64,000 nucleotides of DNA, taken from Protonemura montana (lineage: Eukaryota > Arthropoda > Insecta > Plecoptera > Nemouridae). The DNA lies in NCBI GenBank assembly GCA_947568835.1, contig OX387612.1, forward strand, positions 9,920,001-9,984,000, read 5' to 3'. This document shows positions 1-64,000 of this stretch, one piece after another (within the stretch, counting starts at the first letter, position 1; each line of letters starts with the position of its first letter). The notes under the pieces are model-generated. The model was not told the DNA's origin. It made no database searches and was given only the letters and a program-made list of their open reading frames with translations. The translations under genes were made by a program, and so were the position numbers.

Positions 1-50
1 CAAAACAGTGCGTCGTTAAACACCACAAATAATAATAATAAATCTCTCTG
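1..50 (+). mobile_element. 3' end of a 5S-derived SINE copy
   Basis: The first bases match the 3' end of the SINE copy at 53825-54451: the shared segment reads CAGTGCGTCGTTAAACACC followed by an (AAT)n tail. The body of this copy lies before the window. Orientation is +. Seen directly by comparing the two places. Confidence 0.7.
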
Positions 51-1100
51 AATTAACAGGAACCGAGTTCGGATTGGTCACCTTTCATCATGTAATTGGT
101 TACTTGTAATTAGAGGCGTCTGAGAAGTACACTGCATACGCGCAATGAGCGTAAGTGTAATGCGCTTTTAGATAATAATAAATTAATAATAATAATAGTA
201 ACAATGATAGCTCATTAACAGTAATTGCAATAGTAATAATATTAAAAGTAGGAATAATAATAATAGTATGGTATCATGGTATACTTATTGAAGGGCAAGG
301 ATTTTGGGAGTGGTATATTTCTTGTAGTGTGGCCAACAGGTCATACCATGAGTTATTCCTCGAGATTAGAGAAGGGGTTTTGAATGAGTAAGTACGGTAA
401 GTTGTTGTATCAATAGAGGCGCAGATGAGTTACAAGGAATTACTATGAACCGACCCTTTGTCTGCAACTCAAACTTGTAGTGAGTTTTATAGGGTTTCGT
501 TTTGAAAAAAATAGTAACCAGCTGAATTTTGTAGATTTTCAGGACGTCTCCCTAAACATTAGCTTAAAAGTTTATAAAAATCAACTCAGGCCATCATTAT
601 TGTTCATCTCTATTTAGGGGTGTTTTTTTAATAAAAACACGATTATTAACAAATATAAAGGAGATATCTTAAGTTGTGGACGGTAATGTTGTAGTTTACT
701 TCATTGCCAATCCAACGACACCAAAAAAATACAAATTAATTCGGGGGTGACCAAGATATTGCAATCTGAAGTTTTCACTTTTTTGTCATTTTCACAATTT
801 GACCTGGATGAGCGTCGGTAATGAGAAAAATGCGAGTTTGCACTCAATTAAATGGGTTTTAAATCAAGGTAGTTTGTTAATGGTAAAAGACGGTTCAAGT
901 TCAGACATTCAACTCGTACTTCTTCAAGAATCGTCGGGAAGGGAAAAAAGGCAAATCTTTAAAACCTATGTGGGGTTTCGAAATGCTTCTGCGTTTTTAT
1001 TTCTTTAAGCAATTTTGAATACATCACCTTATATATTTTAAAGTGTTTATAAGGAGTGATACAAATACCGGAGAAGGTTTTTTTTGCCTGCTGGGAGGGA
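51..1100. other. AT-rich intergenic stretch, no gene seen
   Basis: Nothing coding is recognised here. An (AAT)n/(ATA)n-rich patch lies at about 168-270. The short open frames have no recognisable motifs and unremarkable composition. Confidence 0.5.
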
Positions 1101-1109
1101 GACCTCCCA

Positions 1110-2490
1110 TTGTCTTCCAGATCTCCCTGATCTTCCAGTGTATCCCACATATCCCAGTGTCACGAAGAGTGGGTCGCAGGTTTGAAGTCTGGTCGGGTAG
1201 CTTCCAGCTTCTCGGCAAAAAGTTAAGTAAAATGTAAACAATTCCCGTGTGCTTAAAATAGCCGACAGAAAATTTCGTTGTAGAGAGAATTCTTTCAGCG
1301 AATTCCAGCAAATATTTTAATTAAAAGAACTCCAGTATAATACTTGTATCAACGCTTGTACCTACATATAATAAGCGACGGGGCACTCCTTTGCTGTTCA
1401 AGTAGGTATATGTTATTTCCATCAATCTGTCGAAATGTCCCGATGGCTGGTTAGATTGGTCGCTTCTCCACCGACAACTTCCGACCGTACTGTGTTCGAA
1501 ACCCAGCCGGACCGTTTTTTGCTCTTCATAAATCGACAGCTTGACTTAATTATTATTGACAATTTTCATCACGTGTTTAGTAATAAATCCTCCTTCACGG
1601 ATCGGTCCACGTAGGTCTGATGTATGTTTATAGTCTACGAGAGTGGATCGCGGTTCGACTCCAGGCTCGTCCATATTTAAGGACTGAAAGCACTTCATCT
1701 AGATAGCAGTGCTGTGGAAGGGATGGCAATATAATTATCCTAAGTACACTTTCGATTTTTTAGGATATATATACCTTTATACGATCTATACCTCCCTAAC
1801 TGCAGAATGGCGGCTTGGCTCATTGGTAGTAAGCTGGCATCGTGGCTTGGCAGGGATGATAGTCCCGAGTTCAAAACCCGTATTTTTTTTTTTGTGGCCA
1901 AGATGGTAATGTAGGGTTTTATGATATTTAGAGTAAAACAATGGCGGGGGTCAGTGTCAGGGTTTGCAGTGCTTGGGTCAAACCGAGCAAGTGTGATGAC
2001 GAGCACTTGGCAGCGGTGGTGGTTGTATTTAACTACACGTGGTCATGTAGATCATGCATTCACATGACCAATTTCGGGACACAGGTTTCGAATCCTGGCA
2101 CCGCCACTGGACGGCAGTTGTTCTACAAGAAGAAAGATCTGGGAGCATTGAGTAAACGAAAATATAAAACTCCAAAAATATCTTCGATGCTACTGATTTG
2201 GATTCTGCGTTCAAAATAGGTATTTAAATGTAATTCTTCCCTTTGTAAAAACGCCCTTTAATTCAGCCGCTCTAATAGTCGAGCGGCGAGTCCGTTAGGT
2301 CGATGTTGTGAAGGGTCCACGATCAAATCCCGACCGAGGTGAGGTAAATTTATATTTTTGTTAACATCAGGCGTTTCAAGTTCTGAGTTACCGACCGAAG
2401 TCCGGCATTGCGCAACAGATTGCGCTGGGGGTCACTGTGCGTCTTAACACGACTGCGTGTTCGGTAAAACTTAACAAATAAGAGTAAAAA
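1110..2490 (+). repeat. Left arm of a ~4-kb imperfect inverted repeat with tRNA-like modules
   Basis: This arm matches the reverse complement of 3890-5110 in the same order along its length. Anchors seen exactly are AATGTAAACAATTCCCGTGT at 1231-1250 versus 4973-4992 (complement), GAGCAAGTGTGATGACGAGC at 1985-2004 versus 4378-4397, and GCGCTGGGGGTCAC at 2422-2435 versus 3919-3932. tRNA-like stretches with B-box-like GTTCGAANCC cores lie at about 1171-1194, 1438-1512, 1604-1672, 1808-1890, 2030-2107 and 2263-2336, all on the + strand. None folds into a convincing functional tRNA by eye. The arm could be a foldback element or an old inverted duplication of a SINE-rich region. Confidence 0.75.
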
Positions 2491-2837
2491 GGGGCGCTAT
2501 CACCGTGCATCGGGCTGAGACAGGCGTCCTCTAGTCAGCCTCTGAAGCTTGCACTCACGCGTTGGCTTGTTGCAAATGGTGAAAGCCCATATTTTTTAGT
2601 AGTGCTAGATGTGGCTACGTAGCACCTCTGCACTACCGGGGATTAGCTCTTGCTTGCGAGGACGAATAATAATCGTCCGTGAAATTTTAATAATTTTCGA
2701 AGATAAATTCCCGGGCAGCTAACGGAATTGCGGTTCTAAAAAGAAGATGCAGTCGATGTCATGCATCTATCAAGTAGGCCAAGTTTTCAAACATGAAATT
2801 CAAATAGGTTCATTTTTCTACACAATTCATGACCGTT

Positions 2838-2912
2838 TGCGTGGCACAACGGTATTGTCGCTGCATCGGTAACATCATAGGATTCCGCTTCCTAGATCGA
2901 ACCCACTTAACG
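2838..2912 (+). repeat. tRNA-like module inside the inverted repeat
   Basis: An A-box-like GTGGCACAACGGTA is followed about 50 bases later by a B-box-like AGATCGAACCC. The spacing is that of a tRNA or tRNA-derived SINE head, but stem pairing looks poor, so it is called tRNA-like only. Confidence 0.4.
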
Positions 2913-2997
2913 GAGGAAGCTTTTGGCTTTTGGAATACAATATCCACCCGTGGTAGTGTGAGTAAGGAGACTCATATATTTAAAAAATGCTGAAGTA

Positions 2998-3083
2998 AAC
3001 GAATGTCCGCTGGGTCGTGCGGTTAAAGGCATTGAATTCAACGATCATTTGGTCATGGGTTTGATGAAATACTGAGTTCGAGT
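2998..3083 (+). repeat. tRNA-like module (Ser/Leu-like A box)
   Basis: The A-box-like GGGTCGTGCGGTTAAAGG resembles the D-arm of type II (Ser/Leu) tRNAs. The B-box-like GAGTTCGAGTC follows after a long variable-arm-like stretch. Likely a tRNA-derived repeat, not an active gene. Confidence 0.4.
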
Positions 3084-3154
3084 CACGTTCGTTCCACGTC
3101 GCAGCTACATACTCTTGCAATTTTTTTTTTTTGGGCGTATAGTTTAGACAGTAG

Positions 3155-3207
3155 CAAAACTGCCGGGCGCTCCTGGCGCTTCGCGCCAGTCGCGTCCGCC
3201 AGTTTTG
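3155..3207. other. GC-rich central hairpin of the large inverted repeat
   Basis: A perfect 7-bp stem CTGGCGC/GCGCCAG with a TTC loop lies at 3173-3189. It extends outward with few mismatches into AAAACTG/CAGTTTT on the outside. Its centre (about 3181) coincides with the axis predicted by the inner arm anchors (3177-3191). It stands out against AT-rich surroundings. Confidence 0.7.
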
Positions 3208-3407
3208 CGGGCCGTTCCCACGACCCCAAACCCCACCTATACCCCGTGTGCAGCTCCTACGTCTAGCATCAAGTATATGAGAATGGGAATTAGAGTTAAT
3301 TACAAAACTAGCATCAGAGCCACCTGTTGGCAGAAATTGGTACTACACCCCGGACTTATAATAATTTTTCACATTTGGTCAAGTATTATCTAGTCCAAAA
3401 AGCAGCT

Positions 3408-3482
3408 ACGCCGGGAATCGAAAGCGTTACCTCTTCGACACGAAGCACAGCGCTTACCACAGAGCTACGCTGTACGGGACAT
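3408..3482 (-). repeat. tRNA-like module, reverse orientation
   Basis: On the minus strand an A-box-like GTAGCTCTGTGGTAAGCGC is followed by a B-box-like TTTCGATTCCCGGC with tRNA spacing. This is the best tRNA-like unit near the centre of the inverted repeat. The acceptor stem does not pair well by eye. Confidence 0.45.
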
Positions 3483-3602
3483 CAAGACGGGAAATAAACC
3501 AAACTAACAACGATAAAATTCTCGCCCGAAGTAACATATAAATGCCTCCTATTAACCAATGTTTAGCTGATGATATTTACAAAAAAAAAAACTAATACTG
3601 AA

Positions 3603-3672
3603 GTGCTTGTGGTCGAGCGGTTGAAGTATCCGCTGGCAATGCGTCGAAGCCCGCGATCGGACCCCACCGACT
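3603..3672 (+). repeat. tRNA-like module (Ser-like A box)
   Basis: TGGTCGAGCGGTTGAAG matches the D-arm consensus of serine/leucine tRNAs. The downstream B-box position reads GCGATCGGACCCC, which is degenerate. Probably a decayed tRNA-derived repeat. Confidence 0.35.
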
Positions 3673-3889
3673 TTCGTTTTTTTCGTAATAATTAGTGTGA
3701 TCAAATGTCTGAACGACATCAAGCGATTAAAAAAATTCCAGTACCAGCACCGAGAATGAAGGAGTTGCCCCTAAATAATTGAGAATTTGACAACGATGGT
3801 TCACCATTACAGCCCGACTGGAGGAACGCCAGTCGACCTCCGTTGCCTGATCACAGGTCCTCCAGTCCTTCTTATTTGAAAAGTTTCAC

Positions 3890-5110
3890 CGAACACGCAG
3901 CCGTGTTAAGTCGCACTGTGACCCCCAGCGCACTCTGTTGGACATCAATTGTACTTGATCAATTAATGTTGGACTTCAGTCGTTAACCCTAATGTTGAAA
4001 CGCCTGATGTTAACAAAAATATAATACTATCATACTTTCATCGGGATTCGATCGTGGATCCTTAACTTCGTCGACCGAACGGACTAACTGCTCGACTTTA
4101 AGAGCTGTCTTATTACAAGGTTTTAACAAAGAAAATAATTACATTTAATTACCTTCTTCGAACTCAGAAACCGAATCATCACCATCGAAGATATTTTCCG
4201 AGTTTTATGTTTTCGTTTTCTCAACGCTTCCAGATCTTATCTTGTAGAACAACTGCCGTCCAGTGGCGGCGCCGGGATTCGAAGCTGGTTTCCCAAAATT
4301 GGTCGACTCATGAGAGTCTTGGTGCTGTACCAACATGACTATGTGTAGTTGAAAACAACCGCCGCCGCCACCCGATGCTCGTCATCACACTTGCTCGGTT
4401 TGACCCGATCACTGCAACCCTGACACATTTTACTCGTTATTTCAAAAAACCCTTGACTGCCATCCTGTACATTAGAAAAAAAAAAACTGCCAGGATTTGT
4501 TCTGGAACCCAATAATTCTAAGTTACTATATCAGCTTGCTACCGATGAGACTAACAGGCATGCATCCAAATTGGTGTTATAGATCGTTTATGTATTCTAT
4601 AAATAACCTAGTAAAAAAAAATCTAAAACGTATACTTCTATGAAGAAGTATTTCGTGCTATAGATCTCAAAAGATGGAGGAGGTGGGAATCGAACCGCGG
4701 GCCACTGGCACCGTAGACTTCGACCATACAACACGGGCGGGACTCAAACGCAGTACGGTAGGATGTTGATGGTGGAGTAGTTACCTTTTCAACCAGCTAT
4801 CGAGACAAGTCGACTGGTCGGGGGAAAGAACAGATACTTGAATAGCAAAGGAGGGCCCTATCATAAATTACATGTACAAGTAATTAGCTGGATTTCTTGT
4901 AGTACAAAAAAATAGTTGGAATTTGCTGAAGTTATTCTCTCTCCAAGAACATTTCTGCCAGCTATGTTAAGCACACGGGAATTGTTTACATTTTACTTAC
5001 CTTTTCCCGAGAAGCTGAAAGCTGCGCGACCGGCCTTCGAACCTGCGACCCCTCTTCCTAACACTGGGAGATCTGGGAAACACTAGGTGATCTAGGAGAC
5101 ACTGGGAGAT
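3890..5110 (-). repeat. Right arm of the ~4-kb imperfect inverted repeat
   Basis: Reverse complement of the left arm (1110-2490), with matching tRNA-like modules now on the minus strand: about 4041-4110, 4264-4350, 4676-4735 (a clean GCGGTTCGATTCCCAC B-box), 4731-4806 and 5029-5052. The right arm is somewhat shorter between 4650 and 4870 than its partner, so indels have accumulated. Outermost similarity is the CTCCCAGTGT-type stretch at about 5060-5110. Confidence 0.75.
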
Positions 5111-5917
5111 AGTGAAATTAAATATCCGTTTCGCTCGCTACGCTCATTAAAAAAGGATAATGAGAAAAACAATTGAATACTTGTGACGTACAGGTTGCCT
5201 AGCAACTGGGATCTAATCACTATGTCACGTTTAACAAGGCTGAGCATTAAATCAACAAGTGCGTTTATAACGCCTATCTACTTAAGTGGCTGGAGGTTAA
5301 CCGCAAGGAAAATATGATAAACTTATCGTGTATGTCACACGATCTAGCTGAAAGCCAGCCTTCACGCCAACTGTCCTGCTAATAAGACCGCGGTTCACTT
5401 TTTGTTCGGGTAGAGAAGTTTGAAGTTTGAAATTTGATTTCAATTTGCGACCTCAAAAGACCGTGTATCTAGAAAATTGTTCTTTTGGACGGAATCTAGA
5501 GATTTCGAGTAATTCTTTTGCCGTTTAAATCGTAGATAATTTTCAAAACGGGCTGCAACAGCGAAACAAACATCAGACAAACTAACGTTCAGTTCGTAAT
5601 CCTAACTATCCGACATGATGTCACGTTTTCAAAAGCTTACAAGACGTTCATAACAACTTAAAGAATCAATTTTAACCCGCAACGTCCAACAATGACTCAA
5701 TTATCAGCAATAATACCAGTGCAACAATTGTTTCTTCGTCATTATCACCTGACCCTGTTCCGAATCAGCCGCCCCTGCTCCGTAAATCAATACCGCTCTG
5801 CGAACACCACGTGACGCTATGCGCGAGGGTCACAGCGCATGACCGTCGTTGGGATAGTTTACCTTGTTCTGAGTCTTGCATGAGTTCTGATCGTCGAGAT
5901 TCCTGGACGCCGACATC
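5111..5917. other. Upstream region and 5' UTR of the carboxypeptidase gene
   Basis: No coding signal is seen. The last ~170 bases become less AT-rich and contain a palindromic CACGTG E-box-type site at 5808-5813, about 105 bases before the predicted start codon. No TATA box or initiator could be assigned with confidence. Confidence 0.4.
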
Positions 5918-8900
5918 ATGGGACTAGTTGTCGTCTTATTGGTAAGTTTTCAGCTATTTCGCTCGTCTATGAAGCTCATATAGCATGTTGCTCATATGCT
6001 CATATTGGTGATTAGCTTGGTGCTAATAGGATGACTTTACACCTTAAAGGTGCAATATGTAGTAGATTCAATACGGTAGGTAGTTCAGTAAGGTGGTCGG
6101 GAATTAGCATACCTGGGTCACTGTCAACTGGTCAGATTATTTGGTAAACGGTTGTTGAGATCGCTTTGAAATGCGTCGAATGGTGCTGTAAAATAATCCA
6201 TGAAACGGATTAAGATACTAAAAGTACAAAAAAAAACACCGAAATGTGTCGTTCGTTAAAAGCAAAAATACCTCCTACAAGATCTGATATTGATTCAATT
6301 TTGTAACTAAATTATATCAGAATTCGGTGCTCCTGACATTTGTACTTACCCATTCGTTACTATGTGATACTTAGTCAAAATATGAATAGTTTGAAAGGGG
6401 TTTCATCACTTTCACTTTCATCCAAAACACCGGAAATATTTAAAGGTCACCAAGAATTTTCAAAGAAAACGGCTATGGTAGTTACAATCGTTTGCTTTTA
6501 TGCGATTCGTTAAACATTTCTTTTTACATAGCAGCGCATTTCATATCGCGCAACCCCTGTTGAGTAATATCTGTCACAACGTTATCTGAAATAATGAGCT
6601 GTCGCCATACGAGTAGCCGACCTACCTACTGGATGGCGGTGGCACTGGGTTTTATGGGGAAGGATAGAAAAAGATAAAATAAAAGTAAAATGTATGGGTG
6701 ATAGTTATAATGTATCCCAAAAACTCTGGTGTTTACCTCTAAAAAATTAAGCTGTCAGCACTACTTGATTAGGCTTCGTTGTCGATTGTTTAAATTGCAA
6801 TGCAATTATATTTATGGTGTTTACAGTTCACCTGATGATGGGGGTGGGGGTAGGTACGTGAGTTGGTGACACAGCTTAGATGGTCGAGTCGAGACGGGTT
6901 GAAATGTTGACACCTGACAAGAAGGACATGAATCGAACAAAGACCCTCCTGATGGGAAGGAGTGGGGGTAGGTACGTGAGTTGGTAACACAGCTTAGATG
7001 GTCGAGTCGAGACGGGTTGAAATGTTGACACCTGACAAGATGGACATGAATCGAACAAAGACCCTCCTGATGGGAAGGGGTGGGGGTAGGTACTTGAGTT
7101 GGTAACACAGCTTAGATGGTCGAGTCGAGACGGGTTGAAATGTTGACACCTGACAAGATGGACATGAATCAAACAAAGACTTTCCTGATGGGAAGGGTGG
7201 GGGTAGGTACTTGAGTTGGCAACACAGCTTAGATGGTCGAGTCGAGACGGGTTGAAATCAGGGACCCGAACCGAAATGATTAAAGGTTCTGGTTCCGGTT
7301 CCGGTTCCTTATTTTTTTTAAATTAGGGTTCTGGTTCTGGTTCCGGTTTTACGTTTTTAAAGGTTCCGGTTTCGGTTCCGGTTCCATATTGTGAAGAGGG
7401 GTTCCGGTTCCGGTTCCGGTTCCTAATTTTCTCAAATAAGGGTTCTGATTGCGGCTTTAAGTTTAAAAAGGTTCCGGTTCCACTTAATAAATAAAGCGTT
7501 ATTTTTTAAAATTTTGCTGTTGTACAGGTTCAAGTTTTAGTGGTTTTTAGTGACACTTAGTTTTGTTTTTCCATCTGCCAGGGACAGGTCTTTTTCCTCA
7601 CGTTGGGTTTCAAAGCACACGAAGCCAGTTGCATAAAAGATAAGGGTGTAACGAAGTCGTAATAATTTGTTTGATTCAATTTCTCAGCACCAGTAGAGTT
7701 AAAGAGTAGTAGTAGTAGTTACAGAGTATGTACGGAGTAAAAAAGGCAGGCTAGTCCATCTCTATAAGACAAAGCATGCACGACAAGGGGTTAGTTTGTT
7801 TGAGGCTTTCAAGTAAAAAATGTAAAGAAATGGATTTACGGTTACACTCTGATGGGGACAGACAAAGGGTTATTTAACACTAGACATAAAATTAACTATA
7901 AACTGGATAAACCAGCATTTAAAAATTATAAAAGGGGGCCCACCTATGCGGGTGAGCTTTATAGGGCATTGCCGGCGGATCTTCAAATCAAAAAGGACAA
8001 GAAATTCAAAATTGTGCTCAAGAATTTTCTACTTGAAAAATGTTTTTATACTGTAAAAGATTTTTTATTGTATAAGGTAGAGACGATGAAAAATTGTTTT
8101 GTAAATGTAAATATTATAGTACCTAAAAATGTTGCTATAGATACATAAGACGTATAAGTTGTTTAAAATGCCTTGTGTTTTCCCCAAACAAAATCGTGGA
8201 TACAAGATGATTCAATGGATGTTTTCGGAACAAACCAGTGAAACATTTTTTTTTCGTGTGGAAAAATTAAAAACAAAAAAGTTGTAAACAAAATAAGCAA
8301 ATAATTTTAATCTGAATTTCTGAAATCACAATATAACTTCGGAACCTTTATGGAACCTTTAAGGAACCGAAAAGAACCCATGATTTAATAAGGGTTCCGG
8401 TTCCGGTTCCGGTTCTTGGAAATTAATAATAACGGTTCTGGTTCCGGTTTCGGTTCCAAGAAAATACGGGTTTTTTCGGGTTCCGGTTTCGGTTCCGGTT
8501 CCGGTTCGGGTCCCTGGTTGAAATGCTGACACCTGACAAGATGGACATGAATCGAACAAAGACCCTCCTGATGGGAAGGGGTGGGGGTAGGTACGTAAGT
8601 TGGCAACACAGCTTAGATGGCCGAGTCGAGACGGGTTGAAATGTTGACACCTGACAAGATGGACATGAATCGAACAAAGACCCTCCTGATGGGAAGGAGT
8701 GGGGGTAGGTACGTAAGTTGGCAACACAGCTTAGATGGCCGAGTCGAGACGGGTTGAAATGTTGACACCTGACAAGATGGACATGAATCGAACAAAGACC
8801 CTCCTGATGGGAAGGGGTGGGGGTAGGTACTTGAGTTGGCAACACAGCTTAGATAGTCGAGTCGAGACGGGTTGAAATGTTGACACCTGACAAATAACCG

Positions 8901-11900
8901 CAGACTTTATTCTTGATAACTTTGAAAAACTAATGTATGTGAGTTTTATGGAACGTACCTGAAGACATACCGGCTCACAGACGTAAGTAGATGAATGTTT
9001 GTCGCCCTTTTTTCTCTATGATTTTCGGTTTGGTAGGTATGTGGCAAAAGCTAACATTGTGCAGTCGTAAAGAGATTCGCGCCACCATGACCGTAACATG
9101 GGCAAATAGGTCAGGTAGACTGAGGTGCTGAGGGAAAAATGTTAAGGTAACTCTAAGAAGAACACCAAATGAAATGTTTAGGGCTGAAAAGCATGTTTAA
9201 CCCCACAAATTACCACGTCAATATATAGCATCTGTACATGTCTAGCCTCAGAGAAGATAACAGCCCAAGCACATTGCTATCAACTCATGAATGAAATTTC
9301 AGTTATGTTTTTAGTGGTGGGATTTCAAAATACTGCAAAATAATACCTAAAATTGTTATAAGAGACAGAAAAATTATTTGATCAGCTTAACAGACAAAAC
9401 ATCTTAAAACGGCCAAAACTTTAGAGCAAAATAAATTTGGCAGATATCGGCATAGATTATTTGTAGTGTTTTTAAAAATGGCAGTTGGCCCGCATATCAC
9501 CCCAAAACGACCCGAGGCGCATCTGCCGATAAAGTATGTTCTCTCGCTAGACGGAATTTAAACTGTGGTATAAAAAAGTAAGTGCATACTTTTTTTTGAA
9601 AGTTCAATTGATGAAAGTGCTCCCCCCATTGAGAGACATTTTTACAGAACCTATTCGTTGATTTATTGGTTATAAAATCGATCGTAAATTCAACCAATAG
9701 AACACAACATGTTCTCTTTGCAGACGGCGTCCCTGCTGACGCTATCGTCATGCTTCGAGTATCATCACCATGACAACGAGCAGATGGTGGCCGTTCTCGG
9801 TTCGGTTCACGCGCGATGCCCGAACGTCACGCGAGTGTACACGTTGAGCGAACGCTCGGTTCGGGGCCGGCCGTTGTATGTCATCGAGTTTGCCAGCACG
9901 CCTGGATTCCATCAGATCGGTCAGTGAGCCACCCTCTAGCTACCCACGGGACTGACCTCTCTCTTGCAGTGTGACGTAATAGTTGCCTAGAAATTCATCC
10001 ACCTCTTTGGCATTGCACAAAATCCATTCCGGATGGTGTCAAATTTGTCGGCCTTTTTTATGTAAATTCATAGAGTGAATTTTACTTTGAATTTGATGGT
10101 AATAGGCGATTTTCCTGCCGGCCTCCGCCAAAAACATATCCTCTCCCATGTTGTTAAGTGTTTGCAGTTTTGTTCCTCGCCCCCGAGATGGTAGAATACC
10201 CCCATGCATAGGTATACCGAAGTACAACCTGATACCACTGATACCAATCCTGATACCACTGCATTTAGAATATTAGTAACTTGCGGTTACCTAGCAGCGT
10301 TTTAATCCGAGGTCATGATCGCCAGCTGGCATCGACACCAAACGGCAAACACCCATATTTAATTTAATTGGAATCTGCTCCAAAAGATGTTTTCAAAATA
10401 TTCAGTCGGATCAGATTCGCTTGTTAAGCAGAAACCTTTTTTAAGTTTGCCAGGACAACCCTTGTTTTATCCTACCCATTACTCCCATTGTGATGCATTG
10501 TGATGAACTACCTGATGCTGGGCACGGGTTACTTGTTTTAGATTGCCATGACAACCCTTGTTTCACCCACCCATTACTATTACATTGTGATGAACTGCCC
10601 GATGCCGGGCACGGGTTACTTGTTTTATATTGCCATGACAACCCTTGCTTAACCCACCTATTACTACATTGTGATGAACCCTAGGCGCTGTCAGGTCAGG
10701 GTGGAACGGACAATTGTTGATGCCATCTACGTACCCATGTTTAATTGCTTGGTTTCCAAATGTTTCAGGCCAGCCAGAATTCAAGTACATCGCTAACATG
10801 CACGGCAACGAGGTGCTTGGACGGGAGCTTTTGCTCAAGCTCGCCGACCACCTATGTGAACAATATCTTGCCAAGGACCCCGAGATCACCAAGCTAATCG
10901 CCATGACTCGTATCCACTTGATGCCGTCGATGAATCCTGACGGCTGGCAACTGGCAACGGACGCGGTATGGTTTTGTCCTTGGTCTTACCGTTGAGTGTG
11001 CAGGTTATAGGTAGAGACATAACTTTAATGTTGACCTGTAGAGCAAACGAGGCCGGCTTCACGTGATAACGGAAGACAAATACAGATGGCGCTTGCAGAC
11101 GTCCTTTAAAACAAACTTCTACAATTACTAGAGCCACGATTATATGGTGATGCGCGAAATCGCGAATTGTTCTAATCTCTTGTTATTCTTACAAATGAGT
11201 GCGATTCATTGAATTCCCAACTCAAATATGTAATAATCTCATCGCGACATAACGCGAAATTCACGAAAAATCATCCATAACACCGAAATCAACTATTTCC
11301 CGCGAAATCATCGCGAAATGAGCCTTTTCCCATCCATTTATCTTAAATTTCAGATAATCTGTTTTTTTTTTCATTTTTATCAAACCATATTTCACGGAAA
11401 ATAAATAAACAAACAAAATAACCCATTGGTTTTTCCGTGAATATCCGACAAGGTCATCGTCTATCTATGTTGCACCTACTTGTGTAGTTCGAACATTCCC
11501 GACCAATACCGAAGCACCCGATACGAGTCGACCGCGTGATTCGAGCAATGCCGCATCCCGCATGATGACCATGAGTGATACAGGGATACTCACGTAAAGC
11601 GTGCGTAATATCAACCCTTCTCTACAAACTTAATATGGTGAAACCTACAGTGAGTGCGCAGTCTAGAGCTGCGGAGTTTAAAGATCACCATTTCGTCGTA
11701 AATGATGACAAAATACTCATGTGTGGGCTTTGTAATTGTAGGCTAGAGTACCAGCGTCGAGATACTTTGACAAAACACGTGGAAAGTGATCGCCACAAGA
11801 ATTTAAAATCACAGGAATTAAAGTCAGAATCGATTCGCAAACGCCAACTTTCGATAACGGACACATTAGGTAATGCAAAGAAAGCTAAGGACGACAAGGA

Positions 11901-14900
11901 AGGATTTATTATAGACACAACAGAAGCTTTTATAGCTGCTGGTATTCCGGTAGAAAAATTCGACAATGTGCATCTTCGCGAGTGGTTTCGTCTACACGTG
12001 AAAGGTAGTGGGGATATGCCGACTGCGGATTGGGTTCGCAAGAAATATATTCCAATTGTTGGCGAGAAAGCAGTGAATAAAATTAAAGAGCAAATTAAAG
12101 ACAAGCCCATTTCCATTTTATGCGACGAAACAACGGACAAAAGCGGCAATTGCGTCTTCAACGTGCTTTTTCGGCTGATGGAACCTACGAGTTCACAGAA
12201 AGTTTTTTTGGCTGCTTCAGTGGTATTGGACCGTGCAAACAACACCACATGCTCAAACGCTGTCATCAGTACTTTGACAAAGTACGAAGTAGATTATGAA
12301 AACTGTGTTTCATTAGTGACAGATTCTGCCCGATACATGACGTCTTGCTTCAATGCCCTGAAAGTCATAATTGGTGAACACTTTCTTCATACGCAGTGCT
12401 GGGCACACAAAATTAATTTGGTGGGCCAGATATGGCAATCTGAACTGGAGGAACTGAACACAGTAGTCTCAAAGATAAAAAGTGCGTTTTTAAACACTCG
12501 AAAGAGGAAGCACCAATACCTCGAGTTTCTGCGAGAAAAATACGGGAACAATTCACCAATGGTGAAATTATTTCCAATGCCAGTCCTCACAAGGTGGAAT
12601 TCGTGGTTCAAGTCGGTAAACTATATTAGTATCTATTTCAAAGATATTATAACGTTTTTTGAGCATTTCTCAGAGGAAAATGCTGGAGTAACGTTTCTAA
12701 AACACATAAATAAAGAAGACTTTGCTGTAGTGTCAGCCTTTGCGTGTTTTGCGGCTGAAAACTCGCTTGGCCTCGTAAAGCTAATCGAGTTTTTAGAGGG
12801 AAGCAAATACCCCGCTGCAAATGTGCTTTACTCAAAATTAGAGGACCTAATCACGAAGATGACTTTGCTTGCTAAAGGAATTTTTTCAGGAGATCTACGT
12901 TCCAAGCTAGCAGCTCTAAGCCTTCTAAAAAGAGCAGAAATTGAAGGCAAGCTGAGAATTGTAGCACATCATGGGCTCACCAAAATTCAAATTTTGATGG
13001 CTACAGATCCGTCAAAATGTGAGCTGCAGGCTTGTGGTCGTTTATTTAGTACAAGGAACATTTGCAGAGCGGATATTGATGAAAAATTTATTGCGCCACT
13101 TCTGAAGAATCTGCCGAGTTCTGCTCAACTGAAACCCAGCATCAGTGTATTCATTGAAGGGCTCACAGTTCTCCAGAAGTTAGTTCGAGAAGAAACGGCC
13201 AAACCTAACGTCAAACATGTGGACATTTGCCAACTTCTCTGTTCTTTAAAACCTGATTTTGAAATGTTTGCTAAATTTTCTTTGTTCTGTGTTTGGCTCA
13301 CAGCCTCAAATGTCGATGCAGAACGATCATTTTCACAATACTCTGTTGTAGTAAGTGACCGGCGCAGAAGTTTGAAACCTGAAAACGCAGAAATTCTGAC
13401 CATGGTAGCTTTTCACTAAAGGTCGTAGTCATGAAATGCAACCATTGCCAAATTTTCTTCTTTCCAAATGTGTGTCTTTCAATTCGATTTCAATTTTTAG
13501 TTCAGATTATTTATTGACCAATAATTGGAGATACGTGTTTTTCGTTTTAACTATAAATGCTTAAATATGTAAATACTCATTAAGAGTCAATATTGTTTGT
13601 TTTCTTTACAGGTCATGGAATTTGGGAATGAATGGTAGATTTTTCTATTTCGCGATAAATGCTAATTCGATAGATTATGAAGCTATTTCACTATCATGTG
13701 TGTATTTTGCGAAATAGCCACTAATTTCCATTCAAAAAATTTAAAATGTTTATTTTATCTCTCTAAACACATATTTCCATGAATTTGTCAGATTATTTCC
13801 CCCAGTCTTGCTGTCAGGTCTGTTTCTCATCAAATGCTGTCAACATTCCTAAGTTTAGGGGGTAAAAGTAGTGGGGCAAATTGTTTGCTGTATGAAACCA
13901 TTGCCATTGGTTGGCTGAAACTTCCCCTCCAATTCTCATGGACATAAAAATCTCAAACCCCTCATTTGCAGTTCTGACTTTGCAAACTATTTGAGCCCCA
14001 GTGTGTTGATGCAGAGAGGTTTTTTCGTCAATAAAACCTTGTGCTGACTGACAAAGGAACAAGAATGAAGGAAGCTATTCTTGAAACTTGTTCAATGTTA
14101 AGTTTTAACAAGTAGTAGGTGTCGCTCATACTGCCATACAATGTAATTCATGGTGGCATTTAACTTACTGATGTTGAGGACCTACGCAAAATATTTGCAT
14201 TATTATTGATAACTTCTTTATTAGAGATTCCAGTGCTTGCCCAAAATCCGCATTCGTTTCGAATGTAGATCGCAAAAGCCCTTTTTTTCTATTTTGCTAT
14301 AAACGCTAAAATTCAAATAATTAGCACTAAAATTTCGAAAAAATTAATGCTAAAAACACGTATCCCTACCAATAATATATACCTAGACGTAGTAGCACTT
14401 TTAAAAAGCTGCGTGTCAACTGTCAGAAACACAGAAACTTTTTAGTTTTAAACTCTTTTTGGAAAATTAGTGTTACAAATAGGAGCTAATTGAAATTACT
14501 TTAATTTCGCATCAATAATAATAAAAACATAAAGCTGATACGGATACATGTTTCTTGTGTCTTTATTTGTTTTGTAGTTTTCTTGTGGCGTAACAGTGTA
14601 TTTTATGAAAGATGAAGGTATTACTATTAGTATTAGCTACAATTTATAGGAACTTACTGTCTATTATTGAACAGAAACACTATGTATAAGTCTATTCTTC
14701 TTTTTTTCGTCGCCTATGTCCAAAATCTGCTATAGACATGAAATTCTGTACTTTTTTTCATAACACCGCCATAACACCGAAATCCAAAAAGCTTACCACG
14801 AAATTTTCGAAATCATAACACCATAAAATCTTGGCTCTAACAATTACATAATAACGACTCAAAATATCGTTACGTGTTTATCAATAGTTTAGGTAAAAAT

Positions 14901-17900
14901 TGATGGAGATCATTTGAGCATGAAAAGTCTCAAAAGCGAGTAACCTACAAAATATATCGAAATTAGGTAAATTGCATACGACAGTGACTCCACTTAACGG
15001 CGTGTTCCGGTACTCTGCATTTTTGTCGGTAAAGTAGTCATTTGGCGGCCATCTTTCACGCAGAAACTGTAACATTAACGTTCTGTTTCTACCTACAGCC
15101 TGTACACTCAACGGTCTTACTCGTATGGCGGTGCTGATGTTTTTTTTCGCTAAGTTACAAACGAACATTGAAAAAGCAAATGAGTAGTTTTGAGTTAGAA
15201 CACAAATATTGTTGACATAGCAAACCAAGCAAGACCTATAGAATCACTAACAATTTAAACTGAAATAAAATCACGTTTCCTCCAAGCTATTCATTGTTCT
15301 CTGTTACCCAGGGCAACCGTGACTATCTGACCGGTCGCACCAATAACAACAGCGTCGATCTCAACCGGAACTTCCCCGACTTGGACAGGATCATGTTCAC
15401 CAACGAAGAGACCCAGGTTGACCACAACAACCACCTCCTCGACCAACTGGACAGGCTCTCCGAACCGGTGCGTGCGATCGCCGTCGATTACAATTTCATC
15501 AAAATCAGCTGCTAGACTAGTGACAGAGGGTCAGCGCCAATACAGTGTATCAAAGGGACAAGGCTAAGCGGTGGCCGGTCCTTGGTGCAGTTGGACAGGA
15601 GCAGCCAACACAGTGTGTCGAAGGGACGAGGCTAAGCGGTGGCCGGTCCTTGGTGCTGTTGGACAGGAGCAGCCAACACAGTGTGTCAAAGGGACAAGGC
15701 TAAGCGGTGGCCGGTCCTTGGTGCTGTTGGACAGGAGCAGCCAACACAGTGTGTCAAAGTGACAAGGCTAAGCGGTGGCCGGTCCTTGGTGCTGTTGGAC
15801 AGGAGCAGCCAACACAGTGTGTCAAAGGGACAAGGCTAAGCGGTGGCCGGTCCTTGGTGCTGTTGGACAGGAGCAGCCAACACAGTGTGTCAAAGGGACA
15901 AGGCTAAGCGGTGGCCGGTCCTTGGTGCTGTTGGACAGGAGCAGCCAACACAGTGTGTCAAAGTGACAAGGCTAAGCGGTGGCCGGTCCTTGGTGCAGTT
16001 GGACAGGAGCAGCTAACACAGTGTGTCGAAGGGACAAGGCTAAACGGTGCTCGGTCCTTAGTGCTGTTGGACATGAGCAGTCTGTGTGCCGGTACCGGAT
16101 TCACCGGTTTTTCCCTGCTGTCAAAGGCTTCTCATCGTCAGCACCCTGTTATTTACCAAAAGCCAATAGACCATGTGTCACAGTGACAGTTGCATTACTG
16201 GAAAATCGAGAGAGAACTGAGAAACTTACCGAACACTTCTCGATTCAGATCCAGCCCGAGACGCGAGCCGTGATGCGTCTGATCATGACCGTGCCGTTCG
16301 TCCTCTCGGCAAACCTCCACGGCGGCGACCTCGTGGCTAACTACCCGTACGATTTGGCACGTAGCGACTCGTCTTACCAAAACGCCGACCACCAGGAGTA
16401 CGCCAAGAGTCCGGATGATGACACGTTTCGGTGAGTGACATTTGCAACCAGCGTTTACAGACTAATCTTTGGTCTTCTTTTGAAAAGGAAGTGGGAGAAG
16501 GGAATAGGAGTTTGATCCTAGATAAATTTAGAGCAAATCTACTTAGTTTTTGGGAAAAAAATTCTAGTATACAGGTACTGCTCATAATTTCTTCATACTA
16601 TTATAACTATGCTCATATAGATACTTGCCCCAAGTGCATTAAATACAACACAGTAAAAAAAAAGTACGGAGCTATTGATACCAATGCTGGTGCTGTATTC
16701 TTGCCTTGATGAGAACCACTCTGACAATGTCCGCAGGTAAAGATAAAAATGCAAGTATCTGATTGGCTGTTGCCATGGAGACGAGTCTTCAGCTGAAAGA
16801 TATTTATTTTTAACCTGCCATTGCAAAACTAGCTCTAAGAATGGCCATGCATAATTAACTTCGGTCAACTGTCATATATATTTTTTCATTATTATTAACA
16901 CTATAAACGTCTCAAAAATACACCGCGCATTGCAAGCGTTTGCAATTTAAATGAGATTTCATCTAAAAACTGTCATCTTTGATTATGTTTATTTTTTATT
17001 TAGCCACCTGGCGCTGGTTTACGCCACAAACCATGCCACCATGTCCTCGGCCAAGAGGGATGGATGCGGTTACGACGGATACAACTTCGGCAAGCAAGGA
17101 GGTAACAGACTCATCAATTTCAATCGATTGATTTGTGGGGTTAAGCAAGACAATGTTTTGACAACGAGCCACGAGGCAATGTCCTACTGGCTTTGGTGAA
17201 TGAGTGGATGATGATTTTGACAAACGCAGCCTAGCCAAGAACGGAGAAAGGAAACCTGGTGCCGGCACGTAGCCTACTCCTGTCGAAGAGCACCAAGGGG
17301 ACCACCGGCTAACGTCCCTTCCGAAGGACGGTACAACTCGAACAACAGGATTCCTCTACAAATCCATGCTGTCGAGAGGTTGATAAGCAAGGCGAGTGAA
17401 GTTGCTGTACTAACTTTCATCCCTCCAGCCTCTCTCCCGAACAGAACTGATCATGTGTATGGTCACCCATCCAATACCTGACACAGCGCAGTGTTGCTTA
17501 ACTTCGGTGATCTCACGAGAGCCGGTGTTTCCAACGCGGCAAACCGATCTTGTCCTCAGGCCACAACGTCAAGTCTGTGGGTTTATTTCACCACCAGGCA
17601 TAACCAACGGTGCAGCGTGGTACAGCGTGGAAGGAGGCATGCAAGACTTTAACTACCTCTCGTCCAACGACTTCGAGATCACCCTGGAGCTCGGATGTGA
17701 CAAGTATCCGAAGACCAAGGAGCTCAAGAACGAGTGGGAACGCAATAAGAAGGCGCTCATCACTTTCATCTGGCAGGTAAAGACTTCTTACCCCATAAAG
17801 CCCATGATGGCATGGCATGGTATAGTATGGTATGGTATGGAAGTAAATGACATGAGATACCTCATGTCATCAACCTCACCTAGCTCATGTAGCTAACATT

Positions 17901-20213
17901 TGCTGCAGATTTTCTCTTGTAAAATACCACAGACAATTTTAACTTATTTAAATTTTTCTTTACAAAAATTCTGTTTTGAGAAGGTAGTCACCACACATCT
18001 AAAAACATTATCAGACTACTTAATTATTTAATTAATAATTTTAGTTAAATTGAAGAGATTTGTTAAAAAAATGACCGCAAGCGCCATCAAGTGCCAGCTA
18101 CCGTTACCACGTGTTGCCGGCCTCGTTTGCTCAGCAGCTCAACATTAAAACCATCGTACTAATTTCTATAAACTTAATGGTATCAATAAGAAAGTGTGGG
18201 AAAGAGCAAACATTCAAACAGTAAATCTAAAATAAAGACAGCAGAAACGTCAGAAGTGTTTGTTATGTTGCCACCAGATCCACACTGGAGTGAAGGGAGT
18301 CGTCTCTGATGCCGTGACTGGGAAGGGGTTGTCCCACGCTGTCATATCTGTAGCGAACCTGACAAGCGGCGAGGCAACGCCAATCAGACATGACGTAACT
18401 TCCGGTAAGACATTTAAATAAGCTCCTAACAGTTGGGAGACACTGGAGCTCACAGAAGTTCAACAACACTGCAGTGCATTAGATACTGGATGAGAGACCA
18501 CCGAACGTGTTATTGATATTGTTTCACGAAGAATTTTTGAAAACTCTCGAGGTGCTGTTCTTTGCGATCAATAAAATATGGAATCAATACACGTTTTGAG
18601 ATTTGGAGCTCTGTCAGGTGATCTTAGCATTTTCATGGCTACCGAACATTGAATCTACCATTGAACCTCCTATGCTAGGCCATGATATACCCGTGGTAAC
18701 TTAAGATAGCAGAATTGAGAAGCTCTGACAGGCGATCTCAGCATCTCCGTGGCTACCAAACGTTGAACCTCCTAACCATGGTCCTAATTTTTGCCCCATC
18801 TACTAACAATCCCCGCACAAAGCCCATACTTGATCAATGTTCGTAACCTCCTATCTTTGCCCATGTAGTGCACGACGGTGACTACTGGAGGCTGTTGACT
18901 CCCGGTCGCTACGAGATCACAGCCACCCGTCGCGGATATGCCCCCGAGACGCGGGTACACGATGTCAAGGAGGTGCAGCACCAGGAGGCGCAGAGGGTAG
19001 ACTTCCATCTGCAGCCGGTGAGCGTTTGTGAAGCAAATTGTGTTAAATTATTGTATTAGAGCGTATAAGTTTTATTTTAGTGTAGTTCACCGAAGACCTC
19101 AGCGAAGGGATAAATAATATTTTATGACAAAATTCAGGGTATAAATCCACACAACAGGGAAAGCTCGACTCCCAGAGAATAAGTTGAACGTGCAATCAAA
19201 CTAAGCCCGTGGTGCTGTTGGACAGGAGCAGCCAACACAGTTTGTCAAAGTGGCAAGGCTAAGCGGTGGCCGGTCCTTGGTGCTGTTGGACTGGAGCAGC
19301 CAACACAGTGTGTCAAAGTGACAAGGCTAAGCGGTGGCCGGTCCTTAGTGCTGTTGGACAGGAGCAGCCAACACAGTTTGTCAAAGTGGCAAGGCTAAGC
19401 GGTGGCCGGTCCTTGGTGCTGTTGGACTGGAGCAGCCAACACAGTTTGTCAAAGTGACAAGGCTAAGCGGTGGCCAGTCCTTGGTGCTGTTGGACGGGAG
19501 CAGCCAACACAGTTTGTCAAAGTGACAAGGCTAAGCGGTGGCCAGTCCTTGGTGCTGTTGGACAGGAGCAGCCAACACAGTGTGTCAAAGGGACAAGGCT
19601 AAGCGGTGGCCGGTCCTTGGTGCTGTTGGACAGGAGCAGCCAACACAGTGTGTCAAAGTGACGAGGCTAAGCGGTAGACGGTTCTTATTCTTAGTGCTGT
19701 TGGACAGGAGCAGCCAACACAGTTTGTCAAAGGGACAATGCTAAGCGGTGGCCAGTCCTTGGTGCTGTTGGACAGGAGCAGCCAACACAGTGTGTCAAAG
19801 GGACAAGGCTAAGCGGTGGCCGGTCCTTGGTGCTGTTGGACAGGAGCAGCCAACACAGTGTGTCAAAGTGACAAGGCTAAGCGGTAGCCGATCCTTGGTG
19901 CTGTTGGACAGGAGCAGCCAACACAGTGTGTCAAAGTGACAAGGCTAAGCGGTGGCCGGTCCTTGGTGCTGTTGGACAGGAGCAGCCAACACAGTGTGTC
20001 ACAGAGACAAGGCTAAGCGGTGGCCGGTCCTTGGTGCTGTTGGACAGGAGTTAAACATTAATTTAAGTTCAATTTTCAATGACAACACGGTGTGTCGTTA
20101 AACATTGCTAATTGATGCTGTTTTAGATTCACCGAGAACACATGCGACGGTCAAACAACCTGCGGAAACGTTGGATGTCCAACAGCGGTCTCTTCAAGCG
20201 TTCGGCAGAATGA
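5918..20213 (+). CDS. Secreted zinc metallocarboxypeptidase, M14 N/E subfamily (CPE/CPN-like), 10 exons
   Basis: Predicted exons are 5918-5941, 9724-9919, 10769-10965, 15312-15467, 16249-16430, 17004-17101, 17598-17776, 18278-18404, 18869-19017 and 20127-20213 (TGA), all GT-AG and in frame, giving about 464 aa. Enzymes of this family remove C-terminal Lys/Arg from peptides. An N-terminal hydrophobic stretch (residues ~1-18) looks like a signal peptide. Zinc ligands H85 and E88 (MHGNE) and H215 (NLHGG), Asn-Arg 157-158 (DLNRNFPD), Y304 and catalytic E315 ([13 protein letters not shown]) are all present. Residues ~345-435 match the transthyretin-like domain ([19 protein letters not shown]). Length is like CPE/CPN/CPM (about 440-480 aa), not multi-domain CPD. 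The tail is short and basic with two Lys-Arg pairs, without a GPI-type hydrophobic end, so secretion is inferred. Whether it is the E or N/M ortholog is not resolved. Confidence 0.9.
6823..7258. repeat. 118-bp minisatellite, left part
   Basis: About 3.7 copies of a 118-bp unit (for example starts GTTGACACC at 6906, 7024 and 7142). It continues at 8517 after an inserted hAT element. It lies in intron 1 of the carboxypeptidase gene. Long antisense open frames here simply reflect the repetition. Confidence 0.9.
7251..8524. mobile_element. Non-autonomous hAT element with CAGGG termini
   Basis: The element spans 7259-8516 (1258 bp). Its ends are exact inverted repeats CAGGGACCCGAACCG / CGGTTCGGGTCCCTG, and it is flanked by the 8-bp direct repeat GTTGAAAT (7251-7258 and 8517-8524). 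The 8-bp duplication and the YARNG-type terminus are hallmarks of the hAT superfamily. Subterminal regions are rich in GGTTCC repeats on both sides. There is no transposase; the interior holds a LINE ORF fragment. It interrupts the 118-bp minisatellite. Confidence 0.85.
7804..8148 (+). pseudogene. LINE reverse-transcriptase ORF, C-terminal fragment
   Basis: The frame contains [10 protein letters not shown], a variant of the region downstream of the RT core, then [14 protein letters not shown] and [20 protein letters not shown]. This order matches the C-terminal end of jockey/CR1-type LINE ORF2 proteins (LP..I......FK..LK..L....FY...EF). A stop lies at 7801-7803, and no RT core precedes it, so it is a 5'-truncated relic carried inside the hAT element. 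Confidence 0.65.
8517..8905. repeat. 118-bp minisatellite, right part
   Basis: About 3.2 further copies of the same 118-bp unit as at 6823-7258, in the same orientation. The first copy shows GCTGACACC where the others read GTTGACACC. The array was one block before the hAT insertion. Confidence 0.9.
8906..9723. other. Rest of carboxypeptidase intron 1
   Basis: AT-rich sequence ending in the acceptor TTCTCTTTGCAG at 9712-9723. No repeat or gene is recognised. Confidence 0.5.
10449..10685. repeat. ~90-bp tandem repeat in carboxypeptidase intron 2
   Basis: Copies begin GCCA[G/T]GACAACCCTTG at 10449, 10545 and 10632, with lengths of 96, 87 and about 50 bp. The common core includes GATGAACT and GGGCACGGGTTACTTG. 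The remainder of the intron (9920-10448) shows nothing recognisable. Confidence 0.8.
11121..14847 (+). mobile_element. Full-length hAT transposon
   Basis: The element is 11129-14839 (3711 bp). Terminal inverted repeats are about 21 bp, TAGAGCCA-(C/A)GATT-(A/T)-TATGGTG. The 8-bp target duplication ACAATTAC is perfect (11121-11128 and 14840-14847). Subterminal CGCGAAAT-type motifs repeat several times at the left end, as expected for transposase binding sites. It encodes an uninterrupted transposase. Intact ends, intact duplication and an intact ORF imply recent insertion. Confidence 0.93.
11635..13419 (+). CDS. hAT-family transposase with N-terminal zinc finger
   Basis: The reading frame opens at 11575, but the Met at 11635 (MVKPTVSAQ) is the likelier start, giving about 594 aa; residue numbers here count from 11575. 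A C-x2-C...H-x5-H finger (C50, C53, H68, H74) resembles BED/CGGBP1-type fingers. The RNase-H-like core shows the acidic triad: D184 (LCDETTD), D250 (VTDSARY) and E583 ([10 protein letters not shown]). The hAT signature CWAHKINL is at ~275-282. The C-terminal dimerisation region ends [15 protein letters not shown]. Size matches complete hAT transposases. No stop or frameshift is seen, so it may be active. The similarity to CGGBP1-like hATs is from memory of the family. Confidence 0.9.
   Translation: MVKPTVSAQSRAAEFKDHHFVVNDDKILMCGLCNCRLEYQRRDTLTKHVESDRHKNLKSQELKSESIRKRQLSITDTLGNAKKAKDDKEGFIIDTTEAFIAAGIPVEKFDNVHLREWFRLHVKGSGDMPTADWVRKKYIPIVGEKAVNKIKEQIKDKPISILCDETTDKSGNCVFNVLFRLMEPTSSQKVFLAASVVLDRANNTTCSNAVISTLTKYEVDYENCVSLVTDSARYMTSCFNALKVIIGEHFLHTQCWAHKINLVGQIWQSELEELNTVVSKIKSAFLNTRKRKHQYLEFLREKYGNNSPMVKLFPMPVLTRWNSWFKSVNYISIYFKDIITFFEHFSEENAGVTFLKHINKEDFAVVSAFACFAAENSLGLVKLIEFLEGSKYPAANVLYSKLEDLITKMTLLAKGIFSGDLRSKLAALSLLKRAEIEGKLRIVAHHGLTKIQILMATDPSKCELQACGRLFSTRNICRADIDEKFIAPLLKNLPSSAQLKPSISVFIEGLTVLQKLVREETAKPNVKHVDICQLLCSLKPDFEMFAKFSLFCVWLTASNVDAERSFSQYSVVVSDRRRSLKPENAEILTMVAFH
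15512..16112. repeat. 68-bp minisatellite, locus 1 (SINE-related)
   Basis: About eight copies of a 68-bp unit containing AAGCGGTGGCCGGTCCTTGG and GGACAGGAGCAGCCAACACA. It is in intron 4 of the carboxypeptidase gene. The array is entered by a SINE-tail-like stretch (GACTAGTGACAGAGGGTCAG) and left by TGTGTGCCGGTACCGG, both with counterparts in the 5S-derived SINE. Confidence 0.93.
16585..17003. other. Carboxypeptidase intron 5
   Basis: AT-rich. Positions 16880-16960 (TATAAACGTCTCAAAAATAC and following) match the 3' part and flank of the tRNA-like element seen at 47290-47440, so an old fragment of that family lies here. Confidence 0.45.
17152..17560 (-). mobile_element. 5S-derived SINE copy in carboxypeptidase intron 6
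   Basis: On the minus strand the head at 17545-17461 reads like 5S rRNA: CTCTCGTGAGATCACCGAAG, then TTAAGCAAC, then GGATGGGTGACC (box C). The body follows down to about 17170 and matches the copy at 53825-54451. Target duplication not identified. Confidence 0.85.
18058..18155 (-). mobile_element. Fragment of the 7-bp-TSD MITE family
   Basis: The reverse complement shares the segment around GAGCAAACGAGGCCGGC with positions 11040-11065 of the split MITE. Only part of the element is present. Confidence 0.5.
18600..18785 (+). repeat. 114-bp minisatellite, locus 1
   Basis: About 1.6 copies of the 114-bp unit (GAGAAGCTCTGTCAGGCGAT, CATGGCTACCAAACGTTGAA). It sits in carboxypeptidase intron 8, between the two exons encoding the transthyretin-like domain. 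Confidence 0.85.
19205..20052. repeat. 68-bp minisatellite, locus 2
   Basis: About 12 copies of the same 68-bp unit as at 15512, in the same orientation, in the last carboxypeptidase intron. One copy near 19675 has an 8-base insertion. After 20052 a SINE-tail-like GTGTGTCGTTAAACATTG follows before the final exon acceptor. Confidence 0.93.
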
Positions 20214-21543
20214 AGTTAAGATAAATCGACGACAGAATATCAGCCGCGGAGGAAATGTACAAGTGTTTTCTTTCTTTTGGACCATTCAAAAGAATCGGCA
20301 ATAGATGTAATACAGGTATCGTCTTAAGCAAGACCCGTTCAACTATTGAAGCAATTATCAATGTTACAAAAGAAATTTATATTTATAATTTAATTATGTT
20401 CTAGCAAAAGCTTTGTTATTGCTTGGTTTTTTTTTATTGGCAGCACGGCAATTTTGAAAAATCAGTGCAAAGATTTTATTTGCAATCTCATTTGTTATGG
20501 ACTGACGAGATTAATTGTACGCCATATAATTGATTATCTACACAGTTACCTATATAATTGAATGTTACCTAGATAGTAAAAATTATTATTCGAGTCAAAT
20601 AAAAGAGATAAGGTGAACCACGGTAAATGATGATTTATTAGAAGCCTCCAAATTTATCCAAACAGACTTTCAACCAAATTAAAACTGCCGCTCTTGTAAT
20701 TCGTAACTTGAAACGGTGAGGTCACTACTTGATGTAGTTGGCTTTTTATTATTATTATATACATATATATATATTATTATTTAAAATTGAAGAATTTTAA
20801 AAGGAAATCATATATTATATCATAGACAAATTAATAAACAAAATTAAATGATAACAATGCCGTGTTCTTATTACATGCATTTCTTTGATTTAGCAGATAA
20901 ATTGTTACAAGGCCTTCTTTCCAGGAGTCGAGTCTTTATCTTCGAAGAGATAGAAATCAAAGTGGAGATTCCAATTTAAAAATAACCTTTTTTAAAAATC
21001 AAAATCCTGACAGTTCATAAACATTTCACAAGCAATCAGAAGATAAGTGTTAACTGTAAAATGGCAAAGGATTCTGTTTATTTTGGTAGCCTACAACAAT
21101 AACTAATGGAAATAGTCCTGGCACAGGTCCTGGTTTTTAATTTGGTGACACCAAATTTCCAAAAATACCGTCATTTGAGCAAATTTTCGGGATCTCATTT
21201 GGCCAAGATTTGTTTAAAATCATCGACTCATTAATGGAAACACAAGAAAGTGCCCTATTTAGCAAGTACCTTAATGCGCACTGACGATTCAACGTTGAAT
21301 TACAGTTAATTCTTTATATCTGAATCTGATATTAAACAGCTTACAACATTTATGAGCTGGAGAACAGGAAAGAAGAAAACACAACTTACCCGGGCATACA
21401 CTTCTGATCACAAAGGGTGAAACGACGGTGTATCAGCAGATCCCACATAAATTTGCAAGAAGATCACGGTTTTTGATGATTGTAAACGACATAGAAACAA
21501 TTATTTTAAAATCACGTTTTACACATCCACACGTATCTTTTTA
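20214..21543. other. Intergenic region between convergent genes
   Basis: The carboxypeptidase gene (+) and the CFAP65-like gene (-) converge here. AATAAA at 20598-20603 is a candidate poly(A) signal for the first. TTTATT at 21077-21082 (AATAAA on the minus strand) is a candidate for the second. A TA-rich microsatellite lies near 20750-20780. No gene seen. Confidence 0.45.
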
Positions 21544-24500
21544 TCACCAAGCATCCGGTAGTTTTATTTTCAAACCCAAATCGCTACCGACTCGATACCT
21601 GCTTGTTCCCCTTTGATTTAAGTCTATTTCCGATCGCTTGGTGATGTCGAGCAGGCTAGTGAAGAACGAGCTGTTTGTCTTCCAGCTCTCCCTTCTGCCA
21701 GACTGCGATGGGTTGAACTCAGACTCATCCGCTACTCGAGCGAAGCCAAAGTACTCCTGAATCACCTGGTAGAGTGTGTTGTTGACAATCAGCTTCACCA
21801 GCCGTCTCGGGGGAACCAAAAAAGACTTCTGTTTCAAGTAGTTCTCTTTGCTGCGGCTCATGAAGAATTGCGAGTAGTAGACAGGTTCATTGTTGCTGAA
21901 TGTGAAAATCATTTCTTCCAGCCATTTACTGGACATTGAGTCCCTGGAAAGCGAAATTGAGAAGCTCTGTCAGGCGATCTCAGAATCTTAATGGCTACCA
22001 AACGTTGAATCTACCATTTAACCTCCTATGCTAGACCATGATATACTCGTGGTAACATAAGATAGCAGAATTGAGAAGCTCTGTCAGGCGATCTCAGCAT
22101 CTCCATGGCTACCAAACATTGAATCTACCATTGAACCTCCTATACTAGGCCATGATTTACCTGTGGTAACATAAAATAGCAGAATTGAGAAGCTCTGTCA
22201 GGCAATCTCAGCATCTCCATGGCTACCAAACATTGAATCTACCATTGAACCTCCTATACTAGGCCATGATTTACCTGTGGTAACATAAGATAGCAGAATT
22301 GAGAAGCTCTGTCAGGCAATCTCAGCATCTCCATGGCTACCAAACGTTGAATCTACCATTTAACCTCCTATGCTAGGCCATGATAAACCTGTGGTAATAT
22401 AAGATAGCAGAATTGACAAGCTCTGTCAGGCGATCTCAGCATCTCCATGGCTACCAAACATTGAATCTACCATTGAACCTCCTATACTAGGCCATGATTT
22501 ACCTGTGGTAACATAAGATAGCAGAATTGAGAAGCTCTCTCAGGCAATCTCAGCATCACCATGGTTACCAATGATAAGAATTGGGTAAGGGAAAAGAAGG
22601 ACACAACTGACATTCAAGTGACGGATAACGAAAGATGTGTAGAGGTACAATGCTCCACAACCGAACATTTCTACTTATTCTTTCCTACTCTTTGGCACTC
22701 CTTTTTTATTTGGGGATGGTTTTTTAAAACTAGTTTCTCAGTAAGATTATGAGTTACAAAATGAGCTCATCCATAGCACTAGAACGACCTCATAATTTCT
22801 CGACTGTTGTAACAAACACAAACCATACCCCAAAATTAACCGATGAAAAAAAGTCGTGCTTGTTATAAAAATTGACGGTCAAAATATCAATAAAAATGAA
22901 CTAGGCAAGATAGTCAAATAGTTGCAACTATCTGCATTTATCCCAACCAGTTTTTGTAGCCTCAGTAAGTTGCGTTCTTTCCTCTTCTTCGTTACATATA
23001 CCAGCCTCCAACGCGCTTACCATTAAAGCTTTAAGGAAAGCAAAACAAGTGTCTCTACTTTTCGGCTACTCATAAATAGATTTGAGCTAAAAAAAAATAT
23101 ACGTTAGCTTGTTTGAGAGCCCCACCTATCTGCCACCTTCGGCACCACCAATCGTTAAATGTGTACTGATGACAACTTTGCAGCACATTCACCAGCCAGA
23201 GTTCTGTCCATGTTACTTTCTGAATGTCAACAAATTATGTCGACAAATTATTCTCACCATAATATCTTCTCGAGTTCATCTGTGATGTCTGCAGTGGCGC
23301 TGGCGTCAAGTACTGGGGCTACTGATTTTTCAGAGAGGTCCAACTCCATGCCAGGAGTGTGTTTCAGTTGATCCCTCAAATGGCACTTCATGTCCATGTC
23401 CATTGGGCTGATGATGTGGCATTTTAGTCCGATTGTTATCTCCCACGGCTTGGGCTTGGTAGTGATTACTGTCCGGTTAGCCTGCCGAAATCGGGACGAA
23501 GAGTTAAGAAAACGTTGAAAACTTCTCTTGTATCTTCCCAAATGTTTCTATTATTAGAAACTCTATTAATTAAATGATCTGCCCATTGCAATTTAAATCA
23601 GATTTTAGAAAATTCTCAATCTCTTTTTGAAATATTCCTTGTTTCAAATTAGCCTGCAGTCCCTTGTAATTTACCCACAAATTTCACGCCAAATTACGCT
23701 AGGTCACAGCTTGATATCTTACGTTTCTAAGTTTCTGGATACACTCAAAATCAAGCCGTGAATTTGGAAATTAAAAGCATCCAAACCTGTATTGTATTAA
23801 TATTAAGTTGCATAGGCACAAATTTTCCAGATTGTACTGGTTAAGAATGGACAAACCGATTGATGGTTTCGTTTGCAACAGAGTAGGATAGCTTCGAGAA
23901 ACGTTGAATTTTTGTATGAACTACACTACCTTCTCTTAACTCTCCTCTCTCCTGAAAGTTGACATGCTTTTTTTTTTTTTTCATTAGTTCTCGGCTGGTG
24001 CAGGATAACATAAACTATTCGGCTAAAACACAATCGGTTGGAATTGGTCAGACAGAAATGAAAGCTAGGCTGAGACCATGTTCTTGTGCTAAATTACAAA
24101 CACACACACTGAAAAGCAGGATTGAGCAATAAAAGGTTATGACAGGAAGCTTACCACTGCGTTGCCAGAAACTGCGGAACATTGTTCCGTTTTAGAATGC
24201 TGTGTATTAGGGATCCCGAACGCAATAGATGAGCGTAGTAATATTTAGGGGTGATAAAATGTGAAGCCGATCCATTGCATATATCACAACGAAACAGTCA
24301 AAATTCACGAAATTATTTGGAAATTTGTGAATAAAAAAGGAAAGAAAACACATACGAGCTCAAAAACTTCACAACTACTTAATTTTTATGAAAGTCACAT
24401 CTTGGCGAAAAATATCAAACGCTTTCGGCGGTACTACTCCAAAACGTTTATAAAAAATGAGAAAAATTTCGTAAATTTTGAATAGTTTCAAAACTATTCG

Positions 24501-27500
24501 ACCGATTTGACGCAGGGGGTTTCGGTTGAAAACACAAAACTGTGCTGTGCAAATTTCGTTGAAAGCGAAGCTGGGATTGAAATCGAAAAACACACACAAG
24601 TTTTTCTTTTCTGGGGTGAAATTAAAGATTTTGCTCCGCTCACTTCGCTCATCAATAAATTTGTTATTTTTTTCAATTTCGAAACCATAGCCATTGATAA
24701 AACGCTCACAGAAGAACACATGTTCAACTCACCGGTGTCGTTATCCCCTTCTTGCTGATGATAAACTCCCCCTCGAGTTGTCTTGCGGCCTCCCTTGCTA
24801 CGAACACAGACTTTTCGTGGATCCGTTTCTCGGTCAGGTTCACCGTTTCGAGGGTGAATCCGGTGGTGACCACCGCTGGGTGGCCCCCTGTTGTGATCGA
24901 CATCTTGCACATGAGGGTTTCAAACGGCTGCAGGCTGCCTTTGCTAGGAGTCACGTTGGCCCTGAGGATCTGGTCCAGCTGAAGTCTGCAAGGAATGTGC
25001 CGTGACATTCTGAGACGCTACTAATGGTTATATATCACAGATTTGCCCAAACACAGATATTCATAATTAAGGGGCAAAGACTACCACCGTTGAGTGTAGG
25101 TTATAGCTAGAGTTTCAACGTCAATGTTACAGTCTCTGCGTGAAAGATGGAGCCACTGTCGTATGAAATTTAATTTCGATATTTATCGTATGTTACCCGC
25201 TTTTTAATATCGTTACGTGTATATCAATCGTTGAGGTAAACATTGATGGAGATTTTTTAAGCATGAAAAGTCTCAAAAGCGAGTAACCTACGAGAAATAT
25301 CGAAATTAAATTTCATACGACAGTGGCTCCACTTAAAGTGATGTTCCGGTACTCTGCATTTTTGTCGGTAAGGTGGTCATTTGGAGGCCATCTTTCACGC
25401 AGTGACTGTAACATTGATGTTGAAACTCTACCTATTACCTAAACTCAACGCTACCACAGATAAAGCTTACACAGATATTCCATCCTTACAGGGCAAAGAC
25501 TACGACAGATAAAGCTTACACAGATATTCCATCCTTACAGGGCAAAGACTACGACAGATAAAGCTTACACAGATATTCCATCCTTATGAGGCAAAGACTA
25601 CCACAGATAAAGCTTACACAGGTATTCCATCCTTATAAGGCACAGGTTTCTGGGCTAAGGTTGAACTATCTGTGCACATATTTGTAGCTGTAAACTGATC
25701 TGAAAGTAACTTGGGCTATAACTCTAAGACGGAACAAGTTAGGTTAGGTTACTGTCTGAGAAACGCACTCATGCCAGTCATAGGTATACATCTGCGCCGT
25801 TTGATTCTTGACGAAGAATATCCTCTCAATTTTGCTGTGCGTCGGTATCGGCTTGGCAATGACGATGTGGTCGAGAGAGAACACGAGCGGAATCTCGGAC
25901 GTGTGGAGAATCCCTCCGAGGGGAACGTCAAGGCGCTTCAGGTGACGAGCGTAGTTGATGGTCCCGCTGCCAATAGCTTTCACCTCCAGCATTTTGGTGC
26001 CAAGCCGCAAAGGAAGGGTTGTCTAGGGTCAGGAAAGCAAAAATTGGCAAGAAATAATGGTAGAAACCAGCGTACTTCCTCCCAATTCTTACGCTTCCCC
26101 TCCACATCCCTTGACCCAATCTCAAAATCTCTAGCTATGACAAAGGCAACTCGCCAAAACGCTGAAATTCTCAAAATTTCTCGACAAGTGCACTACACAA
26201 TCCCAATTTTCTTCTCCCGTAAGTTGCGCTCGCTCTCTCTTTCCTTCTTGCCTACAACAAGTAGAAAAAATAGGAGCAATGTGGCTGTATATTGCAACAT
26301 CTGTGCAATATGTTTTCTTGTTATTTCTTTTAAGTCTTTTGTCTGCCATGTCTGCCCTGTATTCGTGAGGTCCCAGGTTCGATCCTGGTGGCCGGCTATC
26401 CTGGTAGTGAGAGCGCAATGTATGCCTGCATTCAGAAGGCCCCAGGTTTGGTCCTGGTGGCCAGCTATCCTCGTAGTGAGAGCGCCATGCCTGTCTTGCG
26501 TTCGGGAGGTCTCAGGTCTCAATACTAGTTCTATCAAATTCTAATATCAAAACCAACCACACAATTCCTGGAGTGAAATAATTTATTACTATCTTTGATA
26601 TTTGCGGTTTTTTGGTTGATGCTCTTCTTGGATGGGTTCTCAGTCCTAAAAAGTCCTCTTTTAGACTAAAAACCCATAAAAAAGAGCATTAACCAAATAA
26701 CCACAAATATCATATGCAAATGGCTCTAATCAATAAAATCGTTAGTAGATAATTCTATTATAGCATATTATAACTTGTTGGCTCTGGGACAGACCTAGGT
26801 TAGGTTAGGTTAGGTTAGGTTAGATTGGCCATATGGCCATATGTTGTTTCAGCAAATATAAAACAAATGGATAAAACTATAGAGGCACTGTTTACGTAAG
26901 CAATGCAATGGCAAAAACCTACTTCATACTCAATCATCCTGAACGGATCGAATCGAAAGTAGATCGGATGAAAGCTGTGAGCCTTGACAATTCCTTTTGG
27001 ATTCAAGCACTCGAGCACTTTGACGTCGTACGGGTAGTCGTTGAGGTTTCCCAGCTGCGTGATATCCACCTCGTAGTCAGAGCTCTGCGTACAATTGTTG
27101 TACAACCAGAACAGCTGTAACGACGGATGAACGTCGCCGATGTAGATGTTGTCGAAGGTGAACTTTGGCATCATCATCGACAACGCCGGAACGTCTTCCG
27201 GGAGCACAGTGATCGTCGCAGATAAGTAGATCTTGCGGTTGTTGGAGAGCTTGAGCGTGTACATGAGTTCGTTGGTGCCAACAAGGCTGTACTGGATGGC
27301 TATTGTCCAGACGGCGATCTTGCCTACCTGAGATGTGGAAAAAACAGTGTGCGGATTTGGTCACTAGGATTTTCTCAAGAACTGGTGCCAAAACGGGGAC
27401 TCAAACCCCGATCTCCACCTGTCACAGGTGTTGCTCTAACCAAACTAGACATGGAATTTTCGAGAGGATATTAGTGCATGTGATGAAAATGATGCATCTA

Positions 27501-30500
27501 CAAGAAGTTGAACTTCAGAGAAAAGAATGGGTAGAACTACGAGACTGTGAAAACTCACAGTCACTCTGATTCTAGTTACGCTATACCACGTCATATCCAT
27601 TTAATCCCATAGACAATCTTATCAAAAACACTAAAATCCTAAGTTAAGCGAAATAAATTACTACTGAGAACTTGTCGCTACACATCTCATTTTGCAATCT
27701 TATGATTTATAATTAATTAAAATTACTCTTTTTATGCACCTAAACACTCAACGGCTGACTAAACCTGTAAACCCTATAGCAGGACAGTTAAAATGAGCAT
27801 TGTAACTTAACTTACTAGCCCAATAGCAGGACGTCTATATGCGCTGTGACTCTGACTAAACCTAGCCCGATGATTCCGTGCATGAAACAACCATTCACCT
27901 TCAGGCTCCCGCTGAGCTGTTCGCCGATCGTAAACAACCCACGGTGTGGACACTCGAAGAGTTTGTCTCGGAAGGAGATGCCTCGGTCGCGTTGGACGAG
28001 CCGACAGGCGCAGCGTTGCTTGCGTTTGAAGCTCCAATCGGTGCCGATCTCGCCCATGTTCTTCACGTAGAGGTAGATGAAGAGGGACTCAGCCCCGAGT
28101 TGTGCTTCGGGGAAAGTCATGTCGATCGTTGTCCGAGAGTTTGGCATCGATGTAGCCATCGCCTTGTTAAGTCTGAGATAGAACGGCAAAGTTGAATAGT
28201 ATTTTCAGGTTAAGAATCACCAACAAAAATGGCTAACAATATTTGCTCATTAGAGCTAATACAGGCAAAAAGGCCTTCTTGACTGTTTTTTTTGTCGCAA
28301 CTTGAATCATGAAAAACTATTTAATGTGAACTTGTTTGAAAACAGCAAACTCTGAAATGAGGTGGTACTACATGCACGGACCCGAATCGGAACTCGAAAG
28401 GGCCAAATCTTTTTACAAAACCTTAACCGCAATTTGACTTTCAGAACTGGAATCGGAACCGTAATTTGGATCGAAAAAACATAAGTTCTGAACTGATTGG
28501 TGAAGTTTACGCTTTCCCCCCCCCCAAAAAAAAACTGTGATTCAGTCAGTCTTGTCAATCCAGCTGAAAAATTTAACTTCATGAAATTAATTGGATTCCT
28601 AAAACTCGAAGTTTTGCTTGAAACTTCGAACTCCAACTATCGTTACTTTTAAGTATTTTGTTACTATTAATATTTTTATTACCACTTTTATACAGTTATC
28701 CTACCAAACATAAAACTATATCATATTATACACTAATATTATTATTATTATTATTATCATGAATATATTGTTGGAAGAATTAGTATACAAAGCTCATAGA
28801 GATATGATGTACCTGTCTGCAACAACAAATAAATAAATAAACCTAACAGAAATGATCTAATTTCACTACATTTGACTGTCAATTGCCATTTGTTTCAACT
28901 GAGAGAAGTAAAAATTAGCATTTACAATTTTAGGCTCACTATTAAGTATAACAATTACATATTGCTATTAGAGACGTACTCACCCATCTAGGTCCATGGT
29001 TAACCACACCCACTTCTTGTGCAGCAACTTGTTCGGCGCATGAAACTGAATCTCGATCACTTTTAACTTGGGCAAGATCCCCTCGTAGTTGACTTGAATG
29101 ACTTCCTGCGCCGGATCCTCAATCAAATTGCAGGAATTCACACTCTGCCGCACGCGATACAAAACGGCAAACTCCTGCAGCCCCCGCTGACTCGGACAAA
29201 GGTCGACGCCCACCTCCAGCGAAGACCAAGGCGGCACCGTGTTCCACCGATCGAGCAAGTCCACGTCGTTTTCGCACTGCTCGATGATCATGTTCCGCTG
29301 CACGCACGACAGTTCGAAGTGAATCGGACACAGGCCAAAGTTATAGAGGCAAAACTTGCCGCTGAGCTTCGACTCGAGCAGCGAAGGCCCGAATTCGAGT
29401 ACCCTGGGGAACCCCACGAGGTCAGACACTTGACTGTGTTGAAGTGTAGAGATGACCGACTCGACTGGAGTGCCGATCGGAAACATGCAGTCTTGCAGGA
29501 CGACTGATTCCATGGTGACCTGGAGCTCGCGAACGCCCGTCTCGTGCGGGATGAAGCTCCACGTTTGAAAGACGACTTCGTTGGGGGCTATCATTGTCTC
29601 GCCACCTTCCATCGTCACCTTGGTCAACTGTTCGCTGCTCACGAATTTGTATCTGACGGGGATGGGATAGGGTCCCGTAAGTGATACGACAGGATTTTTA
29701 GAAAGAAAGAACTAGTTAAAAGAAAAATAGAGATATCAAACACTTGATGTGGGTTTGCAGCTAAATTTGTAGCCAGGGAAATAATTTGGCTTTACTTGGA
29801 TATCGTGGGGTTCTATGAGTGACCAAGCAGGATTCATCAGAGCAAAAGAGGAAATAGGAAAGAGGAAAGAAGAGATAGAGATAGAGTTTGAGATAGATGC
29901 AGTGATATTACTACCTTTCAGCTTTGTTGTCTTGTTCAAATTGTGTAAAGGAAAAACTTCAACTTTAAGTAGAGGAAGGGACGTAACTGAAATTTAGTAA
30001 AACTCTCTACATTTATTGCAACCGCTGATCTCAAATAACCTGGAAAAAGTGCGTCCCTAAACGCAACAAGTCAAACAACATTGTTAACCTCACCTGATGC
30101 AATGACGGGTCAAATTCCGGATGGGCACGTCTAAAATACCGACACAGCCTGGATGCGTGGGCGGAAAGTGCACCACGTTGACGGGAATCGTTTCCGTGCG
30201 CAGGATCGGGTATTCCGAGTGTCCGAGCAAGTGGATGACAGTGTCGTGGTGAGCTTTCCCGTTCAGCCGAACAATCCACGTTTCGTTGAAGGCTCCGACA
30301 CGTTTGCCTGGTCGGAGTTGGGCCACGACAATGCGGAAGTCTTCGTCGATCACGCCTTGCCGTGGCCGAACGGAGAAACACCTGCGGTCGACGCGGAAAA
30401 CAATCAAATGCAGCGCAATCAAACCATGTTACGGTACCCGATGGCGCTTGCAACTGTCCTTATAAACAAATCTCTACAATTAAATAATTGCAACTCAAAA

Positions 30501-33500
30501 TATTGATACATGTTTATCAATCATTGAAAATAGAAATATAAAAGATTAATTGAGTGTAAACCAGTCTCAAATGCGAGTAATCTGGGAGAAATAACAAAAT
30601 GAATATCTTAACACTCGAAACGACTGTGACTCCACCTGGCAGCATCCTACATTTTTGCCATTTCTCATGAATGACATAAACGCTGGTCGCTTGTTTTTAC
30701 GTATCAACTTAATTGTAACGTATGTATCAGATTCACATTAGCGCTATGTTAGTACGGTGTCAGTGTTTATCTGTATGGTTTTTATTTAGCTTTTTTAGCT
30801 ATTGAAAAAAGAGAACAATTTTACATTACATTTTCTCTTTGTCCTCTTTAAATTTCTCGTACAATTTAGTCTTAAATTTACTTATAGTTTTTATATTCCT
30901 AATTTCCTTTGACAATTTATTATAATTACTAGTTCCTTTAGTTAATACTGTATTTAATTTAGAAGACTTAACAAATATATTATTCCTGCTCCCAGTATTA
31001 TGATTATGAATGCTATCTACACTCAAATATGCTCAAATAATGATATATATAATATTTTTTTACTTACGTATCGGCCGGTGGAATAAACTTGAACATGACA
31101 GGCATGTGACCGAATCGATGAATCAGGAATGTCGTGTACGTGCTAATCGAAGGCACGCACGGCGGCAACATGACGTGTTCGGGTGTTATTGAGCACTGCG
31201 GTATCCATCCGTGGCTCGATTCCGGAAATGTATGACCCATCACACGGACGGTGACGTCTATCGGCATGAACAGGTTCTGCGTGTTCCGGAACGATAGGTC
31301 GCACGTCGTGCAGTTCCAATAGCCGAACCCGTTCATTTCCTTTGAGAAGAACTGGTCGGTCTCGTTTGGTCGGAATCGCACTTCGAAGACTGCGAGCTGG
31401 CCGCCGGGCACCAGTAGTTCCTCGGGCGTGATGGTGAACACGTTCTCGAGATCTGTTTGGGTGAGAAGTTAATATTGGTTTAAACATCAATGGTTAAGTA
31501 GATAGATTTTAAAGAGAATAAAAAACAGATATTCCATTCTTATGACAAGGAATGGGCACATTTTTAGCTACATTTCTCTATAACATTGGGGTTCAATTAT
31601 AAATTTTCGATGACATAATGACAAAATGGAAAGAAAAGTAAGTCCTATAAAAATGGAATATCTGCATAAACTTTGTCTAAGCCCTTACCCCACGTGGGTG
31701 GAATATCTGTGCAAGTTGTATCTGTGGTAGTCTTTGCCTTGTAAGGATGGAATATCTGTGCAAGCTTTATCTGTGATAGACTTTGCCTCATAAGGATGTA
31801 ATATCTGTGCAAGCTTTATCTGTGGTAGTCTTTGCCTCATAAGGATGGAATATCTGTGCAAGCTTTATCTGTGGTAGTCTTTGCCTCATAAGGATGGAAT
31901 ATCTGTGTAAGCTTTATCTGTCTCTATACCTTTGCACCACTTCATAAGAACTGTCTTCTTGGATGAGTTGTGCACGCTAAAATGTTTCGGCAGTTCCTCG
32001 ACTCCCACGAGAGTTGCACCAAAGTCGATGACCCACGAGCGAATCTTGAGCACGTGGCGAGACTCATTGTCTTCGAGCTCGTGCTCGAAGAACCAGTCAT
32101 AGCCGTGTTTGACGCGGAACGGCTGTGGGATCGGCACCAGGTTCAGGTCGTTCCAGCAGAGCCTGGTTCGAGACTCGGTGCAGACGCCCTCGAGCTTGAT
32201 CACGATTGGTGGCTGAAAATTACCGTTCGGTAAATAAAGCGAAGGCTCGAAAAAAACTTGAATACCTACAAGGTTTTATTTCTGTGCCGGTTTTCTCTCT
32301 GCTGGCCAAATGACTGGACAAACATGGATAAGAATTAAGAACCAAAAGCATGAAGAAATACTGAAGGTAGAGTCACTAGAAAGAAGTTGCCGTTGTATGT
32401 GGATTTGGTCAGGGCTTTCCTTGGCACTGGAGATCAAATTTGCACAGTGCTACCGTTGAGTACTGACATATCACTGGTTCAAGAATTGATCGATTTTTTA
32501 TGCTTGATGTTTAACAATGCTTTGTTTTTGTCTAAAGGAATGGTGTCACTGGTTTAATGAGGCCAGTGAATGAGTGAGTGATGGTGAAGATAATGATGAA
32601 TATACGAGAGGAAACCCAGCGGCGGTAAGTAGCCTGCTCCTGTTGAAGGGAATCCGGCCATCCCTAAAAATTCCTTCCGAAGGACGGTACAACGCGAACA
32701 ACAGGATTCCTCCACAAATCCATGCTGTCGAGAGGTTGATAAGCAAGGCGAGTGAAGTTGCTGTATTAACTTTCATCCCTCCAACCTCTCTCCCAAACTG
32801 GTCATGTGTATGACCCATCCAATACCTGACCCAGTGCAGTGTTGCTTAACTTTGATGATCTCATGAGAACCGATGATTCCAACACTTAAGATATTTCTAC
32901 CTGGCTCGAAAAGCGTGTGTTTAGCTAAAGTAGGTGACATATTAGTGGGTGATATTGGGTTATAGTGGGTGGGTAGAACCAGGGTTTTACCTGATAGTGT
33001 ATGAGAACAAACAGCTCCTTGGTGTACACCCCTGGACTGGGGGGACAGAACGTCATGGCTACGTAAGCGTAGGAGTTTGGTTTGACCACCCCTATCGCAG
33101 AATTTGGTCGGAAAACTGCCTGCGTGATGTCGAGATCGAAGTAATAATACACCGGGATATTCGACTCGTTGACGAACTCGATGATCTTTGTTCGTTTCTT
33201 CTCCGACGATTCCTTGGAGCAGATGAAATTGAGCTTCTTGTCTGATGTGGTCAGGCATGGTCCTGGAAATATTAAATTCTTCTTGAAAGAATGCAACACG
33301 TTTAAATTCAGCTTTGTTTTTTAAAGCTGCTCCTATTTGTTTTATGGGAGAACCTGCTTTTCTGGCAAATCTGTGAAGAAACAAAAATTTTTTATTTTGC
33401 TTTTGCTCCAAAGGTTTTGTTGTAGCAAAACGTAAGTTTTCTACCGATCATAACAATCTTGGGAATTAATTCTGGGAATTCTTCGCTGATAGCAATGCAG

Positions 33501-34413
33501 CGGGGCCGACCTTGTGTTCGCATCTTCTCTCATGAGCTAGACTGTAAACATAACAAAAACTATTTGAAATAAAGACATCTTTCCAATAAAACTTCCTAAC
33601 CAAATTGACGATGGCAGGCCGTAACCCATACCTTTGCTCTTGCCCTTGGCAGCAAATGACAGGCAAAGCCCCTGCGAATCGAACACATTGAAGTAGTCGA
33701 AGTTGATCGCGAATGGTATCTGCGGAGCGTAGCATATCGCGAAGGCGAACGACTTGTTGGGTTCCACTGAGCATCGTTCGGTACTCAATCTGAAGAAGTT
33801 GTCTACTGCACGGGCGGCAGGGTCCTGTTTGATTTCGTACGTTTGACACACCTGAAAATAAGATAAGATATAAATTAAAATGCTAAGCAATGTTCCCATC
33901 ACTGTGGCACTAGCCTAGCAGAATTGGTAAATGAGTGGGTGATGACGAGAATGATGTCGAACTTAATCAGCCAAGAAGAAAGGAGAAACCTGGTCCCAAC
34001 ACGTAGCCTACTCTTGTCAAAGAGCGCCAACATCCCTTCCGAAAGACAGTACAATTTGATTCCTCTGTAAATCCATGCTGCCGAGAAATTAATAAGCTAG
34101 GCAAGTGAATATGTTTTACTAGCTTCAATACCACCAAACATCTTTCCCCTCTCCAAGGAAACAACCTAATTACCGATGTGTTGTTCGTTATCTCCCATTT
34201 TTTGTAGCTTTCTGTTCCGTTCGGAACATCGCCAAAGTCTAAGATTGAGACGCCCTGCTTCGGGGTTTGCAGACTTATGTTGATGCTGTTTTCGCGGTGC
34301 GGTGACAGCTGTATAGACTTGCTCCCGAAGCTCATCGAGCTGGAGCTTACATCCTCGGGAATGTCGACCTGGGTCCCCGCAAAAATAATGTGGGGGGTAT
34401 TACCATGAGCCAT
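21544..34413 (-). CDS. CFAP65: CFAP65-like (CCDC108) axonemal protein with ASH/MSP-type domains, 13 exons
   Basis: Predicted exons on the minus strand are 34413-34174, 33851-33632, 33262-32991, 32212-31930, 31452-31068, 30381-30094, 29652-28984, 28172-27899, 27327-26923, 26022-25769, 24985-24733, 23481-23258 and 21943-21544 (TGA). The frame stays open over all joins, about 1388 aa. Repeated Ig-like ASH/MSP patterns appear, such as ILDFGDVPNGTES, VIDFGATLVGVEE, RVLEFGPSLLESKLSGKFCL and FFVKNQTAQMYTYDWHE. CFAP65 is a central-apparatus/flagellar protein needed for sperm motility in vertebrates; here that role is inferred. Human CFAP65 is longer (about 1925 aa), so 5' exons may be missing. The ATG at 34413 has a good context (AAGATGG), but upstream exons are possible. 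Other ASH proteins (HYDIN, CFAP47, CFAP74) are less likely. Confidence 0.75.
21955..22560 (+). repeat. 114-bp minisatellite, locus 2
   Basis: About 5.3 copies with starts at 21955, 22069 and 22183 (exact 114-bp spacing). The first unit begins 11 bases from the acceptor of the last CFAP65-like exon. The unit is the same as at 18600, 48950 and 59895. Confidence 0.95.
22570..23257. other. CFAP65-like intron 12, remainder
   Basis: No repeat or coding sequence recognised. Confidence 0.4.
23482..24732. other. CFAP65-like intron 11
   Basis: AT-rich. The stretch at 24240-24680 is open in several frames, with lysine/phenylalanine-rich translations typical of low-complexity DNA. No gene is supported. 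Confidence 0.45.
25081..25457. mobile_element. Intact MITE with 7-bp target duplication
   Basis: The element is 25088-25450 (363 bp). It has long terminal inverted repeats: CGTTGAGTGTAGGTTATAG at the left is answered by the complementary end CTAAACTCAACG, and CGTGAAAGATGG by CCATCTTTCACG. The inner arms also pair around a short centre (GCCACTGTCGTATGAAATTT). The duplication CTACCAC flanks it (25081-25087 and 25451-25457). No ORF. Confidence 0.9.
25455..25645 (+). repeat. 49-bp minisatellite, locus 1
   Basis: Four copies of a 49-bp unit with AGATAAAGCTTACACAGAT and ATTCCATCCTTACAGGGCAA. It adjoins the MITE on its right side. The reverse complement of the same unit forms another array at 31670-31928. 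Confidence 0.9.
26345..26535 (+). repeat. tRNA-like tandem repeat, ~78-bp unit
   Basis: About 2.5 units. Each has an A-box-like TATCCTGGTAGTGAGAGCGC and a B-box-like CCCAGGTTCGATCCTGG, in tRNA spacing. In the second and third units the T-loop is degraded (GGTTTGGTCC, GGTCTC). The ends GGTGGCC could pair as an acceptor-like stem. It lies in an intron of the CFAP65-like gene, on the opposite strand. Confidence 0.6.
26597..26711. mobile_element. Short foldback MITE (115 bp)
   Basis: Ends GATATTTGCGGTTTTTTGGT and its near-complement ACCAAATAACCACAAATATC form a ~30-bp terminal inverted repeat around GCTCTT/AAGAGC. Half-copies with AAGAGCGTTAACCAAAA-type ends occur at about 58110-58195 and 61730-61820. 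Confidence 0.7.
26796..26823 (+). repeat. Interstitial (TTAGG)n tract
   Basis: Five uninterrupted TAGGT units followed by TAGAT. TTAGG is the telomeric repeat of most arthropods; an interstitial tract this short can arise by double-strand-break repair. It lies 100 bases downstream (in gene direction) of a CFAP65-like exon donor. Confidence 0.8.
27375..27470 (-). mobile_element. tRNA-like element, copy 1
   Basis: On the minus strand GTTTGGTTAGAGCAACACC and GATCGGGGTTTGAGTCCCCG give tRNA-type A and B boxes with a strong T-arm. The same unit recurs at 47365-47438 and 52881-52952. The A-box flank of this copy is more diverged. Confidence 0.65.
28815..28845 (+). mobile_element. Possible LINE 3' end
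   Basis: An AACAAATAAATAAATAAAC tail follows a short AT-rich stretch. It resembles the 3' ends on the other strand at 52094 and 63054. Only the tail is recognisable. Confidence 0.35.
30430..30745. mobile_element. Older copy of the 7-bp-TSD MITE family
   Basis: Shares GATGGCGCTTGCA, ACAATTA, CTCAAAATAT and GACTGTGACTCCAC in order with the copies at 10990-15113 and 25088-25450. It is diverged and its ends are not clear. It lies just beyond the acceptor side of the CFAP65-like exon 30381-30094. Confidence 0.6.
30826..31035 (-). pseudogene. LINE reverse-transcriptase ORF, C-terminal fragment
   Basis: The minus-strand frame reads SIHNHNTGSRNN, then TKGTSNYNKLSKEIRNIKTI and SKFKTKLYEKF. This matches the terminal region of CR1/jockey-like ORF2 proteins (NTR..., YN.LP..I, FK..LK..). 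It is 5' truncated and begins only about 35 bases after the donor of a CFAP65-like exon (31068). Confidence 0.6.
31670..31928 (-). repeat. 49-bp minisatellite, locus 2 (inverted relative to locus 1)
   Basis: About five copies of the reverse complement of the unit at 25455 (GGATGGAATATCTGTGCAAG, CTTTATCTGTGGTAG). The array runs up to the donor of exon 32212-31930. Confidence 0.9.
32540..32890 (-). mobile_element. 5S-derived SINE copy in CFAP65-like intron 3
   Basis: Reverse complement shows the 5S-like head (GGTTCTCATGAGATCATCAA, AGTTAAGCAACACTGC, GGATGGGT) at about 32885-32810 and the shared body down to 32560. More diverged than the copy at 17152. Confidence 0.8.
33900..34165 (-). mobile_element. 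Old 5S-derived SINE body fragment
   Basis: The minus strand matches the body of the 17152 and 32540 copies (CATGCTGCCGAGA, CAACACGTAGCCTACTC on the plus strand). No 5S-like head is left; 5' truncated. Confidence 0.7.
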
Positions 34414-34604
34414 CTTGTTAAGTTTTTACTGAAACTTGTTCAATCTTTTTACACATTTTAACAACAGTTACCGTAGCCACCTTCAAATTGGTTGACTTTT
34501 TTTGTTGGCCAAATGATTGTTGCAGGATTTTTGGTTTCTCAGGTGTTTTTTAAATGGCAGCTCAAAACAGCAAGCTATGGTAAGAAGGGGAGCAAGGCTG
34601 AAAA

Positions 34605-34700
34605 AAATGTATGACTGGACCGAGTAAAAAATCAGGAGATCTAAAATTACTAGTAAGATGCTCTACTAGTTGAGCTAAACTAGCACACAAGGTTCTAGTC
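34605..34700 (-). mobile_element. tRNA-derived repeat remnant
   Basis: On the minus strand TTTAGCTCAACTAGTAGAGC is a near-perfect tRNA D-arm/A-box. The T-arm region is degraded. The surrounding open frame is the kind of spurious translation tRNA-derived SINEs give. Confidence 0.5.
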
Positions 34701-35320
34701 TTGTGGATCTCCCAATAATTTGATCTCCCAAAGGAGAAGAGTACAAGGCCACTTGTCCGCAGGTGGGTACTTAGCAACTCAGAGTGTGTGCTAATTCAAT
34801 GGCCCCATAAGTAGGCACAGCTGTCTCTATTCCCACAATCCCATTTCTATTGGTGAGAGATTAACGGCAGTTGCAGGATGTTTGGTTTTTCTGTTATTTT
34901 TTAATTGATTCTAATCCAGGTCTGTGCAAAATAAGATGTAGGGTAACATGTGATCTAATTTTTGTTAAAAAATTCGATTGGGCTATGTATATTATGTTTA
35001 TACTATGTACATGTACTTTTCAGTAGCCACTTAAACAAGCAAACAAACACTAGATTCAAGAATTAGGAAAGTAGATTTTTTTCTTTAAGTTCCTTTTAAA
35101 ATATTGTGAAAAAATATGATGAAGAAATGTTTAAAACAGGTAGATGATTCACAGCCTGAGTATTCAAAATTGTAAGGTTTGGAACAAAGATCTTTTAAGT
35201 GTGGAACCGTTGAGTGTGCCACTCAAATGAGGAACGTAACATCCAAGTATGATAATCACATTTGCAAGGTTAAGCAAGTAAATCAAGCAAAGGGGAGTGG
35301 ATTTGCTGTGAAACACATAC

Positions 35321-35441
35321 CTTTACATTCTTTCCATGACCGAGATGTTGACTTCACCCACCAAATGCATTTGAGGTATGTCTCACAGAACACTGGAACC
35401 AGAGCTGGAACGGAGACATGTGAGTTTGGAAACCTGTTCAC
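35321..35441 (-). CDS. Possible additional 5' exon of the CFAP65-like gene
   Basis: A minus-strand frame reads VNRFPNSHVSVPALVPVF, then CETYLKCIWWVKSTSRSWKE, ending at a GTATGT donor (35320-35315). The Trp/Cys-rich pattern looks coding and could belong to an ASH-protein N-terminus. The donor leaves phase 1, which does not join directly to the exon at 34413, so an intermediate exon or another start would be needed. Another short candidate exon lies at about 35895-35965. Confidence 0.3.
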
Positions 35442-36591
35442 CTCAAAATGTGGACAAATTATTACTAATAAAGATAATAAACTTCTCTGAAATATTATAA
35501 GATGGAGAAAAAGTGACCCACTATTGTTTTCAATTCTTGGTTCCTTCAAGACACACAGAGTACAGAATATCTTAGACATCTCCAGACAGAATTTTGCTCG
35601 AAGTTAACAAGCATGCGGAATACAAATGACAGGTTAGGTTACAGTTGTGTTAGCCTTACCTTGCTACAAGCTGGTGGACTCTGATTACACATTGCCAACT
35701 TTAGAATGCAAAATAAAGCCAGTCTTCACCGGGGAGTTTGAAATTAACCAGAAAATTATGACCAAACAATGCATCATGCACTTAAATTCTTTGTGGATTT
35801 ATCAGTTTATTTACGTGAAATTAATTCTATTGAAAAATAAGAACTTAAATGCAAAACTAAAAGTCTTAATGACTTCTGCTAAATACCTACCGTACAGTAG
35901 CGGATTCTAGCAATGGCTGCCAAGAAGCAGTTTGCGAGCTTGGTTTCCTGCCTAAACCTGATAGAAGTTAAAAGTAATCTAAAACATATTAATTTTAACT
36001 TTGGATGATAAACATTTATTGTTTTTCATTAAATATTTTGTTTTCCTGGAATTATTAAATGTTTCAACCAAAGAAAAACATTATTTTGTTGCTTTTAAAT
36101 CGGATAGTTAACAGTAGCATCATGGTGTCATATTTTCCTGGTTGGTACAAGCACCCCAGAAAGTGGCAAACTCAAATTAATCCTAGTGTATGACCCTTAT
36201 GTCACTAGTGGATACTTAGCTCCAAAGACCATAGATTGCTTAGCTCGCAAAATCTAAAACGCCATCTAAAGGCACCAACTCAACATAGCGCATCGACAAA
36301 AGAGCCTTAAAAAACACGCGATTGCACTGAATGAAACAGACTTACAATAACAAAAATTTGGTTTTCATTTACTTAATGAAGGAGGGGTACTACCTTGACA
36401 TTTTTACAGATGATAGATGATAGAGTACGTGACGACCTTTCGATCCATGATAGTCTAAATTTTTGGCCCAGTCCTGGACAAAAAAAGGCTAAATTTTACA
36501 AAATTTTAGTTTTCAATTATTTGCGCAAATTAATATAATACTTCTGTTGAACTAAGTTTTACGTGGACGGCTCCGACGGATACAATTGGGG

Positions 36592-36660
36592 GGGAGCCGG
36601 GAATCGAACTGCGGACCCCACGCATTAGAATCCCTGACCATCCCAATGTGCTATGAGGAG
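36592..36660 (-). repeat. tRNA-like unit
   Basis: On the minus strand TAGCACATTGGGATGGTCAG (A-box-like) is followed by GCAGTTCGATTCCCGGC (clean B box) at tRNA spacing. A second unit follows at 36728. Confidence 0.5.
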
Positions 36661-36727
36661 GTGTACTATCTACTCAATTTGTTATCAATCACGTAATCAC
36701 GTGATGCAATCTGTCACTCAGAACAAA

Positions 36728-36792
36728 AAACGGAGTGGACAGGATTCGAACCCGGCCTCGCCCGGTGAAACTCGCAGAGTTTCACCATGTCT
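36728..36792 (-). repeat. tRNA-like unit
   Basis: The minus strand has CCGGGTTCGAATCCTGTCC, a perfect B box and T-arm, preceded by ACATGGTGAAACTCTGCGAG. It is near the unit at 36592 and in the same orientation, as in the 1-5 kb array. Confidence 0.5.
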
Positions 36793-37426
36793 TATTTAAC
36801 CTGTCCATGTCATATAACAATTTGTGTAACCTATATTCTGTGCAAGCAACCATTGTGTTATGTATGCTGTATGTTCACATAACTATCAATAAATCATGTA
36901 ATGTACAAGAAGAAAGACAACAAACAAATACAAATACAAAAATTGCGACCAAGCTGAGTTGTGTTTCCTACTTTCCTCTTCCTTTATTCATTTTAAAATA
37001 AGAATAAATAACTCAAACACCAAATCAACCAAGTTTCTACATTTTTATTTAAAAAATCACGACAGTATACAATTTAATATTAATCTTAACGGTATTTTCG
37101 ACAGTTAAAACATGGTTTGGCACGATCTCTATTGACGTCAGCCAAGACCGAGGCCCTCCTAGGCTTAGTTCACAACAAACGTGCTTTGCGTCAGCGCCAC
37201 AGCACATTTTTAAGTTCCTTTTCTCAAGCCTTTGTGTCTACTCGTTCATTTTACAACAAGTCCATTAGCTTTGCTGATCAAAATACATGCATTGCACACA
37301 GTTAATTATTACTGAGCCTCCACCTTGCAACCTTGCAAGGCCTTGCAGCCAGGGATTAGTTTGTTAATTGAAAGAGACGTTAGACTTCCCAGCAGCATTT
37401 GATTTTTTTGCATATATTTTAATGAT

Positions 37427-37519
37427 TAGAACCACCAACAAATATGGCCGACACACCCTTCTTGCCTTGGACCTCTTAAGTTAGCATTCCGAGTGTTGAC
37501 CATTTTTGTTGGTGGTTCC
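37427..37519. mobile_element. Short foldback MITE (~93 bp)
   Basis: Ends AGAACCACCAACAAATATGG and CCATTTTTGTTGGTGGTTC form an inverted repeat of about 20 bp. A half-copy with AATCACCAACAAAAATGG lies at 28208-28230. Confidence 0.65.
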
Positions 37520-37942
37520 TGTCCTGAAAAGATATATTCACAAGTAGGTACCTAATATTTATTATTAGGTTCACTAACAAGTACCTAAGATTTCTTATTA
37601 AGGTATGAGGTTCACAATCAAACCTCTGCCTTCTTCATGCTAGACAAAGCAACACAAAATATAGTTTAATATTTGTTTGTCACCCTTGACATGGCAAATT
37701 CAGCTCAAAAAAAATGCATTTTAGCACTGTTCACTACGGTTCCATCTTCAAATAAGGAACCGTAACAGGGTAAAGATGCAATTTGGTAAAAATGAACCCA
37801 AGCGCTTGCTTTCGCTGTAAAACAAGTCAAATTTTTAGAGTGTAACAACCAAAAAAGCGATGCTGACGCAAAAAGCGTTTCCTGTGGACGGAGCTTCAGC
37901 GAGAGACCGCAACTTATTGGCTCTGTCGTCGGACCGAATCAG

Positions 37943-38786
37943 TTAGATGAGCTCCGCGATGAACTCTGGCTGGCCGTCGCGGTTCACAGATAGCGCGCCG
38001 CCGGGGATCTGCGGCACTTGAAACGTCGACCCGTGGAACGTCTCGTACATCTGGAACGAGCGGCGGTCGTGACCAGAATTTATTGACTTTCTTGTGACAT
38101 TTTTAACATTATACTTTTTTAATATTTTACTATTTTTGTTGTCGCCATACTTCACATAACATTTTTCTATGTTCAATTGAAAGAAATAATAAATAAATAA
38201 ATATTCCAGATTGGGTTCTGCTTAGAAAAAAAAAAACTACTTGAAAACGGTTTTCAATGTCAGTGAAAGTCTTGGCTATTTTCTAATGTTTCCTAGTAAC
38301 TACTGGAACATTGTAAGTTGTATCCCTTCTCTGTCTTTTGCAAGCGACAGTTTCTATCTTGATAAGTTAAGTTTCCTTCCTCTTCTGCAAATCACCAGGC
38401 TTTTAGCACTTCATTCCACAAATTAGAATATAGAATGTAATAAAAAAGTAATTTTAAGTACCTACCCATAACATGTCTGTACATTCTAAGGAATTCTAAT
38501 GACAGTAAACATAACAAAACAAAAACATTACAAAAACTGTTCTCTTGATATTCGATACCCTTTTAGGAACAAATTTCTTGGTCTACTTACCGGTGTCGTA
38601 CTGCGAAGAGTGGCGTAGTCTGCGTTGTCTGCGCCACCAGCCATGGAGCCCGGCCCGGTGCCACGCCGCGACGGCGGCTGAATCGTGGCGTACGTGTTGT
38701 CTTGCGAGAAGCCCGGCGAGCTGTCGTTTGTTGGTTCGCTGAAGACCTGCATCGTCAGCTCCTGTTCTTCGTACAGCTTCAGCTTT
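37943..38786 (-). other. Cytoplasmic tail exons of the cadherin
   Basis: Exon 38786-38591 encodes KLKLYEEQELTMQVFSEP, then DNTYATIQPP and DNADYATLRS. The last exon ends PEFIAELI. Two Tyr-x-x-Ile/Leu motifs lie 26 residues apart (Tyr to Tyr), usable as SH2 or AP2 docking sites. The C-terminal E-L-I fits a class III PDZ ligand. The last-exon acceptor is ambiguous: CAG at 38051-38053 or AG at 38087-38088, both in the same frame. Confidence 0.65.
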
Positions 38787-41700
38787 CTGGAAATAACAAG
38801 GGGAATAAGAGCGATGATGAACATGTTAAACAAACAAAATAATGCAAAAACTTTTTAAACTGGGTTTTGAATGCTAAGTGAAGAACAACTAAATTTCCCA
38901 ACATTTTGTAACTTGTACCTGTTTCTTTATCAAGGGTTAAAGTACTTCTGACAATTTTCCAATAACAAAAGAACGACAAAAAATTATAACAATTACCTTG
39001 TTCAAGAATTAAAAATCCAGTTGAAATATTTTTTCTTAAAACTAGTGCTAACATTAGATAAAGTAGAAATGAGTCTAAAAACAATCGTAATGTGATGCTA
39101 CTTGCTTATTTTTATTTTGCTATTCTTTGATTGTGATCTTATTTGTTGGGAAGAAAATAGAGAAAGAAGTGAAGAAATATAGTGTCGGTCGTTTTTCAGA
39201 AATTTATAACTCAACTTCTTGAATGTTGCTAGGGAAAATTGTCTGCAGATTTTTTTTTTTTGTGTTTGCTTCAAGTTAATTCAGTATTTTCATTATAAGA
39301 ACCACTATTAAGAATGGTTGACCCACAGTCTTCTAGCTTCTAATAGTTCTATAGTTTTCTTCTAATAGTTCTATTACAAATAATACTATAAAAGGCATGT
39401 TCGACTGGTAATGTGACTTTGCCCCAGTGCAACTTTCACGTGTTCGACTGGACATGTGACTCTGTCCCAGTGCAACTTTCACGTGTTCGACTGGGCATGT
39501 GACTCTGTCCCAGTGCAACTTTCACGTGTTCAACTGGGCATGTGACTCTGTCCCAGTGCAACTTTCACTTGTTCGACTGGTCATGTGACTCTGCCCCAGT
39601 GCAACTTTCACTTGTTCGACTGGTCATGTGACTCTGCCCCAGTGCAACTTTCACTTGTTCGACTGGGCATGTGACTTTGCCCCAGTGCAACTTTCACGTG
39701 TTCGACTGGGCGTGTGACTCTGCCCCAGTGCAACTTTCATGTGTCCGACTGGTAATGTGACTTTGCCCCAGTGCAACTTTCACGTGCTCGACTGGGCATG
39801 TGACTCTGCCCCAGTGCTACTTTCTCGTGTTCGACTGGACATGTGACTCTGCTCCAGTGCAACTTTCATGTGTTCGACTGGCAGAGTTGCTCGCTCTCAG
39901 GTCACTCCCGGTGCACTCTTCTTGCTCCAAGAATTTCGACGGCACAATTGTAAAACAAATGCATGAACTGACGTCTAGTGGTCACGTGTTCGGGTGGGAG
40001 CGCTCTCGCTTGGAGCTGGTGCAAACCCGGTGGAGAGCATGACGTCATCGAGCAAGTCATAAACCCACCCTGGTGCAGGCCGGTCCAAAACGCCATAAGG
40101 AGTAAGGAAAGTAAGAAAAATGCACAACCTATAATTGTGCACTTACTGTTCGATCCACAAGGGGTTCTCGGTGGTATTCAAGTCATCAAGAATTTCTTTC
40201 TTAATGAGCGCTTCTTTTTTCTTGAGATCTGAAGGGGTTGTCATCACCCTGCAAAAACACATAAATATTCACAAGTCTGAATCGTTACAAGCATTTTCAG
40301 GTGACCTTATCAAATTGATATCAAATAATTGGGTTTCTTATCGAAGTTGAATAAAGGATTGTTCAGTGCCAGCCACGTCAGTAACATGGAGTCGCTGACT
40401 TAAGTTTTTTACAATAGTTAGCGACATGACAAATTGATGACACGGATTTAATATCCTCATGAGGGAATGGCTATGTAAAAGAAATCATTGCTGGCAGTTT
40501 AGAAATCTTACGTAGGAACACGTTAGCTCAGATAGAGAAAAAGAGAAGGTTATGACAGAGATAACGGTTTTGAATCTCAACAGTTCGAGTAAATGTCCCA
40601 GCAAATGTCATGGAAAACATGAAATATAAGATGAAGGGCTACGAACCAATGCCTTAGACAGCAGCAGACGACAACGAACGTAATGACCCCGACGAACATG
40701 ACAATCAGAAGAGCGATAAGTGCGGCCAGCGCTGGATCGAACGACTCTTCCCGAACGCCGACAAACGCAGGCTACGGAACAAAATTGAAAATTCTAAATG
40801 ATGACATTTTTATAAAATTTTACCCATGGGAGGATAAAAAAGTAATCTAATTTGTTGAAATCAGACCTTCGGCTTCAAAACAATGCACTAAAAGATCCGT
40901 AGGAAGTTAATACCTAAAATTATATAATTGAATTCCCCCATGGCTACCACCAAAACAAATGGGCAGGCAGTAATTGAATATTGAAATAGGAAAAGTAAGA
41001 AAAGTACTCCTGTATCGTTAGGTGCAAAACTGTTTAACACTTTAACAAATAACTACAAGATTATGAAAGCAAAAACTCTTACACTTTGACTAAAAAAATA
41101 TTTACTATTAGAATAATAATCAAATAATATATTTTTTTTAAAAGGTAAACTTTTATTATGAATCTTCATTTTTGGTGTTTGGCAAGTACTTTCTTAACCT
41201 TACAGTTATTTTTTTTAATCCCTCAATTTTAAAAGCACTATTTTTGTTCCTAGTAGTTCATCGTATATTACGTTAATAAATGTTCAAAAAGGGTTATTTT
41301 ATGTTAATATGTAAGTTTAATAGCATAAAACTTGCCAACAAAGTAAAGATATCAGAAACAAATCAAATCTAGAGTCACCAAGATGTTGTTTAATTCAGCG
41401 GAATGTCGACTCACCATAACGTTCTCGATGGCGAACCCAGCGTAATAGTCTTTCAAGAAGTCATACTTGGCGTCGATGACTTTGAGCATGGCCGGCACCG
41501 GGGCAATGGTCTGCGTAGCTTTATCCACCATGTGCAGATACATGTCACACCTGATAAAACGCAATGAAATTAAAAAACAAACAATAGCAGTATTTTTTTT
41601 CGTACAAAAATTGCCAATTATTTCGTTGTCCTTATCGCCGCACTGTTTAGACAACTGGCCAAGTGACACTGGTCTAATGGCATAAGTAAATACGTAGGTG

Positions 41701-44700
41701 ATGCCAAGATTAATGATAAACCTAACTAAGGCTAGATTAATTCCTTTTCAGGCAGCATTTGGGGAATGGAACCTTGATCCTCAGCCGTAGCAGCCGATAT
41801 CTCTAGTTCAAGGAATATTTCCTTTTAAGATCTGTCAGTCTCATCAAATACACTTGATCTTCTCAAGATCTTCTTGATCTTGCTCATTGAGCCCAGATGG
41901 TAAAATAGCAATAGCCAAGAAGTATAAAGACGGATGATCCCATGTAACATATCGTTAAGAAATTGATATCACTTTTAGCTTGTTAGAGGAAAATTTCAAT
42001 AATACACAGCTCCCAGAAAGACCAGGCTAGAATTATTGTCAGCCTGTCATTCACTAACTGAGACCAGTGCCACAGGGACAGCACCAATATAGTGTGTCAA
42101 AGTGACGAGGCTAAGCGGTGGCCGGTCCTTGGTGCTGTTGGACAGGAGCAGCTAATACAGTGTGGCAAAGTGACAAGGCTAAGCGGTGGCCGGTCCTTGG
42201 TGCTGTTGGACAGGAGCAGCCAACACAGTGTGTCAAAGGGACAAGGCTAAGCGGTGGCCGGTCCTTGGTGCTGTTGGACAGGAGCAGCCAACACAGTGTG
42301 TCAAAGGGACAAGGCTAAGCGGTGGCCGGTCCTTGGTGCTGTTGGACAGGAGCAGCCAACACAGTGTGTCAAAGTGACAAGGCTAAGCGGTGGCCGGTCC
42401 TTGGTGCTGTTGGACAGGGGCAGGCTGTGTGCCGGCACCGAGATCACTCTCTGCACCTTTCTGTGCCGGGCAAGCTTTTCAATCTTACCAGTCGTGGTTA
42501 ATCTGTCCGTCTGCGTCGACGTGGAACCGTATGTCGTCAATGACGACGATAGCGGCAGTGACGTTGGAAAGTTCAGCGATGATCTCATTTCGCTCGGCGT
42601 TGACTTCATCAGGCGGCCGCGAGAGGATCACGCGGATCAGCTGGTCGGGCTCGTAGATCCAGATCTGCATCGTAATTTGTAATTGGCTTCATGGAGTTTG
42701 AAATATTTGAAAGACAGTTTGAAATTAACAATGATAAAATTACTTAGGCTAAGAAGATATGTTAAAATGGAGAAATATGCAACATTAAAGAATGCTACCG
42801 TAGGGGTAAAGATGTATTGTTCAGATTTTTACAGGTGGACAGTGAAATGTTTTGTTATGGCTGGACATCGACACGATGTTAATTGGAGCAAGTTTGGAGT
42901 CACAAGCAACAAGAACTTGATCAAATCTAAAACGTGAAGCATCAAGTATAACAACTTTACTAAAAATTGTTACACAAAGGCAAATAAAAAGTGAAAAGAT
43001 AAAAGGTAGAATGCAAAAATATTTAGAGATGATTTATTTCTGTATGCTCTAAGTATTTGCAAAAAATTAAGAACTTTTTGATATCTGGAGCTAATGCTCC
43101 ATAATTGTAGAATTTCTGTAAATTTCGGGTCGACCAAAAACATTTTTACTTACTCGGTTTTTTTTTTTAATCCTTGTGATTCTAGTTAATACCACGAATA
43201 AGTGTGCGATCAATTCAATTAGAATCCAAGAAGCCGTTTGGCTGGTTGACAAATACTTTTTTTTACGGTTAGTCACAATGAAGATTTTGCTTCGTTTGCT
43301 TGGTTTGCAACTCAAAGATTCTCTTCAGAGTTTATTTTCAGAAACATGTATTCATTTTTCTGACACATATTCAGAAAGTATGCAATAAAGTAGCGTCGGG
43401 GTTTTACATGAATAAAAAATTAGTAAAAGTGTGAAGCCTTCGTACGGTAAAAATGACCTATTTTGCGATGATTTACGCCCACTTGCAGCATGGCGTGATC
43501 TATGGTTTGATCATAAGGCAGAGTTCGAACAATACCAGACGTTTATTTGTCCTTCAAAAGAGGGCGACACGTAATAAGTAGAGCCAAGATTTTATGGTGT
43601 TATGATTTCGATAATTTCGTGGTAAGCTTTTTGGATTTCGGTGTTATGGCGGTGTTATGGAAAAAGTACAGAATTTCATGTCTATAACAGATTTCAGACA
43701 TAGGTGACGAAAAAAAGAAAAAACGTGTTTTTTATTTGAATTTTAGCGTTTATATCTAAATAGAAAAAAAGGGGTTTTGCGATCTACATTCGAAAGGAAT
43801 GAAGATTTAGGGTAAGCACTGGGATCTTTAATAAAGAAGTGATCAATAATAATTACAATAAAGCAAATATTTAGTGTAGGTCCTCAACATCGGTATTTGT
43901 TAGGGACTTGGAACAAAATTAATAGCACAAATAAATATTTTACATAAATGCCACCATGAAATACATTGTATGGCAGTATGAGCAACACCTACTACTTGTT
44001 AAAACAAGTTTCTATGGTAGCTTCCTTCATTCTTGTTCCTTTGTCAGTCAGCACTAGGTTTTATTGACTAAAAAACCTCTCTACATCAACACTGTTCACT
44101 GGGGCTCAAATAGTTTGCTAAGTCAGAATTGCAAGTTTGAGATTTTTATATCCATTAGAATTTGAATTAGACCCACTGCCTGGTACTAACAACATACTTT
44201 GCAAGATTGTCTTTTTTCTCCCAGACAAGTCTGGTGTTCCAGATTCCACACATCAAAATATATCCATCACTCACAAAGAGTTGCTTTGCTTGATCCTCAA
44301 AAGTCAAAGATTTATTACACCCCATTGAAATTTGAAATCCCAGCTAATCTCTATATAGACTGAATGCATGTGGTGCTGGTGCTCACATGGCAAGGAGGGG
44401 ACGATTCAGCCAACCAATGGCAATAGTTTCCTACAGCAAACAATTTGCCCCACTACTTCTACCCCCTAAGCTTAGGAATGTTGACAGCATTTGAAGAGAA
44501 ACAGACCTGAATATGACAAATTCATGGGAATGTGTGTTTATAGAGATAACATAAACATTTTAAATATTGTGTATGGAAATAAGTGGCTATTTCGCAAAAT
44601 ACACATATTTCAGTGAAATAGCTTCATTATCTCTTAATTTAGCATAAAAAAAAATGGGTTATTTTATTTGTTTATTTATTTTGCGTGAAATATAGTTTGA

Positions 44701-47700
44701 TAAAAATGAAAAAAAACCGATTATCTGAAATTTATGATAATTGGATGGGAAAAGGCTCATTTCGCGATGATTTCGCGGGAAATAGCTGATTTCGTTGTTA
44801 TGGATGATTTTTCGTGAATTTCGCGTTTTGTCGCGATGAGCTTCTTACATATTTGAGATGGGAATTCAATGAATCGCACTCATTTGTAAGAAAAACAAGA
44901 GATAAGAACAATTCGCGATTTCGCGAATCACCATATAATCGTGGCTCTAGTAATAAGGTCAAAACAAGCACAACTTCTGAAGTTTAAATTCCCCTGCTTA
45001 TTCATCTAATGGCCGATCGTAATTAGTGGTGATAATGATTTAATTACCGATTGGTCAAGAAGGTAACAGTTATAAGTTATAACACAAGGAAAAAGGCATG
45101 CCTATCGCAATCGAACATTATCTATAACGGCCAGAAATTTAAGCAGCACAACCCAGCGCAGTAAGGACAGCAGGAACTAAAAAAATAACTTGTCAAAAAA
45201 ACCTAATAACAAAGCTTTTTATAGTGAAGAAGACGAATTCTTGGACAAATCATTTGGCCCTACATGATCCAGATGTTATGATTGCCGCTCTTTGCAATAC
45301 GTGTATCATATATGAATATAATTATTCTACTGTTATTATTCTGTATTGGTTGTTTTGAAACATGTTTATAATTTACCTGTCAATATCACTGTAAGTGACA
45401 ACAATGATGCAATACACAGAATGAACACATTTGTTCAACTTGACACAAAGGCTTGTGTATCTAAGATTAACCTATAAATGGTTGATTGTTGATTTCAGAG
45501 TAGAGAACTGTTGGGCTGTGATGAAGAAATGTCAAGATATTGACAGTGGAGACTCACGTGAACTCTGGCGGTAGCCTCGCGGTTTGGACTCGCGATCTCG
45601 CGTGCGACTACGTCGACGATGAAGCGGTCTTGGTTGTACTCGGCCATGTAGTTGGTGGTGACAAGTTTGCCGTCCTGCGAGACGTTGAACGGAGATGGAA
45701 CGATGGACCCGGTGGAGCGCAGGGCGCCGTATCTGTCGAATCATTTTCACTTTTAGCAAAGTTCTTTGAACGAAAAATTTTGTTTTAATTGTTTTCTATC
45801 ATACATTTTTTTCTTTAAAATGGCAGAAAACATTATATAGGCAATGTTGGGCCAAATCTAACCAAATCATTTGCTTTCTTTTCCTTCAACTTCTTCATTC
45901 TTCTGCTTTGTCAAAACCAATTTCTTAGATACTTCTTTGTCCATCCAACTTTCTCTTCTATTTTACACCATTTCCTCTTCTTTCCTCCACACCTACTTGC
46001 ACTTTCTGCATATGTCTTCCTCTTCTCCTTCTCTCATATATATATGTGTTTGAAATCTTTGCTAACAATCATTCTTTGACCATTTTCAAAAATTACCACA
46101 ATTATAAAAATTAGTATAGAAAACGGATTCTAATTTTTCACGGTTAAGGTTATCGGAGTAATTCTTTGTTGGTTTCGATTTTTGATCTTTAAAAAAGTGA
46201 AAAAATCTTGAAAAACATTACTATCTATTTTATTTTAGAAAAAACTTTCCCTTAGGCCTATTAAATGATTAATATTTAATGAGAAGGGATTGAATAATAT
46301 AATTATTGTATTGCTTACTACCTCGAGCTGTTTATCTAAAAGATATCGTGGCTTGAATTTGAAGCCCCACATCAGACAGCGACAAAATAGAACCAATTTT
46401 CTGACTAATAGGAAACGCTTTAGCAACAACTGCAAGCGCAAGCTGCAATGTGCAAGCTCACATTTTGGTGAGCTAGAAAAGTTTCTTAATAAGAAAAGCA
46501 ACACTGCAGCATCAGGCCTGGAATGGAAACCATTGTACGTTTTATACCATGTAAATGGACATCTTGATAAAAGTATGAACGTAACGTACTTGTAGAGGTT
46601 AGATGCAGAGAGGAAGTACAAAATGGTTCCATTGTCGCCAAAGTCCAAATCGACAGCGGAAAGTTTGACGACAAACTCGTTGATGCTCGCCATCGCGTTG
46701 ATACCTGTAAGAAACGGAGGAAATCAATCGAGACGCAACTCAATATTCAAAAGTATGCGCGGTAACCTTGCACAAAATGGCTACCAAATGACTTCACTAC
46801 CGACTGAAATGGAAGATGCTGCCAGCTGGAGTTACCATTGTTTTGAGTGTCAAGAAATTGTATTTCGTTATATCTAGCACTTGCATTTGAGACTGGTTTA
46901 TGGCTCAATTAATCTTTGTTAATTCTAACCTCAACGATTGATGTACATTATTATTTTAAATTATATTTATTTGACTTTAGTCACTACAATCCTTTTGTTA
47001 CCTGAGAAAAAACTGAACAATTTAGGCTCATATAAGGACCATGTACTTGTCAACAACAATAAAATACAATTGTATCGATTACATGTATCAAATGTATGTG
47101 ATGTACATACATGTGTGTCTGTGCCATAGGGTGGCACCTACCGAGCTACCACATGTTGCCGACTCAATTGCTCAGCAAAAAGTTTAAAACTAACACTGGC
47201 CTTCTGACTTTGCCAATAGACTCAATTGCAAAAAGCACTAATATATTAGAAACAGGAGTAGCTTTGAAATTTTTATTTAGATGAAATCTTATTTAAATTG
47301 CAAATGCTTGTAATGCGCGAGGTATTTTATTATTATAAACACTACTTATAACCATCTCAAAAATTGATGCCTAAACGGGGACTCGAACCCCGATCTCCAC
47401 CTATCGCGGGTGTTGCTCTAACCTATTGAGCTACTTGGACACTTGCTTTTTGAGGCGATTTTATAGAAAAAATGTGATTTTGAATTGATATTTACATAAA
47501 ATCTTTGTTTTAGAAAAATAGATATTCAATGTGACAAGATGTATCAATATATTTTTTAGTCTTGTAAAGATACTTAAAGGCTAGAAGGATGGAACTTTAA
47601 CTGACCAGTATAATAGTTGGCATGTTCAAATGTAGGAGCATTGTCGTTCTCGTCCAAGACGAATATTTGCACGTTGACCGTGCTCATGTCACCGTCCCCG

Positions 47701-50700
47701 TCATCGACCCGATATTTGTCTCGATTTCCGAACAAGTCCGGGTCGTTGGTCGCCTTCACTTTGAGGTTGTACTCGTCTCGTTTCTCGCGGTCGAACGATT
47801 GGGTCGCGTAGAGCGTCCCCTCTGTTTTGTCGATGCTGAACACCGAGTCTTCATTGCCGTGCGTTATGTAGTAGTACACTCGCGCGTGCTTGCCTGGAAT
47901 TTTATTTTGTTGCTTTTTATTTGTAGCCGCTTGCAGTTGAAAGAGAAATGTTCAGTTCTTAGAGATTTTAATTGGAAAAATGAAAAATTTACTTTACAAA
48001 TTTTACCTTTTTATGATTAAATACGACATAAAAAAAGTTTTTTCTAAATTGATTACAAACTTCAGGCAAGTATCATTTCGTCAACAAAAATAAAACAAAC
48101 TTTTTTCGTCTGAAACCCAGATCTTTAATTAAGAAAGAATATGCTTTGTGAAAACAAAACATGTAAAGCTAATACTCGGCACATTTTTTTTGAACTCAAA
48201 GCTTGGTTGAAAATTAAAGCTTTCTACGTTTAAATTTTAAAAGGAGGCAATCAAAAATTATACTTCGTTTTAGTGAAAGCTTACAAAACATTTTAGAATC
48301 AACTGCAGGTGTAGTTGTAATTTTTACAATATGCATTTTCCACATGCATTCCAACTTTTTTCTACTTTTTTCTATTGTGATAAAGGAAAAAGTCAAAAAG
48401 TTATCCAACAATTATCTTCTATTGCGGCCTGCCACTCCCGCTCGGTAAGTTCCGTTCTCTGCTTCTACCCTTCCAATAAACATATTTGTTTACTTCTATC
48501 AGAAAATGTCGCACTCATGATAAGTTCAAAGTACGTCCAGCTAGATGTTGGCAAAATTAGGACAGTGATCTTTTCAGGAGCATACCTTCGTCTCGGTCGT
48601 GTGCGGTGAGTTTTCCGACGGCAAGTGGTGCAGCTGCGTTCTCCGCGACATGGAAAGTGAAATACGGAGCCGAGAACTCAGGACTGTTGTCGTTTGTGTC
48701 GACCAAAAGCACGGTGAGGAACCGCAGCGTCTCGTACGAGATGGGTGAGCCGTGGTCTTTCGCCACCAGGATCAGCTGGGAAAGTAGGGTTATCGTCAAC
48801 TTTGAAAATTCTATGCTTTAACCACAGATTGACATACCATTCTGTGCTTTAACCAAGATATTCTGAAAATTTTACAAAAATAATTTTTTGTTAGAAACTT
48901 TGAAAAAAAAATATTTCCGCATAATTTGGCATAGTTTAAACTTTTGGTAGCCATGGTGATGCTAAGATTGACTGACAGAGCTTCTTAATTTTGCTATCTT
49001 ATGTTACCACGGGTATATCATGGCCTAGCATAGGAGTTTCAATGGTAGATTCAACGTTTGGTAGCCATGAAGATGCTGAGATCACCTGACAGAGCTTCTC
49101 AATTCTGCTATCTTATGTTACCACGGGTATATCATGGCCTAGCATAGGAGGTTCAATGGTAGATTCAACGTTTGGTAGCCATGGAGATGCTGAGATTGCC
49201 TGACAGAGCTTCTCAATTCTGCTATCTTATGTTACCACAAGTAAATCGCACAACCAGAGCCTTAAATAAGAAATAACGCACCTCGTAAGTGGCCTTGACT
49301 TCTCGGTCCAGGATAATCTTTGTGCGAAGCTCCCCTGTCTCCGAGTTGATAAAGAACGAGTCCGTCTCCTGAACGTTATCGTCAGCGACTTTGAGGTGGT
49401 ACGACAAGCGACCATTCTCTCCGATGTCTTTGTCGGAAGCCTTCACGGTCATCACGAGATAGTCGGCAAGACCCGCGTTCTGGTGGGGCAAGCACATCGG
49501 GTGATATTTCACCGAGCAAGCCGCAAGATTGTGTACAGAGAATAAATATTTTCCCAATAAAAATTACTCAGGAGTGCTGCGGGTTGAAGAACCCTTTTCT
49601 TGGTTCTCTCATGGGCTAAAACGTCAAGTTTGAGAAATCTTGACTGGTACAAAAATGTTCAAATATCTTAATTGAATGTTCATACTAGATGCCATAAATA
49701 ATTTATAAAATTAAGATAATTTAGATAGTTTAAAAGTTTAGGAAAATGGAATATTTCAACTAGGTTGGGCACAGAGCGTTATAATTATGCGTGCTAGTTA
49801 ATCACAGTTAACCAAAAAATCACTTGAGAACTTAAAAAAAATTAAGCGACCTAAACTTTACCCTTATCTAAATTTCCACGAGGTAGAACTAAAAGGAAAA
49901 CCACTTTAAAGCCTTTCAAGTTTCAAGCACCTTATTTGGGGTAATCTTTAGAGGTTAAGAGGCTAGATGTGAATGACACTTAAGTCCAGTTTTTTCAAAT
50001 TCATCGATTCTAAGTTACGCATCTAGCTCACATAAACATCTGAATTACACTGCAAATTATTGGAAGACATTACAGTAATTATTTCAACTCCTTCTTCCAC
50101 TTGGAGTTAAAAAATATGTAAAGATCTAAAACTGGAGCTTACCTCCGGCACTTCCACCGTCGCGTTGGCATTTTGCGGCATAACGAACACCGGCTTATTC
50201 TGGTTGACGTCTTGGATCTCAACGTCGACGCCGCATTGGTCGAAGTGCAGGCCATCGGTTGCCTCTACGACCAATTGAACTGTGGAGGCGTGACCGATCA
50301 ACGACGTTGCCGGGTAAAGGATGCCCGTTGCTTCGTCCAGGTGGAACAAACCTGGAACATAGGGAACAATTCAAGACTTCAGAACACACTTGAAGTTGTG
50401 CTGGAGATGGCAGTAACAATTTTGTTGGTGATAATTTAAAAATAAATTCGATCAGATCAAAAACAGGTCAAAAGAAGTCTGACACAACAAATCTTTTAAA
50501 ACGTTTAGAAAATCCAAATAAAAAAATAACCATTGAGTATCGATTATATTTTTTTAACAAGAATTTAAATAAAAATTTCACTAAATTGTAAAAAAAAAAA
50601 ATTGTTACAAAAATTCAAATAAAGAGACAAGATGTATTTACATATTTACCTAGTATTTACAGACAATAAGAATTACGCATTGTAGAGTTTAAGGAGAATA

Positions 50701-53700
50701 GATATTTTTATATATAACATCTCGCTCTTATGTTTCGACCACTTTTGAGAATTTTAAATGGTCAAGAAATTATTTGACCGATTCCTCTAAAAATCCAGGA
50801 AAATCTAAGTTAAAAAGACACTAAGGTATCCTGAAATTTCATCACAATTAAACGTGGTACAGCTGAAAACCAACATATATTAGCTCCAGCGTCAGGCTGC
50901 ACCCGTAGCGACTTACCGGCATCGTTCCCGGACAGAATCCGGTACGAAAGTGCGCCCGTGATGTCCGGGTCCTCGGCACGGACTTGCACGATCGGCGCCG
51001 GCGGTCGAATTGCCACGTTTTCAACGACCGAGACTTTGTAACTTCGTTGCACAAACAACGGAGCATTGTCGTTTGCATCCGTCAACTTGATGTGCACCTG
51101 CAATTCAATTTGAAATTGAACTAATTTGAAGTTTGAAATTTGTACCTATTTATGGTGTTTAGCTGGTAACTGAATTACAACTGAGTTGTGATGGTTTTTA
51201 GACTCATGTCTATTTAATTTATCCTTAGCACTAGTTTTAAGAAAAACTATTTGAACTGGGTTTTGAATGCTACGTAAAGGGCTACTAAATATCCTGACGT
51301 TTCGCAACATGTACTAGTTACTTCTTCAGAGGTTTGAGCAGTCCTGACAATTTTCCGATAACAAAAGAACCACATGTGATTGTTTCACATAACGTTAGGA
51401 CAACCTCGAAAAATTTGCGTTTTTTCCATACACATAATTAGTTAGTTAAAAAACGCCAATGTGTTCGAGATCTTATTTCAGAAAATACATAATACCAACA
51501 TTAGTTTTTAAGTTAATGACCCTAATTATTTTGTTTGGATGCATTTAGGATGCTTGATCTAGGTAATTGTTATAATTTTATGTGGTTCTGTTGTTATCGG
51601 AAAATTGTCAGGACTGCTCTAACCCTTGATAAAGTAACAGGTACAAGTTACGAAACGCCGGGAAATTTAGTAGCCCTTTACTTAGCATTCAAAACCCAGT
51701 TCAAATAGTTTTTCTTACAACTGAGTTTTTTTTTTAACATTTCGTGTAAATGCCCCAAATGCCACGTGAAGTTCAAACAAAGCAACTCACCGTAACCGCC
51801 ATAGTTTTCCTCGTGTCTGGAGGCGCCCCGTCTGAAGCCATGACTTGGATTGTGATCTCATCCATAGCCTCGCGATCGAGCAGCCCCGGGTTGGCGACCG
51901 TGACCTCTCCCGTATCGCGATCGACGGCAAAGTCTGCGCTGTGCTCGCCGATGAGGCTGTAGCTGACGGTGCCGAGGGAATCTGCATCCGCGTCGATTGC
52001 TGTCACCTGGACCACAGGCGTCCCGCTGGGGGAGTTCTCAGCTAGCGTTGCTTCGTATACGTCCTGTGACGTGGGAAGGGAATCGATGTTATGGTTTATT
52101 TATTTATTTATTTAATGCTGCGTACAATAACATACTATTTGTGTGAGCCTTGGTGCTAAGGAACATATGCCGTGAAGATAAAAAATTAGGTCTATGTCCT
52201 ATAAAGACCTATGTCAACCATGCAAATAACAACCAGTCTTTTATAAGGTGGTATTATGAACACTAAAAATTAATTGTAAATTAGAATACTGGTGAATTTA
52301 CCCATCATTTAATGTCTTTTCTAAGCCGACATATGTATTCGATAGCCTATTCTTTGGACTCGTATCTACTTTATATAATCTGATTACTAATTAAAAAAAT
52401 ATATACATTGATATTAAATATTAACACGTTCTGAATGTTTGTCAAACTATATTTTCCCAAATATTGTTAAAGTAAGTCACAAATCCTTATTAAAGTTAGG
52501 CAATTGTTACTAAAGTTTAATAAAACAGTTACTCTAGTTGACATTTAGAATTCAGACTGGAATTAGCTTTTTTTTAAATAACCGAGAGCAATTAGGTTAC
52601 CTTGGAGAAGATAGGATCATGGTCGTTGATGTTGATGACTTTGACTGTTACATCGACGAACGCCGACTTTCTCGGTACTCCTGAGTCGTAAGCAACGACG
52701 GTGAAGTTTAAAGCAGGTTCCGTTTCGAAGTCCAGTCTAGCCTTGGTTCGTACCAATCCTGGAAAATAAGACCGTCTCGTAATGCGACTCCAAAAGCCAA
52801 AAGCGACAACTCAGTACCGATTAAGAAAAGAACACTAGGTTTTTTATTATTATGAACACTATAACCGTCTCAAAAATTGATGCCCAAACGGGGACTCGAA
52901 CCCCGATCTCTACCTGTCGCGGGTGTTGCTCTAACCCATTGAGCTACTTGTACACTGGCTTTTTGAGACGATTTTAGTGCATTTGATGAGAATGACAGAT
53001 CTCTAAGGAGTTTGCAATTTAAATAAGATTTCAAATAGGTTACTAGGTTTGTTACAGGTGAAGATAGCCAGAGTATTTTCTATGTCTGTACAACATACGG
53101 GACTTTTCTTTTTTGCACTTTCACTTTTTTAACCTAAGAAATATAAGACAAGTGAATTTGGGAAATGTTTACATAAAGGAAAGCAAACTTTGCCAAAAGT
53201 GTTTAATGCTGTGTTGAGGACAGAAAGAGAGAGGGCGCTCAAAATACCGGAGAAGAAAATATCCTAACCGTGACATAGACAACTTGTTGAAACATGAAAA
53301 TTCTTGGGAATTCTAGATATTTCTCGACAAATGCATAACGCGATGCCAATTTTCTTCTCTGATTAGTTGCGTTCACTTTCTCTTTCACCCTTTACTACAA
53401 TCAATATCCTGTCTCTTCGCACCCTATTCGCATGACAATAATATTAGAGAAATAGTAGCAAGAAACAGCAATAATGATGCAATTTTTGACAACTGCTCTG
53501 AATGGTAGCTTGACATAGCATTAGTAAAACCGTCGGCAATTTTATTCCACGCAGCATAATTTCCAACACTTCTGATAAGATTCGCTCCTCTCTTTATCAA
53601 TTTCATGAAATCTAGCAGCTGAAATAAAAACCAATCAAACCTCACCGGTGACATTGTTGACCGAGAAGAATTCAGATTCGGGTTCGATCTCGTACGACGC

Positions 53701-56700
53701 GATGTTCGAATCAACATCACTTGCCTCGAACTTGTGAACAATCGTTCCAATCGGCTGCTCCTCGGGGATCTCCAGGGTCATCGTTGGATTCTGCATCGAA
53801 GGCGATTATTAAGCAATGCCTTCAGGTATTAAATGGGTGACCATTATACACATGACCAGTTCTGTTCGGGAGAGTGGTTGGAGGGATGAAAGTTAAGCAA
53901 CACTGCGCTGGGTCAGGTATTAAATGGGTGACCATTATACACATGACCAGTTCTGTTCGGGAGAGAGGTTGGAGGGATGAAAGTTAAGCAACACTGCGCT
54001 GAGTCAGGTATTGAATGGGTGACCATTATACAAATGACCAGCTCTGTTCGGGAGAGAGGTTGGAAGGATGAAAGTTAAGCAACACTGCGCTGGGTCAGGT
54101 ATTGGATGAGTGACCATTATACACATGACCAGTTCTGTTCGGGAGAGAGGTTGGAGGGATGAAAGTAAGTACAGCAACTTCACTCGCCTTGCTTATCAAC
54201 CTCTCGACAGCATGGATTTGTGGAGGAATCCTGTTGTTCGCGTTGTACCGTCCTTCAGAAGGGACTTTAAGCCGGTGATCCCCTTGGTGCTCTTCGAAAG
54301 GAGTAGGCTACGTGCCGGCACAGGGTTTCCCCTCCTCCCTTCTAAGCTAGGTTAGGTTCATTATCATCCACTCATTCACCGACGCCATTAGACCAGTGCC
54401 GCATGACCAGATGTCAAAACAGTGCGTCGTTAAACACCACAAATAATAATAAAGCAATGCCTTCAAGCTCGTCTCGGTCTTTTTATAATTCGAGTTCATT
54501 CAACGATATTAACTGAGCGATACGGTGTGATATGACCACTGCATCAGGCACTCAATTGCCTGCCGTAACCAGTAATAACTTACAAAGTGAACTATAAAAC
54601 CCACTAAATCCCTTTTTTTTAACGTACAGAAGGTCTTCTGTCAAGCCCTATATTTAAGAAGTTGGCACATATTTTTTTTGACAACCAAACTCTATTTTCT
54701 AATAAAAACAATGCCACGCAAATGCTATTATAGAATTTATCTTGCTACAGCTTTCCAAAAACTCATGTGCATTGATTTCAAATAATCACATTATCATGTG
54801 GTAGGTACACATTTAGGTTAATGTTACCTCTGAAACATGTCAGCCACTTAGAAACTACTTGAAAGTGTCTAATTGCCACTTGAAGTAGATATATTTGTTA
54901 AAACCTGCACTATTTGTACCTTGCCTATTCCAAAATCTTGTAAAGGATGTCAAACTACATGTTTTGGTGACTTACTTTTGGTGTCCATGGGAGACTGAAC
55001 GTAGGAGCAAAGTCGTTGACGTCGATTATGGTGACGACGAGAGTGCCGCGGCCTTGTTGGGTGGTTGCCGCGGTGATATCTGTGACCAGCACCGTGATCC
55101 GGACTTCGGATGCAACGTCACGAAGGAGTTTGCGAGCCACGGACACCTCCCCGGTCATCTTGTCCACCTTGAAGAAGCTCTGTCGGAGGAAATAATGTTT
55201 AAAAGTGAGAATTTAGCTGACGTAAAAAAGTGATAATTTACTAGATAAATTGATTTGCAGAGGTGGGGAAAGTTAAGCATGAAACAAATTGCTTTGTTCC
55301 TTAAACATCAGAGGCACTTTTTATAACGCTTACATCAAAACTTCTCGAAATACGGTATAGAATAAAAAAACTACCTTAGATTTGTGTAATTATGACAAGA
55401 AACTTAGACAAGTTGCGTTATTCAGATGGTTTTACCTCGTAATTTACGCTATTCATTTATAATTTCAAAATTAAAAAATTAAAACTTTGTAATTATTTTA
55501 TAAGAACATAGTTAGTTGATCACAAATCGACATAAATATCAAAACTGAAAAAGAAACACTGCTCCCAATATTCCCAATACACTGATTCCAGCATTAGCGG
55601 CCATGGTTGAGGCAAAAGAGAAGATTAAACTCGCCAATGGATGTCATGATGACGCCAAGATCATGAAGATGCCAAGATCATGGTATGAATTCAGTTGGGA
55701 AGAGAAGTCTTATAAGAGGAGTCTGCCACTTAGTTTAATCTGTGTAACCATACTGAGTGCTATGTTAAATCTTCCTTTAGATGAGGAATTTAATCACGGC
55801 TATTTTAGAACATCACTTAAAAAAACTGTTTTTTAAATCTTTCATCAAGGCTGCCATTTTTTTTTGTGTTCCGAGGCAAAATAACTATTTTTGAGCTCTT
55901 ACAACATTTAAAATAATCATTCACACATGCCGCATGTTTCTGATAACGGTCCTGTAGGCTTTCAAAGCTATAAACAACACCAACGCTTTGCCATCTCTGT
56001 CGAAGCCACTCAAAAAAACATACCTTAAACTCCTCGGAGTCTGCGACCTGCTTGCCGTTCTTGTCGATGGCTGTGATTGGCTCCGCGGCTGCGAAATTGA
56101 GCGCCTCGGTCGAGTCTACGTCAGGATCGGACGCCACCAACGTGTAGAAAACGACGTCGAGGGATGCGTCTTCCGAGACGAAGGCCCGTTGGGTTCCGGG
56201 CGTGAACGTGGGGTCCTTGTCATTGCTGTTCAGGATGCTCACCGTCAGGGTGGTTGTACCGCTCAAAGGCGGGCTTCCTAAGGGGTAAAAAATGGCGTAA
56301 TATAATTGTTTGGATTTCTAAATTAAAAAAACAAGATAATAACGTTATTTAAGTTGGGAGTATTAAACAGGTAAGCCATTATATTAAGTTAAAAGAACCA
56401 AACGTCGCTTGGAAAAGGAAAATTCGAGAACAAACTGATATAAGCCAAGTAGAATTGCATATGAATTGTAATAAAATAAACAAAACTATCTCAAACCAGC
56501 TAAAAAAGTGAAAATCAACGTCTAGTGCTAGAGCAGTTTAGAGATTACAGTTGGATAGCTATGATAGGTATCTATAAAATAGTATGATAATAGCTCGAAA
56601 GAACTGAGGCAAAAACAGAACACTTTTGTGGTCTTTTTATCAAACTTTTTACAAAATTGTTCTTGACCACCAATTCATGTTTCTATGAAATTTTACGTGA

Positions 56701-59700
56701 CAAAGCGCAATTTCAACCCACCCCCGTCGACAGCGATGATTTCGATGTTGTAAGAGTTCCGTCGGTCGTAGTCAAGCTTGTTGATGATTGTCACCAGGCC
56801 GGATTCTTTGTCGACCGCAAACTCCTCAAAGGCTCCTTTCTGCACGCGGTAACGCACTTGTGCGTTTGCGCCGGAATCTCCGTCGGTAGCACGGACGGTC
56901 TCGACGGAAGATCCTGCGGTTAGAGATGGTCGGGAAAGAGTAAGAGATGGAAGATGTGAAATCTTGACAGAATTGTGGTCCTGGGCGTATTAAAATTGTT
57001 AATTCACTTGTAATATCTTCAGATGTACCAAAGCGTTATTGTTGTTTATTTTTTACGCTACCCGATGGCGCTTGTGGCTGTCTTTTTAAATAAACCTCCA
57101 CAATTAAATAATTACGACTGAAAATATCGATACATGTATATCAACTGTTGATGTTAATAAAGATTATTTGAATGTAAATCGGTCTCAAATCCAAGCTAAC
57201 TGCAAGAAATAGTGTAATTAAATTTCTTTACAATCTAAACGACGGTGACTCTACTGAGAAGTATTCTGAATTTTTGTCGCTGTAAAGCAGTCATTTGGCA
57301 GTCATTTTTGGCGAAGACAGTTTAACATTAGTGCTATGATAGTACGAGGGCGCTGTACCAACGTCGGTGTAAAGTCAGTCTGTAAAAATTCCGGACACAT
57401 TTTAAAATCAATAACCTTGTAGATTTGAACTCACCGATTGGTTCGTCTTCTTGCATCGCCGCCAGGTAGCTCTCACGCTGGAAGACAGGATGGTTATTGT
57501 TGACGTCTCTAACCGTGATGTTCACCGCGCAACTGCTGCTGAAAACTCCGTCGCTAGCTTCGACCCTCAACGTGATCTCGTCCGATGTGACGTTGGTCAT
57601 GTCGAGGCCGCGACCGCTGGCCACGTTGATGACTCCCGTCGAAGGGTCGATCTTGAAAAGATCGTTGACGTTGCCTTGCGTGATGCTGTACGAGATCTCC
57701 GAAGTTTTGTCGATGTCCCGGGCGATCACTTGAAGGGGAGGGTCAAAGTTCGTGGCACCCTCGTCGATGATCACTCGGTATTCGTTGGTGACGAAGTGCG
57801 GGGGGTTGTCGTTGGCGTCGAGGAGTGAGATTTTCAGCGGGACACTTCGGCTTTGGCCTTCGCCGGCGTCGTCGATTGCCTGGAAGGGAATGCGGTTGGT
57901 TAGCAAAGTTTCCGGGACTTTTTTTCATCCGTGATACAATTTGGTATTCACTTTGGTTGTTAATTAATGAGATATATCTCAAGTCATTACGGTGGGTGTT
58001 TTTGGGACAACACTTTCAAGAAGCTATATGAATATGGTGTTTAAATATGAACAGATTCCTATAAAGCTGCACCCTAAAGATGGCAGAGCTAGTTGGGAGA
58101 ATTCCTTTCAGCACTAAAACCCAATAAAGAAAGAGCGTTAACCAAAAAACCACAAAAAACATACACTAACGGCTCTCAAAATCTTAGGGAAATCAAAGTT
58201 GCATAAGAAAAATATATCAACTAGAAATATTAATCGAGAAAAAATGCAGTCTAGTGCTAAAGCAGTTTAGAGATTACAGTTGGATAGCTATGATAGGTAT
58301 CTATAAAATAGTATGATAATAGCTCGAAAGAACTGAGGCAAAAACAGAACACTTTTGTGGTCTTTTTATCAAACTTTTTACAAAATTGTTCTTGACCACC
58401 AATTTAAAATGCTGCGATCGAATAAATTAAATTGGATGCAAATGAAAACAATTGGTTGATCGAATTACCTTGTACGAGAGGAAGTAGACGGGTTTTGTCT
58501 CGTAATCGAGGCAGTTGCCGAATCCGGGCGTGGGGCATTCTGCGACGGTGATCACGCCAGTCAGGTTGTTCACGGCAAAGCTGAAACGGAAAGAAACGTA
58601 ACCCGGTGCCTGACTTGGTTTACCCCACTCATCGCTGCACGGTTCATGGCTTGTAGAGCAATGCAAACATTAGGCCACAACTGGTAACTCGAACCAATGG
58701 CTAATTTCATTGTTTTAAATTCTTTCGACATTTTTCATTTTTCATTTTAAAATCTAGCTATATTATTTTTAGTTAAAAGCTACATTTAGCTTGTATACAA
58801 TGCATGGTGTAAGCAATGGTAAATGACAATAGAGCAATCAAATCACCTCAATCAAGAGATTGTTTAAAAATTCAGGTAACTCTTAAGCTACTGGGAATCT
58901 GCCTCAAGCCTTTCAGTATATACCTATTTAAAATATTTCTTATTTATAAGAAACTACTCTTTGGCATGAGTAGGCTATATGCTGGCACTGGGTTGACTCT
59001 CCTCCCTTCTAGACTTTGTGCCAAACAGTTTGGCATGTTGGAAACACCAGTCCTCGTGAGATCACCGAAGTTAAGCAACACTGCGCTGGGTCAGGTATTG
59101 GATGGCTGACCATCATACACATGACCAGTTCTGTTCGGGAGAGAGGTTGGAGGGATGAAAGTTAAGCAACACTGCGCTGGGTCAGTTATTGGATGGGTGA
59201 CCATCATACACATGACCAGTTCTGTTCGGGAGAGAGGTTGGAGGGATGAAAGTTAGTACAGCAACTTCACTCGCATTGCTTATCAACCTCTCGACAGCAA
59301 GGATTTGTGGGGGAATCCTGTTGTTCGCGTTAACCCGTCTTTCGGAAAGGACGTTAAGCCGGTGGTCCCCTTGGTGCTCTTCGACAGGAATAGATAACCT
59401 GACGGCACCGGGTTTCCTCTCCTCCCTTCTGAGCTAGTTTAGGTTCATTATCATCCACTCATTCACCATCGCCATTGGTCTAATGCCATAGGGTCCGTTA
59501 TCAATACAGTGCGACATTAAACACATTAAACATTAAATCAGTAACGTGTGGACTCACTTATCAGCGCCGTTACCGCTGATCTGATAGATGATGCCGTTCT
59601 CTCCAAATCGTCCCGAGTCTCGGTCCCGCGCTGTGATTGTCGTGACGACCGCGCCTGGCGATGCTGTCTCGGATACCTGGCTAACGTACGAGTCGTGTTC

Positions 59701-62700
59701 GAAGGTCGGAACGTTGTCGTTGGCGTCCGTTGTTACCACGGTGACTGTTGCAGTCGAAGACAAGCCGGGTGCTGCAAAGCACAAGGAGGATTTTAGTAAA
59801 CAGTAGGAATCTTGGGAGTTCATGGCCAGAGTCAGGTAAAAATGTTTAAATCATAGATCATAAAATGCAAAAGTACAATCTTAAATCAGCATAAACATAA
59901 GATAGCAGAATTGAGAAGCTCTGTCAGGCGATCTCAGCATCTCCATGGCTACCAAACGTTGAATCTACCATTGAACCTCCTATGCTAGGCCATGATATAC
60001 CCGTGGTAACATAAGATAGCAGAATTGAGAAGCTCTGTCAGGCGATCTCAGCATCTCCATGGCTACCAAACGTTGAATCTATCATTGAACCACCTATGAT
60101 CGGCTTCACACTCTACAAAGCATCTAACCAAAAACCAAAAGCTAACCAAATGTACAACAAAACATTAAAAAAGTAAGGTTCACGTTCAATACAAGCACTG
60201 AAGTCCCTTCTTATTGAAAACCACTATTATATGTAGGAGAAGTAATTTAACTCCAGACATTGGCCCACTCAAAGTAGGTACATGAATTGAAAAAAAAAAA
60301 CACTTTTTGGCAAATTAACTTTATTCTATGGATGCAAGCTCAGTTGTCGGAATTACCTCCGCCTCCATCTTCGGCGACGACCAACAGGATGAACTTTCGC
60401 TGGTTAGGGTCCTCGTAGTCAAGCGAGCCGTTGCTGACTCGGATGCTGACGCTGGTCGAGCCGGTCACATCGTTGGGCTCGACAGAGAACGCCCCGGTCG
60501 GGTCGACAAGTCGAAGGGTGAACCGCGAGTTGGCCCCCTAACGAAGGTAATTCACAATGTAGAAAGACCTTGTATTTGTTTTTGGGGGGGCACTTTTAAT
60601 TAATGATCAAACATGCTGATTTAAGCACCACTAGCAACCAGTATTACGGAGGTACTTCGACGGTAGCATTATCAAGAAGATATACTGGGTTTCAGTTGAT
60701 CATCACAGTGCATTGAGAACAAAGCAACCAATTGCATGAAGCGTTACTGAAGCCAGAGTCACTGAAAATAAAGCTAATTAATAATACCACTCTAGGTTGG
60801 GGTTACTGCTTGGTGCTATGGTGGTGCTAGTTAGCACGGTGCTACTGACAGTAATACCAGGGTTAGTGCTTGGTGCTATGGTGGTGCTAGTTAGCACGGT
60901 GCTACTGACAGTAATACCAGGGTTACGAATCACCGCTCTAGGTCAGGGTTACTGCTTGGTGCTATGCTGGTGCTAGTTAGCACGGTGATACTGACAGTAA
61001 TACCAGGGTCACTGCTTGGTGCTATGGTGGTGCTAGTTAGCACGGTGCTACTGACAGTAATACCAGGGTTACGAATCACCGCTCTAGGTCGGAGTTTTTG
61101 GTTGACCCAACCAATTGACTCACAATATCTGGATCGGTGACTGTCATGTCAAGGTGTGGCAAGGGCGTTCCGTCGGGCGTGTTCTCCGGCAGCGAAACCA
61201 GAAACTCGCGCTGGTTGAATCGCGGCGGCTCGTCGTTGATGTCCTTGATGGTCACTGTCGCCGTCGAGGTGCTCACGGTAAGCGGGTCGTTGCCAGGGGC
61301 ACCGTTGACCACTTCCCTGGCTCGGACCTGGGATCCGGAGGGAACGGAACAGGTTTAGTGTTGATGTTAGGAACACTGCTATTGTCACAGACATACAATA
61401 CATAAACTATATATCTGGGTGAAAGATATTGCTGTGAGAAATTTGGAAATCTGCTAGAGGAGAGCGTTCTTTCGCTGATGTTAGACAGAGATAGAAGAGA
61501 GGAAAAAACTGTTTTGAAAATCGGTAGTGCAAGTGAGACAAGACTAAATTGCAAGCAACACCATCTATTAGAAGAGGTCTAAACTAAGCTTGTAAGTTCG
61601 GGGAATCCCATAAGACTTTGACACCCTGAGTATCACCCTTAAAATGGCAAATAGAACTTTGCCAAAATGATGCAAAGTCCTTATTAGGATTGCAAAACCT
61701 TAACAGAGCAAATGCAGTAAAACTGTCTTTTTTAGCACTAAAACCCAATAAAGAAAGAGTGTTAACCAAAACACCATAAAAACATAGACCAATAGCTCTC
61801 AAAATCTTAGATAAATCTCTATTAGTATTGTTTTTAAAATTAAAAATAATGTTTGAGTAAGAGAAAGAAATTAAGCATCTCGGTTGTTGTGAAAGGTTAG
61901 GTCTACATGTTCAGCTCACCGTGATATTGACAACGCCGGTCGTATCTTGCAACGCTTCCTTATCAAGCGGCTTGCCTGTACGTAGCTCGCCAGTCTCAGG
62001 GTCCAGCAAGAAGTAGTCCAGAGGGTCTGCAGGAATAAAAGCAGTTAGCACGGGTTTGTTTTTGCCCAAATCAACAAAATACCCAAAGAGAACCTCTTTG
62101 AGGTTAATTTGACGCAAAAATAGTGTTAATGTGTCAGGAAAAATTTTGATGCAATGGTTTGCTTTAGGGTCGATCCATGAGCAGCCATTTGGTGGTGCTA
62201 CCACCAAAAGCGGAAACGTTTTACAGAAGCATAAAGAAGCATTATCAAGAAGGCACAAACAGTACGAACAAAGGTAATAATTGCATGAAGAGTTACTGAA
62301 GCCAGAGTCACTGAAAATGAGGTTACGAATCATCGCTCTAGGTCGGGGTTACTGCTTGGTGCTATGGTGGTGCTAGTTAGTACGGTGCTACTGACAGTAA
62401 TACCAGGGTTACTGCTTGGTGCTATGGTGGTGCTAGTTAGCACGGTGCTAATGACAGTAATACTAGGGTCACTGCTTGGTGCTATGGTGATGCTAGTTAG
62501 CACGGTGCTAATGACAGTAATACCAGGGTTACTGCTTGGTGCTATGGTGGTGCTAGTTAGCACGGTGCTAATGACAGTAATACCAGGGTCACTGCTTGGT
62601 GCTATGGTGATGCTAGTTAGCACGGTGCTACTGACAGTAATACCAGGGTCACTGCTTGGTGCTATGGTGGTGCTAGTTAGCACAGTGCTACTGACAGTAA

Positions 62701-63892
62701 TACCAGGGTTACTGCTTGGTGCTATGGTGGTGCTAGTTAGCACGGTGCTAATGACAGTAATACCAGGGTCACTGCTTGGTGCTATGGTGATGCTAGTTAG
62801 CACGGTGCTACTGACAGTAATACCAGGGGCTTCAAGTTCTATGTCGAGTTGAACTCACTTGAGAGCAGCTCATAAACGACCTTCCTCGGCTTGCCACGGT
62901 CTCCGTCGCGTGCCTGCACTTTCATGACCAGCGTGCCGATTGGATCGTCTTCTTGGACGACACCCGTCAGCGAGCCCAGGAAGACAGGCGGGGAGTTCTG
63001 CACGTCGAGAACCTTGACTTCAACACCTGCAACAACAATCAAAAGGTTACGAGGTTATTTATTTATTTAATGCTGCATACAATTATATTGTATTTGTGTG
63101 AGCCTAAGTGCTAACGAAAATATGTCATAAAGATAAAAAATTAGGAACATAATTGTAACAATGACTTAAGTAGTAGTAGAGATAAAAATAATAATTATAA
63201 TACATAAAAATGGTACCTATTAACAGTAATTAAAATTGGGTATAAATGGTTTCGTTATAGGTTGATCAGTTATAGGCGATTTTGAGCCTCCAAACTTTGC
63301 TGCGGTTGTTAGACAAGGGTTAAACAATTCAAAACTGTTTGCAAAGACTTGTGCACTTTCCTTGAAACTTGTTTTGTCTTGCAGCTTTGGAACGGTCTGT
63401 TGGTCAGAGAATGGAAGACCACTATCCAAATCAGACTATAATTAAGTTTCTTCAGGATTTTTAGGATAAGAACCAGCAATACAAATGATCTTTTAGCAAC
63501 TTTAATGCAGAAAGGCTGTGTCGGACATTTTTAATAGCGGTGAAATGATATCACACGATCTTATGGGTAAAAAAAAAAAACCACCCTCAATCCATCGATC
63601 ACTCACCTGCGGTTGCAAAATGTACTCCGTCGCTCGCGTTCAACACTAGCTGGTAGTTGGGTCTGTCGGAGTAGTCCAGGGCCTCCATGAGCACCAAGGC
63701 TGCAGCGTAGCTCCGTTCGGTCGCCCCTAGCGGCCGCAGCTCAAACTTCATGCAAGCGTCAGGAAATTGTGTCGGCGCTTGGCACGTGACCTCGATCGTG
63801 TCGCCGATGAGGTCGTCATCGGTCAGGTGGATGCCAGCAAAGACGGTCGAGCCAACAGTAGTGTCTTCGGCAACTGAGATCTCGTAAGGAGT
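37943..63892 (-). CDS. Large cadherin, cadherin-23/Cad87A-like, 3' 27 exons (5' end outside window)
   Basis: Minus-strand exons: 63892-63607, 63026-62859, 62026-61920, 61327-61124, 60537-60357, 59771-59558, 58580-58469, 57879-57435, 56913-56722, 56277-56024, 55179-54976, 53790-53646, 52758-52601, 52063-51791, 51097-50917, 50351-50143, 49479-49282, 48775-48586, 47893-47606, 46704-46590, 45732-45558, 42664-42489, 41550-41415, 40771-40647, 40248-40147, 38786-38591 and a last exon from 38050 or 38086 to 37943 (TAA). All joins are in frame, about 1713-1725 aa. Twelve calcium-linker motifs mark EC boundaries (for example DANDNPPHF, DINDEPPRF, DENDNAPTF); two are atypical (LNSNDKDPTF, DVQNSPPVF). 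These are Ca2+-dependent adhesion proteins; related animals use them on microvilli and sensory cells. Cadherin-23 versus Cad87A orthology is not settled. Two EC repeats carry extra Cys pairs (TCQAPTQFPDAC, ECPTPGFGNC). Confidence 0.88.
38857..39080. mobile_element. Partial copy of a foldback MITE
   Basis: Shares AACTGGGTTTTGAATGCTA, TCTGACAATTTTCC and CTTAAAACTAGTGCTAA with the element at 51195-51722. One half-plus-centre is present. Confidence 0.65.
39398..39882. repeat. 43-bp minisatellite with recurrent CACGTG sites
   Basis: About 11 copies of a 43-bp unit (TGTTCGACTGGGCATGTGAC, TCTGCCCCAGTGCAACTTTC). The unit junction reads CACGTG in five copies and one-base variants in others. It lies in the cadherin intron between 40147 and 38786. 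Confidence 0.95.
41670..41770 (-). mobile_element. Old fragment of the 5S-derived SINE 3' end
   Basis: GACACTGGTCTAATGGCATA followed by GTAGGTGATG resembles the reverse of the SINE 3' part (CATCACTCATTCACC...GCCATTAGACCAGTG). Strongly diverged. Confidence 0.45.
42058..42440. repeat. 68-bp minisatellite, locus 3
   Basis: About five copies of the 68-bp unit, entered by GACCAGTGCCACAGGGACAG and left by GGCTGTGTGCCGGCACCG. It abuts the cadherin exon 42664-42489 on its 3' side (49 bases from the donor). Confidence 0.93.
42665..43570. other. Cadherin intron, part before the hAT derivative
   Basis: AT-rich, nothing recognised. Confidence 0.4.
43571..44957 (-). mobile_element. Internally deleted hAT element, same family as 11129-14839
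   Basis: The element is 43579-44949 (1371 bp) with the same terminal repeats (TAGAGCCAAGATTTTATGGTG-type, first 20 matching) and a perfect 8-bp duplication GTAATAAG (43571-43578 and 44950-44957). It is reversed relative to the full-length copy. It keeps the 3' noncoding end and about 270 bp of the 5' end; the whole transposase gene is missing. It can only move with a transposase supplied in trans. Confidence 0.9.
44958..45557. other. Cadherin intron, part after the hAT derivative
   Basis: AT-rich, nothing recognised. Confidence 0.4.
45733..46589. other. Cadherin intron
   Basis: Pyrimidine-rich patch at 45870-46050 (CTTCT-rich on the plus strand). No gene or repeat family recognised. Confidence 0.4.
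47320..47470 (-). mobile_element. tRNA-like element, copy 2
   Basis: The minus strand at 47438-47365 reads GTCCAAGTAGCTCAATAGG, TTAGAGCAACACCCGCGATA and GATCGGGGTTCGAGTCCCCG, a near-complete tRNA-like body. It is bracketed by inverted TCTCAAAAA / TTTTTGAGG and ends in an AATAATA-rich tail toward 47320. U33 and parts of the acceptor stem are off, so a functional tRNA is unlikely. Confidence 0.7.
48950..49240 (-). repeat. 114-bp minisatellite, locus 3 (inverted)
   Basis: About 2.6 copies of the reverse complement of the 114-bp unit (GGTAGCCATGGAGATGCTGA, AGAGCTTCTCAATTCTGCTA). It ends about 40 bases before the exon 49479-49282 donor side. Confidence 0.9.
51195..51722. mobile_element. Foldback MITE with ~150-bp inverted repeats
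   Basis: Left GAAAAACTATTTGAACTGGG ... GACAATTTTCCGATAACAAA is complementary to the right end TTGTTATCGGAAAATTGTC ... CCCAGTTCAAATAGTTTTTC. The centre is about 180 bp and AT-rich. A partial copy is at 38857-39080. No ORF. Confidence 0.8.
52094..52200 (-). mobile_element. LINE 3' end
   Basis: On the minus strand a conserved stretch (TTTTTATCTTCACGGCATAT, GCTCACACAAATAGTATG) ends in (AAAT)n. The same sequence ends at 63054-63170, so this is a repeat family 3' end in LINE style. Confidence 0.6.
52839..52990 (-). mobile_element. tRNA-like element, copy 3
   Basis: Minus strand AAGTAGCTCAATGGGTTAGA and GATCGGGGTTCGAGTCCCCG at 52952-52881. Flanked by inverted GTCTCAAAAA / TTTTTGAGAC, and followed by an AATAATA tail at 52839-52850. 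Confidence 0.7.
53811..54465 (+). mobile_element. 5S-derived SINE with tandem head units and 14-bp target duplication
   Basis: Direct repeat AAGCAATGCCTTCA lies at 53811-53824 and 54452-54465. The element between begins inside the 5S-like head and carries about 3.3 head units of ~91 bp (repeat starts 53825, 53917, 54007, 54098), each with GGGTGACC and AGTTAAGCAACACTGCGCTG. The body and an (AAT)n tail follow. Long target duplication and A/T-rich tail indicate LINE-driven retrotransposition. Confidence 0.88.
55180..56023. other. Cadherin intron
   Basis: No repeat family or other gene recognised. A short plus-strand open frame at 55603-55836 has no supporting motif. Confidence 0.4.
56520..56675 (+). 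repeat. 155-bp duplicated segment, copy 1
   Basis: Matches 58249-58404 with a single difference seen (TGCTAGAGC versus TGCTAAAGC). Lies just after the donor of exon 56913-56722. Confidence 0.9.
57055..57345. mobile_element. Older copy of the 7-bp-TSD MITE family
   Basis: Shares GATGGCGCTTG, CACAATTAAATAATTACGAC, AAAATATCGATACATG and TTTTTGTCGCTGTAAAGCAG in order with the other copies. Ends are eroded. Confidence 0.6.
58249..58404 (+). repeat. 155-bp duplicated segment, copy 2
   Basis: Near-identical to 56520-56675. It lies 65 bases beyond the donor of exon 58580-58469. Confidence 0.9.
58965..59545 (+). mobile_element. 5S-derived SINE with the clearest 5S-like head
   Basis: Positions 59036-59112 align with arthropod 5S rRNA: CCTCGTGAGATCACCGAAGT, TAAGCAAC, GGATGGCTGACC. 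Head units repeat once more at ~59166-59200. The body matches the 53825 copy and the 3' end reads CAGTGCGACATTAAACAC. The first 70 bases (58965-59030) look like the 3' half of another SINE copy, so two copies may be joined. Confidence 0.85.
59895..60095 (+). repeat. 114-bp minisatellite, locus 4
   Basis: About 1.7 copies, same orientation as at 21955, in a cadherin intron. Confidence 0.88.
60790..61090. repeat. 60-bp minisatellite, locus 1
   Basis: About four copies of GTTACTGCTTGGTGCTATGG / TGGTGCTAGTTAGCACGGTG / CTACTGACAGTAATACCAGG, interrupted by GAATCACCGCTCTAGGTC. It begins 34 bases after the donor of exon 61327-61124. The upstream flank GTTACTGAAGCCAGAGTCAC is shared with locus 2. Confidence 0.92.
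62325..62830. repeat. 60-bp minisatellite, locus 2
   Basis: About eight exact 60-bp units. Because 60 is divisible by three, both strands stay open for about 160 codons; on the cadherin strand each unit reads VLTSTTIAPSSNPGITVSST. It starts about 30 bases past the donor of exon 63026-62859. Confidence 0.95.
63054..63170 (-). mobile_element. LINE 3' end
   Basis: Second copy of the sequence at 52094-52200 on the minus strand, ending in (AAAT)n. Confidence 0.6.
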
Positions 63893-63908
63893 CTGTAAGA
63901 GAAGCCGA

Positions 63909-64000
63909 TAGACCAGTGCTACAAGGACAGCGCAAATACAGTGCTCATGGTTCCGAAGCGGTGGCCGGTTCTTGGTGCTGTTGGACAGGAGCAGCCAACA
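63909..64000. repeat. 68-bp minisatellite, locus 4 (start of array)
   Basis: Begins with the SINE-tail-like GACCAGTGCTACAAGGACAG and enters the first 68-bp unit (AGCGGTGGCCGGTTCTTGG). The array runs out of the window, 16 bases upstream of the cadherin exon 63892-63607. Confidence 0.8.

Follow-up and report, generated by a model that had tools for sequence, protein, structure and literature searches.

A possible remnant of a foldback-like element with mirrored rows of tRNA-like modules in Protonemura montana

A palindromic locus of about 4.0 kb, located in the 64-kb stretch of DNA analyzed here (the window), is best read as the remnant of a decayed, non-autonomous foldback-like element, a reading to which we assign a probability of roughly 45%. 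Short terminal repeats bound it, its inverted arms span 1.3-1.5 kb and its middle domain is centered on a hairpin; degenerate Pol III-type (tRNA-like) promoter modules are lined up along the arms and face inward (Table 1).

Table 1. Features of the palindromic locus in window coordinates; positions and edges of the modules (m, r) were curated by eye.
Feature	Position	Strand	Remarks	Basis
Whole palindromic element	1100-5112	.	about 4.0 kb	arm alignment, shuffles, end repeats
Left terminal repeats	1100-1160	+	AGATCTCCCAGTGT-like at 1100, 1128, 1147	
Left arm, homologous part	1102-2560	+		alignment to right arm, block z-scores
m0	1170-1210	+	B-box-like only; mirror near 5033-5048 (-)	sequence, alignment
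m1	1444-1510	+	box-like A and B motifs, T6 run at 1515; mirror ~4737-4798 (-)	
m2	1603-1675	+	strong B box 1652-1662; mirror B box 4686-4696 (-), right-arm counterpart without the 5' half	
m3	1809-1882	+	A box at 1816, B box up to 1878, T11 run at 1883; mirror ~4486-4552 (-), carries an 11-base run	
m4	2006-2106	+	A box 2008, B box to 2095; mirror 4262-4373 (-)	
m5	2268-2345	+	A box ~2276, B-box-like 2320-2330; mirror ~4030-4113 (-)	
Left inner segment	2561-3120	.	without homology to its mirror	z 0.1 for 2561-3100
m7	2637-2716	+	tRNA-like fold (z -1.7, equaled by 9 of 200 shuffles) and degenerate B box; confined to the left inner segment	
m8	2842-2904	+	A and B box pair; left inner segment	
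m9	3003-3095	+	box pair, T12 run at 3121; left inner segment	
Axis hairpin	3154-3208	.	GC-rich, 26-nt arms 85% complementary, 3-nt loop	
Right inner segment	3240-3799	.	without homology to its mirror	shuffles, local alignment
r9	3400-3482	-	tRNA-like, fold z 0.2; right inner segment	curation
r8	3600-3672	+	tRNA-like, fold z 0.5, T7 run 3677; right inner segment, orientation opposite to the usual one of the right arm	curation
Right arm, homologous part	3800-5110	-		alignment to left arm, block z-scores
Right terminal repeats	5061-5112	-	AGATCTCCCAGTGT-like at 5061, 5080, 5099	

A global alignment of the left arm (1.46 kb) with the reverse-complemented right arm (1.31 kb) is collinear, with 78.5% identity over 1250 ungapped columns and 270 gap columns, and the differences comprise 115 transitions and 154 transversions. 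Block by block, 1102-1510 paired with 4735-5110 gave a z-score of 35.7, 1511-1800 with 4565-4734 one of 6.1 and 1801-2560 with 3800-4564 one of 50.4, and in each case none of 200 dinucleotide shuffles scored as high; control pairs of flanking stretches reached -1.6 and 0.3 in the same test. An inverted-repeat search returned an ordered ladder of pairs with 71-90% complementarity that runs from 1100/5093 to 2527/3826. Self-comparison by blastn joined 1113-1499 with 5109-4744 and 1883-2483 with 4483-3870 as inverted matches, in addition to the axis hairpin, and yielded no further match of the palindrome region in the window. Both arms derive from one sequence and are old. The initial annotation of this DNA had described two arms in opposite orientation that share at least five or six tRNA-like modules in the same order; the orientation is confirmed by the alignment, and six module positions (m0 to m5, curated by eye) recur collinearly. 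As to the outer arms, the collinear self-alignment excludes the case that it had named against itself, in which there would be scattered matches and no continuous arm.

The homology of the arms begins inside the terminal repeats on both sides, which argues for an element with defined ends. Each tip carries three copies of the 14-mer AGATCTCCCAGTGT, inverted between left and right, with spacings of 28/19 and 19/19. When up to two mismatches are allowed, this motif has six matches in the 64 kb, all of them at the tips of the element, compared with a mean of 0.41 and at most 2 in 100 shuffles. The left outermost tip, itself a small inverted repeat, is unlike its counterpart on the right. When direct duplications were sought around the tips, 26 short matches emerged, and the ten listed ones all correspond to the CTGGGAG/GGGAGA motif of the terminal repeats; therefore, no target-site duplication can be claimed. 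No clear one was found at the tips, where a decayed copy could be missed at the present divergence.

The arms are separated by a middle domain (2561-3799), in which arm homology is restricted to the axis hairpin. For 2561-3100 against 3262-3799 the z-score was 0.1 (93 of 200 shuffles as good), and the best local alignment of the inner segments scored 20.0 against a shuffle mean of 20.1, or 23.0 without reversal. Divided further, the sub-pair 2561-2830 with 3500-3799 reached a z-score of -1.1 and the sub-pair 2831-3120 with 3240-3499 one of 2.1 (2 of 200 shuffles as good), which leaves room for a faint similarity close to the axis, and similarity returns in the final 60 bp beside the axis (z 6.2). 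These scores define a layout of arm, unrelated segment, axis hairpin, unrelated segment and arm. The giant palindrome that had been proposed thus stands as far as the outer arms are concerned, but a continuous palindrome is ruled out for the inner segments. Both unrelated segments are almost equal in length, which is possibly due to chance or to the replacement of once-homologous DNA. The region contains one stop-to-stop frame of at least 110 codons (2980-3342, minus strand), for which no Pfam match was obtained, and no transposase was found.

The hairpin itself, with a score of 22.0, ranks second among the tight hairpins of the 64 kb (best 22.5, third 15.5), and the best score in 20 mononucleotide shuffles of the window was 16.0. 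Folding of the 123-nt hairpin surroundings as single-stranded DNA gave a z-score of -5.1, with none of 200 shuffles as good. The center of the hairpin at 3181 lies inside the range that the inner half of the arms gives for the axis (~3176-3190), and the axis of the outer arms is shifted to ~3106-3120 by indels. Both the inner axis that had been placed at 3177-3191 and the strong GC hairpin reported on it were therefore located correctly. An Rfam match of the hairpin to TB9Cs3H1 was discarded, as it reached 21.3 bits at a gathering score of 45.

The architecture of the axis brings in a close rival of the foldback-like reading, namely that a row of tRNA pseudogenes or tRNA-derived repeats was duplicated long ago, head to head and in inverted orientation, in an event that would have been seeded by fold-back at the hairpin and would have involved no transposition. 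We regard this as quite possible. A hairpin with a 3-nt loop exactly on the inner-arm axis and the similarity of the last 60 bp beside it are in line with such an event, as are the lack of another copy in the window and of a clear target-site duplication. However, a duplication of this kind predicts homology up to the axis, whereas about 560 bp per side are without any, and the shared start in terminal repeats stays unexplained unless the duplication happened to stop there. Compared with the foldback-like reading, it performs better on the axis and worse on the ends and the unrelated inner segments.

Pol III promoter signals were scored with assumed A-box weights and with B-box weights that were derived from T5 tRNAs, and with these weights A-box/B-box pairs of a score of at least 13 occur eight times on the plus and twice on the minus strand of the left half, and six times on the minus and twice on the plus strand of the right half. 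The density of box pairs is 4.49 per kb in the element versus 1.15 per kb elsewhere in the window. Tested separately, the left plus strand had eight pairs against a shuffle mean of 1.70 (reached by none of 200 shuffles), and the right minus strand, whose count is not independent of the left arm, had five against a mean of 1.64 (reached by 3 of 200). The two pairs on the opposite strand of each side were reached by 53 (left) and 51 (right) of 200 shuffles, and the maximum among the other 110 half-overlapping 2080-bp tile-strands of the window was four. The enrichment of inward-pointing Pol III A-box/B-box pairs is statistically real and directional. Furthermore, T runs of at least five trail several modules, some of them shortly after the B box, in the manner of a Pol III terminator, but T runs outnumber A runs by only 7 to 6 in the left half, compared with 8 to 2 on the minus strand of the right half. 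A looser first B-box scan with 902 matches was too permissive and was not used.

None of the modules was recognized as a tRNA. ARAGORN predicted no tRNA in the palindrome region at default settings, and the 16 and then 37 calls in 4.25 kb at lowered thresholds, which fell on both strands and mostly had long introns, were uninformative. Rfam returned no tRNA-family match in the region at E-values up to 10 and one match of 11 bases to the tmRNA T-loop. Five T5 phage tRNAs served to build a tRNA covariance model, which gave 24 matches in the T5 tRNA region with its five training sequences included but reached at best 7.7 bits in the palindrome region, for a simple hairpin. In clusters of tRNA genes or pseudogenes, where some members are inverted, distinct tRNA-like units are likewise neighbors. 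Such clusters, when intact, score as tRNAs and no module of the present element does, and an intact tRNA cluster is ruled out by the three methods. The scoring of individual modules that the initial annotation had suggested as a check thus turned out negative, and from its description of tRNA-like modules the directional Pol III box pairs remain but the recognition as tRNAs does not.

There is also no sign that the modules have been maintained: the arms agree at 302 of 404 aligned bases in the six shared modules (74.8%), a lower share than the 679 of 846 in the DNA between the modules (80.3%), and folding was mostly ordinary. Among 13 module sequences folded singly only the two m4 copies were unusually stable (z -3.8 and -3.1), and the other 11 ranged from -1.7 to 1.9. 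Of the 32 base pairs of the left-arm m4, 23 are unchanged in the right arm, three show a change on one side, one a change on both sides and five are broken. The modules look like degenerate relics. Their starts in the left arm, as curated, are spaced 204 bp on average (SD 42). To assess mutual likeness, 15 sequences were compared in 105 pairs; 12 of them came from the element, two were tRNA-like units at ~36.6-36.9 kb and one was a tRNA-Ser. The best pair inside the element reached a z-score of 2.9. As the modules are not clearly alike, a tandem array of one tRNA-like unit was rejected.

Taken together, the foldback-like reading is favored by the collinear arms (z 35.7 and 50.4), by three inverted terminal repeats per end that are absent elsewhere in the window, by a non-homologous middle whose only long frame is without a Pfam match, by box pairs that point inward in both arms and by a plan that matches foldback elements of the Tetris type, which are described with a terminal domain, repeats in the inverted repeats and a non-coding middle (PMC4079207). 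It is weakened by the lack of a clear target-site duplication and of a transposase and by the result of blastn, which in a copy-number look-up confined to the 64 kb found no second copy of the palindrome in the remaining 60 kb, and further by the deviating left outermost tip and by a hairpin exactly at the axis, for which the model has no need. With no clear target-site duplication and no second copy in the window, we speak of likeness to foldback elements and not of membership. Both options of the initial annotation, a foldback element or a head-to-head duplication, survive; the inverted terminal repeats at both ends, the long arms, the non-homologous middle and the hairpin at the center are on the side of the former, and the lack of a clear target-site duplication and of another copy in the window is against it. 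Tandem repeats in inverted repeats have been proposed as secondary transposase-binding sites (PMC3573991), and this proposal is a reason for us to prefer a dead non-autonomous foldback-like element. Such an element would have been mobilized by a transposase from elsewhere that binds the terminal repeats, and the modules are probably tRNA pseudogenes that one arm had taken up and that were mirrored by the duplication of this arm. It is unlikely that the locus represents a new foldback family in which each arm consists of distinct Pol III units in a row, almost all facing the central hairpin; if it did, every insertion would supply a new site with a platform of many Pol III promoters.

Four stretches of 30-33 bases, starting at 1224, 1975, 2101 and 2350, are identical between the arms and sit between modules or at the edge of m4. 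Identical runs of at least 28 bases number four against a permutation mean of 0.29, and four were reached in one of 5000 permutations. Patchy gene conversion between the arms or a constraint on the spacers would explain these blocks, and either fits, as two copies cannot discriminate between them. The same stretches would suit a hairpin-RNA locus, in which one long transcript would span both arms, fold back and be processed into small interfering RNAs, but the arms have only 78.5% identity with 270 gap columns, and we consider this reading very improbable. Moreover, mirrored modules would give RNA of the same sense from both arms, so that short Pol III transcripts alone would form no double-stranded RNA, which would be expected only from read-through of the axis.

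A chance pile of independent tRNA-derived SINEs or a read or assembly artefact is hardly credible, even in a repeat-rich window with tRNA-like and 5S-like elements and with a weak similarity of m2 and r9 to the tRNA-like unit at ~36.6 kb (z 5.7 and 4.8), since the collinearity of the arms (z 35.7 and 50.4) rules out the pile for the outer arms, as the initial annotation had held in calling the arrangement too ordered for it, blastn finds no module elsewhere in the window, and a divergence of 21.5% with many indels would be unlike a palindromic read artefact. The inner modules could be independent insertions.

The locus is unusual in its contents and decayed. Tetris and Galileo likewise have kilobase inverted arms with short repeats inside and a middle without known coding, and are non-autonomous, but they occur in several copies with target-site duplications (8-10 bp in Tetris, 7 bp in Galileo), in contrast to the lack of a clear one here (PMC4079207; PMC3573991). 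Their arm repeats measure ~210-220 bp in Tetris and Galileo F and the terminal repeats described here ~19 bp, and tRNA-like modules, a feature of the present element, are not mentioned in the accessible text for either of them (PMC4079207; PMC3573991). MER6, a MITE with a V-SINE domain (PMC6887750), is similarly an inverted-repeat DNA element that holds a SINE-derived piece, but it has one domain in a short MITE instead of a row of different Pol III-like modules per arm. The modules share internal A and B boxes on degenerate tRNA bodies with tRNA-derived SINEs, from which they differ in that none recurs in the other 60 kb (blastn), that several have a T run close after the B box and that the whole row is mirrored. 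None of the titles and abstracts listed in a literature search, which covered few subscription papers, described the layout of the palindrome. In collections without animal genomes, which gives these negatives little weight, blastn found no match of the left arm to phages or of the whole element to plasmids, and exact-pattern scans had 0 matches in viral contigs (each of three patterns) and in genome contigs (one pattern).

Should further copies with the same ends exist, the locus would exemplify a kind of transposon that disperses Pol III promoters in rows, which might bear on chromatin boundaries, on small RNAs and on how SINEs and tRNA pseudogenes arise. As a plain inverted duplication, it would be a modest case of a palindrome seeded at a short hairpin. 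The surrounding window contains many tandem and dispersed repeats (blastn self-comparison), and its translated frames match CFAP65 Ig-like domains and cadherin domains.

The window holds a hAT-like frame of 614 codons, in which a domain search of the translated frame revealed a DUF659 match (8.8e-09) and a match to the hAT dimerisation region under its cut-off. A shorter relative on the opposite strand matches the flanks of the stretch enclosing this frame at 76-94% in the within-window comparison and lacks its coding part. One window holds both an autonomous-looking element and a putative deletion derivative.

The repeat enclosing both tRNA-Ser-like genes, which were found by ARAGORN and Rfam, spans 144 bp with 90% likeness within the window and is probably a tRNA-derived SINE. 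Both 5S rRNA-like sequences exceed the Rfam gathering score and are enclosed by dispersed repeats, which we regard as SINE-like, 5S-derived elements. Two adjoining tRNA-like units on a common strand were also observed; the box-pair scan gave A/B-box scores of 27.8 for the first, which is followed by a T run, and 25.4 for the second, which in pairwise comparison weakly resembles the tRNA-like modules m2 (left arm) and r9 (right inner segment) of the ~4.0-kb palindrome.

Within-window comparison also revealed a 490-bp self-palindrome (75%), which together with its related sequence probably represents a MITE family, and two tandem repeats, each in separate arrays.

Repeats and related features in the window
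Feature	Position	Strand	Score
Stretch with hAT-like frame	11124-14847		
hAT-like frame	11575-13419	+	
Shorter relative	43571-44954	-	
tRNA-Ser-like gene	47366-47441	-	
tRNA-Ser-like gene	52879-52954	-	
Related to tRNA-Ser-like repeat	27373-27509		
5S rRNA-like sequence	17435-17552	-	43.0 bits
5S rRNA-like sequence	59020-59140	+	52.9 bits
Further matches to 5S-enclosing repeats	53822-54444, 32547-32884		
Pair of tRNA-like A/B-box units	36600-36860	-	
Self-palindrome	51233-51722		
Related to self-palindrome	38846-39086		
Tandem repeat, ~68-bp period	15536-16080, 19207-20050, 42080-42423, 63956-64000		
Tandem repeat, 114-bp unit	21947-22571, 48932-49247, 59894-60104
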